Below the pieces are notes generated by a model. The model was not told where the DNA came from. It saw only the letters and a program-made list of their open reading frames with translations, and did not search any database. DNA of 64,000 bases from Winogradskyella sp. KYW1333 (GTDB lineage Bacteria > Bacteroidota > Bacteroidia > Flavobacteriales > Flavobacteriaceae): positions 62,001 to 126,000 of the forward strand of contig NZ_QPHL01000017.1 of the NCBI RefSeq assembly GCF_003335675.1, read 5' to 3'. The position numbers and the translations under genes were made by a program. Shown in pieces: positions 1-64,000 of the stretch (positions within the stretch are counted from its first letter, which is position 1; each line of letters opens with the position of its first letter).

Positions 1-1
1 T

Positions 2-166
2 GTACAATATGTTATTTCAAAAGGTGTTGCCCAAGCAAGGATTTCTGCTGAAGGTAAAGGTGAATCTGAACTTAAAGTAGAATGCGGTGGAAGATGTACG
101 GAAGAACAACATCAAGAAAATAGAAGATCAGAGTTTATTATTGTTAGTGGAGGACCACAAGGATAA
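2..166 (+). CDS. OmpA-family protein, C-terminal end only (gene begins before the window)
   Basis: The last 54 codons of a gene run off the left edge. The residues read as the end of an OmpA-like peptidoglycan-binding domain: a YVISKGV segment, then a Cys-x3-Cys pair (CGGRC) and the NRRSEF motif common at the end of Bacteroidetes OmpA proteins that carry PD40/TPR repeats. In the family this domain anchors outer-membrane or periplasmic proteins to the cell wall. A strong hairpin terminator follows 28 bases after the stop. The N-terminal part, and hence the exact subfamily, cannot be seen. Confidence 0.75.
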   Translation, partial: VQYVISKGVAQARISAEGKGESELKVECGGRCTEEQHQENRRSEFIIVSGGPQG

Positions 167-194
167 TAACTGATAAATAAATGTGCTAATGAAG

Positions 195-226
195 AAAGCT
201 CTGAAATTTATTCAGAGCTTTTTTTA
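195..226 (+). terminator. Rho-independent terminator after the OmpA-family gene
   Basis: An 11-bp perfect stem (AAAGCTCTGAA / TTCAGAGCTTT) with a 5-base loop is followed by a T run. It closes the plus-strand OmpA-family transcript. Its T run also overlaps the stop codon of the minus-strand YciI-like remnant. Confidence 0.85.
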
Positions 227-418
227 TCTTAATAGGAAACCTTTGGCTGCCCACCATGGATGTATTTCAATTACACATCTTCCTGCTTTTACCATTGGAT
301 TCGCATTGGTAAGGCTGTCTGCCATTTGCATATTTAGCACATTATATATTGTAATTCCTCTAATTTCACCATCGTCACCAAAAGGACCAGATTATATCAG
401 CAAAAGTCTTTTTTTCAT
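224..418 (-). pseudogene. YciI (YCII-domain) protein remnant, N-terminus lost and in-frame stop
   Basis: Read on the minus strand, 300-390 and below encode a clear C-terminal half of a YCII-related domain protein. It has GPFGDDGEIRGI, then AxSLTNANPMVKAGR, then EIHPWW, the family's usual closing motif. Full members are about 130-150 residues; only about 54 residues of the conserved part remain. Just upstream in the same frame is a TAA (392-394), preceded by a short ATG-led stretch KKRLLLI that also resembles the residues before GPF in the family. The ATG overlaps the stop of the CYTH gene. I read this as a decayed gene truncated against its neighbour. YciI-like proteins are small dimeric ferredoxin-fold proteins of mostly unknown function. 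Confidence 0.62.
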
Positions 419-888
419 AATCTCCATTCTTTATATGGATGTTTACTTAACTGAGAGTTGTAGTATTTTATATTACCTGTTACTTCTTTGCCCAACCACA
501 GTGGTTTCTCAAACTTTTCATCGATAGAATTTAATTCTATCTCAGCAATTGTCAACCCATCATTTTCACCAAAGAATTCATCTACTTCAATAATATGTTC
601 TCCAGCCTTAATCTCATATCTTATTTTGTCAATGATCCCCTTTTCGCACAATCCTAAAAGAGACATCGCCTCTTCCTTTTTAATTTCTTTTTCCCATTCA
701 TAACGTGTTAAACCATCATCAGAAGATAATCCCTTAACTGTCAAAATCCCTTTATCGCCAACTAATCTTACCCTAACTGTCCTTTCTGGGTCAGAATTCA
801 AAAACCCTTGTTTAATGCTGTAGTTATTATAGGCTTCCTCTTTATAATTAGAGGATTTCACTAAATATTTTCGTTCAATTTCTATCAT
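415..888 (-). CDS. CYTH-domain protein (class IV adenylate cyclase / triphosphatase fold)
   Basis: A 157-residue protein beginning MIEIERKYLV, the ExExK signature of the CYTH superfamily, which builds a tunnel binding triphosphates and metal ions. Further charged strands follow (RTVRVRLVGD, ILTVKG, RYEWEKEI, IIEVDEFFG, IAEIELNS), all typical of the eight-stranded tunnel. Family members hydrolyse inorganic tripolyphosphate or thiamine triphosphate, or make cAMP; the sequence alone does not decide. A start nine codons further upstream (915) would overlap dinB and sits outside the conserved domain, so I chose the Met directly before the motif. Divergent from dinB with only 21 bases between starts. 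Confidence 0.85.
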   Translation of the reverse strand: MIEIERKYLVKSSNYKEEAYNNYSIKQGFLNSDPERTVRVRLVGDKGILTVKGLSSDDGLTRYEWEKEIKKEEAMSLLGLCEKGIIDKIRYEIKAGEHIIEVDEFFGENDGLTIAEIELNSIDEKFEKPLWLGKEVTGNIKYYNSQLSKHPYKEWRL

Positions 889-896
889 GGTATTGC

Positions 897-906
897 GTAA
901 ATTTAC
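897..906. promoter_or_regulatory. Palindrome in the shared CYTH/dinB start region
   Basis: GTAAATTTAC is a perfect 10-bp palindrome lying between the divergent starts at 888 and 910. Read either way it contains TAAATTTA, one base off the Bacteroidetes -7 consensus TAnnTTTG. It lies too close to both start codons to be an ordinary promoter for both, so a leaderless transcript or an operator are alternatives. Confidence 0.25.
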
Positions 907-909
907 AGT

Positions 910-2022
910 ATGCATAATGATTTACCAATAAGAAAAATAATTCATGTTGATATGGATGCCTTTTATGCATCTGTTGAACAGCTCGACAATCCGGATCTTA
1001 AAGGTAAACCAATTGCAGTTGGTGGTGGTGGTGCAAGAGGCGTAATAAGTGCGGCAAGTTACGAAGCTCGCAAATTTGGGGTTAAGAGCGCCATGTCTGG
1101 CAGGTTGGCAGAAAAATTATGCCCTAATTTAATTTTTGTAAAACACCGATTTGAGAGATATAAAGAAATCTCAAACAAAATCAGAAAAATATTTTTGGAT
1201 TACACTGATTTAGTTGAACCATTATCACTAGATGAGGCATATTTGGATGTAACCGAAAATAAAATAGGGCTCCCTAGCGCAACATTAATAGCGCAGAAAA
1301 TAAGAGATCGAATATTTAGTGAAGTTGGTTTAACAGCCTCTGCAGGCATCTCAATAAATAAATTTGTAGCGAAGATAGCTAGTGATTATAACAAACCTAA
1401 TGGCCAAAAAACGGTTAATCCAGAAGATGTACTTCAATTTCTTGAAGAATTGGATATTCGAAAATTCTATGGTGTTGGCAAAGTAACTGCAGAGAAAATG
1501 TACCAGAAAGGCATTTTTACAGGTAAAGATTTAAAATCAAAGAATATTGAATATCTAGAAGACAATTTTGGTAAATCGGGTAAACAGTATTATTATATAG
1601 TGAGAGGTATTCATAACAATGAAGTAAGTCCAAATAGGATAAGAAAGTCATTAGCTGCAGAACGAACATTCAGTGAGAACCTGTCATCAGAAATCTTTAT
1701 GCTTGAAAAATTAAATCAGATCGCAGAAGAGGTTTCTAACCGCCTAAATAAAAGTAAGGTGTCGGGTAAAACAATCACTTTAAAAATAAAGTATAGTGAT
1801 TTTACACTTCAAACTCGTAGTAAAACTTTACCTTTTTTTATTAACGATAAATCAATTATTCTAGAGATTGCAAAGGAGTTACTATATCAAGATAGTTTAA
1901 AAAACTCTGTTAGGTTACTAGGAATTTCCTTATCAAATTTAAATACAGACAAAAAATTATCTGAAGACCCTATAGACAAGGAGAAGAAATCCGTTAGTGT
2001 TCAGTTAAAATTTGATTTTTAG
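910..2022 (+). CDS. dinB: DNA polymerase IV (Y-family translesion polymerase)
   Basis: A 370-residue Y-family polymerase that copies past damaged bases. The palm motif VDMDAFYASVE lies at residues 13-23, with metal-binding Asp14 and Asp16. The second catalytic site SLDEAYLDV carries Asp108 and Glu109, followed by SAGISINKFVAKIASDYNKP and the helix-hairpin-helix region (FYGVGKVTAEKM). The little-finger domain fills residues from about 240. The end, SVSVQLKFDF, looks like a beta-clamp binding tail (QLxFxF-type). Length is normal. No SOS operator can be recognised, which fits Bacteroidetes, where LexA boxes are poorly defined. Convergent with pyk, one base between stops. Confidence 0.95.
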   Translation: MHNDLPIRKIIHVDMDAFYASVEQLDNPDLKGKPIAVGGGGARGVISAASYEARKFGVKSAMSGRLAEKLCPNLIFVKHRFERYKEISNKIRKIFLDYTDLVEPLSLDEAYLDVTENKIGLPSATLIAQKIRDRIFSEVGLTASAGISINKFVAKIASDYNKPNGQKTVNPEDVLQFLEELDIRKFYGVGKVTAEKMYQKGIFTGKDLKSKNIEYLEDNFGKSGKQYYYIVRGIHNNEVSPNRIRKSLAAERTFSENLSSEIFMLEKLNQIAEEVSNRLNKSKVSGKTITLKIKYSDFTLQTRSKTLPFFINDKSIILEIAKELLYQDSLKNSVRLLGISLSNLNTDKKLSEDPIDKEKKSVSVQLKFDF

Positions 2023-2023
2023 A

Positions 2024-3466
2024 TTAAAAACTACAGCTTTTAATTTCAGTTACCCGTAATGTATTTACCATACCTTTGTCTTGAATTGGCATTGCTGCTA
2101 AACTAATAAGCATATCACCAACTTCTAGGTAACCTTTTTTACAAGCAATTGCATTTACATCTTCAATAGTTTTATCTGTACTTACAAATCTATCATAGTA
2201 GAATGCTTTTACACCCCAAAGCAAATTCAATTGCGTTAAAATTCGCTTATTTGAAGTAAATACCAATATGTGAGCGTCTGGTCGCCAAGCAGATATTTGA
2301 AATGCAGTATAGCCACTATTTGTCAATGTAGAAATAGCTTTTGCATTTATCTCATTTGCCATATTTGCAGCATGGTAGCAAATAGCTTTTGTAATATACC
2401 TTTTAGTTCTAATATGTGGTGGTGATTGTGGTACCTCAATTAAATGAGAATCTTCTACGCTTCTAATTATGTTGGCCATTTGCCGTATTACTTGTACAGG
2501 ATATTGCCCAACTGAAGTCTCACCTGAGAGCATTACAGCATCAGCACCATCCATCACAGAGTTAGCAACATCATTTACCTCTGCTCTAGTTGGTGTTAAA
2601 CTTGTAATCATTGTTTCCATCATTTGAGTTGCAATAATTACAGGGATTCTGGCACGTTTAGCACGTAACACTAATTTCTTTTGAATTAGAGGAACCTCTT
2701 CTGCAGGTATTTCTACACCTAGATCACCACGAGCTACCATTAAACCATCACAATAGGCCACAATCTTGTCTATGTTTTCAACAGCTTCAGGCTTTTCAAT
2801 TTTCGCAATTATTGGAATTTTATAATCACTATGTTCCTTAATTAACTCCTCTAACTGCATTAAATCTTCAGCATGTCTTACAAATGAAAGTGCAATCCAA
2901 TCTACCTTTTGGCTTATAGCAAAAATTGCATCTTCAATATCCTTTTCAGTTAATGCTGGTTGCGAAATATTGGTATTGGGTAGATTTACTCCTTTTTTTG
3001 ATTTTAAAGGACCTCCTTGTATAACCTTTGCTTTAACCTCACTCTTTTTATCGGTAGAAACAACCTCAAAAATTAACTTACCATCATCTAATAATATTCT
3101 TTCGCCTGGTTTTGCATCTTGAGGAAAGTTATCATAGGTCATATATACCCTTTCCTTGGTTCCTTCAAAACGGTCTCCTGTGGCAAAAATTATTTCATCT
3201 CCTTCATTTACAATCACCTCACCTTTCATTACTCCAACTCTCAACTTTGGCCCTTGCAGGTCTCCCAAAATCGCTGCGTTGTACCCAAATTCATCATTGA
3301 GTTCTCTAATAATGTTTATGCGTTCCTTCACTGCATCGTAATCTGCGTGAGAAAAGTTAATTCTAAATACATTTGCACCTTCATCAAGCATCTGTTTCAA
3401 TATTTCCTTTGTGCTTGTCGCTGGTCCAAGAGTAGCTACTATTTTTGTTTTTTTATTTGACATCAA
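2024..3466 (-). CDS. pyk: Pyruvate kinase
   Basis: A 480-residue enzyme of the last step of glycolysis, converting phosphoenolpyruvate and ADP to pyruvate and ATP. It begins KTKIVATLGPA. Visible sites are FRINFSHADY (substrate and K+ pocket), LGDLQGPKLRVG, the catalytic-lysine strand IPIIAKIEKPEAVEN, MVARGDLGVEIP and IIATQMMETM. The C-terminal regulatory domain is present. The start could be either of two adjacent Met codons. It lies one base downstream of the IPExxxVDY gene and probably shares its transcript, an arrangement common in flavobacteria. Confidence 0.96.
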   Translation of the reverse strand: MMSNKKTKIVATLGPATSTKEILKQMLDEGANVFRINFSHADYDAVKERINIIRELNDEFGYNAAILGDLQGPKLRVGVMKGEVIVNEGDEIIFATGDRFEGTKERVYMTYDNFPQDAKPGERILLDDGKLIFEVVSTDKKSEVKAKVIQGGPLKSKKGVNLPNTNISQPALTEKDIEDAIFAISQKVDWIALSFVRHAEDLMQLEELIKEHSDYKIPIIAKIEKPEAVENIDKIVAYCDGLMVARGDLGVEIPAEEVPLIQKKLVLRAKRARIPVIIATQMMETMITSLTPTRAEVNDVANSVMDGADAVMLSGETSVGQYPVQVIRQMANIIRSVEDSHLIEVPQSPPHIRTKRYITKAICYHAANMANEINAKAISTLTNSGYTAFQISAWRPDAHILVFTSNKRILTQLNLLWGVKAFYYDRFVSTDKTIEDVNAIACKKGYLEVGDMLISLAAMPIQDKGMVNTLRVTEIKSCSF

Positions 3467-3467
3467 T

Positions 3468-3947
3468 TTAAAAAATTAAATGGTTTTTAGATCTCAATTT
3501 CATTGGGTTTACAATGTAACTTGTAATTATCTGGGGAATATTTTGCAATTTGCTTAATATAGCCCTTTCACTAATATTTTGTATTTCCTCTGAGATCTTA
3601 ATAAAATAATCAACTTTTTTATATTCAGATATTAAGTGAAATGTTTTTAAAACCTTGTTGGTGCTTTCAAATAATGTTCCTGAACTATATAAACTTGTTT
3701 CTTCCTTTTTACATACATTTGAAATTAAATTCCAAGTAACGTATTCTGTTTCATTCTTCCACTCAAAGAGACTATAAGAAGATTCCAAATATTTAAGATC
3801 TATATCCTCTTCTTTGCGCTTTAATTTTAAATCTAAATTTTTATTGAGTATATATGCTAGTCGATAATCTTCCAAACTACAATGAATAGCAATTAGCTTA
3901 TAGGAGTCATCATAGAAATCATCAACTAGTAGTTTGTGCAAAGCCAT
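3468..3947 (-). CDS. IPExxxVDY family protein, function unknown
   Basis: A 159-residue protein of a small family confined to Bacteroidetes. It begins MALHKLLVDDFYDDSYKLIA and has SLEDYRLAYILNKNL, SLFEWKNE and a C-terminal LQNIPQIITSYIV that matches the naming motif only loosely. No signal peptide, membrane segment or catalytic motif is visible, so it should be cytoplasmic. In this lineage it sits between rnc and pyk, as here, but that conserved position has not revealed a role that I know of. The 132 bases up to rnc hold no clear promoter. Confidence 0.8.
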   Translation of the reverse strand: MALHKLLVDDFYDDSYKLIAIHCSLEDYRLAYILNKNLDLKLKRKEEDIDLKYLESSYSLFEWKNETEYVTWNLISNVCKKEETSLYSSGTLFESTNKVLKTFHLISEYKKVDYFIKISEEIQNISERAILSKLQNIPQIITSYIVNPMKLRSKNHLIF

Positions 3948-4079
3948 ATAATTATAACTTTTAACCGTAAATATAGGACAATAATAGGTTACATAGATTA
4001 ACTTTTAATTAATCTTAACCCTGAAAAATTACGAAAACGTTGTAGTCCAAGTTAAATTTGAGATGCCTTAATTTCGGCT

Positions 4080-4820
4080 TTAGATTAATTTTGTCATTTG
4101 CTTTTGAAAGGCAAAAAATGCACGCTTTGATGCCTTTTCTTCTGCTTTTTTCTTTGAAGTTGCGCGTGCCTTTGAAACTACTTTATTGTTAATACTTAAT
4201 TTAACAGAAAAATGCTTTAGTTCATCTTTTCCTGTGTCTTCATAAACCTGGTAATCAAAGGTGTTTTTTTCCTTTTGACACCACTCTATTAGCAAGCTTT
4301 TATAACTTATAACCTTACCTTCTAAAGTTTCAATATCTACGTACGGATAAATAACTCTTTTATATATAAATCGTTCACAAAACTTGTATCCCTTATCCAA
4401 ATAAATAGCACCTAATAGGGCTTCAAAAAGATTACCATGAATGTTATTCCCAAAGCTTGATTTGGGTATTCGACTTTGAACCAAATCAATTAGATCAAGG
4501 TCTTTACCAAGTTCATTTAAGTGCTCTCTACTTACCACCTTTGAGCGCATTTTTGTAAGATACCCTTCATCACCGTGAGGCACCTGTTCGTACAAGTATG
4601 AAGCAATTACAGAGCTTAACATTGCATCGCCAACAAATTCTAGACGCTCATAATTTATGGCATTACCCATCTTGTCCTTAATATTCATTGAACGATGTGT
4701 AAATGCCTTAATGTAAAGTGATTTAGATTTTGGCTTAAAGCCCAAAATACTTTTAAGTTTCAAAAAAAAATCCCCGTCTCCATGAGAACGGGAATTTAGT
4801 ATGTTACGAATGAAACCCAT
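4080..4820 (-). CDS. rnc: Ribonuclease III
   Basis: A 246-residue double-strand-specific endonuclease that matures rRNA and turns over mRNA and small-RNA duplexes. The catalytic signature ERLEFVGDAML lies at residues 58-68 (Glu and Asp bind Mg2+), with the second acidic helix NLFEALLGAIYLDKG around 130-145. The C-terminal third is a double-stranded RNA-binding domain ending in KKKAEEKASKRAFFAF. It lies 7 bases downstream of fabF in the acpP-fabF-rnc operon, a classical bacterial arrangement. Confidence 0.95.
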   Translation of the reverse strand: MGFIRNILNSRSHGDGDFFLKLKSILGFKPKSKSLYIKAFTHRSMNIKDKMGNAINYERLEFVGDAMLSSVIASYLYEQVPHGDEGYLTKMRSKVVSREHLNELGKDLDLIDLVQSRIPKSSFGNNIHGNLFEALLGAIYLDKGYKFCERFIYKRVIYPYVDIETLEGKVISYKSLLIEWCQKEKNTFDYQVYEDTGKDELKHFSVKLSINNKVVSKARATSKKKAEEKASKRAFFAFQKQMTKLI

Positions 4821-4827
4821 TCGGGAT

Positions 4828-6078
4828 TTAATCTAATTTTTTAAATAATACACAAGCGTTGTGACCTCCAAATCCAAATGTATTACTCATTGCGACTTTA
4901 ATATCTCGTTTCTGAGCTTTATTCAACGTTAAATTTAATTCTGGGTCAATATCTTCATCAACAGTTTCGTGATTAATTGTGGGTGGTATTACACCATTTT
5001 TCAAAGCTAAAATTGAAGCAATAGCCTCAATAGCCCCGGCAGCACCTAACAAATGACCTGTCATTGATTTAGTAGAATTAATATTTATATTCTTAGCATG
5101 GTTGCCAAATACTTCAGATATAGCCTTGAGTTCAGCAACATCTCCTAATGGTGTCGATGTACCGTGTGTATTAATATGATCTACATCTTCTGGATTTAAA
5201 CCGGCATTTTCTAAACAATTTTTCATTACTGCAACAACACCGATGCCATCTGGATGAGGGGCTGTCATGTGATAAGCATCTGAAGATAATCCTCCTCCAA
5301 CTACTTCAGCATAAATTTTAGCTCCTCTTGATATAGCATGTTCGTATTCTTCTAAAATGATTGATCCCGCTCCTTCTCCCAATACAAAACCGTCTCGGTT
5401 TGCATCGAAGGGTCTTGAAGCCGTTTTTGGATTGTCATTTCTTGTACTCATGGCGTGCATAGCATTAAAACCACCCATACCAGCTATTGTGACAGCCGCT
5501 TCGCTACCACCAGTAATTACAACATCACAATGTCCTAATCTTATAGTGTTTAGAGCATCAATCATTGAATTTGCTGAAGACGCACATGCGGATACTGTAG
5601 TATAGTTTGGGCCCATAAAACCATATTTAATGGATATGTTTCCAGGTGCTATATCAGCTATCATTTTTGGAATGAAGAAAGGATTAAAACGTGGACTGCC
5701 GTCTCCTGCGGCAAAATTTAACACCTCATCTTGAAATGTTTTTAAACCACCTATTCCGGCTCCCCAAATTACTCCTACTCTATATTTATTTAGTGAATCT
5801 ATGTCAAGTTTTGAGTCTGCAATAGCCTCATCTGAAGCTACCATGGCATACTGTGAAAACTTATCCATTTTCCTTGCTAACTTCCTGTCAATAAAGTCAG
5901 TAACTTCAAAGTTTTTTACTTCACAAGCGAACTGTGTTTTAAATTTTTCCGCATCAAAATGCGTAACTGGCGCAGCACCACTTTTACCACTAATTAGTGC
6001 ATCCCAATATTCATCTTTGGTGTTGCCTATTGGCGTAAGTGCTCCTAAACCAGTAACTACAACTCGCTTTAGCTCCAT
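4828..6078 (-). CDS. fabF: 3-oxoacyl-[ACP] synthase II (KASII)
   Basis: A 416-residue chain-elongating condensing enzyme of fatty-acid synthesis. The Cys-His-His triad is complete: Cys165 in TVSACASS, His305 in NTHGTSTPLGD and His342 in TGHLLGAAG. Normal length. It follows acpP by 10 bases. This is the housekeeping copy; a second, more divergent ketosynthase lies in the type III polyketide locus at 47909-49183 and differs at the His310 motif, so the two should not be confused. Confidence 0.96.
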   Translation of the reverse strand: MELKRVVVTGLGALTPIGNTKDEYWDALISGKSGAAPVTHFDAEKFKTQFACEVKNFEVTDFIDRKLARKMDKFSQYAMVASDEAIADSKLDIDSLNKYRVGVIWGAGIGGLKTFQDEVLNFAAGDGSPRFNPFFIPKMIADIAPGNISIKYGFMGPNYTTVSACASSANSMIDALNTIRLGHCDVVITGGSEAAVTIAGMGGFNAMHAMSTRNDNPKTASRPFDANRDGFVLGEGAGSIILEEYEHAISRGAKIYAEVVGGGLSSDAYHMTAPHPDGIGVVAVMKNCLENAGLNPEDVDHINTHGTSTPLGDVAELKAISEVFGNHAKNININSTKSMTGHLLGAAGAIEAIASILALKNGVIPPTINHETVDEDIDPELNLTLNKAQKRDIKVAMSNTFGFGGHNACVLFKKLD

Positions 6079-6088
6079 AAAAACGTTA

Positions 6089-6322
6089 TTATTTTGCTTC
6101 TTCTATATAAGAAATAGCTTGACCAACTGTTGCAATATTTTCAGCTTGATCATCTGGTATTTGAATATCAAATTCCTTTTCAAATTCCATTATTAATTCA
6201 ACAGTGTCTAAAGAATCAGCTCCTAAATCATTAGTGAAGCTTGCCTCTGTTACAACCTCGTTTTCATCAACACCTAATTTGTCTACGATAATCGCTTTTA
6301 CTCTTGATGCAATGTCTGACAT
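6089..6322 (-). CDS. acpP: Acyl carrier protein (primary)
   Basis: A 77-residue acidic carrier protein. The phosphopantetheine attachment site is Ser37 in [11 protein letters not shown], matching the classical GADSL motif. It carries growing acyl chains to FabF, FabH and the reductases. It is the first gene of the acpP-fabF-rnc operon, with a good Bacteroidetes -7 element 32 bases upstream. A second, atypical ACP lies at 47635-47886. Confidence 0.97.
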
Positions 6323-6353
6323 AATCTTTTAATTTTAAGTTTTTATTAGACCG

Positions 6354-6361
6354 CAAAAATA
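6354..6361 (-). promoter_or_regulatory. Promoter -7 element for acpP-fabF-rnc
   Basis: On the minus strand this reads TATTTTTG, a perfect TAnnTTTG element, 32 bases before the acpP start. No exact TTG stands at the -33 position, where GATGTT is the closest. The purN gene diverges on the other strand, and I see no clear element for it in the 183-base gap. Confidence 0.55.
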
Positions 6362-6505
6362 AAAAACTTTATTATAAAAAACATCTTTACCGATAAAATG
6401 TGCACATAGATGGCAAAATTCGATATATCTGTTAATGAATTGCGTCTAATTGTTAATTATTATTCTTTTTTTTGTTTCGAATAATAGTACATTGAATAGT
6501 AGTAT

Positions 6506-7072
6506 ATGAAACGTGTAGTAATTTTTGCGTCCGGTAGCGGATCTAATGCTGAAAATTTAATTAAGTTTTTTCACAACATTGATAATGTGTCTGTTATTCA
6601 GGTATTGACTAACAATCCTCATGCCAAAGTTTTAGACAGGTGTAAAAGACTAAATATTAGTGCTTTATCATTCAATAGAGTCGCTTTTTCTAAGTCGGAA
6701 GATGTATTAAATATTTTAAAAAAACAGAAACCAGATCTTATTATACTCGCTGGCTTTCTATGGAAATTTCCTAAATTTATTCTTAACCACTATGAAAATA
6801 AGGTGATAAACATTCATCCTGCGCTGCTTCCTAAATATGGAGGAAAAGGTATGTATGGTATGCACGTCCACAATGCTGTTGTAGCTAATAATGAAAAAAA
6901 AACAGGCATAACAATTCATTATGTGAATGAAAACTATGATGAAGGTTCAATAATCTTTCAAGCAAAATGCGACGTCTTGCCAACAGACACGCCTGAGGAT
7001 TTAGCTTCTAAAATCCATCTTTTAGAAATGGAATATTTTCCTAAGGTTGTTAATGATTTGCTCAATGAGTAA
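6506..7072 (+). CDS. purN: Phosphoribosylglycinamide formyltransferase
   Basis: A 188-residue enzyme of purine synthesis that transfers a formyl group from 10-formyl-tetrahydrofolate to GAR. It opens with the phosphate-binding GSGSNAENL. The catalytic residues are visible as Asn102 and His104 in INIHPALLPKYGGKG and Asp145 in NYDEGSIIF. Length is normal. Its end overlaps the start of the RNase H gene by 8 bases, suggesting translational coupling. A long PurF lies 3 kb downstream but is not in the same tight unit. Confidence 0.93.
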   Translation: MKRVVIFASGSGSNAENLIKFFHNIDNVSVIQVLTNNPHAKVLDRCKRLNISALSFNRVAFSKSEDVLNILKKQKPDLIILAGFLWKFPKFILNHYENKVINIHPALLPKYGGKGMYGMHVHNAVVANNEKKTGITIHYVNENYDEGSIIFQAKCDVLPTDTPEDLASKIHLLEMEYFPKVVNDLLNE

Positions 7073-7703
7073 GAAAAAGAAATACTATACGGTTTGGAAA
7101 GGTCATAATACAGGAGTATTTGAGACTTGGGAAGATTGTAAAGCTCAGATAAAAAACTTTAAAGGTGCTCAATACAAATCTTTTACATCTTTTGAGGCCG
7201 CCAAAAAAGCATACCAGGAAGGCTCTAAGGAGTATATTGGCAAATCTAAAACCTTTAAAAGTGAACTGTCAGAAGAACAGCTGAAAAAAATTGGTGAACC
7301 TAATCTAAATTCGATATGTGTTGATGCTGCTGTTAGCGGAAATCCGGGTAAAATGGAATATCGTGGTGTAGTGACAAAAACAAAAAAGCAATTATTTATT
7401 CAAGGGCCATTTGAAGAGGGCACTAATAATATTGGTGAATTTTTAGCTATTGTTCATGGATTAGCATTTTTAAAACAGAAGAAAAGTAACCGTATAATCT
7501 ATACAGACTCTAGAACAGCCATGAGCTGGGTCAAAAAGAAAAAATGCAACACAAAACTCAACCGAAGCGATAAGAATAAATCTCTTTTTGAATTAGTGGA
7601 TAGGGCAATAAAGTGGTTAAATGAAAATAAATATTCAACTACCGTTGTAAAATGGGAAACCAAGGCTTGGGGAGAAATTCCAGCTGATTTTGGAAGGAAA
7701 TAA
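7065..7703 (+). CDS. rnhA: Viroplasmin-domain ribonuclease H
   Basis: A 212-residue protein with two domains. Residues 5-50 are a viroplasmin/RNase H1 N-terminal hybrid-binding domain (YYTVWKGHNTGVFETW). Residues 82-212 are an RNase H domain with catalytic residues recognisable as Asp87 (CVDAAVSGNPG), Glu125 (NIGEFLAIVHG), Asp148 (IIYTDSRTA) and Asp209 (IPADFG). The enzyme cuts the RNA strand of RNA-DNA hybrids. This architecture resembles eukaryotic RNase H1 and is common in flavobacteria. The start is the ATG at 7065, inside the last codons of purN; an earlier in-frame Met adds six residues with no homology. Confidence 0.88.
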   Translation: MSKKKKYYTVWKGHNTGVFETWEDCKAQIKNFKGAQYKSFTSFEAAKKAYQEGSKEYIGKSKTFKSELSEEQLKKIGEPNLNSICVDAAVSGNPGKMEYRGVVTKTKKQLFIQGPFEEGTNNIGEFLAIVHGLAFLKQKKSNRIIYTDSRTAMSWVKKKKCNTKLNRSDKNKSLFELVDRAIKWLNENKYSTTVVKWETKAWGEIPADFGRK

Positions 7704-7709
7704 AATCTA

Positions 7710-9158
7710 ATGGATTCTAATTATTACGATATTATTATAATAGGTGCTGGTCTATCTGGGATCGGTGCAGCATGTCACTTAACAAGAAAAAGTCAAGAAA
7801 AGTCTTATTTAATATTAGAATCACGAGAAACTCTTGGTGGTACTTGGGACTTATTTAAATATCCTGGTGTCAGATCTGATTCTGACATGTATACTTTTGG
7901 ATATTCTTTTAAAACTTGGGATGATGCAAGGTCCTTTGCGGATGCGCCATCAATATTAAAATATCTCAACGAAGCATCAAGAGAATATAATGTTATTGAC
8001 AATATTGCTTTTAACCAGCGTGCAATTTCTTATAACTATAGCTCTAAAGATAAACTTTGGCGTATAACATCGGCTGACACCAAAACTGAAGCTAAAATTA
8101 CCTATTCAACTAGATTTATTTTTAATTGTAGCGGCTACTATAGTTATGATGAAGGCTACACACCTAAATATAAAGGTTTGGAAAATTATAAAGGAGATTT
8201 TGTTCATCCCCAAAAATGGCCAAAAAATCTAAAGTTGAATAATAAAAAGGTGGTCGTTATTGGTAGTGGAGCAACCGCAGTTACAATTGTTCCTAAAATT
8301 GCAAAAACTGTCAGTCATGTAACAATGCTACAGAGGTCGCCAACATATATCGGTGCACTACCTAATAAGGATGTAATAGCTAAGTTCTTAAAATTTATTT
8401 TGCCTAAAAAAATAGCGCATAAGGCCATTAGAATAAAGAATGTACTTTTAGATATGGCTTTTTTTAATGCTTGCAGGAAATGGCCAAATACCATGAAAAA
8501 GTATATTATTAAAAAGGCGCAAAAAGAATTAGGAGATGTCCCTGTGTACCCACATTTTACACCAAATTACAACCCATGGGAACAACGCTTTTGTTTGGCT
8601 CCTGATGGCGATTTATTTAAATCTATTAGAGAAGGTAGCGCTTCCATTGAGACGGCTAAAATAAATCACTTTAATCAAACTGGTATTGTATTAGATTCTG
8701 GAAAAGAACTTACGGCAGATATAATTGTAAGTGCCACAGGTTTAAGAATATTACCGTTAGGTGGAGTTTCAATTTCTATAGATCAACAACCTTTTGATAT
8801 CTCTAAACTTTATGTGTACAAGGGTTGTATGCTAAGTGACCTTCCTAATTTATTCCTCTTTGTAGGATATACAAATGCATCTTGGACTTTAAAAAGTGAT
8901 TTAACAAGTGAATACATTACACGGGTTTTTAGATATTTGAATAAACACAATTTTCAATCTATTTGCCCAAAAACTAAAGATGCCAGTCTTAAATCAACAC
9001 CATTACTTAATTTAAATTCAGGCTATATTCATCGAGCAAAAAATATTCTGCCTAATCAGGGAGATAAAGCGCCATGGAGGGTTTATCAGAATTATATACT
9101 TGACTATAAGATGTTAAGAATTGATAATATAAATGACTCATTTGCATCATTCAATTAA
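7710..9158 (+). CDS. Flavin-binding monooxygenase, Baeyer-Villiger type
   Basis: A 482-residue class B flavoprotein monooxygenase. The FAD-binding GxGxxG motif is at residues 12-17, followed by GGTWDLFKYPGVRSDSDM, characteristic of Baeyer-Villiger enzymes. The fingerprint YKGDFVHPQKWP lies near 160-171 and is immediately followed by the NADPH-binding VIGSGATA. Such enzymes insert oxygen next to ketones or oxidise soft heteroatoms; the substrate cannot be told. It starts 6 bases after the RNase H gene and may be co-transcribed, but no functional link to it is evident. No signal peptide, so cytoplasmic. Confidence 0.85.
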   Translation: MDSNYYDIIIIGAGLSGIGAACHLTRKSQEKSYLILESRETLGGTWDLFKYPGVRSDSDMYTFGYSFKTWDDARSFADAPSILKYLNEASREYNVIDNIAFNQRAISYNYSSKDKLWRITSADTKTEAKITYSTRFIFNCSGYYSYDEGYTPKYKGLENYKGDFVHPQKWPKNLKLNNKKVVVIGSGATAVTIVPKIAKTVSHVTMLQRSPTYIGALPNKDVIAKFLKFILPKKIAHKAIRIKNVLLDMAFFNACRKWPNTMKKYIIKKAQKELGDVPVYPHFTPNYNPWEQRFCLAPDGDLFKSIREGSASIETAKINHFNQTGIVLDSGKELTADIIVSATGLRILPLGGVSISIDQQPFDISKLYVYKGCMLSDLPNLFLFVGYTNASWTLKSDLTSEYITRVFRYLNKHNFQSICPKTKDASLKSTPLLNLNSGYIHRAKNILPNQGDKAPWRVYQNYILDYKMLRIDNINDSFASFN

Positions 9159-9196
9159 TGAAGAGAGTAATAATTTTTAAAGGAATATTTTTTACT

Positions 9197-9204
9197 TAAA
9201 TTTG
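9197..9204 (+). promoter_or_regulatory. Promoter -7 element for the PfkB kinase gene
   Basis: TAAATTTG is a perfect TAnnTTTG element 22 bases before the start codon. No TTG is found at the expected -33 distance, only a T-rich stretch. Confidence 0.45.
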
Positions 9205-9226
9205 CGTCTTAATCAAACTTACTTTA

Positions 9227-10153
9227 ATGGGTAAATTAGTGATTGTCGGTACTGTGGCATTTGATGCTATAGAAACTCCTTTTGGTAAAACCGATAAAAT
9301 CCTTGGAGGTGCAGGAACATTCATTGGCCTTGCCGCTTCAAAATTCAATATAAATTCTGCCATAGTTTCTGTGGTAGGTGGTGACTTTCCTCAAGAATAT
9401 TTAGACTATATGTCTGGTCAAAATATTGACGTATCGGGTATTGAAATTGTAGATAATGGCAAAACTTTTTTCTGGAGTGGAAAATATCACAACGACATGA
9501 ACTCTAGAGATACTTTGGTAACAGAACTTAATGTGCTAGCAAATTTTGAACCTAAGGTGCCTGAAAATTATAAAGATGCTGATGTTGTAATGCTCGGTAA
9601 TCTTCACCCATTAACTCAAATGAGTGTATTAAATCAAATGACTAGAAAACCAAAATTAGTGGTGCTTGATACTATGAATTTTTGGATGGACTGTGCATTA
9701 GAAGATTTACACAACACAATTAAACATATTGATGTTATCACAATAAATGATGAAGAAGCACGGCAACTAACAGGTGAATATTCATTAGTTGTTGCTGCAA
9801 GAAAGATCCATGATATGGGGCCAAAATTTGTAGTTATTAAAAAAGGTGAACATGGAGCCCTTTTGTTTCATCAAGACAGTGTTTTTTATGCACCTGCCCT
9901 TCCATTAGAAGAGGTTTTTGATCCAACGGGCGCAGGTGACACATTCGCAGGAGGCTTTACCGGCTATCTTGCAAAAACAGAGGACTATTCATTTGAAAAT
10001 ATGAAAAACGCTGTTATTTATGGATCTACTTTGGCTTCTTTTTGTGTTGAAAAATTTGGTACAGAGCGAATGCAGAATTTAGAAGATACCGAAATTTATA
10101 ATCGTTTAGACCAATTTAAAAGTCTAACACAATTTGATATAGAATTAACGTAA
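9227..10153 (+). CDS. PfkB-family carbohydrate/nucleoside kinase
   Basis: A 308-residue ribokinase-fold sugar or nucleoside kinase. It starts with the glycine-rich KLVIVGTVAFD and KILGGAGTFIGLAAS. The second family signature is DPTGAGDTFAGGF, with the anion hole GAGD at 235-238 and catalytic Asp238. Close flavobacterial relatives are usually annotated only as PfkB kinase or adenosine-kinase-like, and the substrate cannot be decided here. The gene has its own -7 element and a strong terminator, so it is probably monocistronic. Confidence 0.88.
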   Translation: MGKLVIVGTVAFDAIETPFGKTDKILGGAGTFIGLAASKFNINSAIVSVVGGDFPQEYLDYMSGQNIDVSGIEIVDNGKTFFWSGKYHNDMNSRDTLVTELNVLANFEPKVPENYKDADVVMLGNLHPLTQMSVLNQMTRKPKLVVLDTMNFWMDCALEDLHNTIKHIDVITINDEEARQLTGEYSLVVAARKIHDMGPKFVVIKKGEHGALLFHQDSVFYAPALPLEEVFDPTGAGDTFAGGFTGYLAKTEDYSFENMKNAVIYGSTLASFCVEKFGTERMQNLEDTEIYNRLDQFKSLTQFDIELT

Positions 10154-10157
10154 CTTG

Positions 10158-10185
10158 ACGCGCTCGAAATTGAGCGCGTTTTTTA
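10158..10185 (+). terminator. Terminator after the PfkB kinase gene
   Basis: A perfect 8-bp G+C-rich stem (ACGCGCTC / GAGCGCGT) with a 6-base loop followed by six T. It starts 4 bases after the kinase stop and ends 9 bases before the purF start codon. Confidence 0.88.
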
Positions 10186-10194
10186 TTACATAGA

Positions 10195-12093
10195 ATGAGT
10201 GATGCAATTAAACATGAGTGCGGTATAGCACTTATAAGGCTTTTAAAACCATTAGAATACTATAAAGAAAAATATGGTAGTGCATTTTATGGTGTGAATA
10301 AAATGTATTTAATGATGGAGAAACAGCACAATAGAGGTCAAGATGGTGCTGGTTTTGCAAGTATTAAATTAGATACTAATCCAGGCGAACGTTATATTAG
10401 TCGGGTTAGATCTATTGCTCAACAGCCTATTCAGGATATTTTCTCCCAAATTAATGATCGCATCAATTCTGAGATTTCTCAAAATCCAGAGTATCAGAAT
10501 AACGTCGAGCTTCAGAAAAAGAATATCCCCTATTTAGGAGAACTTTTACTTGGTCATGTACGTTATGGAACATTTGGAAAAAATAGTGTAGAAAGTGTTC
10601 ATCCTTTTTTAAGACAAAACAACTGGATGCACAGAAATCTTATTGTTGCGGGCAATTTTAATATGACCAATGTAACTGAACTATTTAACAACTTAGTTGA
10701 GATAGGTCAGCATCCTAAGGAAAAGGCAGACACCATTACCGTAATGGAAAAAATAGGCCATTTTTTGGATGATGCGGTATCAAAAATCTATAGAGACCTA
10801 AAAAAAGAAGGTTATTCAAAAATTGAATGTTCTCCTTTAATTGCTGAGCGTTTAAAAGTTGGAAAAATTTTAAAACGTGCTGCAAAAAATTGGGATGGCG
10901 GTTATGCAATGGCAGGTTTATTAGGCCATGGAGATTCATTTGTTTTAAGAGATCCTGCAGGAATACGACCAGCATATTATTATAAAGACGATGAGGTAGT
11001 TGTTGTGGCGTCAGAAAGACCTGTAATTCAGACTGTATTCAATGTGCCCTTTGAAGAGGTCATTGAATTAGATCCTGGGCATGCAATAATTACAAAAAAA
11101 TCTGGTCACATTCAAATTAAAAAAATTCTAGAACCATTAGAGCGCAAAGCATGTTCTTTTGAACGTATTTATTTTTCTAGAGGAAGTGATGCAGAAATTT
11201 ATCAGGAAAGAAAAGAATTGGGAAGGCTACTTATGCCAAAGGTTCTTGAAGCAATTGAAAATGACACAAGAAATACCGTTTTCTCATATATACCAAATAC
11301 CGCAGAAACTTCTTTCTACGGAATGATTGACACGGTAGAAGAACACCTCAATCATAAAAAAACTCAAGTAATCTTAACCGGTAAAAGAAGTCTTTCGGCT
11401 GATAAGGTTGAAGAAATTCTGTCTGAACGACCACGTATTGAAAAGATTGCGATAAAAGATGTAAAACTCAGAACCTTTATTACTGAAGATAGTGGTAGGG
11501 ATGATTTGGTAGCCCATGTTTATGATGTAACCTATGGTGTTATTAAACCGACTGACAACCTTGTAATAATTGACGATAGTATTGTTCGTGGTACTACCTT
11601 AAAAAAGAGTATTATTAAAATGATGGACCGACTAGGTCCAAAAAAGATAATCGTTGTTTCATCAGCACCTCAAATAAGATATCCTGATTGTTATGGAATT
11701 GACATGGCAAACTTAGAAAGTTTAGTAGCTTTTAGAGCGGCACTTGAATTGTTAAAAGAAAACAACCAGTATAATATTGTTGATGAAGTTTACAACAAAT
11801 GTATTAAGCAAGTAGGTATCAATGACAACAATGTTAAAAACTTTGTCAAAGAAATCTACAACAATTTCACAGACGAACAGATTTCAGATAAAATCTCAGA
11901 GTTATTAAGTGAGAACATTGTTAAAGCTGAGGTTAAAATAATATTTCAACCAGTAGAGAACCTTCACAAAGCATGTCCTAAAAATTTAGGCGATTGGTAC
12001 TTTACTGGTAATTACCCAACCCCTGGAGGAAACAGAGTCGTAAATAAAGCCTTTATAAACTTCTATGAAGGTAATAAGGAGCGTGCGTATTAA
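10195..12093 (+). CDS. purF: Amidophosphoribosyltransferase (long form)
   Basis: A 632-residue PurF-type enzyme catalysing the first committed step of purine synthesis, PRPP plus glutamine to phosphoribosylamine. The Ntn-hydrolase nucleophile would be Cys9 in HECGIAL, implying removal of an 8-residue propeptide. LGHVRYGTFG and RDPAGIRPAYYY are typical of the glutaminase domain. The PRPP-binding loop VIIDDSIVRGTTLKKS lies around 457-472. The protein is over 100 residues longer than the usual 470-510; the extra length is spread over insertions in the glutaminase half and a C-terminal extension. Bacteroidetes are known to carry such long forms. The start codon follows directly on the terminator of the previous gene. 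Confidence 0.88.
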   Translation: MSDAIKHECGIALIRLLKPLEYYKEKYGSAFYGVNKMYLMMEKQHNRGQDGAGFASIKLDTNPGERYISRVRSIAQQPIQDIFSQINDRINSEISQNPEYQNNVELQKKNIPYLGELLLGHVRYGTFGKNSVESVHPFLRQNNWMHRNLIVAGNFNMTNVTELFNNLVEIGQHPKEKADTITVMEKIGHFLDDAVSKIYRDLKKEGYSKIECSPLIAERLKVGKILKRAAKNWDGGYAMAGLLGHGDSFVLRDPAGIRPAYYYKDDEVVVVASERPVIQTVFNVPFEEVIELDPGHAIITKKSGHIQIKKILEPLERKACSFERIYFSRGSDAEIYQERKELGRLLMPKVLEAIENDTRNTVFSYIPNTAETSFYGMIDTVEEHLNHKKTQVILTGKRSLSADKVEEILSERPRIEKIAIKDVKLRTFITEDSGRDDLVAHVYDVTYGVIKPTDNLVIIDDSIVRGTTLKKSIIKMMDRLGPKKIIVVSSAPQIRYPDCYGIDMANLESLVAFRAALELLKENNQYNIVDEVYNKCIKQVGINDNNVKNFVKEIYNNFTDEQISDKISELLSENIVKAEVKIIFQPVENLHKACPKNLGDWYFTGNYPTPGGNRVVNKAFINFYEGNKERAY

Positions 12094-12096
12094 TTT

Positions 12097-12118
12097 CGAT
12101 AAAATGGTGATTTTATCG
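12097..12118. repeat. Inverted repeat just after purF
   Basis: A perfect 9-bp stem (CGATAAAAT / ATTTTATCG) with a GGTG loop starts 3 bases after the purF stop. No T run follows, so it is not a standard intrinsic terminator. It could protect the mRNA 3' end or mark weak termination. Confidence 0.5.
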
Positions 12119-12200
12119 GATAAAACCAGTATTTCATCTATAATTTACGCCGTTTATCCAATATTTGTTTCGTTTTAACAAATAAAATATACATTGGTAC

Positions 12201-12273
12201 CACCATAACATAAGTAGGTTAAGTTCATGGTAGATTTGGGGCAAAAAAAGGTGAACGATGTTCACCTTTTTTT
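12201..12273 (+). ncRNA. Small RNA gene, copy 1 of a tandem pair
   Basis: A 73-base unit almost identical to 12435-12507. It starts CACCATAACATAAG, can fold into a hairpin closing ACCAT with ATGGT, carries a GTAGGTTAAG loop and a TTTGGGGC linker, and ends in an intrinsic terminator (GGTGAAC / GTTCACC, 3-base loop, T run). No ORF is conserved between the copies. The promoter is weaker than that of copy 2: TACATTGG stands where copy 2 has TATATTTG, with a TTG at 12165-12167. Small size and lineage bring the Rfam Flavo-1 motif to mind, but I cannot confirm that from sequence memory. Function unknown. Confidence 0.7.
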
Positions 12274-12403
12274 ATGGGTCTAATTAAAGTTTTACTTTAA
12301 GTTGTGTCATTAATTAAATGAAAAGTGCGATTAACATATGCAAATATTGTTAGCGTTTTCCACTCTTAGACTAATATATAGGTCGTTTATCCAAAAAATT
12401 CAT

Positions 12404-12431
12404 TTGTTAAATTATAGTCCACTTATATTTG
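12404..12431 (+). promoter_or_regulatory. Consensus Bacteroidetes promoter for small-RNA copy 2
   Basis: TTG at 12404-12406, a 17-base spacer, then TATATTTG at 12424-12431: a full match to TTG-N17-20-TAnnTTTG. Transcription should start about 5 bases on, right at the first bases of the conserved small-RNA hairpin. Upstream, CGTTTATCCAA (12384-12394) also occurs before copy 1 (12151-12161) and may be an UP-like or regulator site. Confidence 0.72.
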
Positions 12432-12434
12432 AGT

Positions 12435-12507
12435 CACCATAACATAAGTAGGTTAAGTTTATGGTAGATTTGGGGCAAAAAAGGTGAACTCTCTGTTCAC
12501 CTTTTTT
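12435..12507 (+). ncRNA. Small RNA gene, copy 2 of a tandem pair
   Basis: The second 73-base unit lies 234 bases after the first. The first 40 or so bases differ at one position: a C in copy 1 is T here, which lengthens the 5' hairpin to a 7-bp perfect stem (ACCATAA / TTATGGT). The terminator stem GGTGAAC / GTTCACC is identical while its loop changes from 3 to 5 bases, so structure is kept where sequence drifts. With a consensus promoter positioned to start at the hairpin and its own terminator, this is a complete transcription unit of about 73 nt. It lies between plus-strand purF and minus-strand sodA and overlaps no gene. Target and function unknown. Confidence 0.75.
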
Positions 12508-12542
12508 CATTTTGTACATCTTCAAAAATATCCTAGTCCCAA

Positions 12543-12572
12543 ACAAAAAACCCAAGCCTTAAAAGACTTGGG
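12543..12572 (-). terminator. Terminator after sodA
   Basis: On the minus strand CCCAAG pairs with CTTGGG around an A+T-rich loop and is followed by six T. It begins about 24 bases after the sodA stop. Confidence 0.8.
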
Positions 12573-12595
12573 TAAATTGAAAAAGAATATTCTAT

Positions 12596-13204
12596 TTATT
12601 TCGCTTCTGCGTATCTTCTTTCTATTTCGTTCCAGTTAATTACTTTAAAAAATGCCGCAATATAATCTGGTCTTCTATTTTGGTAATTTAAATAGTAAGC
12701 GTGTTCCCAAACATCCAATCCTAATATTGGTGCCCCTCCACAACTAACTCCTGGCATTAATGGGTTGTCTTGGTTAGGTGTTGAACAAACCTCTACCTTA
12801 CCTCCTTTATGAACGCACAACCACGCCCAACCAGAGCCAAATTGAGTTGTAGCCGCCTTACTAAATGCCTCAATAAAGGCATCTTTAGATCCAAACTCTG
12901 CTTCAACAGCATCTTTTAGTTCTCCTGATAAATAGCCTCTATCTTCAGGATTCATTGCTTCCCAAAACAAACTATGATTGTAAAATCCTCCTCCGTTATT
13001 TCTAACCGCAGAATTAGACATATCCAGGTTTATTAATATATCTTCAATAGACTTTTCATCTAAATCAGTTCCTTCTATTGCTGCATTTAACTTTGTGGTG
13101 TATCCGTTGTGGTGTTTTGAGTGGTGAATCTCCATTGTACGTGCATCAATGTGCGGTTCTAGAGCGTCATAATCATATTTTAATTTCGGTAATTCAAAAG
13201 CCAT
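12596..13204 (-). CDS. sodA: Superoxide dismutase, Mn-type or cambialistic
   Basis: A 202-residue Fe/Mn superoxide dismutase converting superoxide to oxygen and peroxide. Metal ligands are visible as His27 (EIHHSKHH), His77 (FYNHSLFW), and Asp164 and His168 ([12 protein letters not shown]). The residues NNGGGFYNH lack the Gln that FeSODs carry next to the second ligand. A Gln occurs instead in [11 protein letters not shown], as in MnSODs, which favours Mn or dual-metal use. No signal peptide, so cytoplasmic. It has its own -7 element and terminator. Confidence 0.94.
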
Positions 13205-13238
13205 AATTATTGATTTTAGATTAATAATACATTATTAA

Positions 13239-13246
13239 CAAAATTA
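13239..13246 (-). promoter_or_regulatory. Promoter -7 element for sodA
   Basis: The minus strand reads TAATTTTG, a perfect TAnnTTTG, 35 bases before the sodA start. The -33 region is T-rich without an exact TTG. Confidence 0.5.
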
Positions 13247-13313
13247 CGATAATGAGAATAAGAAAATCTAAATTAATTATTAAGATTCCCTATTTTGGTA
13301 TAAAATTAATCTT

Positions 13314-16300
13314 TTGCAATATTCTACGTTTAAAATATATAATGCTTCGGCTGGAAGTGGCAAAACATTTACACTCACTAAATCTTACTTAAAAATATTA
13401 ATTGCCTCTGAGAATCCTGAATATTTCAAACACTTGTTAGCCATTACCTTTACCAATAAAGCTGTTGCGGAAATGAAAGAGCGTATAATAAAAATGCTTA
13501 AGCTTTTTTCATCACAAGATCCATCAGCAAAATCACATGAAATGTTTACTGCTATCTGTGATGAATTAAAAATTACTCCAATTGATTTAGAGATTAAGGC
13601 TCAAAAAATTTTAAAACGAATCATCCATAACTATGGCGCATTTGATATTTCAACAATAGATGGTTTTACACATCGTGTTATAAGAACATTTGCGAGAGAT
13701 CTAAAGCTGCCTATAAATTTCGAAGTTGAATTAGATCAGGAGAGACTATTGGCCGAAGCTGTTGATAGTTTAATAAACAAAGCAGGAACCGATAAGGGCT
13801 TGACAAAAATTTTAGTTGACTTCGCTATTGAAAAGGCAGACGAAGACAAAAGTTGGGATGTAAGCTATGATTTTAATAACATTTCCAAATTACTTGTAAA
13901 CGAGAATGACTTACAGGGAATTGAAGGTCTAAAAAATAAAACACTAGACGATTTCAAAAGGCTAAAGGATAGCGTTTACAACGACAAACAAAGTTTAGAA
14001 AATGACATTAAAAAGATTGCAAATAAAACCCTAACCTTAATTGACGAGTCTGGGTTAAGTTTTGAAGATTTTACCAGAAAAACTCTGCCAAATCATTTTT
14101 TGAAAGCGTCTAAATTAAATCTCAAGGATTTATACAAAAATAAACTTGAAGAAAATATTGAAAATGGCACTGGTCTATATTCTAGCAAATTAGAAAATCA
14201 TATTGCTGAAACTATTCAAGCAATTCTTCCAGAAATAGAGCTTAACTACAAAAAACAGAAAAATTTAATTTATAATCTTAAGCTACTAAACGAAATACTT
14301 CGGAATATAACACCCTTATCTGTTTTAAACGCAATTAAATATGAACTCAAAACGATCCAAGAGGAAAAAAATATATTACTGATTTCAGAATTTAATACAC
14401 TTATTAGCAATGAAGTTAAAGACCAACCTACTCCATTTATTTATGAGCGTCTAGGTGAAAAATTCAGACATTATTTCATCGATGAATTCCAAGACACATC
14501 TGTACTACAGTGGAACAATTTAATTCCGTTAGTTGATAATGCTCTTTCAACAAATAATGGGTCTTTAATGCTGGTAGGAGACGCCAAACAGGCAATATAT
14601 AGATGGCGAGGCGGAAAAGTAGAGCAATTCATAGACCTTTACAACAAAAAGGGGAACCCGTTTCACGTTGATGCCAGAGTAGAGTCATTGGATACGAACT
14701 ATCGAAGTTGTATTGAAATTGTAAAATTTAACAACGGATTGTTCAATTATTTAAGTCATTCTTATTTAGCCAGTGAAACTTATTCTGAACTGTTTCAAAA
14801 TTCAAAACAGAATATAGCGATTAATAAATCTGGTTATGTTAATCTCAGTTTTATAGATGATTCTGAAAATGAAGAGGATAAGTCAGTAATGTACTCTCAG
14901 AAAGTCCTAGAAAAAATTCAAACTTGTCTTAAAAATGGATATGAATTGAGAGACATCTGTGTATTGGTTAGAAAACATAAAGAGGGTGTAGCCGTTTCAG
15001 ATTATTTGACAAATAATTCTATTGAAATTACATCATCTGAAACCCTGCTCATTAAAAATTCTAAAAAAGTTGTATTTATTAATAATCTCATCAAGTTATT
15101 AATACAACCTGAGAATACCAGTGCCAAAATTGAATTCCTAACATTTATTTCTGAATTAAAAAACCTTTCTGACAAGCATTCATTTTACCTAACGCACAAT
15201 AAATCTAATTTAAAAAATAGTCTCAACAGTCTAATATCAATTGGCTATTTTGTTAATCTTAAGGAATTATTACAGTTGCCTCTGTATGAATTAATTGAAG
15301 AAATAATAAGAACTTTTGAACTTAATAATGAACCTGATGCATTTTTGCAATACTACCTCGATTTTGTATTAGAATTTACTCAAAAGCAAAACTCTGGTCT
15401 AGGCCAATTTCTAGATTATTTTGAGCAAAAAAAAGATAAGTTAAGCATCTCTTCTCCAGCTAATTTAAACGCGGTAAGAGTTATGACAATTCACAAGTCT
15501 AAAGGTCTTGAGTTTCCTGTAGTTATTTTCCCATTTGCAGAGTTAAATATATATAAGGAAATCAATCCAAAAGTTTGGTTTCCTCTAGATAGAATTGAAT
15601 CTGAAGGTTTTGATTCTCTATTAATCAATTATAACAATGATATTGAACAATTTGGAGAAACAGGTAAATCCATTTATGATACTCACCAACATCAATTAGA
15701 ATTGGACAATATTAACCTACTCTATGTTGCCCTTACCAGACCAATTGAACAATTGTATGTAATCTCTAAAAAAGACTTCAATTCAAAAGGAGAGTTAAAT
15801 ACTAAGACATATTCAGGTATGCTTATTTCTTATCTTCAATCTATTGGACAATGGTCCGACAAAAAGACTGAATATAACTTTGGGCTAAACGAACAAAAAG
15901 ATCATTCAATACAAATTGAGTCTGTAGATAAATCTATTTCATTAAACTTAATCTCCTCAAGAAAAGAGGACCATAATCTGCAAATTATAACTAAATCTGG
16001 CCTACTTTGGGATACAAAGCAACAAAAGGCTATTGAGAGAGGAAATTTAATTCATGAATTACTTTCTAAAATCAAAACACCTAATGACATTTCCTTCGCA
16101 TTAGAGGATATGGTACTATCAGGCAATTTAACTAAAGAAGAATTAAAATCGCTCTCGTTAGTTATTGATGAAGTGATTAACCATGACGCATTGAAGCGTT
16201 ATTTCTCTAATGAATATAATATCTTCAATGAAGTAGATATAATCACTAAGACAGGACGACAAATAAGGCCAGACCGATTAAATATAAACAAAAAAAATGA

Positions 16301-16454
16301 GGTTATAATAATTGACTATAAAACAGGTGAGCATAAGTCGTCTTACTCAAAACAATTGATTGATTATGAGTCTATTTTAAATGAAATGAATTATAAGGTA
16401 ATTAATAAAATTCTGGTTTACATAAATGAAGAAGTGGGTGTTATTGAAGTCTAA
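13314..16454 (+). CDS. AddA-like UvrD-family helicase-nuclease
   Basis: A 1046-residue superfamily 1 helicase with a C-terminal nuclease, probably the motor half of an AddAB-type double-strand-break repair enzyme. The Walker A motif ASAGSGKT is at residues 11-18. Further motifs in order are AITFTNKAVAEMKERI, FIDEFQDT (Walker B), LVGDAKQAIYRWRGG, LDTNYRS, VMTIHKSKGLEFP and LYVALTRP. The nuclease core shows RPDRL and IIDYKTGE near the end, a PD-(D/E)xK arrangement. The start is a TTG, the only plausible initiator before the Walker A motif. An AddB-like partner lies at 19286-22048, separated by kbl and an OmpA-like porin gene. Confidence 0.88.
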   Translation: MQYSTFKIYNASAGSGKTFTLTKSYLKILIASENPEYFKHLLAITFTNKAVAEMKERIIKMLKLFSSQDPSAKSHEMFTAICDELKITPIDLEIKAQKILKRIIHNYGAFDISTIDGFTHRVIRTFARDLKLPINFEVELDQERLLAEAVDSLINKAGTDKGLTKILVDFAIEKADEDKSWDVSYDFNNISKLLVNENDLQGIEGLKNKTLDDFKRLKDSVYNDKQSLENDIKKIANKTLTLIDESGLSFEDFTRKTLPNHFLKASKLNLKDLYKNKLEENIENGTGLYSSKLENHIAETIQAILPEIELNYKKQKNLIYNLKLLNEILRNITPLSVLNAIKYELKTIQEEKNILLISEFNTLISNEVKDQPTPFIYERLGEKFRHYFIDEFQDTSVLQWNNLIPLVDNALSTNNGSLMLVGDAKQAIYRWRGGKVEQFIDLYNKKGNPFHVDARVESLDTNYRSCIEIVKFNNGLFNYLSHSYLASETYSELFQNSKQNIAINKSGYVNLSFIDDSENEEDKSVMYSQKVLEKIQTCLKNGYELRDICVLVRKHKEGVAVSDYLTNNSIEITSSETLLIKNSKKVVFINNLIKLLIQPENTSAKIEFLTFISELKNLSDKHSFYLTHNKSNLKNSLNSLISIGYFVNLKELLQLPLYELIEEIIRTFELNNEPDAFLQYYLDFVLEFTQKQNSGLGQFLDYFEQKKDKLSISSPANLNAVRVMTIHKSKGLEFPVVIFPFAELNIYKEINPKVWFPLDRIESEGFDSLLINYNNDIEQFGETGKSIYDTHQHQLELDNINLLYVALTRPIEQLYVISKKDFNSKGELNTKTYSGMLISYLQSIGQWSDKKTEYNFGLNEQKDHSIQIESVDKSISLNLISSRKEDHNLQIITKSGLLWDTKQQKAIERGNLIHELLSKIKTPNDISFALEDMVLSGNLTKEELKSLSLVIDEVINHDALKRYFSNEYNIFNEVDIITKTGRQIRPDRLNINKKNEVIIIDYKTGEHKSSYSKQLIDYESILNEMNYKVINKILVYINEEVGVIEV

Positions 16455-16492
16455 TCTATTGCTTGTATCTTTGACTCATAAAAAATTAAAAT

Positions 16493-17686
16493 ATGTACGG
16501 TTCTATAAAACACTATTTACAAAAAGAAATTGAATCAATTAAAGAGGCTGGCTTGTTCAAAGAAGAAAGAATTATAACGTCACCTCAGGGTGCAGAAATT
16601 ACACTGAATACAGGAGAAAAAGTTTTAAACTTTTGCGCAAATAATTACTTGGGTTTGTCCTCACACCCAGAAGTAATTGAAGCAGCAAAAAAAACATTAG
16701 ACTCACATGGTTTTGGTATGTCTTCTGTTAGATTTATATGCGGTACACAAGACATCCACAAAGAACTAGAGCAGAAAATTGCAAATTTTTACGGCACAGA
16801 AGATACCATTTTATATGCTGCAGCTTTTGATGCTAATGGTGGAGTTTTTGAGCCCCTTTTAGGAAAGGAAGATGCCATTATCTCAGATTCTTTGAATCAT
16901 GCATCTATTATTGATGGCGTTAGATTGTGTAAAGCAGCCAGATATCGTTACCAGAATAATGATATGGGCGATTTAGAAAAACAACTTGTCACTGCAAATA
17001 AAAATGGAGCAAGGCATAAAATAATTGTTACGGATGGTGTTTTCTCAATGGATGGGTTAGTCGCTCCATTAGATAAGATTTGTGATTTGGCTGAAAAGTA
17101 TGATGCTATGGTTATGATTGACGAATGCCATGCTACTGGATTTATTGGTAAAACCGGAATTGGTACACTAGAAGATAAAGGTGTTTTAGGAAGAATTGAC
17201 ATAATTACGGGTACGCTTGGTAAAGCAATGGGGGGAGCAATGGGAGGCTATACCACCGCAAAAAAGGAAATCATTGAAATATTAAGACAGCGCTCAAGAC
17301 CTTATTTGTTTTCTAATTCTCTCGCCCCAGCAATTGTAGGTGCGTCAATAAAGGTTTTTGATATGTTAAAAAACGATACAACCTTAAGAGACAAGCTAGA
17401 TTGGAATACGAAATACTTTAAGAAAAACATGAAAGAAGCTGGCTTTGATATAATAGATGGTGATTCGGCTATTGTTCCGGTTATGTTATATGATGCCAAA
17501 TTAGCTCAAAAAATGGCAAATATGCTACTTGAAGAAGGCATTTATGTTATCGGATTTTTCTATCCCGTTGTTCCAAAAGGAAAAGCCAGGATAAGAGTAC
17601 AATTATCAGCGGCGCACGGGGTAAATCAACTAGATAAAGCCATATCCGCTTTTGTTAAGGTTGGGACAGCTCTAAATATTATTTAA
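16493..17686 (+). CDS. kbl: Glycine C-acetyltransferase (2-amino-3-ketobutyrate CoA ligase)
   Basis: A 397-residue PLP enzyme of the alpha-oxoamine synthase family. The PLP-binding lysine is Lys244 in [10 protein letters not shown]. Other family marks are [20 protein letters not shown] in its variant form IDECHATGF, and [12 protein letters not shown]. Kbl cleaves 2-amino-3-ketobutyrate to glycine and acetyl-CoA in threonine breakdown. The related serine palmitoyltransferase and KBL folds are hard to separate by eye, but length and sequence fit Kbl. No tdh (threonine dehydrogenase) gene is adjacent. In Bacteroidetes some such enzymes serve sphingolipid synthesis, a lesser possibility. Confidence 0.85.
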
Positions 17687-17743
17687 AATGGTTACAAACT
17701 CACTATTTTAGGGCATTTTTACAATATTTTTATATATTTGTCT

Positions 17744-17773
17744 TTGTTAATAAAATTTAACAACTTACTTTTG
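17744..17773 (+). promoter_or_regulatory. Consensus promoter for the OmpA/TSP3 porin gene
   Basis: TTG (17744-17746), a 19-base spacer, then TACTTTTG (17766-17773) match the Bacteroidetes promoter in full, 36 bases before the start codon. A second perfect -7 element, TATATTTG, lies just upstream (around 17733-17740), so two start sites are possible, as expected for an abundant outer-membrane protein. Confidence 0.72.
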
Positions 17774-17809
17774 ACGACAATTAACACTTAAAATTAAATT
17801 AATTAGAAT

Positions 17810-19213
17810 ATGAAAAATCTTAGCAGATTATTGTTTGTTACCGTGCTTTTAGTATGTTTTAGCACATCAAATGCGCAAGATAAAAACAATCCATGGGCCA
17901 TTAGCTTAGGGACAAATGCAGTAGATGCATATCCTGTAGGTGAGGATTTACCTCAAGGGCCTTATTTCGATGAGTTTTTTAATGTATCAGATCACTGGAA
18001 TATATTTCCAACTATTTCTAGAGTTGCAGTATCTAGATATTTAAGTGATGGATTTACTTTTACTGCGGGTGGTACTCTAAATACTATTGATAAATTTGGT
18101 ACTAGATTAAACGCAACAACTGGAGAGGAAGAAACTAATCCTGTTAATGATTTATCATATTTCAGTTTAGATGGTACAATTTCTTACAGCTTTCAAGAAG
18201 TTTTAAATTCTAACAAATTTGAACCTTATTTAGGTGTTGGTGGTGGTTACACTTGGTTAGACAATGTAGGTGCTGGTACGCTTAATGGTAACTTAGGCTT
18301 GAGATATTGGTTTAATGAAAAGTTAGGTGTAGAAGTGCAAACTATGTATAAGCACGCTTTTGAAGATTACATACCAAAACACTTCCAGCATTCAGTTGGT
18401 TTAGTATTTAAATTCGGTGGTACTGACACTGACAATGATGGCATTTATGACCAAGATGATGCTTGCCCAGAAGAAGCTGGTTTAGAAATGTTCAATGGAT
18501 GTCCTGATTCTGATAACGACGGTATACAAGATTCTAAGGACGATTGTCCTAACACTCCAGGTTTAGCTGAATTTAATGGTTGTCCTGATAGTGATGGAGA
18601 CGGTGTTGTTGATAAAGATGATAAATGTCCAAATGTTGCTGGTCTTAAGGCATTAATGGGTTGTCCAGATGCTGATGGTGATGGTGTTGCAGATGGAGAT
18701 GATAACTGTCCTAATGAAGCTGGTCCTGCAGCTAACAATGGATGTCCTTGGCCAGATACTGATGGTGATGGTGTTTTAGATAAAGATGACAAGTGTCCTA
18801 ATGAAGCTGGTGAAGTTGCATTAGATGGATGTCCAAGACAAGCGCCTACTCCAGCAATAATGAAAACGTTGAACGATTACGCTAAAACTATTTTGTTTGA
18901 TACAGGTAAATCATCCATAAAGGATCAATCCGAACAAGTATTACAAAATATAACGGCAATCTTAAAAGAATACCCAAATTCAAGATTTTCAATTGACGGA
19001 CATACCGATAGTACTGGTTCGGCTTCATTGAATCAAAAATTATCTGAAAGCAGAGCTAATGCAGTAATAGATTTTCTAGTTGCTAATGGAATCGACGTAA
19101 GTAGATTAGAAGGAAAGGGTTATGGAGAAAATAGTCCTATTGCTGACAATAAAACTAGAGAAGGTAGAAGAGCAAATAGACGTGTTGAAGTTGTTCTTTT
19201 AAAGGAAGAATAG
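17810..19213 (+). CDS. OmpA-family outer-membrane protein with thrombospondin type 3 repeats
   Basis: A 467-residue outer-membrane protein. A signal peptide ([16 protein letters not shown], cleaved near SNAQ) leads into an N-terminal beta-barrel of about 180 residues. Residues about 205-345 contain five calcium-binding TSP3 repeats of the pattern DxDxDGxxDxxDxCP, each with a Cys-Pro. The C-terminal 115 residues are an OmpA peptidoglycan-binding domain ([41 protein letters not shown]). Such proteins tie the outer membrane to the wall and are among the most abundant flavobacterial surface proteins. It has its own promoter and terminator. Confidence 0.93.
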
Positions 19214-19241
19214 AATAATACGTTTTATTGGTTAAAAAAAT

Positions 19242-19276
19242 AAAAAACGCTCCGTTTTATACGGAGCGTTTTTTAT
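19242..19276 (+). terminator. Terminator after the OmpA/TSP3 gene
   Basis: A perfect stem (AAAAAACGCTCCGT / ACGGAGCGTTTTTT) with a 5-base loop and T tract, ending 10 bases before the AddB-like start codon. It should isolate the highly expressed porin from the nuclease gene. Confidence 0.9.
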
Positions 19277-19285
19277 TTTTAAAAC

Positions 19286-22048
19286 ATGGTAAGTTTTATT
19301 GAGTCTGTACTAATTGATCTTAGGGATAAAAAATTGAATTTTGAAGATCTTCAATTCATCCTACCAAGTAAACGCGCAGGCGTATTTTTAAAACATCAAT
19401 TAGCCGGATTAATTGATAAACCTATTTTCTCGCCAGAAATAAAAAGTATTGAGGAGTTTGTTGAGGAGTTGTCAGGATTAAAGGTATTATCTAATATAGA
19501 TTTACTATTTAGTCTATATAGTACTTATAAAAGCATAACAAGAGATGGCGAAGTTGAACCTTTCGAATCATTTTCAAAATGGGCCCAAATCCTACTACAA
19601 GATTTTAACGAAATTGACAGGCATCTTGTAGAACAAAATCAAATTTTTGATTATTTAACTGCGATTGTTGAACTTAACCATTGGTCTAAGGAAGAAAACC
19701 AAACAGATCTTATAAAAATACACCTTAAATTTTGGCACAAACTCAAGGAATATTACTCTAAGTTTACAGAAAACCTGCTAAATTCAAAATTTGGATACCA
19801 GGGATTAATTTATAGAGAGGCATGTGATAATCTAGAGGTTTATATTGAAAACAAACCTTCTAAAACACATGTTTTTCTTGGTTTTAATGCTTTAAACAGA
19901 GCGGAATCAATAATTATCCAAGGTCTTCTTGAAAACGATCTAGCACATATTTATTGGGACGTAGACGAGACTTTCATTAATGATCCGATTCATGATGCAG
20001 GATTATTTTTTAGACATCACAAAAACTCATGGAATTATTTTAAAAAAGCACCTTTCAATTGGTTGCACAACAACTATAAAGAAAGTAAAAAAATCAAAGT
20101 AATTGGTGTCCCAAAACTAATAGGACAAGCAAAATATATAGGTCAGATATTAGAAGGCTTACAAATAAAGAATAAGACATTGTCTGATATTGCGATTGTT
20201 TTAGGTGAAGAAAATCTATTAATGCCTGTTTTAAATTCACTGCCAAAATCCATTGAAAAACTAAATGTTACAATGGGACTTGCATTAAAATATGTGCCGT
20301 TAGCATCTGCATTTGATGCATTATTTACAATTCATAAAAAAGGAGCTAGTTCCTATTATCATAAAGACGTGGCCCGCATACTATCACACCCATCCTTTTA
20401 CCAATTATTTGAAACCGCCTCTGGCAACACGGCAAATGATATTTTAAAACATATACAAACTAATAACCTAACTTATTTATCTACCTTAAAGCTTAAGGAA
20501 ATTTCGAAAGGAAACACTGATTTAATTAGCTTATTTTTTGATAGTTGGGAAAATAGCCCAGCTAAAGCATTGAAGAAATGCTCCGAAATTATTTTTGAAA
20601 TTAAAAGTGTAATCGACAAAGAGAAAAAAAGAAATGGCCTTGAATTAGAATATCTATATAAATTCAATACACTTTTCAATCAATTAAAAGCCCTAAATGA
20701 TAACCATAAACATCTCATTTCGGTTGCGGCACTTAACCCAATTTATAGAGAATTATTAAGTTCTGAAAGTATTGATTTTAGGGGTGAACCTTTAGAAGGC
20801 TTACAAATAATGGGGGTGTTAGAGTCTAGAGTATTAGATTTTGAAACTGTTATTATAAGCTCTGTTAATGAAGGTGTTTTACCCGCTGGTAAAAGTAATA
20901 ATTCATTTATCCCATTTGATGTTAAAATCGAAAACGGTTTGCCCACTTTTAAAGAAAAGGATGCTGTTTATACTTACCATTTTTATCATTTATTACAACG
21001 TGCTAATAATGTTTATATACTTTATAACACGGAGAGTGATGCATTAAATGGTGGTGAGAAAAGTAGATTTGTCACCCAGTTGGAAATTGAAGGTATTCAT
21101 AATATCGAACATTTTATTGCTTCTCCACATGTCCCGAAAATCGAAAATAAGTTACTGGAGATTCCAAAAACCGATATGGTTATACGGGAGGTCCATGCAT
21201 TTGCGACAAAAGGATTTTCTCCGTCTTCTTTAAGCAACTACATAAGAAATCCGATAGATTTTTATTATCAAAAAATTCTTGGAATTAAGGAATTCGAAGA
21301 TGTTGAAGAAAATATAGCATTCAATACCTTGGGATCTGTAATTCATGAGACCTTAAAAGATTTTTATGACCCAATAATTAATCAATACTTAACCCTCGAT
21401 TATTTAGATTCATTATTTGCGTTAATTGAAGCGACCGTCACAAAACATTTTAAATTATTATATAAAGAAGGTGATTTTACGAAAGGCAAGAATCTTATCA
21501 TATTCAATATTGCACAACATTATATCAAAACATTTATTGAAGATGAAAAAGAAAGTCTAAAGACAGGAAACAAAATAAAAATAAAGGCAATTGAAATAGA
21601 ATCATCAATTGATATACAAGTAGATGGGTATGTCTTTCCTGTTAAATTGAAAGGAACTGTTGATAGGGTAGACGAATTTAATGGTGTTACAAGAATAATA
21701 GATTATAAAACCGGAAAGGTTGACCAAGGAAAAGTTGAAATAGTTGAGTGGTCCGACATAACATCAGACTATGATAAATACAGCAAATCCTTCCAGATTT
21801 TGTGTTATGCCTATATGTTGCACAAACAAAATGTAATTGAACTTCCAGTGGAAGCTGGCATAATATCATTTAAAAATCTTAAAAAAGGGTTTTTAAAATT
21901 TGGCACCAAATCATCTGCTAAATCCAGAACAAAAAACCAAGAAATAACCTTTGAAACTCTATCTAAATTCGAAGTTGAATTAAAGAAGTTGATGTCTGAA
22001 ATTTGTAATCCAAAATTAAATTTTGTTGAAAAAGAACTAAATCAATGA
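19286..22048 (+). CDS. AddB-like PD-(D/E)xK nuclease
   Basis: A 920-residue protein resembling the AddB half of AddAB recombination nucleases. The N-terminal region (LQFILPSKRAGVFLKHQLA) is helicase-like but has no Walker A GKT, so it is probably an inactive motor domain. The C-terminal nuclease is clear: FSPSSLSNYIRNPIDFYYQ, then GSVIHETLKDFY, KGTVDRVDEF and RIIDYKTGKV with Asp806 and Lys808. The four cysteines of the iron-sulfur cluster in Gram-positive AddB are not evident. It most likely pairs with the helicase at 13314-16454. Its stop overlaps the next start by 4 bases (ATGA). Confidence 0.85.
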   Translation: MVSFIESVLIDLRDKKLNFEDLQFILPSKRAGVFLKHQLAGLIDKPIFSPEIKSIEEFVEELSGLKVLSNIDLLFSLYSTYKSITRDGEVEPFESFSKWAQILLQDFNEIDRHLVEQNQIFDYLTAIVELNHWSKEENQTDLIKIHLKFWHKLKEYYSKFTENLLNSKFGYQGLIYREACDNLEVYIENKPSKTHVFLGFNALNRAESIIIQGLLENDLAHIYWDVDETFINDPIHDAGLFFRHHKNSWNYFKKAPFNWLHNNYKESKKIKVIGVPKLIGQAKYIGQILEGLQIKNKTLSDIAIVLGEENLLMPVLNSLPKSIEKLNVTMGLALKYVPLASAFDALFTIHKKGASSYYHKDVARILSHPSFYQLFETASGNTANDILKHIQTNNLTYLSTLKLKEISKGNTDLISLFFDSWENSPAKALKKCSEIIFEIKSVIDKEKKRNGLELEYLYKFNTLFNQLKALNDNHKHLISVAALNPIYRELLSSESIDFRGEPLEGLQIMGVLESRVLDFETVIISSVNEGVLPAGKSNNSFIPFDVKIENGLPTFKEKDAVYTYHFYHLLQRANNVYILYNTESDALNGGEKSRFVTQLEIEGIHNIEHFIASPHVPKIENKLLEIPKTDMVIREVHAFATKGFSPSSLSNYIRNPIDFYYQKILGIKEFEDVEENIAFNTLGSVIHETLKDFYDPIINQYLTLDYLDSLFALIEATVTKHFKLLYKEGDFTKGKNLIIFNIAQHYIKTFIEDEKESLKTGNKIKIKAIEIESSIDIQVDGYVFPVKLKGTVDRVDEFNGVTRIIDYKTGKVDQGKVEIVEWSDITSDYDKYSKSFQILCYAYMLHKQNVIELPVEAGIISFKNLKKGFLKFGTKSSAKSRTKNQEITFETLSKFEVELKKLMSEICNPKLNFVEKELNQ

Positions 22049-22893
22049 AGATTTTAAAAAATATAGTATTAGAGAGAAACGGCAAAAAACCAATTTTATT
22101 AGATGTATTTAATTCAACGACTGAAAAGGAGTGTCCAATAGTTGTTTTTTGTCATGGATATAAGGGTTTTAAAGATTGGGGTGCATGGAACTTAATGGCA
22201 ACACATTTTGCGAACACTGGTTACTGTTTCATTAAGTTTAATTTTTCTCATAACGGTGGCACGATTAAAAATCCTATAGACTTTCCAGATCTTGAAGCTT
22301 TTGGCAATAACAATTACACAAAGGAACTAGACGATTTAAATGATGTATTAAATTGGATTGAACATCATTTTCAAGATAATTCCAAAGTCAATTTAAATGA
22401 AATCACCCTCATTGGACATAGCCGAGGAGGTGGTATTGCCATAATAAAAGCTTCTGAGGACTCCAGGATCAAAAAATTAATTACTCTAGCCAGTGTCTGT
22501 GATTTTGGTAAACGAACTACTATAATTGGAAATTTACAGGAGTGGAGAAAATCTGGTGTTAAATACGTTATGAACGGAAGAACAAAACAGCAAATGCCAC
22601 ATTACTACCAGTTTTACGAAGATTTCAAAGTAAATGAGGAAAGACTCAATATAAAATCAGCTGTAAAAAAACTGACAATCCCTCACTTAATAATTCATGG
22701 TAACAATGATACCTCGGTAAGTTTAAAAGAAGGTAAAAATCTACACAAATGGAACCCGAATTGCGAATTAAATATTATTGATGGTGCAGATCACGTCTTC
22801 AACACAAAACATCCTTGGGAAAAGGGAATTTTATCTGCCCAATTAAAAGATGTAGCAAAATTAATTGAAGAATTCATAAATAAAAAAGCATAA
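22045..22893 (+). CDS. Alpha/beta hydrolase (dienelactone hydrolase-like)
   Basis: A 282-residue cytoplasmic alpha/beta hydrolase. The nucleophile is Ser126 in IGHSRGGG. A charge-relay Asp is likely in IIHGNNDTSV and the His in DGADHVFN. The N-terminal VVFCHGYKGFKDWG forms the oxyanion region. The family spans acylpeptidases, esterases and thioesterases and no substrate can be named. Its ATG overlaps the stop of the AddB-like gene, so it is translationally coupled to it. A tRNA on the opposite strand follows. Confidence 0.83.
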   Translation: MKILKNIVLERNGKKPILLDVFNSTTEKECPIVVFCHGYKGFKDWGAWNLMATHFANTGYCFIKFNFSHNGGTIKNPIDFPDLEAFGNNNYTKELDDLNDVLNWIEHHFQDNSKVNLNEITLIGHSRGGGIAIIKASEDSRIKKLITLASVCDFGKRTTIIGNLQEWRKSGVKYVMNGRTKQQMPHYYQFYEDFKVNEERLNIKSAVKKLTIPHLIIHGNNDTSVSLKEGKNLHKWNPNCELNIIDGADHVFNTKHPWEKGILSAQLKDVAKLIEEFINKKA

Positions 22894-22910
22894 TTAAAAT
22901 TACCCTTTAG

Positions 22911-22984
22911 TGGAGAAGAGCGGACTCGAACCGCCGACCTCTTGACTGCCAGTCAAGCGCTCTAGCCAACTGAGCTACATCCCC
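22911..22984 (-). tRNA. tRNA-Ala (GGC)
   Basis: A full cloverleaf reads on the minus strand, starting GGGGATGTAGCTCAG. The anticodon loop is CTGGCAG on a 5-bp stem CTTGA/TCAAG, giving anticodon GGC (alanine). The acceptor stem has the G3:U70 wobble that identifies tRNA-Ala, the discriminator is A and the T loop is TTCGAGT. There is a T:T mismatch at position 6:67. CCA is not encoded. Confidence 0.93.
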
Positions 22985-22989
22985 AAATA

Positions 22990-23787
22990 TTATTTCATAC
23001 CGCTTAAAACAAGGACAGGAATTTTTGAGCTATGAAAGTCTTTTTTCAAAATAATATTATTTTCCCAAAGTTTGGAGAAAAAACCACGTTTTCGTCTTAC
23101 CACACACAATAAATCAGGGCTATGATTTTTATAGTGTTCTAAAACCGCTTGAAATGTTGTTGGGCTTTCTGCATAAGTAATGTTTGTGAGCATACCCTTT
23201 AATTCATCCTTTAATATAAAATCATCCTCTTTGTGATAAGGTGTTTTAACTAATAACGCATTAGTAACCGCCTTAAATTGATTCTTAATAGATTTTACAG
23301 GATTTAAAACACCCTCCTTTTTTATAATAGCAGACTTCATTGCTATTAATATTTTAACAATAGGTTTATACACATAGTTTTCTGGTACGATCAAAATCGG
23401 TATTTGGGTTCGTTTTACTATTTTTCCAGAGGTATTTCCTAAATAAACTTCATCCTTAATTGAATTTGTTCTTGGTTCTATAAGCATTAGATCTACATCT
23501 AAGGCGTTACAAATTTTTCTTAATGTATCAATTAATTTGCCTTTAAATGTTCTTGTGCTTAAGTCTACGCCTTTAGTGTCAATAGAAGAAACAAGGTCAT
23601 CTAAAAAGTCTTTCGATTCTCTTTCAAGAATATGATCAATTTTTATCATGGTTCCTGCTTTGGTATAAACATTATATATTTGAACAACGTATAATTTAGC
23701 GCCAAATGCTTTTGCAAAATCTACAGCATATTGCAAATGAGATTTTGCATGTTTTGAAGACCCTACAGGAACAAGTATCGTTTTCAT
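22990..23787 (-). CDS. Universal stress protein, tandem UspA domains
   Basis: A 265-residue cytoplasmic protein. The first half is a classical Usp domain: it begins TILVPVGSSKHAKSHLQYAV, has VDLMLIEPRTN, and closes with the nucleotide-loop-like TSGKIVKRTQIPILIVPENY. The second half (from about 145) is a more diverged repeat ending SSKIPVLVLSG. Usp proteins bind ATP or AMP in some members and are induced by stress, but a biochemical role is rarely known. It lies 5 bases after the tRNA-Ala end on the same strand, and is divergent from the GNAT gene. Confidence 0.88.
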   Translation of the reverse strand: MKTILVPVGSSKHAKSHLQYAVDFAKAFGAKLYVVQIYNVYTKAGTMIKIDHILERESKDFLDDLVSSIDTKGVDLSTRTFKGKLIDTLRKICNALDVDLMLIEPRTNSIKDEVYLGNTSGKIVKRTQIPILIVPENYVYKPIVKILIAMKSAIIKKEGVLNPVKSIKNQFKAVTNALLVKTPYHKEDDFILKDELKGMLTNITYAESPTTFQAVLEHYKNHSPDLLCVVRRKRGFFSKLWENNIILKKDFHSSKIPVLVLSGMK

Positions 23788-23822
23788 TGAATATAGAATT
23801 TAGGCAAAAGTACAATTTATTA

Positions 23823-24323
23823 ATGATTAGAAAGGCTACACTAAAAGACATATCAACTATACTGCTAATAACTAAAGCATGTGCTAAATCAATGATAGAA
23901 AAGGGGATTTATCAGTGGAATGAACACTACCCGAATAAAAATGCCTTCATAAATGATGTAGCGCGTAATGAATTGTATGTGCTAGAGGTTAATGAAAACA
24001 TTATAGGCTCTATTGTAATCTCCAATCTTATGGATGGTGAATATGAATCAATAAAATGGTTAACAAAAAATGAGAATAACATTTATATTCATAGATTGGC
24101 AATTCATCCAGGTAATCAGAGGAAGGGCTTTGCTCAAGTTCTCATGGATTTTGCGGAAAAATTTGCCATAGAAAACAACTATAGCTCTATTAGATTAGAT
24201 ACCTTTTCACAGAACAAGAGAAACCAAAAGTTTTACGAACTTCGTGGCTATAAAAGATTAGGGGATATTTTCTTTCCAAAACAAAGCAAATACCCTTTTC
24301 ATTGTTACGAATTAGTCCTTTGA
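23823..24323 (+). CDS. GNAT-family N-acetyltransferase
   Basis: A 166-residue acetyltransferase starting MIRKATLKDISTILLI. The acetyl-CoA site is visible in IHRLAIHPGNQRKGFAQVLMDFAE (motif A, R/QxxG/A) followed by SIRLDTFSQNKRNQKFYELRGYKRLG. Substrate unknown. Upstream in-frame codons lie inside the divergent universal stress gene and carry no homology, so the ATG at 23823 is preferred. Its stop overlaps the TTG start of the MATE gene. Confidence 0.85.
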   Translation: MIRKATLKDISTILLITKACAKSMIEKGIYQWNEHYPNKNAFINDVARNELYVLEVNENIIGSIVISNLMDGEYESIKWLTKNENNIYIHRLAIHPGNQRKGFAQVLMDFAEKFAIENNYSSIRLDTFSQNKRNQKFYELRGYKRLGDIFFPKQSKYPFHCYELVL

Positions 24324-25654
24324 GCACCAAAATCACACTAAAGCAAATCAATAAATTGGCAATACCAGCTCTAATTTCTGGTATTTCAGAACCCATATTG
24401 TCCTTAACAGACGCTGCTATTATTGGTAATATGAATTTAAATGCCACTGAGTCATTGGCTGCGGTTGGTATAGTTACAACCTTTTTATCAATGCTTATTT
24501 GGGTTTTAGGGCAAACGCGTAGCGCTATTTCATCAATTGTGTCCCAATATTTAGGAGCAGACAAATTAGGTGAAATAAAAAATTTGCCAGCACAAGCTAT
24601 TTTTTTAATAACATCATTAAGTGTCATTATTATTTTAGCTACTTATCCTTTTGCCTCCCAAATTTTCAAGCTTTATAATGCATCAGATCTTATTTTAAAT
24701 TATAGTATTGTGTACTACCAAATTAGAGTTTTTGGCTTTCCATTTACCCTATTTACGATTGCTGTTTTTGGTACATTTAGAGGATTACAAAACACATTTT
24801 ATCCAATGATAATCGCAATTGCAGGCTCTGTATCGAATATCATATTGGACATTGCCCTAATTTATGGTATTGAAGGCATAATACCTGCACTACATATTGA
24901 AGGTGCTGCATATGCTAGTGTTATAGCACAAATTATTATGGCAGGTTTATCTGTTTATTACTTATTAATCAAAACAGATATTCCTTTATTGGTAAGGTTC
25001 CCGTTTAACCCAGAGATTAAAAGCTTTGCTTTAATGATTGTTAATCTGTTTATACGAACCATTGCATTAAATGTAGCGCTATATTTTGGGACAAGCTTTG
25101 CTACAAAATATGGCCCAACCTATATTGCTGCATATACAATCGCAATTAATCTTTGGTTTTTAGGCGCATTTTTAATTGATGGTTATGCTAGTGCGGGAAA
25201 TATATTATCAGGTAAGCTTTATGGTGCAAAAGAATATAAAAGCTTAATAGATTTGAGCAATAAGCTGATTAAATATGGAATATTAATAGGCTTAACGATT
25301 GCTATTATTGGAGGGTTGCTATACTTTCCAATAGGAAGTGTTTTTACGGATGATCAAAACGTTCTCAATGAGTTCTATAACATATTTTGGACTGTACTTG
25401 CAATGCAACCACTTTGTGCCCTAGCTTTTATATTTGATGGTGTTTTTAAAGGGCTTGGTAAAATGCAATATTTAAGAAATGTTCTGTTATTTTCAACTCT
25501 TCTAGTATTTATACCTGTGATTATTGCTGCTGATAATTTAGGCTATAAACTATATGGTATTTTCATGGCTTTCACAGTGTGGATTATTGCACGGGGGCTT
25601 CCTTTAATTATTAAATTCAGAAAAATATTCAGAACACTAGCCGAAAACACTTAA
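24320..25654 (+). CDS. MATE-family multidrug/Na+ antiporter
   Basis: About 444 residues with roughly 12 hydrophobic segments. The N-terminal LKQINKLAIPALISGISEPILSL and TDAAIIGNM are typical of the DinF/NorM-like MATE family of inner-membrane drug or metabolite exporters. I place the start at the TTG (24320), which overlaps the GNAT stop codon as TTGA and gives the usual N-terminus STKITLKQ. No ATG exists in this region. An earlier TTG at 24302 would add six residues. The substrate cannot be inferred. Confidence 0.87.
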   Translation: MSTKITLKQINKLAIPALISGISEPILSLTDAAIIGNMNLNATESLAAVGIVTTFLSMLIWVLGQTRSAISSIVSQYLGADKLGEIKNLPAQAIFLITSLSVIIILATYPFASQIFKLYNASDLILNYSIVYYQIRVFGFPFTLFTIAVFGTFRGLQNTFYPMIIAIAGSVSNIILDIALIYGIEGIIPALHIEGAAYASVIAQIIMAGLSVYYLLIKTDIPLLVRFPFNPEIKSFALMIVNLFIRTIALNVALYFGTSFATKYGPTYIAAYTIAINLWFLGAFLIDGYASAGNILSGKLYGAKEYKSLIDLSNKLIKYGILIGLTIAIIGGLLYFPIGSVFTDDQNVLNEFYNIFWTVLAMQPLCALAFIFDGVFKGLGKMQYLRNVLLFSTLLVFIPVIIAADNLGYKLYGIFMAFTVWIIARGLPLIIKFRKIFRTLAENT

Positions 25655-25684
25655 ATTTGAACCAATCATTATTGGGTTAAATGA

Positions 25685-25855
25685 ATAGGCTACTATTTAT
25701 TACAACAAGTTGATATTACACAAAAAATCAAGGAAGCACCAGACGATAGTTACAGTATTGGTATTTTCATTGGAAGCATGTTACCTTTTATAATACTTGT
25801 GATAATTGTCTATTTAATTTACCGACATAACAAAAACAGAATAAAGAAAAAATAG
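25685..25855 (+). CDS. Small single-span membrane protein without a standard start codon
   Basis: An open frame from the TGA at 25682 to the TAG at 25853 encodes LLQQVDITQKIKEAPDDSYS followed by a strongly hydrophobic span (GIFIGSMLPFIILVIIVYLIY) and a basic tail. It looks like a real one-pass microprotein with an outward N-terminus. The in-frame codons before the span include no ATG, GTG or TTG. An ATG at 25681 is one frame off and reads MNRLLFITTS-stop, as if a single base were lost near 25685. Either a rare start (ATA at 25685 or ATT at 25715) is used or the gene is newly frameshifted. The next microprotein ORF follows directly. Confidence 0.5.
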   Translation: MGYYLLQQVDITQKIKEAPDDSYSIGIFIGSMLPFIILVIIVYLIYRHNKNRIKKK

Positions 25856-25933
25856 ATGGGAAATTATCTTTTTTTAATACTAGCAATTGTATTAATTGTT
25901 ATTTATTTTATCAATAGAAATAAAAGACGCTAA
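25856..25933 (+). CDS. 25-residue membrane microprotein
   Basis: ATG at 25856 directly after the previous TAG opens MGNYLFLILAIVLIVIYFIN and ends in the basic NRKxx-type tail RNKRR. It is nearly all one transmembrane helix with positive charges after it, indicating N-out/C-in or a tail-in topology. Its TAA shares a base with the ATG of queD (TAATG), which supports translation by coupling. No family can be named; chance cannot be excluded at this length. Confidence 0.45.
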   Translation: MGNYLFLILAIVLIVIYFINRNKRR

Positions 25934-26385
25934 TGACTAACATTCGTATTACAAAACAGTTTTCTTTTGAAACTGGTCACGCACTTTACGGCTATGATGG
26001 TAAATGTAAAAATGTACATGGCCACAGTTACAGGTTAGATGTTACCGTTATTGGTGTTCCTATTTCAGATAATACCAATGTAAAATTTGGTATGGTGATT
26101 GACTTTGGTGATTTAAAGAAAATAGTCAAAGAAGAAATTGTAAATGTTTTTGACCACGCTACAGTTTTCAATAAAAACACACCTCATGTTGAACTGGCAA
26201 AAGAATTAGAAGATCGAGGGCATAATGTTTTGTTAGTGGATTATCAACCCACCAGTGAAATGATGGTTATTGATTTTGCAGACAAGATTAAAAAGCGACT
26301 TCCAGAAAACATAAAATTACATTCTTTAAAACTACAAGAAACTGCAACAAGCTTTGCTGAGTGGTTTGCTTCAGACAATGAGTAA
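25933..26385 (+). CDS. queD: 6-carboxytetrahydropterin synthase / 6-pyruvoyltetrahydropterin synthase family
   Basis: A 150-residue zinc enzyme of the T-fold superfamily. Zinc ligands are His16 (FETGHALYG) and His29 and His31 (NVHGHSYR), with the catalytic Cys25 four residues before HGH. VFDHATVFN and the late Glu (LQETATSFAEW) complete the active site. QueD makes 6-carboxytetrahydropterin for queuosine (preQ0) synthesis; the close paralogue PTPS makes biopterin precursors. No other queuosine gene is adjacent. It overlaps the lpxH-like gene by 8 bases. Confidence 0.88.
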   Translation: MTNIRITKQFSFETGHALYGYDGKCKNVHGHSYRLDVTVIGVPISDNTNVKFGMVIDFGDLKKIVKEEIVNVFDHATVFNKNTPHVELAKELEDRGHNVLLVDYQPTSEMMVIDFADKIKKRLPENIKLHSLKLQETATSFAEWFASDNE

Positions 26386-27166
26386 TTCAATTCACATAGA
26401 AGTTCCTTCTGGCAAGAAGGTTTATTTTGCTTCAGACAATCATTTAGGTGCTCCTACCAAAGAAGAATCACTCCCGAGAGAAAAAAAATTTGTGTCTTGG
26501 TTAAATGCTGTGAAAAAAGATGCTGCGGCCATTTTTTTAATTGGTGATTTATTTGATTTTTGGTTTGAATATAAAACAGTTGTGCCAAAAGGTTTTACTA
26601 GAACTCTAGGTAAATTAGCTGAGATAAGTGATTCTGGTATTCCAGTTTATTATTTTGTAGGCAACCACGATTTATGGATGAACGGCTATTTTGAAGAAGA
26701 ACTTGGTATTCCAGTCTATCATAAAGCTCAAGAATTTATAATTAAAGATTCAAAGGTTTTTATAGGGCATGGCGATGGTCTTGGGCCAGGCGACAAAGGT
26801 TATAAACGAATGAAAAAGGTTTTTACAAATCCTTTTTTCAAATGGCTTTTTAAATGGCTCCATCCTGATATAGGTGTTAAAATAGCACAATACTTATCAG
26901 TAAAGAACAAATTGATTTCAGGCGACGAAGATGCTAAGTTTTTGGGAGAGGAAAATGAATGGCTTGTAAAATATAGTAAACGAAAATTGGAAAACAAACA
27001 CCGTGATTTTTTCGTGTTTGGTCACAGACACCTGCCTCTTGAAATTGAATTAACAGACAGCTCTAAATACGTGAATTTAGGGGATTGGATTCAGTATTAC
27101 ACCTACGGTGAGTTTGATGGTAAAGAATTAAAACTAAAGACTTATGACGATTTAATATCTTCATAA
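26378..27166 (+). CDS. lpxH: UDP-2,3-diacylglucosamine diphosphatase (LpxH-type)
   Basis: A 262-residue calcineurin-like metallophosphoesterase. The metal motifs are ASDNHLG (residues 18-24), IGDLFDFWFEY, VGNHDLWM, IGHGDGLGPGD and FGHRHLP. This is the Bacteroidetes form of the lipid A pathway enzyme that releases UMP from UDP-diacylglucosamine at the inner face of the inner membrane. The start is the ATG at 26378, inside the last codons of queD; an upstream in-frame Met would add residues with no homology. The last 25 bases overlap the convergent MFS gene. Confidence 0.87.
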   Translation: MSNSIHIEVPSGKKVYFASDNHLGAPTKEESLPREKKFVSWLNAVKKDAAAIFLIGDLFDFWFEYKTVVPKGFTRTLGKLAEISDSGIPVYYFVGNHDLWMNGYFEEELGIPVYHKAQEFIIKDSKVFIGHGDGLGPGDKGYKRMKKVFTNPFFKWLFKWLHPDIGVKIAQYLSVKNKLISGDEDAKFLGEENEWLVKYSKRKLENKHRDFFVFGHRHLPLEIELTDSSKYVNLGDWIQYYTYGEFDGKELKLKTYDDLISS

Positions 27167-28419
27167 TGATCCTCAACATCCTTTCTTAAATCTAATTCTC
27201 TTAAAGGTTTATTCTTCAAGCCTATAGCCGTAACTGTTATTAGGGTAACTATTCCTCCTAATACTACAGCTAAAGGCGCTCCAAATATCCTCGCAGCAAC
27301 TCCACTCTCCAAAGCTCCCAATTCATTTGATGACCCAACAAACATTGAATTAACTGCACCAACTCTACCTCTCATTTCATCAGGTGTTTTAATTTGTAAA
27401 ATAGTTTGTCTCACCACCATAGAAATTCCATCAAAAACACCAGAAAAAAACAGCGCTAAAACACTCAACCACAATAGTTTTGAAGCGCCAAAAATTATCA
27501 TAAATATACCAAATCCAAATACGGAGACGAGTAACTTCTTACCTGTACTCTTTGTAATAGGAATATAGGTTGTTGCCAGCATAGTAATAATGCTACCTGA
27601 AGATAACGCGGCATTTAATAATCCAAATCCTTCTGGTCCTGCTTTTAAAATGTCTTTTGCAAATACTGCAAATATTGCAACGGCACCACCAAAAAGAACT
27701 GCAATCATATCTAGTGTTAAAGCACCTAAAATAACCTTGTCATTAAACACAAACTTTAACCCAACCTTTAAGCTTTCCTTTACTGACTCATTAGTCTTTT
27801 TGTTCATGATTGGTTTTTTGTCAATTTGCATAACAAGCAACAACGCAAATAGTACCAGTAAAAATATTATGCCTAATGTTGCATTAATTCCTATCCAAGC
27901 AATAAAAACCCCGCCAAAAAGAGCTCCAAATACGGCTGCGCCTTTCCATGTACTGCTACTCCATGTTGCTGCATTTGGATATGTCTTTTTAGGAACTAAC
28001 AGAGCGATAAGTGAAAAAATTGTAGGACCAAAAAAAGCTCTCAACACACCTCCAAAAAATACTAAACTGTAAATCCCAATAAGGATATAATTTGTACTCC
28101 ATATGTCAGAAATATATTCTGATGACAACCAAAACAGACCAAAACTAATTAATGAAAATAAGGTTATGCATAGCGCAAAGAGGTTCCGTTTTTCTTTTCT
28201 ATCCACAATATGTCCAGCAAATGGTGCCAAGAAAAAAGCGGGCAAAAACTCACACAAACCAATTATTCCTAAACTCAACTCATCATTAGTCAGAGAATAC
28301 ACCTGCCACTCTATAACTACAAATTGCATAGACCAACCAAATACCAAGGCAAAGCGTGCTAAAAGAAATACTTTGAACTCTTTAAATCTTAATGCTTCAT
28401 ACGGATCATTCTTTCCCAA
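27142..28419 (-). CDS. MFS transporter (enterobactin exporter-like group)
   Basis: A 425-residue major facilitator with about 12 transmembrane segments. The N-terminal FKVFLLARFALVFGWSMQFVVIEWQVY, the loop GHIVDRKEKRNLF and LLNAALSSGSIITML resemble the MFS_3 (EntS-like) group, members of which export siderophores or drugs. Substrate unknown. It overlaps lpxH by 25 bases tail to tail and lies 3 bases downstream of recJ, probably co-transcribed with it. Confidence 0.86.
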   Translation of the reverse strand: MGKNDPYEALRFKEFKVFLLARFALVFGWSMQFVVIEWQVYSLTNDELSLGIIGLCEFLPAFFLAPFAGHIVDRKEKRNLFALCITLFSLISFGLFWLSSEYISDIWSTNYILIGIYSLVFFGGVLRAFFGPTIFSLIALLVPKKTYPNAATWSSSTWKGAAVFGALFGGVFIAWIGINATLGIIFLLVLFALLLVMQIDKKPIMNKKTNESVKESLKVGLKFVFNDKVILGALTLDMIAVLFGGAVAIFAVFAKDILKAGPEGFGLLNAALSSGSIITMLATTYIPITKSTGKKLLVSVFGFGIFMIIFGASKLLWLSVLALFFSGVFDGISMVVRQTILQIKTPDEMRGRVGAVNSMFVGSSNELGALESGVAARIFGAPLAVVLGGIVTLITVTAIGLKNKPLRELDLRKDVEDHYEDIKSS

Positions 28420-28422
28420 AAT

Positions 28423-30114
28423 CTACTCTTTTAAATCTTTTAGTTTTAATTGAATACTAATTCTACCATTCCAATGGTTTTCATCAATTGTATAGGCCAC
28501 ATTAAATAAATTGTTGTTCTTAATGACATCTAACTTGTCACCAAGACCAAAACCAATACAAACAATGTTTTCAGAACTATTTTGGGTTGCCGTAAGTCGA
28601 AGATGTTTATTGTCTTCGCCTACACATTTTCCCCAACCTGTATACTTAATATTTTGTGTCATAAAAACAGGCTTCATATTTCCAGGGCCAAATGGTGCAA
28701 ATTGTTTTAAAATTCGTATTAATCTATTGTCTACCTGATGTAAATCAATTTCTAAATCAACTTTAAGTTCTGGTGTTAATAATTTTAGGTCTATTGATTC
28801 CTTTACAACTCTTTCAAAATTTATTTTAAAAGCCTCATAATTTTCAGGCAACAATGTTAAACCTGCAGCGTACTTATGCCCACCAAACTGTTCAATATAT
28901 TGTGAGCAGGCTTCTAATGCATTGTAGACGTCAAATCCCTTCACGGATCTAGCAGATGCAGCTAGTTTGTTTCCGCTTTTAGTAAAAACCAGAGTAGGTC
29001 TGTAATATGTTTCTGTTAATCTTGATGCAACAATACCAATAACTCCTTTATGCCAGTTTTCATCATAAACAACCGTGGTGAACTTTTCTTGTTCGCTATT
29101 GTCCTCAATTTGAAGTAGGGCTTCTTCGGTTATTCTCTTGTCTGTTTCTTTTCTATCTGTATTAAATTGATCGATTTCTACAGCATAGGTCGCGGCTAGA
29201 TTAAAATCTGTCTCAGTCAGCAATGTAACTGCATGATTTCCATGCCTCATTCTACCCGCTGCATTTATTCGAGGTGCAATAATAAAAACAACATCTGTAA
29301 TTGTGAGTTCTTCTTTTTTTACCTCTGCTATTATAGCCTTCATTCCGGGTCGTGGATTAGCATTAATAACCTGTAACCCCAAATAAGCCAGAGCCCTATT
29401 CTCTCCAATTATAGGCACAATGTCTGCTCCAATAGCAGTTGCTACTAAATCTAAATATTCAATTAATTCTTCAACAGATTGTCCCTGATTGGCAGCTAAG
29501 GCAGAAATCAACTTAAATCCTACACCACAACCACATAATTCCTTGAAAGGATAATCACAATCCTCTCGTTTTGGGTCTAACACCGCAACGGCATCAGGAA
29601 TTTGTTCTCCTGGTCTATGGTGATCACATATTATGAAATCAATACCCTTTCCTTTGGCATAATCAATCTTATCTATAGCTTTTATTCCACAATCTAAGGC
29701 AATAATTAAACTGAAATCATTGTCATCAGCAAAGTCAATTCCTTTAAAAGAAATACCATATCCTTCTTCATATCTATCAGGTATATAAGTGGCTACAGAA
29801 TCTGTTCTTGTCTTGAGATAAGAAGACATTAAAGCCACAGCCGTTGTACCATCTACATCATAATCACCGTAGACCAAAATATTTTCACTATTTGCTATGG
29901 CTTCTTCAATTCTAGAAACTGCACATGCCATATCCATCATTAGATAAGGATCATGCAAATCATCAAAGCTTGGCCTAAAAAATGTTTTAGCATCTTCAAA
30001 AGTCTCAATACCTCGCTGCAACAATAGTGTGGCAACTATATCATCAACATTTAAGGCCTCTTTCAACGAATTGATTTTTGAAGCTTCAGGTTTTGGTTTT
30101 AAGGTCCAGCGCAT
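28423..30114 (-). CDS. recJ: Single-stranded-DNA-specific exonuclease RecJ
   Basis: A 563-residue 5'-3' exonuclease of the DHH family used in recombination and mismatch repair. Motif I VYGDYDVDGTTA is at residues 81-92, motif II ALDCG follows, and motif III CDHHRPGE near 160 has the DHH triad. The DHHA1 motif shows as RINAAGRM and SARSVKGFDVYNAL, then FGGHKYAAGL. The C-terminal OB fold is present. Length is normal for Bacteroidetes RecJ. Confidence 0.94.
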   Translation of the reverse strand: MRWTLKPKPEASKINSLKEALNVDDIVATLLLQRGIETFEDAKTFFRPSFDDLHDPYLMMDMACAVSRIEEAIANSENILVYGDYDVDGTTAVALMSSYLKTRTDSVATYIPDRYEEGYGISFKGIDFADDNDFSLIIALDCGIKAIDKIDYAKGKGIDFIICDHHRPGEQIPDAVAVLDPKREDCDYPFKELCGCGVGFKLISALAANQGQSVEELIEYLDLVATAIGADIVPIIGENRALAYLGLQVINANPRPGMKAIIAEVKKEELTITDVVFIIAPRINAAGRMRHGNHAVTLLTETDFNLAATYAVEIDQFNTDRKETDKRITEEALLQIEDNSEQEKFTTVVYDENWHKGVIGIVASRLTETYYRPTLVFTKSGNKLAASARSVKGFDVYNALEACSQYIEQFGGHKYAAGLTLLPENYEAFKINFERVVKESIDLKLLTPELKVDLEIDLHQVDNRLIRILKQFAPFGPGNMKPVFMTQNIKYTGWGKCVGEDNKHLRLTATQNSSENIVCIGFGLGDKLDVIKNNNLFNVAYTIDENHWNGRISIQLKLKDLKE

Positions 30115-30140
30115 AAAAAAGTGTAGGTATGGCTAATATT

Positions 30141-30578
30141 TTAGGTGTTGTGTATAGTAGCTATATGATAGATTACATTAGTTCTAATTTTTGCAAATTG
30201 TCTAAACATTTCCATTACACCGCAATACTTTTCCACTGATAAATCAACTGCACGTTGACATTTTTTCTTGTTTAGATGAGCTCCATAGAAATGGTATTCT
30301 AACTCAACTGAATGGTAATACCTAGGATGCTCATCCGTTAATTCTCCAGATACTTCAATTTTAAAATCATCTATTTCTTCATTCATTTTATTTAGAATTG
30401 ATATGACATCCAAAGCTGAACAACCTGCTAATGAAGACAACATCATTGCTTTTGGTGATAACCCAAATCGTTCTGATTGGCCCTCAATATTAGTGTCCAT
30501 TATTACAGATTTACCACTTGGATTATCTGATTCAAATATTAAATCACCTTGCCAGTGAGTTGTGACTTTATCAACCAT
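30141..30578 (-). CDS. OsmC family protein
   Basis: A 145-residue OsmC/Ohr-fold protein starting MVDKVTTHWQGDLIF. The family cysteine is present in SSLAGCSALDVISILNKM, and a second in EKYCGVMEMF, giving the redox-active pair of thiol-dependent peroxidases. It could reduce organic hydroperoxides, but OsmC-like proteins of this branch are uncharacterised. An upstream Met (30617) would add 13 residues overlapping the divergent promoter region, so I chose the start at 30578. Divergent from the AhpD-like gene, which would fit a shared redox theme. Confidence 0.87.
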   Translation of the reverse strand: MVDKVTTHWQGDLIFESDNPSGKSVIMDTNIEGQSERFGLSPKAMMLSSLAGCSALDVISILNKMNEEIDDFKIEVSGELTDEHPRYYHSVELEYHFYGAHLNKKKCQRAVDLSVEKYCGVMEMFRQFAKIRTNVIYHIATIHNT

Positions 30579-30643
30579 ATTTCTTAGATTAAATATTAGA
30601 ACTCTTATCTTGTACATTCAAAAATACCACTAAAAAAACACAT

Positions 30644-31246
30644 ATGGCATTAGTATCTCCGTTATCTCCAGAACACGATATAGAAACCAAAAAACTTGCT
30701 GAATTCTTTAATGAAACGCTTGGATTTTGTCCTAATTCTGTATTAACAATGCAGAGAAGACCTGCAATTAGCAAGGCATTTATAAATTTGAATAAAGCAG
30801 TGATGGCAAATGAAGGTAGAGTTACCTCTGCATTAAAAAGAATGATTGCTTGGGTTAGTAGCAACTCAACCGGTTGTCGCTATTGCCAAGCCCATGCCAT
30901 AAGAGCAGCTGAACGTTACGGTGCTGAGCAAGAGCAATTAGACAATATTTGGGAATACAGAACACATCCTGCTTTTTCTGAGGCAGAGCGCGCTGCTTTA
31001 GATTTCAGCCTTGCCGCTAGTCAAGTTCCAAATGCCGTCAATGCCGAAATTAAAGAACGCTTAAACAAACATTGGGATGAAGGTGAAATTGTTGAAATGT
31101 TAGGTGTAATATCTTTATTTGGATACCTAAATCGTTGGAATGATTCTATGGGAACAACAATGGAAGAAGGAGCTATAGAAAGTGGTAATCAGTTTCTTGG
31201 AAAACACGGTTTTGAAGTTGGCAAGCACGATGGATCTCAATATTAG
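30644..31246 (+). CDS. Carboxymuconolactone decarboxylase / AhpD-like protein
   Basis: A 200-residue all-helical protein of the CMD superfamily. The AhpD-type redox motif is present as TGCRYCQAHAIRAAE (Cys-x2-Cys-x3-His), which in AhpD relays electrons to peroxiredoxin. The N-terminal half (MALVSPLSPEHDIETKK) resembles the peroxidase-related group. It probably acts as a thiol peroxidase or disulfide reductase in the cytoplasm. It starts 66 bases from the divergent OsmC gene. Confidence 0.85.
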   Translation: MALVSPLSPEHDIETKKLAEFFNETLGFCPNSVLTMQRRPAISKAFINLNKAVMANEGRVTSALKRMIAWVSSNSTGCRYCQAHAIRAAERYGAEQEQLDNIWEYRTHPAFSEAERAALDFSLAASQVPNAVNAEIKERLNKHWDEGEIVEMLGVISLFGYLNRWNDSMGTTMEEGAIESGNQFLGKHGFEVGKHDGSQY

Positions 31247-31253
31247 GTGTTCT

Positions 31254-31820
31254 TTATTCTAAGATTCTCCTTATTATCAATTTAATTTCTGGCACAATGG
31301 ATTCTTCAAACCACGGGTTTTTTGCACGCCAAAACCTATTTGTTGGTGGAGGATGTGGTATGGGAAAATATTTTGGTAAATAGCTTTGATAATCACCCAC
31401 TCGCATTGTTAAGGTCTTTTTGTCTTTTAAATAATATTTCTGAGTATATGCACCAACTAAAATCACCAATTCAATATGAGGCATATTTTCTAAAAGCTTT
31501 TCATGCCACTGTGGCGCACACTCAGGTCTTGGTGGTAAATCACCCGTTTTTCCTTTTCCTGGATAACAAAAACCCATTGGTACAATAGCAAAGTTTTGGG
31601 TGTTATAAAACTGCTCATCGGTAACATTCAGCCATTGTCTTAACTTTTTACCGCTTTGATTATCTCAAGGAATTCCAGACTGATGAACCTTCGTCCCTGG
31701 TGCTTGGCCTATAATTACAATTTTAGAATTGGATTGTCCGGTTACAACTGGTCTAGGACCACGTGGAAGGTGTTGTTTGCAAATTGTGCACTGTTCGATG
31801 TCTTGAAATAAACCTTTCAC
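31254..31820 (-). pseudogene. Uracil-DNA glycosylase family gene interrupted by one in-frame stop
   Basis: Read on the minus strand from the GTG at 31820, 188 codons encode a uracil-DNA glycosylase-like protein. It has an early CTICKQH, then VIIGQAPG and HQSGIP, a TGA at 31665-31667, then DNQSGKKLRQWL, MGFCYPGKGKTGDLPPRPECA and the closing PHPPPTNRFW. Family members read GIPW(D/N)D at that place, so a TGG tryptophan codon has become TGA by one base. All else is intact in one frame. The GTG overlaps the rsmI stop (GTGA), as in a real operon. Either a recent inactivation, a sequence error or readthrough; the last two would restore a working repair enzyme. Confidence 0.85.
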
Positions 31821-32491
31821 CACTTCTTGCCTTCAACAATAACAACAATTTCGCCTTTTGGTGGTTTGCTAGTGTAATGATCTAATACTTCTTTTGCTGC
31901 ACCCCTAACAGTTTCTTCATATATCTTGGTAAGTTCACGAGAAACTGAAACTAAACGTTGTTCTCCAAAGTATTCACAGAAATGACCTAGTGTTTTAACC
32001 AATTTATGTGGACTCTCATAAAAGACCATTGTCCTAGATTCTTCAGCTAAAAGCTTTAGCCTAGTTTGGCGTCCTTTCTTTACAGGAAGAAAACCCTCAA
32101 ACACAAATTTGTCATTCGGAAGCCCACTATTGACTAAAGCCGGAACAAAAGCGGTTGCGCCAGGTAGGCATTCTACTTCGATCTCCTCTTCAATGCAAGC
32201 TCTAACCAATAAAAACCCAGGATCTGATATCGCAGGTGTACCAGCATCACTAATTATAGCTATAGTCATACCAGATTTTAATTTTTCAATTACATTGCCT
32301 ACAGTTTTATGCTCATTGTGCATATGGTGGCTTTGCATTGGCGTATTGATTTCAAAATGCTTTAAAAGTTTACCAGATGTTCTTGTATCTTCCGCTAAAA
32401 TCAAATCAGCTTCCTTCAAAACCTCAATAGCTCTTAATGTAATATCTTTAAGGTTTCCAATTGGTGTTGGCGCTATGAATAATTTTCCCAT
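31817..32491 (-). CDS. rsmI: 16S rRNA (cytidine1402-2'-O)-methyltransferase
   Basis: A 224-residue SAM-dependent tetrapyrrole-methylase-fold enzyme. It starts GKLFIAPTPIGNLKDITLRA, then ILAEDTRTSGKLL, and the SAM loop IISDAGTPAISDPG. It methylates the ribose of C1402 in the decoding centre of 16S rRNA. Length fits the compact Bacteroidetes form. Its stop codon overlaps the GTG start of the broken glycosylase gene downstream. Confidence 0.94.
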   Translation of the reverse strand: MGKLFIAPTPIGNLKDITLRAIEVLKEADLILAEDTRTSGKLLKHFEINTPMQSHHMHNEHKTVGNVIEKLKSGMTIAIISDAGTPAISDPGFLLVRACIEEEIEVECLPGATAFVPALVNSGLPNDKFVFEGFLPVKKGRQTRLKLLAEESRTMVFYESPHKLVKTLGHFCEYFGEQRLVSVSRELTKIYEETVRGAAKEVLDHYTSKPPKGEIVVIVEGKKW

Positions 32492-32603
32492 TCGATTTTA
32501 ATTTAAAAATAGGAAATCCCAAATTATAACAAATTGAAATATTAAGAAAAATAGACTGCCCATCATTTGATACGAAATAACCGATTTAGCTATAGTTTAA
32601 ATA

Positions 32604-33335
32604 TTAATTGAATTTTCCCTCTAAAAGTTCCATAAATCGCTCTTCATACTCTTCTTTGCCAAGCCAATTATTATAATCTGGCTTAATGAAATCACCGATT
32701 AACTTTTGGGCTTCTTTTAATGACTTAGTGGTGTTTAATTGAGATATTACACGGTCATAGTCTTCACTACTTCCTTCAAACAAGTGCTTTATAAAGGCCA
32801 GCTTATCGTTTAATCCTATTTGAAGATTCTTGCCCTTCAATTTATCGTTTAGGGATTTGCGCTTCTGAGCTTCTTCAATGGGTTCAAATTCTGGTATTTC
32901 TGCGAAATCTGCAGCAATATTTTCAAATTCAATAGTTTTCGGTGTTTCTGGAATTATAGAATTCCCCAACAACGCATCCGTTTCATTAGAATCGTCAGCA
33001 GGCATGTGAGCAACCATGTCTTTAATTTTATTCATTACAGGCTCCATAATTCCATCGTCCTCTACCTCATCTAAATTGATATATGTCTTGTTTTCAATTT
33101 CAATATTATCACTCACTTTATTATTAAAAGCTGTGTCTAACATATCAAAAAAAGAAGAGTCATTACCTATAGTTGGCATTTTGTCTTCGAAATTTTCTTG
33201 AGCAAACTTCAGTACGGTTAACTTTTCATAAAGTTTCGATACTTCCTCGTGCATTCTGTCTACATCTTCTCTTCCTTTAAGCTTCAGAATTCGATGTGCG
33301 ATACTTATTAATTCTGATTCTAATTTCTTTTTCAT
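32604..33335 (-). CDS. Conserved flavobacterial protein of unknown function
   Basis: A 243-residue, highly charged, acidic protein. The first 60 residues form a likely coiled coil (ESELISIAHRILKLKGREDVDRMHEE..), the middle is low-complexity and acidic (MPADDSNETDAL, EFEPIEEAQKRK), and the end has a helical block NDKLAFIKHLFEGSSEDYDRVISQL and a tail with KPDYNNWLGKEEYEERFM. No signal peptide or membrane span. I recognise it only as a conserved Flavobacteriia hypothetical. It is preceded by a 30-codon ORF whose stop overlaps its ATG. Confidence 0.75.
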   Translation of the reverse strand: MKKKLESELISIAHRILKLKGREDVDRMHEEVSKLYEKLTVLKFAQENFEDKMPTIGNDSSFFDMLDTAFNNKVSDNIEIENKTYINLDEVEDDGIMEPVMNKIKDMVAHMPADDSNETDALLGNSIIPETPKTIEFENIAADFAEIPEFEPIEEAQKRKSLNDKLKGKNLQIGLNDKLAFIKHLFEGSSEDYDRVISQLNTTKSLKEAQKLIGDFIKPDYNNWLGKEEYEERFMELLEGKFN

Positions 33336-33424
33336 GACTTACTAATTGTGTGTTTTTTAAAGCCATCTGAAGCATCTTCATCTTGCTCCAATAAATAATT
33401 AGAATTAAATGATAGATGTTTCAT
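33332..33424 (-). CDS. Possible 30-residue leader peptide
   Basis: A short ORF (MKHLSFNSNYLLEQDEDASD.. ending ISKS) whose TGA overlaps the ATG of the following gene as ATGA, the usual form of translational coupling. It is hydrophilic with no recognisable domain. A start-stop overlap is unlikely but not impossible by chance. The region upstream is A+T-rich and carries only imperfect promoter elements. Confidence 0.35.
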   Translation of the reverse strand: MKHLSFNSNYLLEQDEDASDGFKKHTISKS

Positions 33425-33503
33425 TTTTACTTTTGATTTTTAATATTTTTGATTGACCTTTATACAAACGAATTATTACTACGTTTAGTGCTAAAATTAC
33501 GAA

Positions 33504-34151
33504 ATGTTTCTTGAAAATACAGTAAATCATAAAGAACAATTTGGGTGGATTGAAGTGATTTGTGGATCGATGTTCTCTGGTAAGACTGAAGAATTAATTC
33601 GAAGATTAAAACGCGCAAAATTTGCCCGTCAAAAAGTTGAAATTTTTAAACCAGCCGTGGATGTTCGCTACGATGACGATATGGTAGTTTCTCACGATGA
33701 TAATGAAATTAGATCTACTCCTGTGCCTGCTGCGGCAAATATTCCAATATTAGCAGACGGATGCGATGTTGTTGGTATTGACGAGGCTCAGTTTTTTGAC
33801 GACGAAATTATACGTGTTTGCAACGATTTGGCAAATAGCGGAATACGAGTTATTGTTGCTGGTTTAGATATGGATTTTAAAGGCAACCCGTTTGGACCTA
33901 TGCCATATTTAATGGCTACTGCAGAATATGTCACAAAAGTACACGCTATATGCACTAAAACTGGTAATCTAGCACAATACAGCTACAGAAAGGCAAAAAG
34001 TGACGACCTTGTGTTACTTGGTGAGGTAGATGAATATGAACCATTAAGCAGAGCCGCATATTATAAAAGTATGTTACGAGATAAGGTAAGGCAAATGAAT
34101 GTTAATGATGCTCAAGAAATTAATTCCAAACAACAAAAACCTGATGCCTAA
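33504..34151 (+). CDS. tdk: Thymidine kinase
   Basis: A 215-residue type II thymidine kinase that salvages thymidine. The P-loop [15 protein letters not shown] follows a short N-terminal extension. The Walker B region is [14 protein letters not shown] and a lasso-loop Cys is present in [10 protein letters not shown]. The second Cys of the usual zinc CxxC pair is not seen there, a variation also known in Bacteroidetes members. It overlaps alr by 8 bases. Confidence 0.92.
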
Positions 34152-35250
34152 AGCTCAAGAAACTGTTTTAGAAATTAATTTAGGTGCGCTCAGTCATAAC
34201 TTCAATTATCTCAAATCTAAATTAAAACCAAATACTAAATTTTTAGCTGTTGTTAAAGCTTTTGCCTATGGTAGCGATGCCATAAGAATAGCTAAACATT
34301 TAGAAGAATTGGGTGTGGATTATTTTGCCGTTGCCTATGGAAATGAAGGGGTCTTACTTAGAGAAAATGGGATTAAAACCCCAATCTTAGTATTGCATCC
34401 TCAACCTGTAAATTTTAAATCTCTTATTGATCATTGCCTAGAACCAAGTTTATACAATGCTAAAGTCCTAAAAGGATTTGCAGATGTTGCTGAGGAGCAA
34501 AAGCAAAAAGACTATCCGGTTCATATTAAATTTAATACAGGGTTAAATAGATTGGGGTTTTGGGAAAGTGATGTAGATTATATCTCGTCTCAATTAAACG
34601 TTACTAATAGCGTTATGGTAAAATCCGTTTTCTCTCATTTAGCGGCAAGTGAAGATATAAATGAAAAATCATTTACTGGAAATCAAATTAATAAATTTAA
34701 GGCAATTGCAATGCATATTGAAACTAACCTCGGGTTTAAACCATGGTTGCATATATGCAATACATCAGGTGTTTTAAATTATCCTGAAGCTCATTTTGAT
34801 ATGGTTAGGTGTGGAATTGGTCTTTATGGTTTTGGAAACTCTGTTGTAGAAGACAAAAAGCTAAAACCAATTGCTAGTTTAAAATCCATTATTTCACAAA
34901 TTCATAAAATTGAAAAAAACGAAACGGTAGGCTATAATCGTGGCTATAAAGCGTTAGGGTTTGAAAAAACAGCTACCATACCTATTGGACATGCAGATGG
35001 GATTAGTAGGATTTACGGGGGTGGAAATGGTTTTGTAATAATTAATAATCAAAAAGCTCCTATCGTTGGCAATGTTTGTATGGATATGTTAATGGTCAAT
35101 GTTACTAATATTGAATGTAAAGAAGGAGATGAGGTTATAGTTTTTGATTCCAATTATAAAGCTTCTGAATTGGCTGAATCTGCTAACACAATTTCTTATG
35201 AAATTTTAACTGCAATATCCAATCGTGTGAAACGATTGTACATTAAATAG
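34144..35250 (+). CDS. alr: Alanine racemase
   Basis: A 368-residue fold-type III PLP enzyme that interconverts L- and D-alanine for peptidoglycan. The PLP lysine is Lys38 in [11 protein letters not shown], a little different from the common VVKANAYGHG. The catalytic Tyr region is VGYNRGYKA, and [11 protein letters not shown] is typical. The chosen start (34144) gives [13 protein letters not shown], matching family N-termini; an upstream Met lies further inside tdk. tdk-alr-mscL are in one direction and the first two overlap. Confidence 0.93.
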
Positions 35251-35333
35251 TTTGTGAATGTTAAAATTTATGACTTTTTAATTAAATTAGTGTCAAACTA
35301 ACATATTTCACTAACTATTAATACACTACTATT

Positions 35334-35738
35334 ATGTTAAAAGAATTCAAGGATTTTATTATGACTGGCAATGTGATTGATTTCGCAGTTGCAGTAATCA
35401 TGGCTGGTGCTATAGGCGCGGTTATTAACGGATTTGTTTCAAACATCGCAATGCCATTCGCTGGATATTTTGCTGGAGGGATGAATTTTGAAGACCTTCA
35501 TTATGCAATGGACGGTAAAGAGTATGCTACCTTAGCGGCGGCAAAAGAAGCTGGTGCAGCGGTAATTGCTTACGGTGCATGGATTAACACTATCATTAAT
35601 TTATTAATCGTTGGATTAGTTATGTTTATAATTGTTAAAGCATATAACAAGACTAAGAAGCCAGCAGAGGCTCCAGCTCCAGCAGGACCATCTGAAGTTG
35701 ATTTATTAACTGAGATTAGAGATGCTTTAAAAAAGTAA
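35334..35738 (+). CDS. mscL: Large-conductance mechanosensitive channel
   Basis: A 134-residue inner-membrane channel that opens on osmotic downshock. It begins MLKEFKDFIMTGNVIDFAVAVIMAGAIGAVIN, the cytoplasmic helix and gate-lining TM1. A periplasmic loop follows (FEDLHYAMDGKEYA), then TM2 (WINTIINLLIVGLVMFII) and a charged C-terminal helix rich in Pro/Ala. Normal length. A strong terminator closes the gene. Confidence 0.96.
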   Translation: MLKEFKDFIMTGNVIDFAVAVIMAGAIGAVINGFVSNIAMPFAGYFAGGMNFEDLHYAMDGKEYATLAAAKEAGAAVIAYGAWINTIINLLIVGLVMFIIVKAYNKTKKPAEAPAPAGPSEVDLLTEIRDALKK

Positions 35739-35777
35739 TCTAAGTTTAGCGACACCGCTACACTATAATTAACAATC

Positions 35778-35809
35778 AAACCCAGGCTAAATAGTCTGGG
35801 TTCTTTTTT
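35778..35809 (+). terminator. Terminator after mscL
   Basis: A near-perfect stem (AACCCAGGCTA / TAGTCTGGGTT, one G-T wobble) with a 2-base loop followed by CTTTTTT. It lies 40 bases past the mscL stop. Confidence 0.85.
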
Positions 35810-35922
35810 AAAATAAAGTTAATTAATTAACATCTCGATTTTTTTTGTTAAAAGCCTTGATATTATTTAAAAGAAGGAATTGTTTTTGTTTAATTTTACG
35901 GCATAATTATTAATTATAAAAA

Positions 35923-36912
35923 ATGAAAGTAGCTGTTGTTGGTGCAACCGGATTAGTAGGTAATGTAATGCTAAAAGTGCTAGAAGAGCGTAATTTCCCA
36001 GTAGATGAATTATTGCTGGTGGCTTCTGAGCGTTCTGTTGGTAAGAAAATTGACTTTAAAGGAAATCCTATTGAGGTTATTAGCATTCCAACAGCAATTA
36101 AAGAAAAACCTGATATTGCATTATTTTCTGCTGGAGGTGGTACGTCATTAGAGTGGGCTCCAAAATTTGCAAAAGTTGGAACAACAGTAATAGATAATTC
36201 TTCCGCATGGCGAATGGACCAAACTAAAAAATTAGTAGTTCCAGAAATTAATGCAACTGAATTAGGTAAAGAAGATAAAATAATTGCAAATCCTAATTGT
36301 TCTACCATACAAATGGTTATGGCGTTAGCGCCACTTCATAAAAAATACAAGATTAGACGTATAGTTGTTTCAACCTATCAATCCGTTTCAGGAACAGGTG
36401 TAAAAGCTGTGGAACAACTAGAAAATGAAATTGCCGGCAAAAAAGGAGATATGGCCTATCATTATCCTATACATAAAAACGCTATTCCTCATTGTGATGT
36501 ATTTGAAGATAATGGTTATACCAAAGAAGAAATGAAATTGGTAAGAGAGACTCAAAAAATCTTAGACGATAGAACAATTGCCGTAACTGCTACAGCAGTA
36601 CGGATACCAACTGCAGGCGGACACAGTGAAGCTGTCAATGTAGAATTTGAAAACGATTTTAATCTAGATGAGGTTAGATCATTATTAAACAACACAGAGG
36701 GTGTAACCATACAAGACAATCTTGATGTGAATGTCTATCCAATGCCAATGTTCGCAAATGGTAAAGATGATGTATTCGTAGGCAGAATAAGAAGAGACAC
36801 CTCTCAGCCTAACAGCTTAAATCTTTGGGTGGTTAGCGACAATCTTAGAAAAGGCGCAGCAACCAATACAGTGCAAATTGCAGAGTATCTTGTTAATAAT
36901 CGCCTGGTGTAA
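35923..36912 (+). CDS. asd: Aspartate-semialdehyde dehydrogenase
   Basis: A 329-residue enzyme of lysine, threonine, methionine and diaminopimelate synthesis. The NADP-binding AVVGATGLVGNVML is at residues 4-17, the nucleophile is Cys126 in NPNCSTIQMV, and RIPTAGGHSEAVNVEF holds the catalytic His. Normal length. Its gap of 152 bases to the next gene shows no strong regulatory motif. Confidence 0.95.
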   Translation: MKVAVVGATGLVGNVMLKVLEERNFPVDELLLVASERSVGKKIDFKGNPIEVISIPTAIKEKPDIALFSAGGGTSLEWAPKFAKVGTTVIDNSSAWRMDQTKKLVVPEINATELGKEDKIIANPNCSTIQMVMALAPLHKKYKIRRIVVSTYQSVSGTGVKAVEQLENEIAGKKGDMAYHYPIHKNAIPHCDVFEDNGYTKEEMKLVRETQKILDDRTIAVTATAVRIPTAGGHSEAVNVEFENDFNLDEVRSLLNNTEGVTIQDNLDVNVYPMPMFANGKDDVFVGRIRRDTSQPNSLNLWVVSDNLRKGAATNTVQIAEYLVNNRLV

Positions 36913-37064
36913 CTAAATCCCTTAAACCCTTAGTGTTCTTTTATAACGAACCCAAAAGGTGAGTTGTTTTTCTCATTCAGCATTTATGAGTTTTGCTATT
37001 GATTAAAAGTTAGTAAATGGTTATATTGTCTGTTAGCATTTTTAATCAATTGAAATTCTGAAGT

Positions 37065-39230
37065 ATGAAAAAAACACTCTTTTTCTCTGCCCTAGTATTT
37101 ATTTTTGTATCATGCAAAAATGAATCTAAATCTTTGAAAACCGTAAGTGTAAATTATCCTGAAACCAAAAAAGTCGATACCATTGACACTTATTTCGGCG
37201 AGCAAGTTGCCGATCCTTATCGTTGGTTAGAAGACGACAGAAGTGAAGAAACAGAAAAATGGGTTAGCCAACAAAACGAAGCAGCCTTTGGGTTTTTGGA
37301 TAACATTCCTTATCGCGAAGAATTAAAGGAACGTCTAACGAAATTATGGAACTATGAAAAAATTGGTGCTCCATATACAGAGGGAGATTATACCTATTTT
37401 TCAAAAAACGATGGTCTTCAAAATCAATCAGTAATTTTTAGATATAAAAAAGGAACCGATGCCGAAACTGCAGAAATTTTCATTGATCCTAATAAGTTTA
37501 AGGATGATGGCACTATTTCACTTGGAAGCTTAAGTTTTTCTAAAAACGGGCAAATACTTGCTTATTCAATTTCCGAGGGCGGAAGTGATTGGAGAAAAAT
37601 TTTGGTGATGGACGTTGAATCTAAAGAGATTATGGAGGATACCTTAGTTGATATTAAATTCAGCGGTATGTCTTGGTATAAGGATGAGGGGTTCTATTAT
37701 TCTAGCTATGACAAACCAAAGGGAAGTGAGCTTTCCGCAAAGACAGATCAGCATAAAGTATATTATCATAAGTTAGGAACAAAACAGTCTGAAGACCAAT
37801 TAATTTATGGTGGTACACCTGAAGAAAAACACCGTTATATCTATGCTGGTGTAACTGAAGATGATAAATATTTAGTAATTACGCCTAGAGTTTCTACTTC
37901 TGGTAATAAGCTTTATATAAAAGACCTTTCAGAAGCAAATGCACCTTTAGTTGAAATATTGGGGCATACTGATTCAGATTCTAATATTATTGAAAATGAG
38001 GGCTCTAAGTTATTTATAATGACAAACCTTAACGCACCTAATCAAAGAGTGGTTACTGTTGATGCTTCAAATCCTTCACCTGAAAACTGGATGGATTTTA
38101 TTCCAGAAACAGAAAACGTGTTAAGACCTTCAACTGCTGGCGGATATTTCTTTGCCGTATATATGATAGATGCGGTTTCAAAGGTTTTTCAATATGACTA
38201 TAAGGGTAGTTTGGTGAGAGAGGTTGAATTACCTGGTGTGGGTTCGGCAGGAGGTTTTGGTGCAAAAAGAAAAGAAAAAGAACTTTACTTTTCCTTTACA
38301 AATTATACCACACCTGGAAGCATTTATAAATACAATATTTCAAATGGTACTTCAAAACTATTTAGAAAACCAAATATAGATTTTGATTCTGAAAATTATG
38401 AAAGTACGCAAGTATTTTATTCGTCTAAGGACGGAACAAAGGTCCCTATGATAATTACTCATAAAAAAGGGTTAGAATTAAATGGCAAAAACCCAACAAT
38501 ACTATATGGTTATGGAGGATTTAATATTTCTCTTACTCCTAGTTTTAGAATTACTAATGCGGTTTGGATGGAGCAGGGTGGTATTTATGCGGTACCTAAT
38601 TTACGTGGTGGTGGTGAATACGGTAAAGCGTGGCATGATGCAGGAACCCAAATGAAAAAACAAAACGTATTTGATGATTTTATAGCCGCTGCAGAATATC
38701 TTATTGATAACAATTACACATCTTCGGAATATTTAGCAATAAGAGGTGGTTCTAACGGTGGTTTGCTAGTTGGTGCTACGATGACCCAAAGACCGGATTT
38801 AATGAAAGTAGCTTTACCTGCGGTTGGCGTTTTAGACATGTTGCGTTATCATACATTTACCGCGGGTGCTGGTTGGGCCTATGATTATGGTACAGCACAA
38901 GACAGTAAGGAAATGTTTAATTATTTAAAAGGGTATTCTCCGGTACATAATGTAAAGAAGGGTGCTGAATATCCAGCTACATTGGTAACAACTGGCGATC
39001 ATGACGATAGAGTTGTGCCGGCACATAGTTTTAAGTTCGTTGCAGAATTACAAAGCAAACAAGCAGGGAAATCACCAACACTTATTAGAATTGAAACTGA
39101 TGCTGGTCATGGAGCAGGAACTCCTGTCTCAAAACAAATTGAGCAAGCAGTTGATATTTTTGGCTTCACGTTATATAATATGGGCTTTGATGTGCTCCCA
39201 GGTAAATTAAACAAGAAGATTAAAGGATAG
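37065..39230 (+). CDS. Prolyl oligopeptidase family serine peptidase, lipoprotein
   Basis: A 721-residue S9A peptidase that cuts short peptides after proline. A lipoprotein signal ([19 protein letters not shown]) with Cys17 as the lipid-bearing residue places it in the periplasm or outer membrane. The beta-propeller fills residues about 90-450 ([27 protein letters not shown] precedes it, split here for length: [15 protein letters not shown] then [10 protein letters not shown]). The catalytic triad is Ser563 in [10 protein letters not shown], an Asp in [11 protein letters not shown] (near 647) and His682 in DAGHGAGTP. Length and triad fit the family. Its role is probably peptide scavenging. 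Confidence 0.93.
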
Positions 39231-39366
39231 GTTTAAATAGGGCCCATATACTTGAGCTATTAGCAATTTAGCAAAAAATGATTAGCTTTATAAGCTTGTT
39301 CCCTAGCAATAATTAGGGATATTATGGTTAATCCTGTTTAATTATTTTGCTATTGTCTTTCTTTAC

Positions 39367-40722
39367 ATGAAAAATAAATACGATATATTTTTATTTTCGA
39401 TCCTAACCCTTTTGCTGCTTACGTGTGGTACAGATGATGGTAATAGCGTATTAGAGATAGAAACAAATTCAGACACTGTAGTAATTGAGCAAAATTCACA
39501 AATTGAAATATTTATTTTTCAAAATGACAGTAATATTCCTAATTCAGGACAATTAACTATTACAAGCCCAAGCAAGGGAAATGCACAAATTAATAATAAT
39601 GCTACTCCTAGTGACTTAAGTGATGATAGCATAATTTTTAGTACAATTGCAAATTTGGTTGGTGAAGATAGTTTTCAATACACTATATGCGATGAATCTG
39701 GTAATTGTCAGACAGAAAATGTTTCCGTTACAATTACATCGTTATCTGTAGTTAATGTTTTTGAAGATACACCTCATCAAACATTATCAGAATATAACTT
39801 TTTTGAAGGTAATTTACGTGAGCTGAACCCATCATTTGGCGTTATCCCTTATGATTTAATATCACCTTTATTTTCAGACTACGCCAAGAAAAAACGGTTT
39901 ATATGGATGCCTAACGGAGTAAGCGCCAATTATGTTGAAGATATTTCGCCTATTCGGTTTCCAGAGGGAACATTCTTAATTAAAAACTTTTACTACAATT
40001 CAATTCAACCAAATAATACAACTCGGATTCTAGAAACGAGAATAATGTTTAAAACAAGTGATGGATGGGATTTCGCTAATTACTTGTGGAACGACGATCA
40101 ATCCGAAGCTTTTTTCAGTAACGAAGGTGATTTGGTGGATTTAACATGGCTACAAGGTGAAACTATAAAAAGCACAACTTATAGAATACCATCCAGAGCC
40201 GAGTGCTTTACTTGTCACAATCAATCTGATAGTCCAACACCGATTGGATTAAAGCCTCAGAATATTAATAAAAATTACAATTATTCAACAGGAATAGAAA
40301 ACCAGATTAGAAAATTAATTGATGTTGGGTATTTAAATTCTGATATTCCAGGCAATATTAATTCCACAGTTGGATGGGATGATGACTCACAGCCATTGGA
40401 GCTAAGAGTAAGATCTTATTTAGATATTAATTGTGCACATTGTCACTCTGACAATGGTTATTGTAATTATAGACCAATGCGTTTTGCTTATGGTTTAACC
40501 GATAATCGTGAAAATATTGGTGTTTGTGTAGAACCTGAGACTCAATTCATTCCAAATTCTGATATTGTAAAACCTAACGATACTGATCTTTCAATTTTAT
40601 ATTTTAGATTGAGTACAACTGATGAGTCATTTAGAATGCCTTTATTAGGCAGAACAATAAACCATGACGAAGGTGTAGAGCTTATTGAAGAGTGGATAAA
40701 CTCACTGACGGATTGTGAATAA
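39367..40722 (+). CDS. Diheme c-type cytochrome lipoprotein, SO_2930/HNE_0200-like
   Basis: A 451-residue lipoprotein with a hydrophobic signal and lipobox LLTCG. Residues about 25-125 are a cadherin-like/Ig-like region (EDSFQYTICDESGNCQTENVSVTI). The rest matches the SO_2930-type family: FFEGNLRELNPSFGVIPYDL, YRIPSRAECFTCHNQ and NCAHCHSDNGYC. Two heme c sites are visible: CFTCH (Cys280) and CAHCH (Cys356). In the family these are periplasmic electron-transfer proteins of unknown partner. It lies 10 bases upstream of the large secreted protein and is probably co-transcribed with it. Confidence 0.85.
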   Translation: MKNKYDIFLFSILTLLLLTCGTDDGNSVLEIETNSDTVVIEQNSQIEIFIFQNDSNIPNSGQLTITSPSKGNAQINNNATPSDLSDDSIIFSTIANLVGEDSFQYTICDESGNCQTENVSVTITSLSVVNVFEDTPHQTLSEYNFFEGNLRELNPSFGVIPYDLISPLFSDYAKKKRFIWMPNGVSANYVEDISPIRFPEGTFLIKNFYYNSIQPNNTTRILETRIMFKTSDGWDFANYLWNDDQSEAFFSNEGDLVDLTWLQGETIKSTTYRIPSRAECFTCHNQSDSPTPIGLKPQNINKNYNYSTGIENQIRKLIDVGYLNSDIPGNINSTVGWDDDSQPLELRVRSYLDINCAHCHSDNGYCNYRPMRFAYGLTDNRENIGVCVEPETQFIPNSDIVKPNDTDLSILYFRLSTTDESFRMPLLGRTINHDEGVELIEEWINSLTDCE

Positions 40723-40732
40723 CTATATAACT

Positions 40733-43700
40733 ATGAAAAAAATTACTTTAATAATTGTTGTATTCACCACATTATTCTCTGTAAACGCGCAAGTTTTAAA
40801 TGAGTCTGCAGATTGGCCAAATTCTAATTGGTCAATCACAGGAACGTATGATGCAACTTATCTTTACGAAGACCCTACAACAACTTCGTCTAATTTCTCC
40901 TTTGACGATGATGACGCCAATAGTGGATCAAATAATGACTTGGCTGCTGAATCACCTGTTATTAATTTAACCAATGCTTTTAATGCTGGGGAAATATGGA
41001 TATCAATGGACACAGATTATGTGTTAAATATATTTCAAACAGAAACGCTTACAATTCAATATTGGGATGCTGACACCTCACAGTGGGAAAATTGGAGTAA
41101 TGTCTATGACACAAGTACTGCTGGAGCGCCAAATCAAAACTTCTGTTCCGGACCATTTGTTTCATTAAATCACCCAATCTTAAATATTGCAGCATTTAGT
41201 GAAAACCAATTAACAAACTTTAGGTATAGGATCTATTATCAAGATAATACGTCTTGGGGGTGGGGATTCTGTATAACTTCTCCTGTTTTAACTTCTGCGA
41301 CACCACCTACTTGTCCTGAGCCTATAAATTTAAATGCAATTAATATCACCGAAACGACGGCTGATTTGCAATGGACAGAAAATGGAACAGCAAGCTTATG
41401 GAACCTAGAATGGGGGCCCGCGGGCTTTACTCCTAGCACTGGAACCATGGTTAATGGTTTAACAAGTACAATTTATAATTTAACTGGATTATCTCAAGGT
41501 GTTACATACGATTTTTATGTGCAAGCTGATTGTGGTGGGGGTGACACTTCTTCTCTAGTTGGGCCATTTAATTTTATCACTAGTGCGCCAGGAGCTACCT
41601 GTAGTTCTGCATTTAATATATCTGTTAATGTAGATTGCAACAGTGCTGCACCAACTTCTTTTGATTTTAGTACTGCCACTGATATTGATGCAAACAACGA
41701 AAACCCAACCTGTGACGGGTCAGGGAATTATGGTTACTTTATCAGTTTTCAAGCTCCTGCAATTGGATCAGTGGTTGTAAGGTTTAGTGGCGCTGCTAAT
41801 AGTATAGGATTAGAGGTTTATGACTCTTGTGGCGGTAATTCAGTATCAACTTGTACCAACAATGATTTTAACTCAGGCGACAGTTCAGGAGAAATAACAG
41901 GATTAACAGCTGGCAATACTTATTATGCTGTAATATGGAGAGATCAACAAAACGGCACGGCAGATATCTGTATTGAACAAGGATCTACTTGCCCTTCACC
42001 AAGTAACTTAAATGCTTCAAGTGTTACTATTGATTCCGCTACGTTAAATTGGGTTGAAAACGGTTCAGCACCAGCATGGAATCTAGAATGGGGAACTTCT
42101 GGATTTACACTTGGAACAGGTACAGCAATCAACGATTTAAGTGCTACAAGTTATGCCCTTTCTGCATTAAGTTCGGGTACCTCCTACGATTTTTATGTAC
42201 TGGCTAACTGTGGTAGCGAAACTTCAAATTTCACTGGTCCATTTACTTTTACAACTCAATCTCCTGCGAGAATTAATTTTAACCCACAACCTATAACCGT
42301 GAGTGGTACTTATGATATGGCTATTGTTGATATGGACGGTGATTTTTTAGATGATATAGTTACAGTTTCAGCTTCAAATATTAATATTCAGAAACAAAAT
42401 AGTGATGGTTCATTTACCAATATCAATATTGCAACTCCAAACGCAAATTTTTTACCAAGTTGGAGTATTGCTGCGGCAGATTTTGATGCTAATGGTAAAA
42501 CAGATTTGCTTTATGGTGCTGGTAGTGGTGTTTCGTTTATGCAGGCCAGTAATGATGGTATGAGTTTTACTCAGCAGGCAACCACTCAATATACTTTCTC
42601 TCAACGTTCTAATTTCGTAGATATTAATAATGATGGAAATTTAGATGCCTTTGTATGTCATGATGTAGAACCAAACGTTTACTTCATAAATGACGGAACA
42701 GGAAACTTGACATTCTATCAGTCAGATATCACAACTGGCGCGCCATATTCATTGGGTAATTTTCCTTCTGGAGGTGACTATGGGTCTATCTGGATTGATT
42801 ACAATAACGACAGAAATATAGATTTGTTTATTGCAAAATGTGGAGGGTCTGAAGAAAGACGTACGAATATGATGTTAACTAACAATGGTAATGATTCATA
42901 TAGTGAAAATGCTGCCGCAATTGGACTAGCCGACCCAATGCAAACATGGTCATCAGCTTGGGGTGATTTTGATAATGATGGTGATATGGATGTTTTTGTT
43001 GGCGCAAGTTCTGGTGATCACAAATTGATGAGGAATAATGGATTTACTGATGACGGCAACCCAAATAATGATTACACATTTACTGATGTAACTATTGGCG
43101 CTGGAGTATCAACTGCTCCAACTGGCTGGGAAAGCTCTGCCTTTGATATAGATAATGACGGATACTTGGATATTATTGCAAATGGCACAATACTTTATGG
43201 GAAAGGCGATTTAACTTTTGAAGATGCCGACCCAAATCAAATAAATTATAAAAATGGTGCCTTTGGCGACTTAAATAATGATGGGTTTATAGATACTTTT
43301 TATAACGGAATTAGATACTATAATCAAGGTAATTCTAACAACTGGGTAAAAATTAATACAGTTGGAAACGTAAGTAATATCAATGGTATTGGCGCTCGAG
43401 TTGAAGTACACACTCCTAATGGTGTACAGATTAGAGATGTGCGTAGTGGTGAAGGATTTGAGTTTATGAGTAGTCTGAACACACATTTTGGACTAGGCTC
43501 CGAAACACAGATTGACAATATCATTATTTATTGGCCTTCAGGTATAATTGATAATATACCTAACCCAACTAGTAATACAACACATAATATCATTGAGGGC
43601 GCTTTCTTAAGTGTGGATGACGAAACAATTACTGATTTCACAGTTTATCCAAATCCTGTTGATGATGTTTTGAATATTAATTCTATCAATGATCTTTCTG

Positions 43701-43858
43701 AAGGTGTCGTTACAATATTTGATATTCAAGGCAAGGTTGTTTTGAATCAAAAACATGAAATAGATAAATTGGATGTGTCAAATCTTGAAGCAGGTATTTA
43801 TGTCCTTAGACTTGAAAACCATGGTAAACTGAGCATTCAGAAGTTTGTGAAAAAATAA
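40733..43858 (+). CDS. T9SS-secreted protein with fibronectin III, FG-GAP/VCBS repeats and ASPIC/UnbV domain
   Basis: A 1041-residue secreted protein. A signal peptide (MKKITLIIVVFTTLFSVNAQ) is followed by an N-terminal region that is a beta-sandwich by its residues, then two fibronectin III units (each starting near CPxPxNLNAxxIT and ending YDFYVxA). FG-GAP/VCBS repeats with DxDxDG calcium loops follow (VDMDGDFLDD, DINNDGNLD, DFDNDGDMDVF, DIDNDGYLD). The ASPIC/UnbV domain is GIGARVEV .. FGLGSE .. IIYWPSG. The last 80 residues are a type IX sorting domain (VYPNPVDDVLNI .. GIYVLRL). It should be displayed on or released from the cell surface. An upstream in-frame Met (40715) adds six residues before the signal and is less likely. 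Confidence 0.93.
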   Translation: MKKITLIIVVFTTLFSVNAQVLNESADWPNSNWSITGTYDATYLYEDPTTTSSNFSFDDDDANSGSNNDLAAESPVINLTNAFNAGEIWISMDTDYVLNIFQTETLTIQYWDADTSQWENWSNVYDTSTAGAPNQNFCSGPFVSLNHPILNIAAFSENQLTNFRYRIYYQDNTSWGWGFCITSPVLTSATPPTCPEPINLNAINITETTADLQWTENGTASLWNLEWGPAGFTPSTGTMVNGLTSTIYNLTGLSQGVTYDFYVQADCGGGDTSSLVGPFNFITSAPGATCSSAFNISVNVDCNSAAPTSFDFSTATDIDANNENPTCDGSGNYGYFISFQAPAIGSVVVRFSGAANSIGLEVYDSCGGNSVSTCTNNDFNSGDSSGEITGLTAGNTYYAVIWRDQQNGTADICIEQGSTCPSPSNLNASSVTIDSATLNWVENGSAPAWNLEWGTSGFTLGTGTAINDLSATSYALSALSSGTSYDFYVLANCGSETSNFTGPFTFTTQSPARINFNPQPITVSGTYDMAIVDMDGDFLDDIVTVSASNINIQKQNSDGSFTNINIATPNANFLPSWSIAAADFDANGKTDLLYGAGSGVSFMQASNDGMSFTQQATTQYTFSQRSNFVDINNDGNLDAFVCHDVEPNVYFINDGTGNLTFYQSDITTGAPYSLGNFPSGGDYGSIWIDYNNDRNIDLFIAKCGGSEERRTNMMLTNNGNDSYSENAAAIGLADPMQTWSSAWGDFDNDGDMDVFVGASSGDHKLMRNNGFTDDGNPNNDYTFTDVTIGAGVSTAPTGWESSAFDIDNDGYLDIIANGTILYGKGDLTFEDADPNQINYKNGAFGDLNNDGFIDTFYNGIRYYNQGNSNNWVKINTVGNVSNINGIGARVEVHTPNGVQIRDVRSGEGFEFMSSLNTHFGLGSETQIDNIIIYWPSGIIDNIPNPTSNTTHNIIEGAFLSVDDETITDFTVYPNPVDDVLNINSINDLSEGVVTIFDIQGKVVLNQKHEIDKLDVSNLEAGIYVLRLENHGKLSIQKFVKK

Positions 43859-43877
43859 TATTTATACACTTATTCTT

Positions 43878-43908
43878 AAAACCGTTTGAGAAATCAAGCG
43901 GTTTTTTT
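43878..43908 (+). terminator. Terminator after the ASPIC/UnbV gene
   Basis: Stem AACCGTTTGA / TCAAGCGGTT (one G-T wobble), 4-base loop and a seven-T run, 20 bases past the stop. It ends 16 bases before the ABC ATPase start codon. Confidence 0.87.
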
Positions 43909-43924
43909 GTGGTATTTTTGCAAT

Positions 43925-44836
43925 ATGCTTCAAGTTAAAAATGTCTCTTTCACTTATACCAAAAGCAAGGTTTTAAATAATATAAGCTTTGATCTTGCTA
44001 AGGGTAAAACTTTAGCTATTATCGGAGAAAGTGGTTCTGGGAAAAGCACCTTATTAAAGCTAATTTATGGTGAATTTGATTTAAAAGAAGGTGAAGTGTG
44101 GTGGAATAATAAACAGGTCTTAGGTCCAGCATTCAATCTTATTGTAGGTTATGATTTTATGAAATATGTTACCCAAGAATTCGACTTGATGCCTTACACC
44201 ACAGTTGAAGAAAATGTTGGGAAGCACCTTTCGCGCTTTTATCCAGAACAAAAAGAAAAACGAACTAAAGAATTGCTCAGAGTTGTAGAACTTGAAGCTT
44301 TTGCCAATACCAAAGTGAAAAATCTAAGTGGTGGACAAAAACAACGTGTGGCCTTAGCTAGGGCATTAGCAAAAGAACCCGAAATATTGTTATTAGATGA
44401 ACCCTTCAGCCATATAGACAATTTTAAAAAACAATCTTTGCGAAGAAGTATTTTCAGTTACTTAAGAAAAAACAGTATCAGCTGTCTGATTGCTACCCAC
44501 GATAAAAATGATGTTTTAGGGTTCGCTGATGACATGATTGTTCTAGATGAGAAAAAAATTGTAATAAAAGATACACCACAGAACGTATATCGTAATCCAA
44601 AACTACCTCTGGTGGCTTCGTTTTTTGAGGAATTTTCAATCATTGACGGAGTAATATATTATGCTCATCAACTACAAATTGTAGAAAATTCCAAACATGA
44701 AGCTGAGGTTAAAAGATCCTATTTTAATGGGAAGAATTGGTTGATTGAGGCTACGCACCAATCCAATTCTATTTTTATTGAACACCATTGCAAATTAAAA
44801 CCGAATAGCTCCTTATTTTTTAAAATATTCCAGTAG
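43925..44836 (+). CDS. ABC transporter ATP-binding protein (orphan)
   Basis: A 303-residue ATPase. Walker A is GESGSGKST at residues 35-43, the signature is LSGGQKQRVALARALA, and Walker B is ILLLDEPFSHID. The C-terminal 70 residues are an accessory domain that I cannot assign. The domain order resembles PotA-type import ATPases, but no permease or binding protein lies nearby, so its transporter is unknown. The start at 43925 gives MLQVKNVSFTY; an upstream TTG/ATG extension overlaps the terminator. Confidence 0.87.
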   Translation: MLQVKNVSFTYTKSKVLNNISFDLAKGKTLAIIGESGSGKSTLLKLIYGEFDLKEGEVWWNNKQVLGPAFNLIVGYDFMKYVTQEFDLMPYTTVEENVGKHLSRFYPEQKEKRTKELLRVVELEAFANTKVKNLSGGQKQRVALARALAKEPEILLLDEPFSHIDNFKKQSLRRSIFSYLRKNSISCLIATHDKNDVLGFADDMIVLDEKKIVIKDTPQNVYRNPKLPLVASFFEEFSIIDGVIYYAHQLQIVENSKHEAEVKRSYFNGKNWLIEATHQSNSIFIEHHCKLKPNSSLFFKIFQ

Positions 44837-44837
44837 A

Positions 44838-47090
44838 TTATTTATCCAACTTCTTCAATAGAGCAGGTAAATAAAAGGTGTCTGTAATTAAGGCCATGGC
44901 AACTGTTACGGTACAAAGCAAGCCAAAATCCTGAACAGAAGGTGTTGCGCTAGACGCTATAATTAAAAACCCTCCAACCAAAGCAATCGTTGTTGATATT
45001 AAAGCACTACCTGTATAGCGCATAGCATTGTCCATGCGTTCTTTTGGCGAGCCAGTAATATATTTACTTCGCCTGTATTTATGTACTAAGTGAATCGTGT
45101 CATCCATAGCAATTCCCAACATAATAGGTGTTATCATTGCTGTTGTAACATCTAAGGGAATGTCTAGCAAACTCATAAATATAGCAAGTATAGCTAGTGG
45201 TAAAATATTTGGTATGAGTACTAATATGGTAGTTCTCAGATTCTTTATAAACACCCAAAGACATAGAAATGCCACAAAAAATGCTGCAAAGAAGGACTTA
45301 AACTGAGTCTCTAAAATAAAGTTGTTCAATTGCGCAAAGACAACTGCAAAACCATTTATTTTCAAATCATAATTATCAGTATCGAATGACGATTTAAAGG
45401 CTTGTTTAATATCATCAAGCGCTTGTTCTAATTCTGATGTTCGCATTTCCATAAGGGTTAGCGTAAAACCGGCTGTTGATAGGTCTTCTGAAAATAATTT
45501 AAAAAAACTGTTTTCTCTAGCATCAACATCTTTAAGTGTATTCTTTAGTTTCACCTCTGATATATCAGATTGAAATAAAACAGGTGTGCGTTGTTCTAGG
45601 AAGGATTTTATGGTAACCACCGAAACTGGATTTGATATCAGTGGGTTTGCTTCAAGCTTATTCTGAAAATCCTCTAATCTTTTAATAGCATCTTTATTCA
45701 ATATTGCGCGGCCATCTTTTGTAGCTATATTTATTTGAAGTCGGTTACTTCCGCCCAGCTCTACTTCAACTGCTCTTAAGTCTTGTTTTGCCTTGCCTTC
45801 TGCCAATAAATCTCTGGAATTGGTGTCGATCTTTACCTGAAATACAGAATAAATACCAAATATTAGCACAGCTGTAAATGATACAATCAGGGTGTTCTTA
45901 TATTGGCTTGTAAAACCATTTAACCATTCAATAAAGCCAGATTGAGAAAAAGTTTTAAAACTTAAAATTGGTTTAGCTTTTTCAAAATTTAAATTCATAA
46001 AACTAAAGCCGATAATAGTAATTACATATACCAATAAAAAACTCAGAATTAATCCAATACATGTAAAAACACCCATGTTTTTAAATGCAGGTAAAGGCGA
46101 TAAATAAAGTGCAAAATAGCCCACAAGGGTTGTAAGGGTTGTATAGAAACAAGGTGTTAAACTCTTTCGTATTGAAATTGCCAACAAATCAACCTCTGAA
46201 AAATTGGTGTTAACAAGTCCTTCTTTGTGGTAAATGTTTATAATATGAACCGCATCACTAACGCTATACACCATTAGAATAGTTGGGATAAGCATAGAAA
46301 TCATATTCAATGCAAAACCAAGAGAAGTAATTAATCCAAAAAGTAAACTAACCGGAATCGCAACCGACAGTAATGCTATTAGTAGATAACGTTTACTTGG
46401 TAGTAGAAATAAAAGCAATACCGTAATGACCAAAACAGTTAGGATACCAAATATTAGACTTTCTTTATAAATGCCTTTGCTATAAGCCTCATTTAATACT
46501 GGTGGTCCTGTTAGATAATAATCTGAATACATCTGTCCAACTACACTTTCAACTTCAACAGCTATTTCTTGTCGGTCTTCCTCAATGGTCGGTGTAGGTT
46601 TCATTTGGATATAAAACAGCTGGTTTTTATAGTCCTTAGTTACCAATTGTGAACTAATGTTGGATAGTTTAGAAAACAGGTTTTTCAATCCTTTTTCACT
46701 TCGTCTTGAATTATATAAATCGTGAAATCTGATGTTATTATTTGCGTAGATTGGGTATTTAGCCTTGGCCAAGCTAAAGGTTGTTTTTACGTAGGGCAAT
46801 GCTTCAATAGATTGCTGTAATTCCTTTAACTTGTTTACTTCTGATTCACCAATTGCATTTTCAACTGGTAGCATGATAATAAAAATCTCATCTGATCCAA
46901 AATTCTCCTGGAAATCTATGTATGCCTTGTAACTCGGATCGTCCTCTAAAAACCATATTGAAAGTGAATTGTCAACACTTAGTTTATTAAGTGTTTGATA
47001 GGCAGATAATACCATTAGTATCACCAAAATTGCGATAATGGATATTCTGAATTTAATAATAATAGGTATAATACGCTTCATTCGTTCCAT
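44838..47090 (-). CDS. RND/MMPL-type lipid exporter of the type III PKS operon
   Basis: A 750-residue protein of the RND superfamily with the MMPL layout: TM1 near the N-terminus, a periplasmic domain (to about 200), five clustered helices (FGILTVLVITVLLLFLL onwards), a second periplasmic loop, and the second set of five helices. GIAMDDTIHLVHKYRR is the conserved TM4/10-type element that couples to protons. It is the last gene of the operon, two bases after the PPTase. MMPL proteins export lipids and polyketides across the inner membrane, so it is the likely exporter of the product. Confidence 0.85.
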   Translation of the reverse strand: MERMKRIIPIIIKFRISIIAILVILMVLSAYQTLNKLSVDNSLSIWFLEDDPSYKAYIDFQENFGSDEIFIIMLPVENAIGESEVNKLKELQQSIEALPYVKTTFSLAKAKYPIYANNNIRFHDLYNSRRSEKGLKNLFSKLSNISSQLVTKDYKNQLFYIQMKPTPTIEEDRQEIAVEVESVVGQMYSDYYLTGPPVLNEAYSKGIYKESLIFGILTVLVITVLLLFLLPSKRYLLIALLSVAIPVSLLFGLITSLGFALNMISMLIPTILMVYSVSDAVHIINIYHKEGLVNTNFSEVDLLAISIRKSLTPCFYTTLTTLVGYFALYLSPLPAFKNMGVFTCIGLILSFLLVYVITIIGFSFMNLNFEKAKPILSFKTFSQSGFIEWLNGFTSQYKNTLIVSFTAVLIFGIYSVFQVKIDTNSRDLLAEGKAKQDLRAVEVELGGSNRLQINIATKDGRAILNKDAIKRLEDFQNKLEANPLISNPVSVVTIKSFLEQRTPVLFQSDISEVKLKNTLKDVDARENSFFKLFSEDLSTAGFTLTLMEMRTSELEQALDDIKQAFKSSFDTDNYDLKINGFAVVFAQLNNFILETQFKSFFAAFFVAFLCLWVFIKNLRTTILVLIPNILPLAILAIFMSLLDIPLDVTTAMITPIMLGIAMDDTIHLVHKYRRSKYITGSPKERMDNAMRYTGSALISTTIALVGGFLIIASSATPSVQDFGLLCTVTVAMALITDTFYLPALLKKLDK

Positions 47091-47092
47091 AA

Positions 47093-47635
47093 CTATGCTC
47101 TTACATAAGCACCATATCGCCCATGGTGGGATAAGCTAACGTGAAAAAGCTCTTTTCCATTACTTAATATAGGTACATCAAACGCATTCTTTTCTATGCG
47201 AAACTTTGAGTCCAATGAATCTATAAGTTTAGCTTTTAATTCATCGCTCTGCCCGGCGTAACCCAATGAAACAAATTCAATAATTTCAGAATTGAGCTTT
47301 TGTTTCTTTAAACTCGCTTCTGAAATAATATAATTAGAAGTAATCTTTGATTGAACGAAACAGGAAAAGTTTTTATATTTCACCGTGCCCAAATCTTTCT
47401 TAATCGTACACTGAAATGCTTTAGGGTTATAGAAACGACTTGGTGCAATTTGTGTGTATAATTTATAAGAAGCCTCTTTCATACTCCACAACCGCCAAAC
47501 CATTTTAAAAGCCTTTTCCGCACTATTGATATAGGCTTGCTCCTGTTCAGAAAAAAGTTTATCCAAAAACCTTGGGCGTTGCCAATTTGAGGCCCGACTT
47601 GCTTCATTTAAATCAACAATGTCATTGCCAACCAT
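47093..47635 (-). CDS. 4'-phosphopantetheinyl transferase
   Basis: A 180-residue PPTase that attaches the phosphopantetheine arm to an acyl carrier protein. The Mg2+/CoA-binding motif is GNDIVDL at residues 3-9 and the second motif is WSMKEASYKLY (Trp50 to Glu54, consensus WxxKEA). It is of the short AcpS-like to Sfp-like intermediate size. It overlaps the ACP gene by one base, so it is the natural partner for that ACP, whose site differs from the housekeeping one. Confidence 0.88.
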   Translation of the reverse strand: MVGNDIVDLNEASRASNWQRPRFLDKLFSEQEQAYINSAEKAFKMVWRLWSMKEASYKLYTQIAPSRFYNPKAFQCTIKKDLGTVKYKNFSCFVQSKITSNYIISEASLKKQKLNSEIIEFVSLGYAGQSDELKAKLIDSLDSKFRIEKNAFDVPILSNGKELFHVSLSHHGRYGAYVRA

Positions 47636-47886
47636 TAATCTGCAAGTTTTGAAGTCACAATGCTCATAGCAGACTTTACATCTAGCATTTTTTCCATGTC
47701 CTCATTTTCTAAACGAATATTAAATTCATCCTCAATATCTAAAATGATATCAACTAGATTGGCTGAGTTTATCTTTAGATCCTTTACAAAATCTGTGTCT
47801 TCTGACAGGTTTTTAAACGCCTTCTCATCTTGTATATAAGGCGCTACAATAGTCTTTAATTTGGTAATTAATTCTTCCTTGTTCAT
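47635..47886 (-). CDS. Acyl carrier protein of the type III PKS operon
   Basis: An 83-residue acidic carrier protein. Its attachment site reads DLKINSANLVDIIL, with Ser41; the usual D-S-L is replaced by N-S-A, which may explain the dedicated transferase downstream. Helix 2 and 3 are standard (EDEFNIRLENEDMEKM). It probably carries the acyl chain made by the neighbouring ketosynthase, dehydratase and reductase. Confidence 0.85.
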   Translation of the reverse strand: MNKEELITKLKTIVAPYIQDEKAFKNLSEDTDFVKDLKINSANLVDIILDIEDEFNIRLENEDMEKMLDVKSAMSIVTSKLAD

Positions 47887-47908
47887 AACATAACTTTGAT
47901 TTGTAAAG

Positions 47909-49183
47909 TTACGCTATAAATCGCTTAAATAAAACACAGGCATTAACATCACCAAAACCAAAACTTGCTTTGGCAATGGTGTCAAACTCCTGATCAATTT
48001 TTTTATGTGGTATTTTTTCGGGTGAAACTAATTCTTCAATACCAGGATGTAAATCGTCACAATTGATATTAGGCGCAATAAATTGTTCCTTAAGCTGAAT
48101 GATACTAGCCACACACTCTATTGCACCAGCCGCTGCCAAACAATGGCCAACTAATGATTTGGTTGAATTAATAAAGGGGAAGTTCTTACCTTGCCTTTGT
48201 AAGGCTTTGGTCCAATTTTCAATTTCTAGAGTATCTTTAGAGGTGGCGGTAAGATGCCCATTAATGACCTCTATTTCACTAGAAACTATTCCAGAATTTT
48301 GTAAGGCGTTTTTAATACAGCGATGAACTGCTTCTGGGTTTGGTGCTGTTAATGTACCTCCTTGACGTTGACCACCAGAGTTTATCTCACCACCCATAAC
48401 CTCAGCATAAATAGTTGCACCACGCTCCAATGCACTTTCTAACGATTCTAAAACTAAAGCACCCGCACCACTTCCTGGTACAAAACCAGAAGCTGACACG
48501 CTCATAGGCCGTGATCCTTCTGTTGGGCTGTCATTATGTTTGTATGTCATAACTCGCATGGCATCAAACCCTCCCCAAATATATGGTCCATGGTCACTAC
48601 AACTACCAACCAGCATGCGTTTAGCTTTTCCGTATTTAATCCTCTCGTAACCCATTAAAAGAGCTTCGGTACCCGTTGTACATGCTGAAGAATTTGTGGT
48701 GACCTGATTGCCAAAACCAAGCATACCGCCTAAATAAGCGCTTATACCACTTGCCATGGTTTGTAAAACAACTGTACTTCCTAAGCGCCTAACATTGCCT
48801 TCGTCGAGCTTGTGAATGGCTTCCCTAAATTTTTCTACTCCTGAGGTTCCTGTACCAAAAATGAGCCCAGTATCATAATCTAACTCACTTTTAGAATTTA
48901 AATCGAATCCTGCGTCTTTCCATGCATCCATACCCGCTATACAACCATATAAAATGCCAGAACTGTTAAACCCACGTAACTGTAGGTCCGTAAAATATTT
49001 AGATATTAATTCATCCGTAATTTGAGGTATGCCTCCTATTTGACAAGAAAAATTAAGGTCTTTTAAGTCTTGGTGAAATCTGATGCCAGATGTTCCGTTT
49101 TTTAAGGCTTTGGTAAAATCCGATAAACCTACGCCATTTGGTGCGACAATACCTAATCCTGTTATGACTACTCGTTGCTTCAT
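47909..49183 (-). CDS. Beta-ketoacyl-ACP synthase of the type III PKS operon
   Basis: A 424-residue thiolase-fold condensing enzyme, FabF-like. The triad is complete: Cys168 (NSSACTTGTEA), His310 in GHLTATSKDTLE and His347 in VGHCLAAAGA. The usual NTHGTGT around the first His is NGHLTAT here, a marked deviation shared with no housekeeping copy in the window. Its start overlaps the stop of the dehydratase by 4 bases. It likely extends the starter acyl chain on the local ACP. Confidence 0.88.
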   Translation of the reverse strand: MKQRVVITGLGIVAPNGVGLSDFTKALKNGTSGIRFHQDLKDLNFSCQIGGIPQITDELISKYFTDLQLRGFNSSGILYGCIAGMDAWKDAGFDLNSKSELDYDTGLIFGTGTSGVEKFREAIHKLDEGNVRRLGSTVVLQTMASGISAYLGGMLGFGNQVTTNSSACTTGTEALLMGYERIKYGKAKRMLVGSCSDHGPYIWGGFDAMRVMTYKHNDSPTEGSRPMSVSASGFVPGSGAGALVLESLESALERGATIYAEVMGGEINSGGQRQGGTLTAPNPEAVHRCIKNALQNSGIVSSEIEVINGHLTATSKDTLEIENWTKALQRQGKNFPFINSTKSLVGHCLAAAGAIECVASIIQLKEQFIAPNINCDDLHPGIEELVSPEKIPHKKIDQEFDTIAKASFGFGDVNACVLFKRFIA

Positions 49184-49617
49184 GCTTTCAACATTCCTGA
49201 TATTACACCTCGTGCCACCAATTCCCCCTTTTTATTTAACATCTTAACCTTGCACTTTAATTTATTGAATCGGAATACTTCTTTTTCTGAATGAACAATG
49301 ACCTTTTCTCCTGGTAAAACCGGTAAATAAAAATCTATTTTATTAGAGGTTAGTGCTACCTGAGGTTTCTTGGCGTTCTGTAATTCATCTTTCAACAAGA
49401 AAATACCAAAACAAACCAATCCAATTTGTGCCATACATTCCGTTAATATCACTCCTGGCGTGATTGGGTTATCTTTAAAATGTCCTTTATAGAAATATTC
49501 GTCTTTCCTAAATGTATAATGTCCACGTATTTCATTTTCAGAAACAGTATCTATGGCATCTACAAACAAAAATGGTCTTTGGTATGGTAAAAGTTCTATG
49601 ATATTTTGTTCTTCCAT
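49180..49617 (-). CDS. 3-hydroxyacyl-ACP dehydratase, FabZ-like
   Basis: A 145-residue hot-dog fold protein. The active-site pair is visible as His46 (YKGHFKDNPITPGVI) and Glu60 (LTECMAQIG), as in FabZ/FabA. It would remove water from 3-hydroxyacyl chains. Its reaction requires a ketoreductase, and none is encoded in the operon, so the housekeeping FabG may serve. It lies 3 bases after the enoyl-reductase-like SDR. Confidence 0.88.
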   Translation of the reverse strand: MEEQNIIELLPYQRPFLFVDAIDTVSENEIRGHYTFRKDEYFYKGHFKDNPITPGVILTECMAQIGLVCFGIFLLKDELQNAKKPQVALTSNKIDFYLPVLPGEKVIVHSEKEVFRFNKLKCKVKMLNKKGELVARGVISGMLKA

Positions 49618-49620
49618 TTT

Positions 49621-50415
49621 TTAAATTAAATGTTCTCCTCCATCTACAGGAAGAACTGTCCCTGTTATCCAAGAAGCTTCGTCTTTAGTTAATAAATAAA
49701 CAACATTAGCGACATCTTCTGGTGTAGTTAGGCGTTTATTAGGGTTGCGCTGTGATGCATATTTAATAATCTTTTCAACATCTGGAATCATACGTAAAGA
49801 TTTGGTGTCAGTAATACCCGCTTGAATACAATTGGCCTTTATACCAAAAGGCGCAAACTCTAATGCTATACTTCTAGTTATCGCTTCTAAAGTTACTTTT
49901 GCTGCTGAAACAGCTGCGTAATTTTTCCATGCTTTTGAATTACCCTGACTTGTAAAACTAATAATCCGTGAATCTTCAGCAAATAAATTTGCTTCAAAAA
50001 CCACTTTAACCCAATCATACAAACTTATTCCCATGGCTTGAATGGTAAGCGCAAAATCATCATGTTTTAATTCATTATTATCATCTGATACCATGGGCTT
50101 CAAATTTCCTTTTGCTACACTATGAACCATGGTTTTTATTTTTTGATTATCACCAAGCAAAGACTTCAATTCTTGAATAATCATGTTACGTTTGTCTGGA
50201 TTAAAGGCGTCGCTATTAAATGACTTAAATTGAACGCCTTCTTGCTTTATTGATTCAAACTCTTTTAAAATAACTTCTTCTTGCATTCTTGGATTGCGAT
50301 GAACAATACAAACATTCATGCCGTGTTTGGCGAGTTTCTTTGCAGACGCCAATCCAAGACCACTGCTACCACCAAGTACTAAGGTCCAAAAGTTTTTATC
50401 TTTAAATTCTTTCAT
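49621..50415 (-). CDS. SDR enzyme, probably enoyl-ACP reductase (FabL/FabI-like)
   Basis: A 264-residue short-chain dehydrogenase with the nucleotide loop GGSSGLGLA at 15-23. The active site is not the SDR YxxxK of ketoreductases: the Tyr position before SAAK is Val169, and Tyr166 stands seven residues before Lys173 (YAAVSAAK). That is the Y-x6-K spacing of enoyl reductases FabI and FabL, and the flanking residues (ENY/KNY..ALEALTR..) resemble FabL. It would saturate the acyl chain. An ordinary ketoreductase is the alternative, but needs an unusual catalytic site. Confidence 0.75.
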   Translation of the reverse strand: MKEFKDKNFWTLVLGGSSGLGLASAKKLAKHGMNVCIVHRNPRMQEEVILKEFESIKQEGVQFKSFNSDAFNPDKRNMIIQELKSLLGDNQKIKTMVHSVAKGNLKPMVSDDNNELKHDDFALTIQAMGISLYDWVKVVFEANLFAEDSRIISFTSQGNSKAWKNYAAVSAAKVTLEAITRSIALEFAPFGIKANCIQAGITDTKSLRMIPDVEKIIKYASQRNPNKRLTTPEDVANVVYLLTKDEASWITGTVLPVDGGEHLI

Positions 50416-50416
50416 A

Positions 50417-51469
50417 TCACCATTCTAATAATATCCTCTGAGCGGAAAAACCAGGTCCAAAACTCAGCATAATACCTTTATCCCCTTTAGGTAAATTTCT
50501 GTCCGTAAATCGCTCTAATACATATAGTACAGTGGCGCTACTCATATTACCATATTGTCTTAGAACCTCTTTTGTGTCGTTTATATTTTTGCCTAAATCA
50601 CCAAATAATTCCTCAACGGTTTGTACAATTTTCTTTCCTCCTGGGTGAAAAACTAAATGATTAATATCCTCAATTGTTAGATTGTTACGTTCTAAAAATG
50701 GATGAATAATATCTGGGAAGTGATCTGCGATTGTCTGTGGCACAGATTGGTCTAAAACCATTTGCAAACCTGTATTTCTTAATTTAAAACCCATCATATG
50801 CTCTGTATCAAAAAAATGATACATAGCCTCATCTTTGATTTCAGGTCCTTTTTCGTCTTCATAAGAAGACAAAATAACACTTGCGCAACCATCTCCAAAA
50901 ATTGCGGCACTTACAATGTTAACCATCGAATAATCATCTAATTGAAATGTCGCTGTTGGCGACTCTACCGCAATAACAACTGCGCGTTTATTGGGGTTTG
51001 CTTTTAAAAAGTTCTTTGCGTATAAAATACCCGAAACTCCTGCCGCACATCCCATTTCTGTCACGGGTAAACGCACAATATCTTGTTTCAACTTTAAACT
51101 ATTAATAAGATATGTATCTAAAGATGGAATCATTATTCCAGTGCAACTCACTGTGATGATGTAATCTAGATCAGTTGGCTGTAATTTGGCTTTATCTAAA
51201 GCTTTTACCAAACTTTCTTCTGCCAGCTTTATGGATTCTCGCGTGTATATATCGTTTTTTTCTTCAAAAGATGTTTTTAAAAATACCTCTTCAGCATCCA
51301 TTATGGAGTACCGCTTGTCAACAGCTGCGTTTTCAAAAATCTTAAGGACTTTTCTTTTAAAACGCTCTTCTTGCCCATCGAGCCAAAGTTCTACATAAGG
51401 TAAAATGTCTTTGGTTTCTCTAGTATATTTTGGAAGTTGCTTTGCAACTGATGTAATTCTTACTGCCAT
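50417..51469 (-). CDS. Type III polyketide synthase (chalcone synthase-like)
   Basis: A 350-residue homodimeric enzyme that extends an acyl starter with malonyl-CoA and cyclises it. The triad is complete: Cys141 (TEMGCAAGVSG), His275 (LVFHPGGKK) and Asn308 (QYGNMSSATVLY). The C-terminal SFGPGFSAQ is the family's GFGPG loop. Bacterial members make alkylresorcinols, alkylpyrones or tetrahydroxynaphthalene. The neighbouring fatty-acid enzymes argue for a long acyl-ACP starter, hence an alkylresorcinol or alkylpyrone core. It directly abuts the methyltransferase and the SDR. Confidence 0.92.
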   Translation of the reverse strand: MAVRITSVAKQLPKYTRETKDILPYVELWLDGQEERFKRKVLKIFENAAVDKRYSIMDAEEVFLKTSFEEKNDIYTRESIKLAEESLVKALDKAKLQPTDLDYIITVSCTGIMIPSLDTYLINSLKLKQDIVRLPVTEMGCAAGVSGILYAKNFLKANPNKRAVVIAVESPTATFQLDDYSMVNIVSAAIFGDGCASVILSSYEDEKGPEIKDEAMYHFFDTEHMMGFKLRNTGLQMVLDQSVPQTIADHFPDIIHPFLERNNLTIEDINHLVFHPGGKKIVQTVEELFGDLGKNINDTKEVLRQYGNMSSATVLYVLERFTDRNLPKGDKGIMLSFGPGFSAQRILLEW

Positions 51470-52180
51470 TTAAGTTTTAATTAGCCATTGGTAGCGGAAT
51501 GCCCATTTCCAACAAATTTGTGATTTAAGGTTCAATTGTTTAGAGATATTTTCTAACTCATAGCGTTTAAATGCTCTTAATATAGATGTTAATCCGTCTT
51601 GCACAATCATATGGTTCGAAATCACCAAACCTAATAATTTAAATAAACCATAAGCAACTTTATTACGGTGCAAATCATTTACAACAATACCTAATTTTGC
51701 CTTTGATGTTATTATTTTTAAAAGGTTGTGAATTTCATCCTGATTAAAATGATGTAAAAACAAAGTTGAAAGTACAACATCATAATCTAAGTCTTGGAAT
51801 TCTTCTGAGAAAATGTCAATGTTTTCAAAGGTTAGTTCTTCATAATCTTGAGATAATTCAATTGCGTAATCAATAGCGTCCTGATTAGCATCAATTCCGA
51901 TTAATTTGAACTTATAGCCTTCTTGTCTTCCATAATCTCCTATTAGCCTTAAGATTTCTCCATGACCACAACCCAAATCTATAATGGTAATCAATTTGTT
52001 TTTTGGTTGATCGATTAGCACTTTTTTAAGGCCGTTTAACGTGACGTGGTTTCCCCCAAGCCATTTGTTTATCTTACCGAGTTTGTCCAATGTATCACGA
52101 AGCAACTCGCCCTTCATGGAAAAATCATCCATAAGTTCAGGCTCATTACTTCTGTATGTTGTATCAACAAATAAACTCAT
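51470..52180 (-). CDS. SAM-dependent methyltransferase of the type III PKS operon
   Basis: A 236-residue class I methyltransferase. The SAM-binding motif I is IIDLGCGHGEILRL (about 66-79), followed by an acidic IGIDANQDAIDYA and the motif DVVLSTLFLHHFNQD. It resembles UbiE/Coq5-like and phenolic-lipid methyltransferases. Its stop is directly next to the type III PKS start, and it overlaps the FAD enzyme by one base. It would methylate the aromatic or pyrone product on carbon or oxygen. Confidence 0.87.
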   Translation of the reverse strand: MSLFVDTTYRSNEPELMDDFSMKGELLRDTLDKLGKINKWLGGNHVTLNGLKKVLIDQPKNKLITIIDLGCGHGEILRLIGDYGRQEGYKFKLIGIDANQDAIDYAIELSQDYEELTFENIDIFSEEFQDLDYDVVLSTLFLHHFNQDEIHNLLKIITSKAKLGIVVNDLHRNKVAYGLFKLLGLVISNHMIVQDGLTSILRAFKRYELENISKQLNLKSQICWKWAFRYQWLIKT

Positions 52181-53310
52181 TAAACTTTCATGGATTTTCC
52201 ATGAGTTATTTTAATTATTAATGGTACCAAAAAAGGCAATCGTCTTAAAACAAAAAGTAATTTTGGCGCCAACCATTCTTGTCTAAATAAATAGGCAATA
52301 CTGTGACCAACTTTTAATCTCAAGCTAAAAGTTCTATTCCAATTTCTTGAATACTTCCGCTCTAATTCAACTCTGCTTTTTATTTTATTTTGAAGATAGT
52401 CAATAACAAGCTCAGATGCTAATTGTGCGCTTCTAATGGCCATTCCCATCCCGTTTCCACATAGTGGATGAATCATTCCGGCGGAATCACCACACATTAT
52501 CATATTATTTTCAATAGGGTTTTTAGTTTCAAAAGAAATCTGACTGATGGTTAAGGGCTTTGTAAATTGAAGTTTAGAACCTTCAAATACGTTTTTTAAA
52601 GCCTTATTCTTATATACAACTTGCTCTTGAAACGTTTCTATATCCATATATGTTTTGAAAGTTTGATAGTTAGTGATATAGCACAGGTTAATATGGTTGT
52701 TTTCAACTTTTGAAACACCGCAATACCCTCCTTTGAAATTATGAAGCGCTACTGTATCTTCTGGGAAATGACCAGAGACATGAATTTTGACACCTAAATA
52801 AGGTGACTTCTTTTTAATAAAATTACGATTAAATTTTACATCTATATTTGATCGCTTACCATAGGCTCCTATAGCAATTTTTGAAGTAAAGATGTGATTT
52901 GATTTTGTTTGAATATGAAATTGATCGTCGTCAAAAACAACATCAACAACAGTATCTTTAATGACTGAAATACCATGATTCAAAGCTATTTGAAAGAGTT
53001 GAAAATCCATTTCATATCGACTCATGCCGAATCCACCTAAAGGCAAATTGGCTTCAATGTTTTTATTATTATGTGTTGTTAATTGGAATTTTGAAATGGT
53101 CTTGGCACCAAATTCAAATGGGTTAAATCCTAAATAATTTAAATAGGGTAAGACTTCATTAGACACGTATTCTCCGCATACCTTGTGTTTTGGATAACTG
53201 TTTTTCTCAATAAGCAAAACATCAATGCCTTGTTTTGATAAGTGGATCGCACTACATAGTCCAGCCAAACCGCCACCAATAATTATAACATCGAAATTTT
53301 GTTTATGCAT
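52180..53310 (-). CDS. FAD-dependent oxidoreductase of the type III PKS operon
   Basis: A 376-residue flavoprotein, geranylgeranyl-reductase/UbiH-like. The N-terminal FAD site is VIIIGGGLAGLCSAIHL (GGGLAG at 12-17), followed by KHKVCGEYVSNEVLP, and the second FAD motif MCGDSAGMIHPLCGNGMGMAIRSA carries the GD signature. Such enzymes hydroxylate aromatic rings (as SrsC does in phenolic-lipid pathways) or reduce double bonds. Near-perfect end-to-start spacing with its neighbours. Confidence 0.87.
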   Translation of the reverse strand: MHKQNFDVIIIGGGLAGLCSAIHLSKQGIDVLLIEKNSYPKHKVCGEYVSNEVLPYLNYLGFNPFEFGAKTISKFQLTTHNNKNIEANLPLGGFGMSRYEMDFQLFQIALNHGISVIKDTVVDVVFDDDQFHIQTKSNHIFTSKIAIGAYGKRSNIDVKFNRNFIKKKSPYLGVKIHVSGHFPEDTVALHNFKGGYCGVSKVENNHINLCYITNYQTFKTYMDIETFQEQVVYKNKALKNVFEGSKLQFTKPLTISQISFETKNPIENNMIMCGDSAGMIHPLCGNGMGMAIRSAQLASELVIDYLQNKIKSRVELERKYSRNWNRTFSLRLKVGHSIAYLFRQEWLAPKLLFVLRRLPFLVPLIIKITHGKSMKV

Positions 53311-53822
53311 TAGTAATCTTGATAATGCTTCACATTAATTTTTACTGTTTTACCTAATATAAAACTACCTCCTCCTACATCATAATCCCTTCGATTGATT
53401 TCAAAATAAGAAGTTATTTTATAATTATCATCTGACTTAAGTACTGTGACAGGAAAAGTAATTTTCTTTGCTTTACCTTTTATAGTTAGAACAGCGATTA
53501 CTTTATAATTATTTGGGCCTACATCTTTAATTTCTGAGCTTGACAAGGTAATGGTTGGATGCTTTTTTGCATCAAAATAATCCTCTTCCAAAATATGCTC
53601 ATCCCTACTATCAATACCTGTTTCAATCGAAGAAACATTAATCGTGCTTGTAATGCTTATTAGCTGTCTTTCATTGTCAAAACCAGCAACAATTTTAAAG
53701 GAATTAAAGTGACCATCTACATTAACTCCAAGATTTTTAATTACAAAATCAACACTTGATTCTTGTGTGTTTGTATAACAAAAACTGAATAAGCACAAAA
53801 AGTGTATTAATAAACGTGACAT
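53310..53822 (-). CDS. YceI family lipid-binding protein
   Basis: A 170-residue exported protein: the signal peptide is LIHFLCLFSFCYTNTQ, followed by the YceI lipocalin-like barrel (VDFVIKNLGVNVDGHFNSFKI, then EDYFDAKKHPTITLSS, and VKINVKHYQDY). Members of this family bind polyisoprenoids or isoprenoid quinones in a hydrophobic barrel in the periplasm. It is first in the operon and might carry the product after export. No clear -7/-33 pair is seen in the 59 bases before it. Confidence 0.86.
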   Translation of the reverse strand: MSRLLIHFLCLFSFCYTNTQESSVDFVIKNLGVNVDGHFNSFKIVAGFDNERQLISITSTINVSSIETGIDSRDEHILEEDYFDAKKHPTITLSSSEIKDVGPNNYKVIAVLTIKGKAKKITFPVTVLKSDDNYKITSYFEINRRDYDVGGGSFILGKTVKINVKHYQDY

Positions 53823-53881
53823 CTTTTTTGTTTTTCAAGTTACTGCACAAGCAGAAAAGGGTAAAGTGATTTAACGTTTTT

Positions 53882-54334
53882 CTATAGTACTTTTAAAATC
53901 TGAAATTTTCGATTATTGAATTGAATAGTATCGCCTTTTGTCTTAGATAGCAATAATCTACCGATTGGTGTGGCTGGTGAAATCGCAAAAAATGACTGAC
54001 CATCCACTTCAATTTCTCCAGTACTTATTGCTAAGAAATAATTTGCTTGAATAGTAAAGACTACCGAACCCAATGCTATTTGCTTCTGCCTAGAATCTGT
54101 ATTTATTTTGTTGAGTAGCTCAAACTGTTTTTGAATTTCAGCCAGCTGTTGACCAGCTTTTTCTCGCTCTAACTGAAGCATAGCACGTCCTGTTTCATGC
54201 TTATCTCCTGCAGAACTTTTAGTTTCTGATTGAAGATTAGTTTCAATATCTGAAATGGTTTGTTGTAAAACCTTTAATCGAAGGTTTAAAGCGTTCTTAC
54301 ATTCATTATACAGACTCTCTTTAATACTAATCAT
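53882..54334 (-). CDS. GreA/GreB-like protein
   Basis: A 150-residue protein with an N-terminal coiled-coil of about 75 residues (LRLKVLQQTISDIETNL .. LEREKAGQQLAEIQKQFELL) and a C-terminal FKBP-like domain (ISPATPIGRLLLSKTKGDTIQFNNRKFQI) as in transcript-cleavage factors. The acidic tip residues of Gre cannot be placed with confidence, so it may be an anti-Gre or Rnk-like factor. It overlaps the amino-acid-oxidase gene by 4 bases. Confidence 0.72.
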   Translation of the reverse strand: MISIKESLYNECKNALNLRLKVLQQTISDIETNLQSETKSSAGDKHETGRAMLQLEREKAGQQLAEIQKQFELLNKINTDSRQKQIALGSVVFTIQANYFLAISTGEIEVDGQSFFAISPATPIGRLLLSKTKGDTIQFNNRKFQILKVL

Positions 54335-55443
54335 AACAGATCTGCCAATTCCTTACCCACTAAACTTCCTATGGCAACACCCATACCGCCAAGTCTTACA
54401 CCACAAAATACGTTATTACTGATTTGTTTTACAATTGACTTTTTCTGATTACCAACTCCCATAATACCAGACCAACGATGGTCTATCTCAAAATCAATGT
54501 TTGGAATAATTGTAGTCCTTAAAAGATCTTCTAGTTTTTCTTGAATTAACTCTGTCTGTCCGAATTCAGTGGTTTCTTCACCTTTAAAATCTAAATTTCT
54601 TCCACCTCCAAAAAGAATTCTATCCTCTATATTCCTAAAATAATAATAGCCTTTATCTAAATGAAATGTTCCTTTTATATGAAGGTTTTTAATAGGTTTT
54701 GTAATTAAAACCTGAGCTCTGGCTGGTGCTACTTTTTGATTAATGAGTTGCGAAGCAAAACCATTGGTTGCAATTAAAACTTTATTCGATTTAATTTCAA
54801 AATTATTGGTTTTTATAACCGCTGAATCATTGTTCTCACTGATTTCATTTACCAAACAGTTATTTAGAATTTTAATACCTGATGACTGCGCTTTTTTAAG
54901 AAGTGCATCCATCATTTTGCCAGTATCTATTTGACCTTCAAATTGATTGAAACTTAATTGTTCGACTGCATGGTTAAAGCCAAATTCATTAGGTTTGAAT
55001 GAAAAGACCTCCTCATAAAATAAAGGTTTCAGCAACTTATTTATTGTATCCTTTTGTGATTTACATTTTAAAAAAAGAGATTCATCATTTTTTAAAAACA
55101 ACTCATAACCACCAAATGGCTTATAGTCTAATTGTCTATCACCGACGGTTTTTCGAAGTAATTGCAACCCATTTACACGCTTTGCGACAAGATCAATAAC
55201 CTCTTCTTCTGAGTGGTTTTGTAAATCGTCAATGATTTCGCTAAGACTGCCAAAACAAGTAAAACCTGCGTTTTTAGTACTTGCGCCTTGTGGTAGCATG
55301 CCTTTTTCTAAAACAATAATCTTAGCTTGAGGATATTTGCGTCTTAGCTCCAAAGCACAACTTAAGCCCACAATACCACTTCCAACAACAGTAAAGTCTA
55401 CATTAGTAAGCCAAGTCTTTATTTCCCAGTATGATAAATTCAT
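54331..55443 (-). CDS. FAD-dependent oxidoreductase, DAO family
   Basis: A 370-residue DAO-type flavoprotein. The FAD-binding VVGSGIVGLSCALELRRKYP is near residue 19, with GASTKNAGFTCFG next, and the C-terminal FCGVRLGGMGVAIGSLVG is the second FAD region. Members oxidise glycine, sarcosine, proline or D-amino acids; the substrate cannot be told. It is coupled by a 4-base overlap to the GreA/GreB-like gene, whose role seems unrelated. Confidence 0.82.
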   Translation of the reverse strand: MNLSYWEIKTWLTNVDFTVVGSGIVGLSCALELRRKYPQAKIIVLEKGMLPQGASTKNAGFTCFGSLSEIIDDLQNHSEEEVIDLVAKRVNGLQLLRKTVGDRQLDYKPFGGYELFLKNDESLFLKCKSQKDTINKLLKPLFYEEVFSFKPNEFGFNHAVEQLSFNQFEGQIDTGKMMDALLKKAQSSGIKILNNCLVNEISENNDSAVIKTNNFEIKSNKVLIATNGFASQLINQKVAPARAQVLITKPIKNLHIKGTFHLDKGYYYFRNIEDRILFGGGRNLDFKGEETTEFGQTELIQEKLEDLLRTTIIPNIDFEIDHRWSGIMGVGNQKKSIVKQISNNVFCGVRLGGMGVAIGSLVGKELADLL

Positions 55444-55448
55444 TGTAT

Positions 55449-55480
55449 AAAAAAAGCCCCTAAAGTTAGGAGCTTTTTAT
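55449..55480 (-). terminator. Terminator after accC
   Basis: On the minus strand AAAAAGCTCCTAA pairs with TTAGGGGCTTTTT around a 3-4-base loop, giving a stem followed by T residues directly after the accC stop. Confidence 0.82.
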
Positions 55481-56833
55481 TTAATCTTCTATTTCTTCTT
55501 CCATTTCAAAATCTTCCATAAATTTTGTGGTATAGTTACCAGCTAAATAATCTGGATGATTCATCAATTGTCTGTGAAATGGAATTGTTGTTTTTATTCC
55601 TTCGATAACAAATTCATCTAAAGCACGCTTCATTTTATTTATAGCTTCTTCTCTAGTTTGTGCTGTTGTGATCAATTTAGCGATCATAGAATCGTAATTA
55701 GGTGGTATACTATAACCAGCGTATACGTGTGTGTCTAATCTAACACCGTGTCCACCAGGTGCGTGAAGAGTAGTTATTTTACCTGGAGATGGTCTAAAAT
55801 CATTATAAGGATCTTCAGCATTAATTCTACATTCTATAGAATGTAAATTCGGCGTATAATTCTTCCCTGAAATAGGAACACCTGCAGCAACTAAGATTTG
55901 TTCTCTAATTAAATCAAAATCTATAACCTGCTCTGTTATTGGGTGTTCTACTTGGATACGCGTATTCATTTCCATGAAGTAGAAGTTTCTATGTTTGTCT
56001 ACCAAAAATTCAACTGTTCCTGCTCCTTCATATTTAATATATTCAGCAGCCTTTACTGCCGCTTTACCCATTTTATCCCTTAGTTCATCTGTCATGAATG
56101 GAGAGGGAACTTCCTCAGTTAACTTTTGGTGACGTCTCTGAACAGAACAATCTCTTTCAGATAAATGACATGCTTTTCCCCTCGAGTCTCCAACAATCTG
56201 AATTTCTATATGTCGAGGTTCTTCAATGAGTTTTTCCATGTACATATCATCATTCCCAAATGCTGCTTTCGATTCTGTACGAGCAGATTCCCAAGCGCCT
56301 TCAAGTTCTTCTGGTTTCCATACTGCTCGCATACCTTTTCCACCACCACCAGCAGATGCCTTAAGCATAACAGGGTAACCTGTTTCTTTTGCTAATTTTT
56401 CACATTGCTCAAATGACTCTATAACTCCATCACTACCAGGAACACAAGGTACTCCGGCAGCCTTCATGGTTGCTTTAGCATTTGCTTTGTCTCCCATTCT
56501 GGATATCATCTCCTCAGAGGCTCCAATAAATTTTATTCCATGTTCTTCACAGATTTTAGAGAACTTGGCGTTTTCAGATAAAAATCCATAACCTGGGTGA
56601 ATTGCATCAGCATTTGTTATCTCAGCTGCCGCAATTACATTTGACATTTTTAGATATGACTCACTACTTGGGGCTGGACCGATACAAACCGCCTCATCAG
56701 CAAACTTAACATGCAAACTATCTGCATCTGCAGTTGAATAGACAGCTACGGTTTTAATACCCATTTCTTTACAGGTTCTAATAACGCGTAGCGCTATTTC
56801 TCCTCTATTGGCAATTAATATTTTTTTAAACAT
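55481..56833 (-). CDS. accC: Acetyl-CoA carboxylase, biotin carboxylase subunit
   Basis: A 450-residue ATP-grasp enzyme that carboxylates biotin on AccB. It starts [19 protein letters not shown]; upstream Met codons give a short extension not typical of the family. Motifs: [15 protein letters not shown], the ATP loop [31 protein letters not shown] and the C-terminal [16 protein letters not shown]. Supplies malonyl-CoA for both the housekeeping synthase and, presumably, the type III PKS operon. Downstream of accB by 83 bases. Confidence 0.96.
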
Positions 56834-56916
56834 CATTTTTGTTTTAAAAAATTCTATTTCCAAACACCTAATTCCAATAAACTGGTCTTGGATTTATGAA
56901 TTGGAATTTTCAATTG

Positions 56917-57402
56917 TTATGATGGGTCAACCAAGAATAACGGTTGATCAAATTCTACTGGAGAAGCGTCATCTACTAATACTTTAACGATTTTACCAGT
57001 AACCTCTGATTCAATTTCGTTAAACAATTTCATTGCCTCAATAACACATAGGACATCACCTTCTTTTATGTTCGTACCAACCTCAACAAATACTGGTTTG
57101 TCCGGAGAAGGCTTTCTATAAAATGTTCCAATTATTGGAGACTTGATCGTAATATATTTTGAATCATCAGATGATGTCGCTGGTGCAACAGGAGCTTCAG
57201 GAGTCGCTACAGGTACTGGTACTGGAACGTGTTGCTGAACAACCGGTGCAGATGCTTGAACTGGAACTTGTTGAACAATTGTAGTTTCGCTATCAGAACC
57301 CGTTCTAATTGTAATTTTAACATCATCCATTTCTAGCTTAACCTCGCTCGCACCAGACTTGGCAACAAATTTAATTAAGTTTTGAATTTCTTTTAAATCC
57401 AT
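56917..57402 (-). CDS. accB: Acetyl-CoA carboxylase, biotin carboxyl carrier protein
   Basis: A 161-residue carrier. The biotinyl lysine is Lys125 in CVIEAMKLFNEIE, inside the C-terminal barrel (IGTFYRKPSPDKPVFVEVG). A Pro/Val/Ala-rich linker (about 45-78) links an N-terminal dimerising helix. The order fabH-accB-accC is common in Bacteroidetes. Confidence 0.96.
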   Translation of the reverse strand: MDLKEIQNLIKFVAKSGASEVKLEMDDVKITIRTGSDSETTIVQQVPVQASAPVVQQHVPVPVPVATPEAPVAPATSSDDSKYITIKSPIIGTFYRKPSPDKPVFVEVGTNIKEGDVLCVIEAMKLFNEIESEVTGKIVKVLVDDASPVEFDQPLFLVDPS

Positions 57403-57437
57403 AGTATTTAGACATTTTTGTTAGTTAGTTAATTTTT

Positions 57438-58433
57438 TTAGGAATTATAAGCCCACTTAAAATAAATTGAGCCCCAAGTAAATCCGCCACCAAAAGCGGC
57501 AAATATTATATTATCCCCTTTTTTAAGTTGAGATTCATAGTCATATAAAAGAAGTGGCAAAGTCGCTGATGTTGTGTTTCCATACTTTTGGATATTCATC
57601 ATGACTTTGTCTTCTTCAAGATTTATTCTATTTGCAGTAGCGTCAATTATTCTTTTATTTGCTTGGTGCGCTACTAGCCAAGCAATGTCTTCATTTGTTA
57701 AATTATTTCTCTTAAGGATTCTCTCTGCAACATCTGCCATGTTAAAAACGGCATTCTTAAAAACTGTTTTGCCATCTTGATAAACATAGTGTTTACCTTC
57801 GTTGAAAGTGTTTTCATTGATTGGATAAGATGACCCTCCATAAGGGGCTTGTAAAAATTCTCGTCCTTCACCGTTACTTCTCAACAACTCATCTTGCAGT
57901 CCTAGACCTTCTTCATTTGGCTCAAACAAAACTGCGCCAGCCCCATCTCCAAAAATAATGCACGTCGCCCTGTCTTTATAATTAATGAATGAGGAGTTTT
58001 TGTCTGCTCCAATTAGAAGAATTTTTTTGTATCGGCCAGATTCAATGTAAGCTGCCGCTGTAGACATTCCAAAAAGAAAGCTCGAGCATGCCGCTTCTAA
58101 ATCGTATGAAAATGCATTAACCGCACCTATTTCAGTCGCGGTAAAAGCTGCTGTTGATGCGGCTTTCATATCAGGTGTTGCCGTACTGACAATTACCAGT
58201 TCTATCTCCTTAGGATTTAAGTTAGTTTTTTGAAGTAAATCTTGAGCCGCTTTTATTGCTAAAAAAGAGGTCCCCTTGCCCTCTTCTTTCAGAATTCTTC
58301 TTTCTTTTATCCCAGTTCGAGTAGTAATCCACTCATCATTAGTGTCCACCATTGTTTCAAGAACTTCATTAGACAAAACAAAGTCTGGAACATAGCCTCC
58401 TACAGCTGTAATTGCCGCCGTGATTTTACTCAT
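57438..58433 (-). CDS. fabH: 3-oxoacyl-[ACP] synthase III
   Basis: A 331-residue initiating condensing enzyme that joins acyl-CoA and malonyl-ACP. The triad is Cys116 (LEAACSSFLFG), His256 (WLVAHQANKRI) and Asn286 (KYGNTTSAT). Normal length. It opens fabH-accB-accC on the minus strand; the 178 bases before it hold the rpmF terminator and no convincing promoter, although AATTTG-like stretches occur. Confidence 0.95.
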   Translation of the reverse strand: MSKITAAITAVGGYVPDFVLSNEVLETMVDTNDEWITTRTGIKERRILKEEGKGTSFLAIKAAQDLLQKTNLNPKEIELVIVSTATPDMKAASTAAFTATEIGAVNAFSYDLEAACSSFLFGMSTAAAYIESGRYKKILLIGADKNSSFINYKDRATCIIFGDGAGAVLFEPNEEGLGLQDELLRSNGEGREFLQAPYGGSSYPINENTFNEGKHYVYQDGKTVFKNAVFNMADVAERILKRNNLTNEDIAWLVAHQANKRIIDATANRINLEEDKVMMNIQKYGNTTSATLPLLLYDYESQLKKGDNIIFAAFGGGFTWGSIYFKWAYNS

Positions 58434-58564
58434 TATTAGCTTTTAGATTAATTAAAAGTATTGAAAAAAGGCAAAAACCAATCGATTTTGGTCTTTTTTC
58501 GGCATTTTTTGGCAAATAATCATGCAAATTAAGTGGTTTTTGCCCTAATCAGGAAATTTATATA

Positions 58565-58593
58565 AAAAAAACGCCCACAAGTGAGCGTTTTAT
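58565..58593 (-). terminator. Terminator after rpmF
   Basis: On the minus strand AAAACGC..CAC pairs with GTG..GCGTTTT (one mismatch) and a T run follows. It separates rpmF from fabH. Confidence 0.72.
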
Positions 58594-58611
58594 TATATGC
58601 TTGCATAATAC

Positions 58612-58815
58612 TTATGCTAAATTCTCTTCTTCTGAAGTATTATCTATTAACACTTGGCCTCTGTAATACAGTTTTCCTTCATGCCAGTGTGCTCTGTGGT
58701 ATAGGTGTGGCTCACCTGTTGTTGGGCAAGTTGCTATTTGAGGTACAGAAGCTTTGTAATGTGTTCTTCTTTTATCTCTTCTTGTTCTAGATATTTTACG
58801 TTTAGGATGTGCCAT
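58612..58815 (-). CDS. rpmF: Ribosomal protein L32
   Basis: A 67-residue basic ribosomal protein of the large subunit. It starts [21 protein letters not shown] and continues [24 protein letters not shown], the Bacteroidetes form. Only one Cys is present, so the zinc knuckle of some L32s is absent. The C-terminal tail ends EENLA. It follows the yceD-like gene by 8 bases, a nearly universal pairing. Confidence 0.97.
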
Positions 58816-58823
58816 TTTAAATG

Positions 58824-59363
58824 TTATTTATCCGTTAATAGTTTTTTTAAATTATTCCAACGAGGATCAATATCCTCAGATGATTTTATCTTTTCTCCCT
58901 TTTCAGGACTTAATTCTTCTAATTTTGAGAGTATATCAGACTTTAAGGTTCCGTCTTCTATACCAGGATGTACCCGTTTTGCTGGTACAGCTAAAATGAT
59001 AAGTTCATATATGTACTGAGAAATATTTATCTCATACTCTCCGTGAGGTATAATTATTATGTCTTCGTTATCATCATTGTATAAGTCACCAAATTTAATT
59101 ACCAATTTATATTCATCTGAAATTGGCTGGTTGTAGGGCTCGTTAGTAAGATCACAATTGACATTTACTTCTCCTTTAGCTTTAAAATACAACTCTAAAA
59201 GTGTTGTCTTTTTTAGAAACTTAAGGTCAATTTTTACACTTACTTCATTAAACTCGTTATATTCAAAATTATTAAAGAACGTATTATCTATATGATAATC
59301 AAAATGATGCTCTCCTGTTTTTAGACCTATAAAAGGAATAATATAATCTTTCATTGCCTTCAT
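58824..59363 (-). CDS. DUF177 / YceD family protein
   Basis: A protein of about 179 residues, starting [24 protein letters not shown]177 members are linked to 23S rRNA accumulation and sit upstream of rpmF, as here. [12 protein letters not shown] shows the Cys-x2/x6-type region of the family, with only the first Cys retained, so a metal site is unlikely. Start chosen by similarity to related N-termini (MKxxKxxxIPFxGLKxG); a longer form starting at 59387 or a shorter one at 59354 is possible. Confidence 0.83.
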
Positions 59364-59440
59364 TACCCACTCATTTTGAGCCTGCAAATATATAAATTTT
59401 ACTTTATTTACTTATAGATATTAACAAAAAATGTTTATAT

Positions 59441-60481
59441 CTATTTTTTGACCTTTTCTAAAGGATTCTTGCTGTAGTGTTTGTGCTGTTTTCTATTACG
59501 GAAAATCTGTATTGCTTTATTTATTGCTTGTTTAAAAGAACTTTCATCTGCAACACCTTTTCCAGCTATTTCATATGCTGTACCATGGTCTGGGGAAGTC
59601 CGTACCTTGTTCAATCCAGCGGTGTAATTAACGCCCTCACCGAAAGCAATGGTCTTAAATGGAATTAGGCCTTGATCATGATAAGATGCAATGACCGCAT
59701 CAAACGAATTATATGTGTTTGATCCAAAAAAGCTGTCAGCGGAATATGGCCCGAAAACCAAAGCATTGTCATTCCTAATTTTTTCTATTGCGGGTTTCAA
59801 TACCTCATCATCTTCTTTGCCAATAACGCCGTTGTCACCGGCATGTGGATTTATTGCTAATACCGCAATTCTTGGTTTTCTAATACCAAAATCTTGTTTT
59901 AATGAATTTAAAACCGTTTTTAATTTTTCATTTATTAACTCTTCTGTTATATGTTCAGAAGCGTCTTTCAACGGAACATGGTCCGTTAACAGCCCAACCC
60001 TAAGATCATCAGAAACCATAAACATTAGACTTTTTCCTTCGAGGGTTTTGGCAAGGTAATCTGTATGACCAGGGAAATTAAATTCTTTTGATTGTATGCT
60101 GTGCTTGTTTATGGGCGCTGTAACCAATACATCAATTTGGTTGTTTTTTAATGCATTTGTTGCGCTGGATAATGATTTAATTGCGTATTCACCTATTTTT
60201 TTGTCAGGTTTACCAAATTCCACTTTTACTGGTTCCTTCCAAACATCGACAACATTTACCTTGCCATGAACTAGTTTGTCTGGAGAATCTATATTGAAAA
60301 AGTTAATTTTGCTTTTAAAATGGTTCTTAAAAAACTGCATTGTTTTCCCAGAGGCAAAAATTACTGGTGTATTTAACTCCAGTGTTCTTGGGTCTTCATA
60401 GGTTTTAATAATAATTTCTGGCCCAATGCCATTTAAGTCTCCAACTGATATTCCAACAATAATCTTTTCCTCCCTTTTCAT
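59441..60481 (-). CDS. pdxA: 4-hydroxythreonine-4-phosphate dehydrogenase
   Basis: A 346-residue NAD-dependent enzyme of pyridoxal phosphate synthesis. It opens with VGISVGDLNGIGPEII, and the metal/substrate residues lie in FPGHTDYLAKTL and INPHAGDNGVIGKED. IASYHDQGLIPFK is typical of PdxA. Length is slightly above the 330 of E. coli because of a short C-terminal tail. It is divergent from ribE and 77 bases ahead of the yceD-like gene. Confidence 0.94.
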   Translation of the reverse strand: MKREEKIIVGISVGDLNGIGPEIIIKTYEDPRTLELNTPVIFASGKTMQFFKNHFKSKINFFNIDSPDKLVHGKVNVVDVWKEPVKVEFGKPDKKIGEYAIKSLSSATNALKNNQIDVLVTAPINKHSIQSKEFNFPGHTDYLAKTLEGKSLMFMVSDDLRVGLLTDHVPLKDASEHITEELINEKLKTVLNSLKQDFGIRKPRIAVLAINPHAGDNGVIGKEDDEVLKPAIEKIRNDNALVFGPYSADSFFGSNTYNSFDAVIASYHDQGLIPFKTIAFGEGVNYTAGLNKVRTSPDHGTAYEIAGKGVADESSFKQAINKAIQIFRNRKQHKHYSKNPLEKVKK

Positions 60482-60538
60482 AACGACTGCTTATACTATT
60501 TTTTCTATAAAATTAATAGCGGATTTGTGCTTTGTCCT

Positions 60539-60546
60539 TAACTTTG
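60539..60546 (+). promoter_or_regulatory. Promoter -7 element for ribE
   Basis: TAACTTTG matches TAnnTTTG, 32 bases before the ribE start. A TTG occurs upstream but only about 11 bases away, too close for a standard -33. Confidence 0.45.
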
Positions 60547-60578
60547 CGAATACAAATTTAACTAAATAAAGTACAACG

Positions 60579-61169
60579 ATGTTCACGGGAATAATTGAAG
60601 ATTTAGGAACAATTGAAAAATTACAAAAAGAAGGAGGTAACCTAAACCTCACCATTAGTTCTTCGATAACCACAGAGCTGAAAATTGATCAAAGTGTTGC
60701 ACACAATGGCGTGTGTTTAACCATTGTTGATATTGATAACGAAAAATATACCGTAACGGCAATACAGGAAACCTTGGATAAAACGAATTTAGGTATGCTT
60801 GATAAGGGCGATAAGGTAAACTTAGAAAGAGCCATGAGGTTAGGAGATAGGTTAGATGGGCACATTGTGCAGGGTCACGTAGACCAAACCGGTACATGTA
60901 TTTCCGTTACTGAAGAAAACGGTAGTTGGTTTTACACTTTTGAATACGGGTCTGTTAAAGACAATATAACTATAGAAAAGGGGTCTATCACCATTAATGG
61001 TGTTAGTTTAACGGTAGTAAACTCAAAACTGAATGAATTTTCTGTTGCAATAATTCCTTATACCTACGAACACACAACATTTCATTCTATTAAGGAAGGC
61101 GACAAAGTTAACCTAGAGTTTGATGTAATTGGAAAATATATAAAGCGCTTAAACGAATTAAGAAATTAA
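60579..61169 (+). CDS. ribE: Riboflavin synthase, alpha subunit
   Basis: A 196-residue enzyme that dismutates two lumazines into riboflavin. Two homologous barrels can be seen: MFTGIIEDLGTIEKL .. AHNGVCLTIVD in the first and HIVQGHVDQTGT .. TINGVSLTVV in the second, each with the substrate-binding G-V-x-L-T repeat. Normal length. No FMN riboswitch is seen in the short 5' region. Its stop overlaps the stop of the convergent PID-CTERM-like ORF by 4 bases. Confidence 0.95.
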   Translation: MFTGIIEDLGTIEKLQKEGGNLNLTISSSITTELKIDQSVAHNGVCLTIVDIDNEKYTVTAIQETLDKTNLGMLDKGDKVNLERAMRLGDRLDGHIVQGHVDQTGTCISVTEENGSWFYTFEYGSVKDNITIEKGSITINGVSLTVVNSKLNEFSVAIIPYTYEHTTFHSIKEGDKVNLEFDVIGKYIKRLNELRN

Positions 61170-61345
61170 GTTTCTTTCTTATTAATTCGCATAATTTTTA
61201 ATGCCCCAAAAATTATAGCAACGAGAAATAAAACTTCTACTCCACCATCGATAGGAAAACCTGGCGGAGGCGGTGGCCCCTGTGCTATAGACATAAAGCC
61301 TATCAGAGAAAATAAGATTGAGGCTAACATATTTTTATTCTCCAT
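61166..61345 (-). CDS. PID-CTERM-like exported microprotein
   Basis: A 59-residue ORF starting MENKNMLASILFSLIGFMSIAQG, a likely signal peptide cleaved at IAQ, followed by PPPPPGFPIDGGVEVL, a membrane span (FLVAIIFGALKIM) and a basic end (RINKKET). The PPPPP..PIDGG-hydrophobic-basic layout matches the PID-CTERM sorting signal of Bacteroidetes, otherwise the tail of longer proteins. Here the mature protein is little more than the signal itself. It overlaps ribE tail to tail. Confidence 0.7.
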   Translation of the reverse strand: MENKNMLASILFSLIGFMSIAQGPPPPPGFPIDGGVEVLFLVAIIFGALKIMRINKKET

Positions 61346-61353
61346 AATTTAAT

Positions 61354-61443
61354 AACGGTGTAAAAATAATAAAAATACAGCACCAGCAAAGCAATTTCAA
61401 CCCAAAAAATCTTTAAGACACCGTTACTGTAGACAAACGGTGT
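61354..61443. repeat. AACGGTGT repeats, including an 8-bp inverted pair
   Basis: AACGGTGT occurs at 61354-61361 and 61436-61443, and its complement ACACCGTT at 61418-61425; the last two form a perfect 8-bp stem with a 10-base loop. It lies upstream of the microprotein gene on its 5' side. A regulator site or small-RNA hairpin is possible. Confidence 0.35.
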
Positions 61444-61530
61444 GGGGTGGTAAATATTATAGGTGAATGGCTAATATTTTGCCCTGACTTTTAACTTACA
61501 AATTGTATGAAAATATATAGCCCATAACTT

Positions 61531-61557
61531 AAAAACCCTTCGGCTGAAGGGTTTTTT
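61531..61557 (-). terminator. Terminator after the CAU tRNA
   Basis: The stem AACCCTTC / GAAGGGTT flanked by A and T runs directly follows the tRNA 3' end on the minus strand, as a tRNA terminator should. It works in both directions by symmetry. Confidence 0.82.
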
Positions 61558-61558
61558 G

Positions 61559-61632
61559 TGGTCCCACCTGGGCTCGAACCAGGGACTTTCTGATTATGAG
61601 TCAGATACTCTAACCAACTGAGTTATAGGACC
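61559..61632 (-). tRNA. tRNA with CAU anticodon (tRNA-Met, possibly tRNA-Ile2)
   Basis: A full cloverleaf reads on the minus strand, starting GGTCCTATAACTCAG. The anticodon loop CTCATAA on a 5-bp stem TCTGA/TCAGA gives anticodon CAU. It is an elongator type, not the initiator. Met and lysidine-modified Ile2 share this anticodon. The acceptor has C4:G69 and C5:G68, which occur in Ile2 tRNAs, so Ile cannot be ruled out. CCA is not encoded. Confidence 0.9.
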
Positions 61633-61716
61633 TGTTGGGTATGCCAATGTCTTTATTTCTAAAGAGTGTGCAATATTACTATATATTTTAATACCCTACA
61701 AGAAAAAAAATCCAAT

Positions 61717-62121
61717 TTAATCTTCAATATCTTGGCATAATTCTATCAAAACACCATTAGTAGATTTAGGGTGTAAAAAAGCAACAATCTTATTATCGGC
61801 GCCTTTTTTAGGTTTATCATGAATCATACAAAACCCGCTAGATTTTAATCGTTCAATTTCCTGATATATGTCTTCTACCGCAAATGCAATATGATGAATA
61901 CCCTCACCTTTTTTCTCAATAAATTTTGCAATTGGGCTATTTTCATTTGTTGCCTGTAGCAATTCTATTTTGTTTGGCCCACATTTAAAAAACGAAGTTT
62001 TCACACCTTCGCTTTCTACCTCTTCAATCTTATAATGTGGTTTATCAAAAAGAAGTTCAAAAAGATTGTTTGAGGCTTCGATGTCCTTAACGGCAATACC
62101 AATGTGTTCAATTTTTTTCAT
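61717..62121 (-). CDS. mce: Methylmalonyl-CoA epimerase
   Basis: A 134-residue vicinal-oxygen-chelate protein starting MKKIEHIGIAVKDIEASNNLF. Metal ligands of the VOC fold are His7 (HIGIAV), a Glu in NKIELLQ, His in IHHIAFAVED and Glu in VLIELCQ. It interconverts (R)- and (S)-methylmalonyl-CoA in propionate/succinate metabolism. Divergent from rbfA; the mutase is not in the window. Confidence 0.88.
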   Translation of the reverse strand: MKKIEHIGIAVKDIEASNNLFELLFDKPHYKIEEVESEGVKTSFFKCGPNKIELLQATNENSPIAKFIEKKGEGIHHIAFAVEDIYQEIERLKSSGFCMIHDKPKKGADNKIVAFLHPKSTNGVLIELCQDIED

Positions 62122-62227
62122 TAAAACTTTATTTAGTCTCCGAAAGAACGGAAATCTGAAGGTTATAAAACATGATTTTTGTTATATAAAAATACTATTA
62201 TCTTTAAATATCATCTACTTTTGCATC

Positions 62228-62620
62228 ATGGAAAGTAATAGACAAAAAAAAATAGCTACAGTTATACAACAAGACTTAGTTGATGTTTTACAGCGGGCCG
62301 CATCTAATGGAGGATTAAAAGGTGTAATTATTTCAGTTAGTAAAGTCAATGTAACAGTAGATTTGTCTGTGGCTAGAGTTTATTTGAGTATTTTTCCAAA
62401 CAAGGAGGCAAAGTCTTTGCTAGAAGGTATTAGGTCTAACACACCTCTTATTAGACATGAACTTTCGCAACGCACAAGACATCAATTAAGACGTATGCCG
62501 CAATTGGAGTTTTTTATTGATGACTCATTAGAATATATTGATAGAATTGAGCGTTCTCTTGAGGGTGATGACGACCCTATTAACAATCCGGATTTGTTAG
62601 GTAAGCGCAAAAAATCTTAA
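62228..62620 (+). CDS. rbfA: Ribosome-binding factor A
   Basis: A 130-residue KH-fold protein needed for 30S maturation. It starts MESNRQKKIATVIQQDLVDVL, then VIISVSKVNVTVDLSVARVYLSIF and LRRMPQLEFFIDDSLEYIDRIE. The start at 62228 is preferred; the open frame upstream has no homology. It abuts the FtsX-like gene directly (its TAA is followed by the GTG start). Confidence 0.94.
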   Translation: MESNRQKKIATVIQQDLVDVLQRAASNGGLKGVIISVSKVNVTVDLSVARVYLSIFPNKEAKSLLEGIRSNTPLIRHELSQRTRHQLRRMPQLEFFIDDSLEYIDRIERSLEGDDDPINNPDLLGKRKKS

Positions 62621-63823
62621 GTGAATTTCTCTTTATATATAGCGAGGCGATATCTTTTTTCAAAAAGCAGTAACAATGCTATTAATATTATGACTTTGAT
62701 AGCTTCTGGTGGCGTAATTATAGCTTCGGCATCGCTATTTATTGTATTGTCAGTGTTTACTGGTTTAAAAGATTTTAGTCTTCAGTTTTCCTCGTTTGTC
62801 GACCCAGATATTAAGTTACTCTCACGCAAAGGGAAATCGTTTATGATCACAGAAGAAGATCTGTCTAAACTTATAAAAATTGAAGGAATATATGATTACT
62901 CAATGGTTATTGAGGAGCGTGTTATTATTAAGTCTGAAAATAAAAACTTACTAGCGACTCTAAAGGGAATTGACAAGAATTATCTTAAAGTAACAAATGT
63001 AGATTCCATGATGGCTAGAGGAAACTGGATTACATTTGGAAATAACGAAGTGGTCTCTGGGTGGGGAATTTCTAACAAGCTTTCTTTTGGGGTTTTTGAT
63101 TTTTTAAAACCTTTGTCGTTATACGTTCCAAAAGCAGGTAAAGGTCAATTCAGCTCATTAAGAGGTGCTTACAATTCAGTCTATGTGAACAATGTTGGTC
63201 TCTTCGATATTAATGAAGAATTAAATAACGAGTACGTTTACTCCGACATTTCTTTAGCGAGAACTCTATTAAACTATAACGATAATCAGTATACGTCTAT
63301 TGAGCTAAAACTAACCGAAGGAACAGATGAAACTATAGTTAGAGAAGAAATTGAAAATAAGTTTGCAAACACCTTTGTAATTAAAAACAGGGAGCAGCTC
63401 AATGATGCACTCTATAAAATGTTGAATACTGAGAATTTAGCAATCTATCTAATCTTTACTCTGGTAATCATTATTGCGCTATTTAATGTCATTGGTGCCA
63501 TTATCATGATGATATTGGATAAGAAACGCTCTCTAAACACACTATTTAATTTAGGTGCCGAGACCAAATCTATAAAATCTATTTTCTTTTTACAGGGAAG
63601 TTTAATGACAGTAATTAGTGGAATTATTGGTGTAATCTTGGGGCTAGTAGTAGTGTTTCTTCAACAAAATTTAAATCTAGTGATGTTAACACCCGACCTA
63701 CCTTATCCGGTGGGAATCAAATTTTTAAATGTTATCATTGTATTGGTTACAATTTTTGTTTTAGGAATTGTTGCTTCCAGAATTGCTTCTGCACGTATAA
63801 CCAAACAGCTAATTAAGACCTAA
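62621..63823 (+). CDS. FtsX/LolC-type ABC transporter permease
   Basis: A 400-residue permease starting at a GTG directly after rbfA. It has TM1 (GGVIIASASLFIVLSVFTGL), a large periplasmic domain, and three C-terminal helices (LAIYLIFTLVIIIALFNVIGAI, LQGSLMTVISGIIGVILGLVVVF, FLNVIIVLVTIFVLGIVAS). This is the FtsX/MacB_PCD layout. The rbfA-permease pairing is typical of Bacteroidetes; the protein probably takes part in lipoprotein release (LolE-like). No ATPase partner is adjacent. Confidence 0.87.
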   Translation: MNFSLYIARRYLFSKSSNNAINIMTLIASGGVIIASASLFIVLSVFTGLKDFSLQFSSFVDPDIKLLSRKGKSFMITEEDLSKLIKIEGIYDYSMVIEERVIIKSENKNLLATLKGIDKNYLKVTNVDSMMARGNWITFGNNEVVSGWGISNKLSFGVFDFLKPLSLYVPKAGKGQFSSLRGAYNSVYVNNVGLFDINEELNNEYVYSDISLARTLLNYNDNQYTSIELKLTEGTDETIVREEIENKFANTFVIKNREQLNDALYKMLNTENLAIYLIFTLVIIIALFNVIGAIIMMILDKKRSLNTLFNLGAETKSIKSIFFLQGSLMTVISGIIGVILGLVVVFLQQNLNLVMLTPDLPYPVGIKFLNVIIVLVTIFVLGIVASRIASARITKQLIKT

Positions 63824-64000
63824 CTAAACGAATTGATAATCTGAAAATTTTTCTAAAACTTCATCAAAGGAGGCGAATACATCTTCAGAATGATCGCTTG
63901 TAACCATTTTCATTCGATATTCTTTAAAATTTGGAATTCCTTTAAAATAATTGGTGTAATGTCTTCTAGTTTCAAAAACACCAAGTTTCTCACCTTTCCA
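63824..64000 (-). CDS. dusB: tRNA-dihydrouridine synthase (DusB-like), C-terminal end
   Basis: The 58 visible residues read WKGEKLGVFETRRHYTNYFKG .. FKEYRMKMVTSD, the C-terminal helical domain of Dus enzymes, where MRRH and YFKG are conserved. The gene enters from the right edge; the catalytic Cys domain is outside. Dus enzymes reduce uridine in tRNA D-loops. Its stop directly abuts the stop of the FtsX-type permease gene. Confidence 0.82.
   Translation of the reverse strand, partial: WKGEKLGVFETRRHYTNYFKGIPNFKEYRMKMVTSDHSEDVFASFDEVLEKFSDYQFV

Follow-up and report, generated by a model that had tools for sequence, protein, structure and literature searches.

On the minus strand of a contig of Winogradskyella sp. 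KYW1333 (NZ_QPHL01000017.1, assembly GCF_003335675.1), ten genes follow one another between positions 44838 and 53822 of the window, the 64,000-nt stretch at contig positions 62,001–126,000 that was analysed and that is numbered here from its first letter (Table 1). All ten are found in the ORF listing of the window. In operon order, the intergenic distances are −1 (YceI/FAD oxidoreductase), −1 (FAD/methyltransferase), 0 (methyltransferase/type III PKS), 1 (PKS/SDR), 3 (SDR/dehydratase), −4 (dehydratase/ketosynthase, KS), 22 (KS/ACP), −1 (ACP/PPTase) and 2 (PPTase/MMPL). An initial annotation had described ten same-strand genes with gaps of at most 22 bases over this interval, as the listing and the measured distances confirm, and its family labels agree with the Pfam search, which returned YceI (PF04264), FAD-binding, methyltransferase, chalcone/stilbene synthase N and C, adh_short_C2, FabA-like, ketoacyl-synt N and C, PP-binding, ACPS and MMPL families across the cluster.

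Table 1. Genes of the cluster, with window coordinates, standing in the cluster and supporting evidence
Gene product	Coordinates	Strand	Standing	Evidence
YceI-like secreted lipid-binding protein	53310..53822	-	accessory, not core	PF04264 3.3e-28
FAD-dependent oxidoreductase, probably aromatic hydroxylase	52180..53310	-	core tailoring	Pfam/NCBIfam; 98/98 loci
SAM-dependent methyltransferase	51470..52180	-	core tailoring	Pfam; 98/98 loci
Type III PKS, Cys141-His275-Asn308	50417..51469	-	core	Pfam
SDR, enoyl-ACP reductase (FabL/FabI) type, Tyr166-x6-Lys173	49621..50415	-	frequent but dispensable	3oic; 84/98 loci
FabZ-like 3-hydroxyacyl-ACP dehydratase, His46/Glu60	49180..49617	-	core	PF07977 and FabZ models; 94/98 loci
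Beta-ketoacyl-ACP synthase (KS), own clade, Cys168-His310-His347	47909..49183	-	core	Pfam/NCBIfam; 95/98 loci
Dedicated ACP, Asn-Ser-Ala site	47635..47886	-	core	PF00550 24 bits, cut-off 20.8; 95/98 loci
4'-phosphopantetheinyl transferase (PPTase)	47093..47635	-	clade-variable	PF01648 1e-12; 46/98 loci
MMPL/RND (HAE3-like) transporter	44838..47090	-	clade-limited candidate exporter	PF03176 3.8e-27; 21/98 loci

The 59-base gap upstream of YceI contains no match to a Bacteroidetes-type promoter motif, and sigma-70-like sites between 44500 and 56000 are fewer than in shuffled sequence (37 against a shuffle mean of 47.7), so the transcript of the cluster may start further upstream. The Rfam search returned two tRNAs and nothing else.

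Distribution and conservation of the locus

The gene order was compared across orthologous loci of 98 other genomes, one locus from each. Two further loci, L169 and L173, were excluded from this set as a different kind of locus with a PKS of 33% identity, and are present in the PKS alignment, whose 101 rows are the window, the 98 orthologous loci and these two. The locus set L186–L265 overlaps the other locus set, and the two are therefore not summed. The search of flavobacterial genomes for the same gene order that the initial annotation had called for shows that the core order recurs: in every one of the 98 loci the FAD oxidoreductase is followed by the methyltransferase and then by the type III PKS, with the KS and ACP downstream in 95, the dehydratase in 94 and the enoyl-reductase-like SDR in 84. 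The gene order is thus conserved far beyond chance, and clusters of this family are widespread among flavobacteria. Genes that intervene between cluster genes at single loci are seemingly unrelated (the sequences were inspected by eye, with a family search for a few). A 146-residue membrane-like protein, which has no Pfam match, is found at 22 of the 78 loci outside Winogradskyella, mostly directly after the ACP.

Orthologues of both the PKS and the KS are present in 101 of the 299 genomes of the family, and together they occur in 82 of the 236 sampled genera, about a third. A KS orthologue without the PKS was found in none of the 299. Only three genomes have the PKS alone: G131, whose sole PKS is only 33% identical; G197, in which the dehydratase match sits at a contig end; and G351, which is 76% complete. 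In two genomes (G248 and G203), the FAD-methyltransferase-PKS-SDR half lies distant from the dehydratase-KS-ACP half, and both halves have been retained. Co-occurrence of the PKS and KS would also be expected from an operon that is inherited or lost as a block; the split loci speak to the contrary, and there are only two of them.

These observations bear on whether the KS, dehydratase and ACP might make a separate specialised fatty acid and be connected to the PKS and tailoring enzymes by no more than common regulation or inheritance. That the two halves can sit apart would be compatible with such an arrangement, but it is made very improbable by the lack of any KS without the PKS among the 299 genomes and by an order that is fixed in 95 of the 98 loci. 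The fixed order, the co-occurrence of PKS and KS and the kept catalytic residues indicate instead that the FAS-like genes and the type III PKS most likely form one pathway, and the original proposal that these genes belong together is supported by the order, by their co-occurrence and by the retention of both parts where they are split.

The remaining genes vary between clades. The PPTase stands beside the cluster at 46 of the 98 loci, and a second PPTase match is present elsewhere in the genome of the window. A member of the same YceI sequence cluster lies within 10 kb at 17 of the 20 Winogradskyella loci and at 26 of the 78 others; with three copies in a 2.8 Mb genome, this proximity is commoner than the copy number suggests, but as the gene is mostly on the opposite strand outside the genus, the signal is weak and YceI was rejected as a core part. 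The MMPL gene, in which the initial annotation saw the exporter, is found at 21 loci, of which 15 are Winogradskyella loci, and scores 199.6 bits against TIGR00921, below the cut-off of 351.9; the assignment was overstated or unsupported.

Chain building, ring formation and tailoring

The catalytic residues of the PKS, KS and dehydratase and the serine of the ACP are invariant across the aligned rows. In the KS, Cys168-His310-His347 is conserved in 96/96 rows, with HLTAT where HGTxT is expected, and His46 and Glu60 of the dehydratase are conserved in 95/95. The best solved relative of the SDR is the FabL-type enoyl-ACP reductase 3oic, with which its Tyr-x6-Lys aligns; Tyr166 is kept in 84/85 rows and Lys173 in 85/85, one row being the unrelated SDR of L170. 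The SDR is absent from 14 of the 98 loci, and no orthologue was found elsewhere in the genome in the six same-genus, PKS-bearing genomes that lack the cluster SDR, indicating that chain saturation by this enzyme is not essential. The ACP has an Asn-Ser-Ala site, which had rightly been called atypical, as the primary ACP of the same genome (window 6089–6322) has Asp-Ser-Leu; the Asn and Ser, the latter the would-be carrier of the prosthetic group, are conserved in 86/86 rows and the Ala in 84/86. The further suggestion that the system is self-contained did not hold. Neither a ketoreductase nor a malonyl transacylase is found by Pfam among the ten genes, in which the sole SDR is of the enoyl-reductase type, and without a ketoreductase the set is not self-contained; in addition, the PPTase is missing from more than half of the loci and the SDR from 14.

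In a tree that includes flexirubin KSs from five loci, the cluster KS forms a clade separate from the three groups into which these fall, although FabF and one flexirubin row lie on long branches that leave the relations between clades unsure. A flexirubin or aryl polyene origin of the cluster was rejected on the basis of this separation.

The type III PKS itself exceeds the curated cut-offs (27 bits) of both of its domains (PF00195, 70.4 bits; PF02797, 76.8 bits), and the Cys141-His275-Asn308 triad, which had been read correctly from the window, is identical in 101/101 aligned sequences. Its top NCBIfam match is DpgA, whose product is a small aromatic CoA, at 174.5 bits and far under the cut-off of 425. 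The flow through the pathway could accordingly be imagined in reverse, with the PKS making a small DpgA-like aromatic acid as a starter that the KS and dehydratase extend to an aryl chain or polyene. Sets of KS, dehydratase and ACP build aryl polyenes in flexirubin-type clusters, providing a precedent, and the loci without an enoyl reductase would fit such a product. This order of events is nevertheless improbable, as the DpgA match falls so far below its threshold, a ketoreductase, a second KS (chain-length factor) and a CoA ligase are all lacking from the ten genes, the KS clade is separate from the three flexirubin groups (on long branches), and most loci do have the enoyl reductase.

The solved structures nearest to the PKS are Pks11, 1u0m, CylI and Steely1, and the closest of these, the mycobacterial Pks11, is labelled as an alpha-pyrone synthesis PKS. 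The same assembly line could thus close its ring as an alkyl-alpha-pyrone (or acyl-phloroglucinol), with the methyltransferase and FAD enzyme acting on that head group and no quinone formed. Consistent with this idea, the PKS clade is not joined, in a quick Bacteroidota tree with unsure branches, to the three enzymes of the type B triads described below. In alkylpyrone clusters (BpsAB-type pair), however, an ICMT methyltransferase adjoins the PKS, and no ICMT match is present among the ten cluster proteins in Pfam, though there is one at L266. Moreover, type III PKSs that adjoin a methyltransferase and an FAD oxidoreductase have yielded alkylresorcinols, as described for planctomycetes and HidC (PMC10896814), and a pyrone head group is unlikely on balance.

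Fold comparisons bear on the chemistry of tailoring. The FAD enzyme resembles FADH2 halogenases first (Z up to 35.7) and p-hydroxybenzoate-type hydroxylases next, with Z of 32.7 for p-nitrophenol 4-monooxygenase and 32.6 for p-hydroxybenzoate hydroxylase. The hallmark of FADH2-dependent halogenases is a WxWxIP motif, and WxWx[IVL]P is found in 0/98 FAD sequences (the window and 97 loci, L084 being absent since its FAD gene matches as two ORFs). In the same rows, neither Lys70 nor Lys74, which presumably fall in the stretch of the halogenase lysine, is conserved. A halogenase function was rejected on these grounds despite the top fold ranks, and the enzyme is probably an aromatic hydroxylase. 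The fold neighbours of the methyltransferase include BpumL, CouO, NovO and Coq5, of which CouO, NovO and Coq5 are ring C-methyltransferases.

Other type III PKSs of the phylum are also accompanied by this pair. At E 1e-35, 82 of the 395 genomes of the phylum have a homologue of the FAD enzyme, and 79 of these also encode a type III PKS. Apart from clusters of the present kind, the FAD and PKS genes are at most 2.5 kb from each other in 25 of the 36 genomes listed out of 46. In published descriptions (PMC8086630, PMC10896814), cyanobacterial and planctomycete triads of the hierridin type likewise combine the pair with an adjacent type III PKS, and the authors of the planctomycete study report that they could not demonstrate what the FAD enzyme does (PMC10896814).

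Known systems and the proposed pathway

The closest known systems are the Azotobacter ars cluster and the hierridin (hidABC) triads. The ars operon (ArsA–D) encodes a fatty acid synthase dedicated to supplying its type III PKS. That synthase is of type I according to the title of Miyanaga et al. 2008, cited in PMC3098273, where the ars cluster is named, whereas discrete KS, dehydratase, SDR and ACP genes are found here, and the methyltransferase and FAD enzymes are additional. The hierridin hidABC and planctomycete triads share with the present locus the adjacent type III PKS, SAM methyltransferase and oxidoreductase (98/98 here) and the expectation of a tailored alkyl phenol. Their order is given as methyltransferase-oxidoreductase-PKS (PMC10896814) or PKS-methyltransferase-oxidoreductase (PMC8086630), in contrast to the uniform FAD-methyltransferase-PKS order here, and their published descriptions name no KS, dehydratase, enoyl reductase or ACP, all of which are present in this cluster. 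Cylindrocyclophane-type clusters resemble it in having a type III PKS, CylI, that is fed by carrier-protein enzymes and is among the nearest solved relatives, but they are described with type I PKS modules and a halogenase (PMC8086630), neither of which occurs here.

Within the phylum, the Bacteroidota triads of type B (L283, L284) have an FAD homologue (38.7–42.6% identity) and a methyltransferase (32.5–38.6%) beside a type III PKS, which belongs to a different clade, and a UbiA prenyltransferase takes the place of the FAS-like set; the UbiA gene is absent from a third methyltransferase-bearing locus (L285). In contrast to the PKS tree, the FAD enzyme and methyltransferase are nearer to type B, with 42.6% and 38.6% identity to L284. 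The Streptomyces SrsA/B/C enzymes are a type III PKS, a methyltransferase and a flavoprotein hydroxylase, by description the same three kinds as here, and they are not known to have a co-operonic FAS-like set. The flexirubin/dialkylresorcinol (DarA/DarB) clusters of the same family likewise have a KS, ACP, SDR and dehydratase near an aromatic-lipid enzyme, but with KSs in clades separate from that of the cluster. No DarB over the curated cut-off was found in the genome of the window (best match 32.8 bits, cut-off 550), and of the 14 genomes in which DarB exceeds the cut-off, 6 (G060, G070, G071, G077, G086 and G101) also have the PKS of this cluster, indicating that the two systems are separate.

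Taken together, these comparisons favour, at a probability of about 0.55, a reading in which the core genes form one pathway to a tailored phenolic (or quinone-type) lipid via an acyl-ACP-primed type III PKS. A type II FAS-like set of KS, FabZ-like dehydratase, FabL-like enoyl reductase and the cluster's own ACP would build or reshape an acyl chain on that dedicated carrier, with primary metabolism presumably supplying the ketoreductase and the malonyl transacylase. The acyl-ACP would then serve as the starter for the type III PKS, which would add malonyl units and close the ring, and the ring would subsequently be methylated by the methyltransferase and hydroxylated by the FAD monooxygenase. 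Clade-specific helpers may act in ACP activation (PPTase), lipid carriage (YceI) and export (MMPL). The finished product would most likely be a phenolic, quinone or pyrone lipid.

The initial annotation knew of no characterised product for this gene set, consistent with the open-licence literature, in which no characterised homologous cluster or assigned product was found. Flavobacterial type III PKS clusters appear in that literature only as antiSMASH counts, making up 9% and 10.74% of flavobacterial biosynthetic clusters in the genome surveys as reported (PMC7440613, PMC10734526). A more far-reaching proposal, put forward tentatively and with somewhat less confidence than the pathway itself, is that a free-standing type II FAS with a signature Asn-Ser-Ala ACP loads the type III PKS by acyl-ACP to give an unseen class of methylated, hydroxylated (quinone-type) lipids in roughly one in three of the Flavobacteriaceae genera sampled, the cluster having arisen by union of the FAS-like module with a tailoring pair that can accompany a UbiA prenyltransferase at other loci of the phylum. 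If the proposed pathway is correct, it would provide an example of a type III PKS that is primed by dedicated type II carrier-protein enzymes, a product determined from one strain would extend to the clusters of 82 of the 236 sampled genera of the family, and a lipid with a membrane or redox role in marine bacteria could come to light.

The gene cluster and its surroundings

On the minus strand of the window (G000:C9:62001-126000, from a genome of 2.81 Mb), the ten genes follow one another in tandem with gaps of -4 to 22 bases. The labels proposed in the initial annotation were matched by Pfam and NCBIfam: YceI, a FAD-dependent oxidoreductase (FAD), methyltransferase (MT), type III polyketide synthase (PKS), enoyl-reductase-like SDR, FabZ-like dehydratase (DH), ketosynthase (KS), ACP, PPTase and MMPL exporter. 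The end of the MMPL gene lies 1 base from a convergent ABC transporter gene; upstream of the cluster are a 150-residue ORF, lacking a Pfam match at 1e-8, and a DAO-family oxidoreductase.

Biotin carboxylase-like, biotin/lipoyl and KAS III genes lie on the same strand 1.7-4.6 kb upstream of the cluster, and a biotin carboxylase-like gene is near the cluster in several further Winogradskyella loci. Also encoded in the window is a secreted-looking protein of 1047 residues; by eye, its C-terminal end is similar to a type IX secretion sorting domain.

Locations of features discussed in the text (window positions unless a locus, L, or genome and contig, G and C, is named)
Feature	Location	Strand	Basis
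FabF-like ketosynthase	4828-6078		PF00109
Primary ACP	6089-6322		
1047-residue secreted-looking protein	40715-43858	plus	by eye
ABC transporter	43886-44836		
Biotin carboxylase-like ORF, biotin/lipoyl domain protein, FabH-like KAS III	55481-58433	minus	carboxylase label by eye
Membrane-like protein	L162:6679-7116	minus	
Locus L177	G209:C1:841123-842162		
UbiA prenyltransferase	L283:6086-6952		PF01040
UbiA prenyltransferase	L284:5876-6766		PF01040

Distribution and co-inheritance

Within the Flavobacteriaceae, PKS matches (E ≤1e-30) occur in 104 of 299 genomes and 84 of 236 genera, one of the 104 (genome G131) at 33% identity only; in the genus, an orthologue at least 87% identical is found in 22 of 37 genomes. 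Across the phylum, 168 of 395 genomes have a match and, among the matches listed, a clear gap separates orthologues (at least 65% identity) from the others (at most 37%). Orthologues at 72-73% are also present in three non-family genomes (G432, G484, G592). Up to 20 kb around the orthologous PKS gene was taken from 98 other genomes, of which 20 belong to the genus, 75 to further genera of the family and 3 to neither. In a profile search of these loci, FAD-MT-PKS stands on one strand in constant order in all 98, accompanied by KS in 95, ACP in 95, DH in 94 and SDR in 84; since the profiles were built from those same loci, these and the following counts are descriptive and no independent test. 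PPTase is present in 46 (20/20, 23/75 and 3/3, respectively) and MMPL in 21 (15 from the genus, 6 from other family genera and none non-family), and the exact string FAD-MT-PKS-SDR-DH-KS-ACP occurs in 46. KS is missing from three loci, L101, L125 and L133.

Winogradskyella vincentii has the nearest named type III PKS (97%), and Winogradskyella accounts for 15 of the first 20 named records. Eighty named loci, those of the best 80 of 567 relatives, partly from the same genomes as the 98 and some cut by contig ends, contain, regardless of strand or distance, MT (80), FAD (79), DH (77), KS (76), ACP (76), PPTase (73), SDR (61) and MMPL (16), and their genera include Polaribacter, Psychroserpens, Gelidibacter, Lacinutrix, Tenacibaculum and Bizionia.

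The PKS and FAS-like halves are inherited together. KS, searched for separately (E ≤1e-80), was matched in 101 of these 299 genomes; each of the 101 has the PKS as well, and no family genome has KS without PKS. Fisher's exact test gives p = 3e-77, a figure that is unfair as a probability because the genomes are related. PKS alone is seen in three: G131, with its distant match; G197, where a DH match (L176) sits at a contig end about 9 kb from SDR; and G351, which is 76% complete. The cluster is split in G248 and G203, with FAD-MT-PKS-SDR (L133, L125) apart from DH-KS-ACP (L174, L175), and PKS and KS are on different contigs in G125 and G334, the PKS contig of G125 ending inside the DH gene. 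Within the genus, an SDR orthologue is present in 16 of 22 PKS-bearing and 0 of 15 PKS-less genomes; the six bearing PKS but no SDR at the locus have none elsewhere in the genome.

A membrane-like protein of about 146 residues (as in L162), without a Pfam match, is encoded in 22 of 78 non-Winogradskyella loci, mostly directly after the ACP gene; it is a possible carrier or exporter where MMPL is absent. In L177, the PKS and FAD genes each match in two reading frames, and this copy may be decayed or its assembly faulty.

Catalytic residues, tailoring and supply

Window proteins were aligned with relatives from loci where the gene had been picked as an ORF and clustered. Cys141, His275 and Asn308 of the PKS are invariant in 101/101 rows, which take in the distant L169 and L173. 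Conservation is likewise complete for KS Cys168, His310, His347 and Lys342 (96/96), DH His46 and Glu60 (95/95), and PPTase Asp5, Lys53 and Glu54 (46/46). KS carries His-Leu-Thr-Ala-Thr at the place of His-Gly-Thr-Ser-Thr in the FabF of the window, with Leu in 95 of 96 rows, and the ACP site is Asn-Ser-Ala, as against Asp-Ser-Leu in the primary ACP (Asn40 and Ser41 in 86/86, Ala42 in 84/86). In SDR, Tyr166 is kept in 84/85 and Lys173 in 85/85, one row being an unrelated SDR; the Tyr-x6-Lys spacing is that of enoyl-ACP reductases, and the closest solved relative, 3oic, is an enoyl-ACP reductase (1.3e-25).

The FAD protein model (mean pLDDT 86.7) aligns with the flavin halogenases PltA (Z 35.7, rmsd 2.9, 360 aligned) and Bmp2 (34.9, 2.9, 356), and also with the aromatic hydroxylases p-nitrophenol 4-monooxygenase (32.7, 3.2, 359) and p-hydroxybenzoate hydroxylase (32.6, 3.2, 357). 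The motif WxWx[IVL]P is absent from 98/98 FAD sequences, and we therefore favour a putative hydroxylase. The MT model (pLDDT 90.5) matches BpumL (Z 20.7, rmsd 2.8, 208 aligned), CouO (20.2, 2.8, 207), NovO (19.8, 2.9, 206) and Coq5 (19.5, 2.9, 207), mostly as ties, and is compatible with a predicted C- or O-methylation of the ring. When the MT and FAD genes of the planctomycete Gimesia maris were co-expressed with the PKS, a single methylation resulted, probably at a carbon atom; the study did not establish what the FAD enzyme does (PMC10896814).

Gene contents, gene order, residues and co-inheritance are observed; the acyl-ACP as PKS starter, the type of ring, the order of tailoring and export are inferred. 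A ketoreductase and malonyl-ACP would have to come from primary metabolism. Five proteins of the genome match PF00109 above cut-off, two of which, a FabF-like enzyme and the cluster KS, span the whole domain; the other three, with 37-50 positions covered only, were taken for putative thiolase-like proteins. PF01648 finds two PPTases in the genome.

Related loci in the phylum

Twenty further loci of several kinds encode type III PKSs 28-35% identical to that of the window, with no KS, DH or ACP match within 13-15 kb around each. Among seven with neighbours listed, five (L266, L267, L268, L271, L274) share, downstream, a small gene of similar appearance that encodes 163 to 183 residues; that of L266, the one put to family search, is an ICMT (PF04140). 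In L283, L284 and L285, MT adjoins the PKS and a FAD enzyme is nearby, the L285 match being weak (34 bits). L283 and L284, from two other Bacteroidota families, also carry a UbiA prenyltransferase gene, which is absent from L285 and from the rest of the 204 loci scanned, and these two loci possibly encode a putative prenylated polyketide pathway. Identity to the L284 counterpart is 42.6% for the window FAD and 38.6% for the window MT, and in a quick tree, with long branches flagged, the window PKS clade stands apart from the enzymes of L283-L285.

FAD homologues (1e-35) occur in 82 of 395 phylum genomes. A type III PKS is present too in 79 of these, but not in G357, G544 and G586. Outside this cluster type, 46 genomes have both; among the 36 with coordinates listed, the two are no more than 2.5 kb from each other in 25 and are widely separated or on different contigs in 11. 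Eight genomes (G383, G493, G525, G540, G543, G650, G669, G728) have FAD homologues 31-36% identical and far from the type III PKS, so some members of the FAD family may act elsewhere in metabolism, in pathways other than this one.

In the sections consulted, PMC7440613 and PMC10734526 give only antiSMASH counts for flavobacterial type III PKS clusters, PMC12565237 lists one type III PKS cluster in Fulvivirga, PMC10896814 and PMC8086630 describe hierridin-type triads, PMC3098273 names the ars cluster, PMC9606717 treats flexirubin, and a term search of PMC9248904 returned nothing on type III PKS. No description of the gene set was found in the portions consulted of the open-licence literature.

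We infer that, in the flavobacterial lineage, another PKS clade and a FAS-like module were combined with a tailoring pair that accompanies type III PKSs. The gene set is real, conserved and co-inherited; its parts are ordinary, and their combination is unusual.
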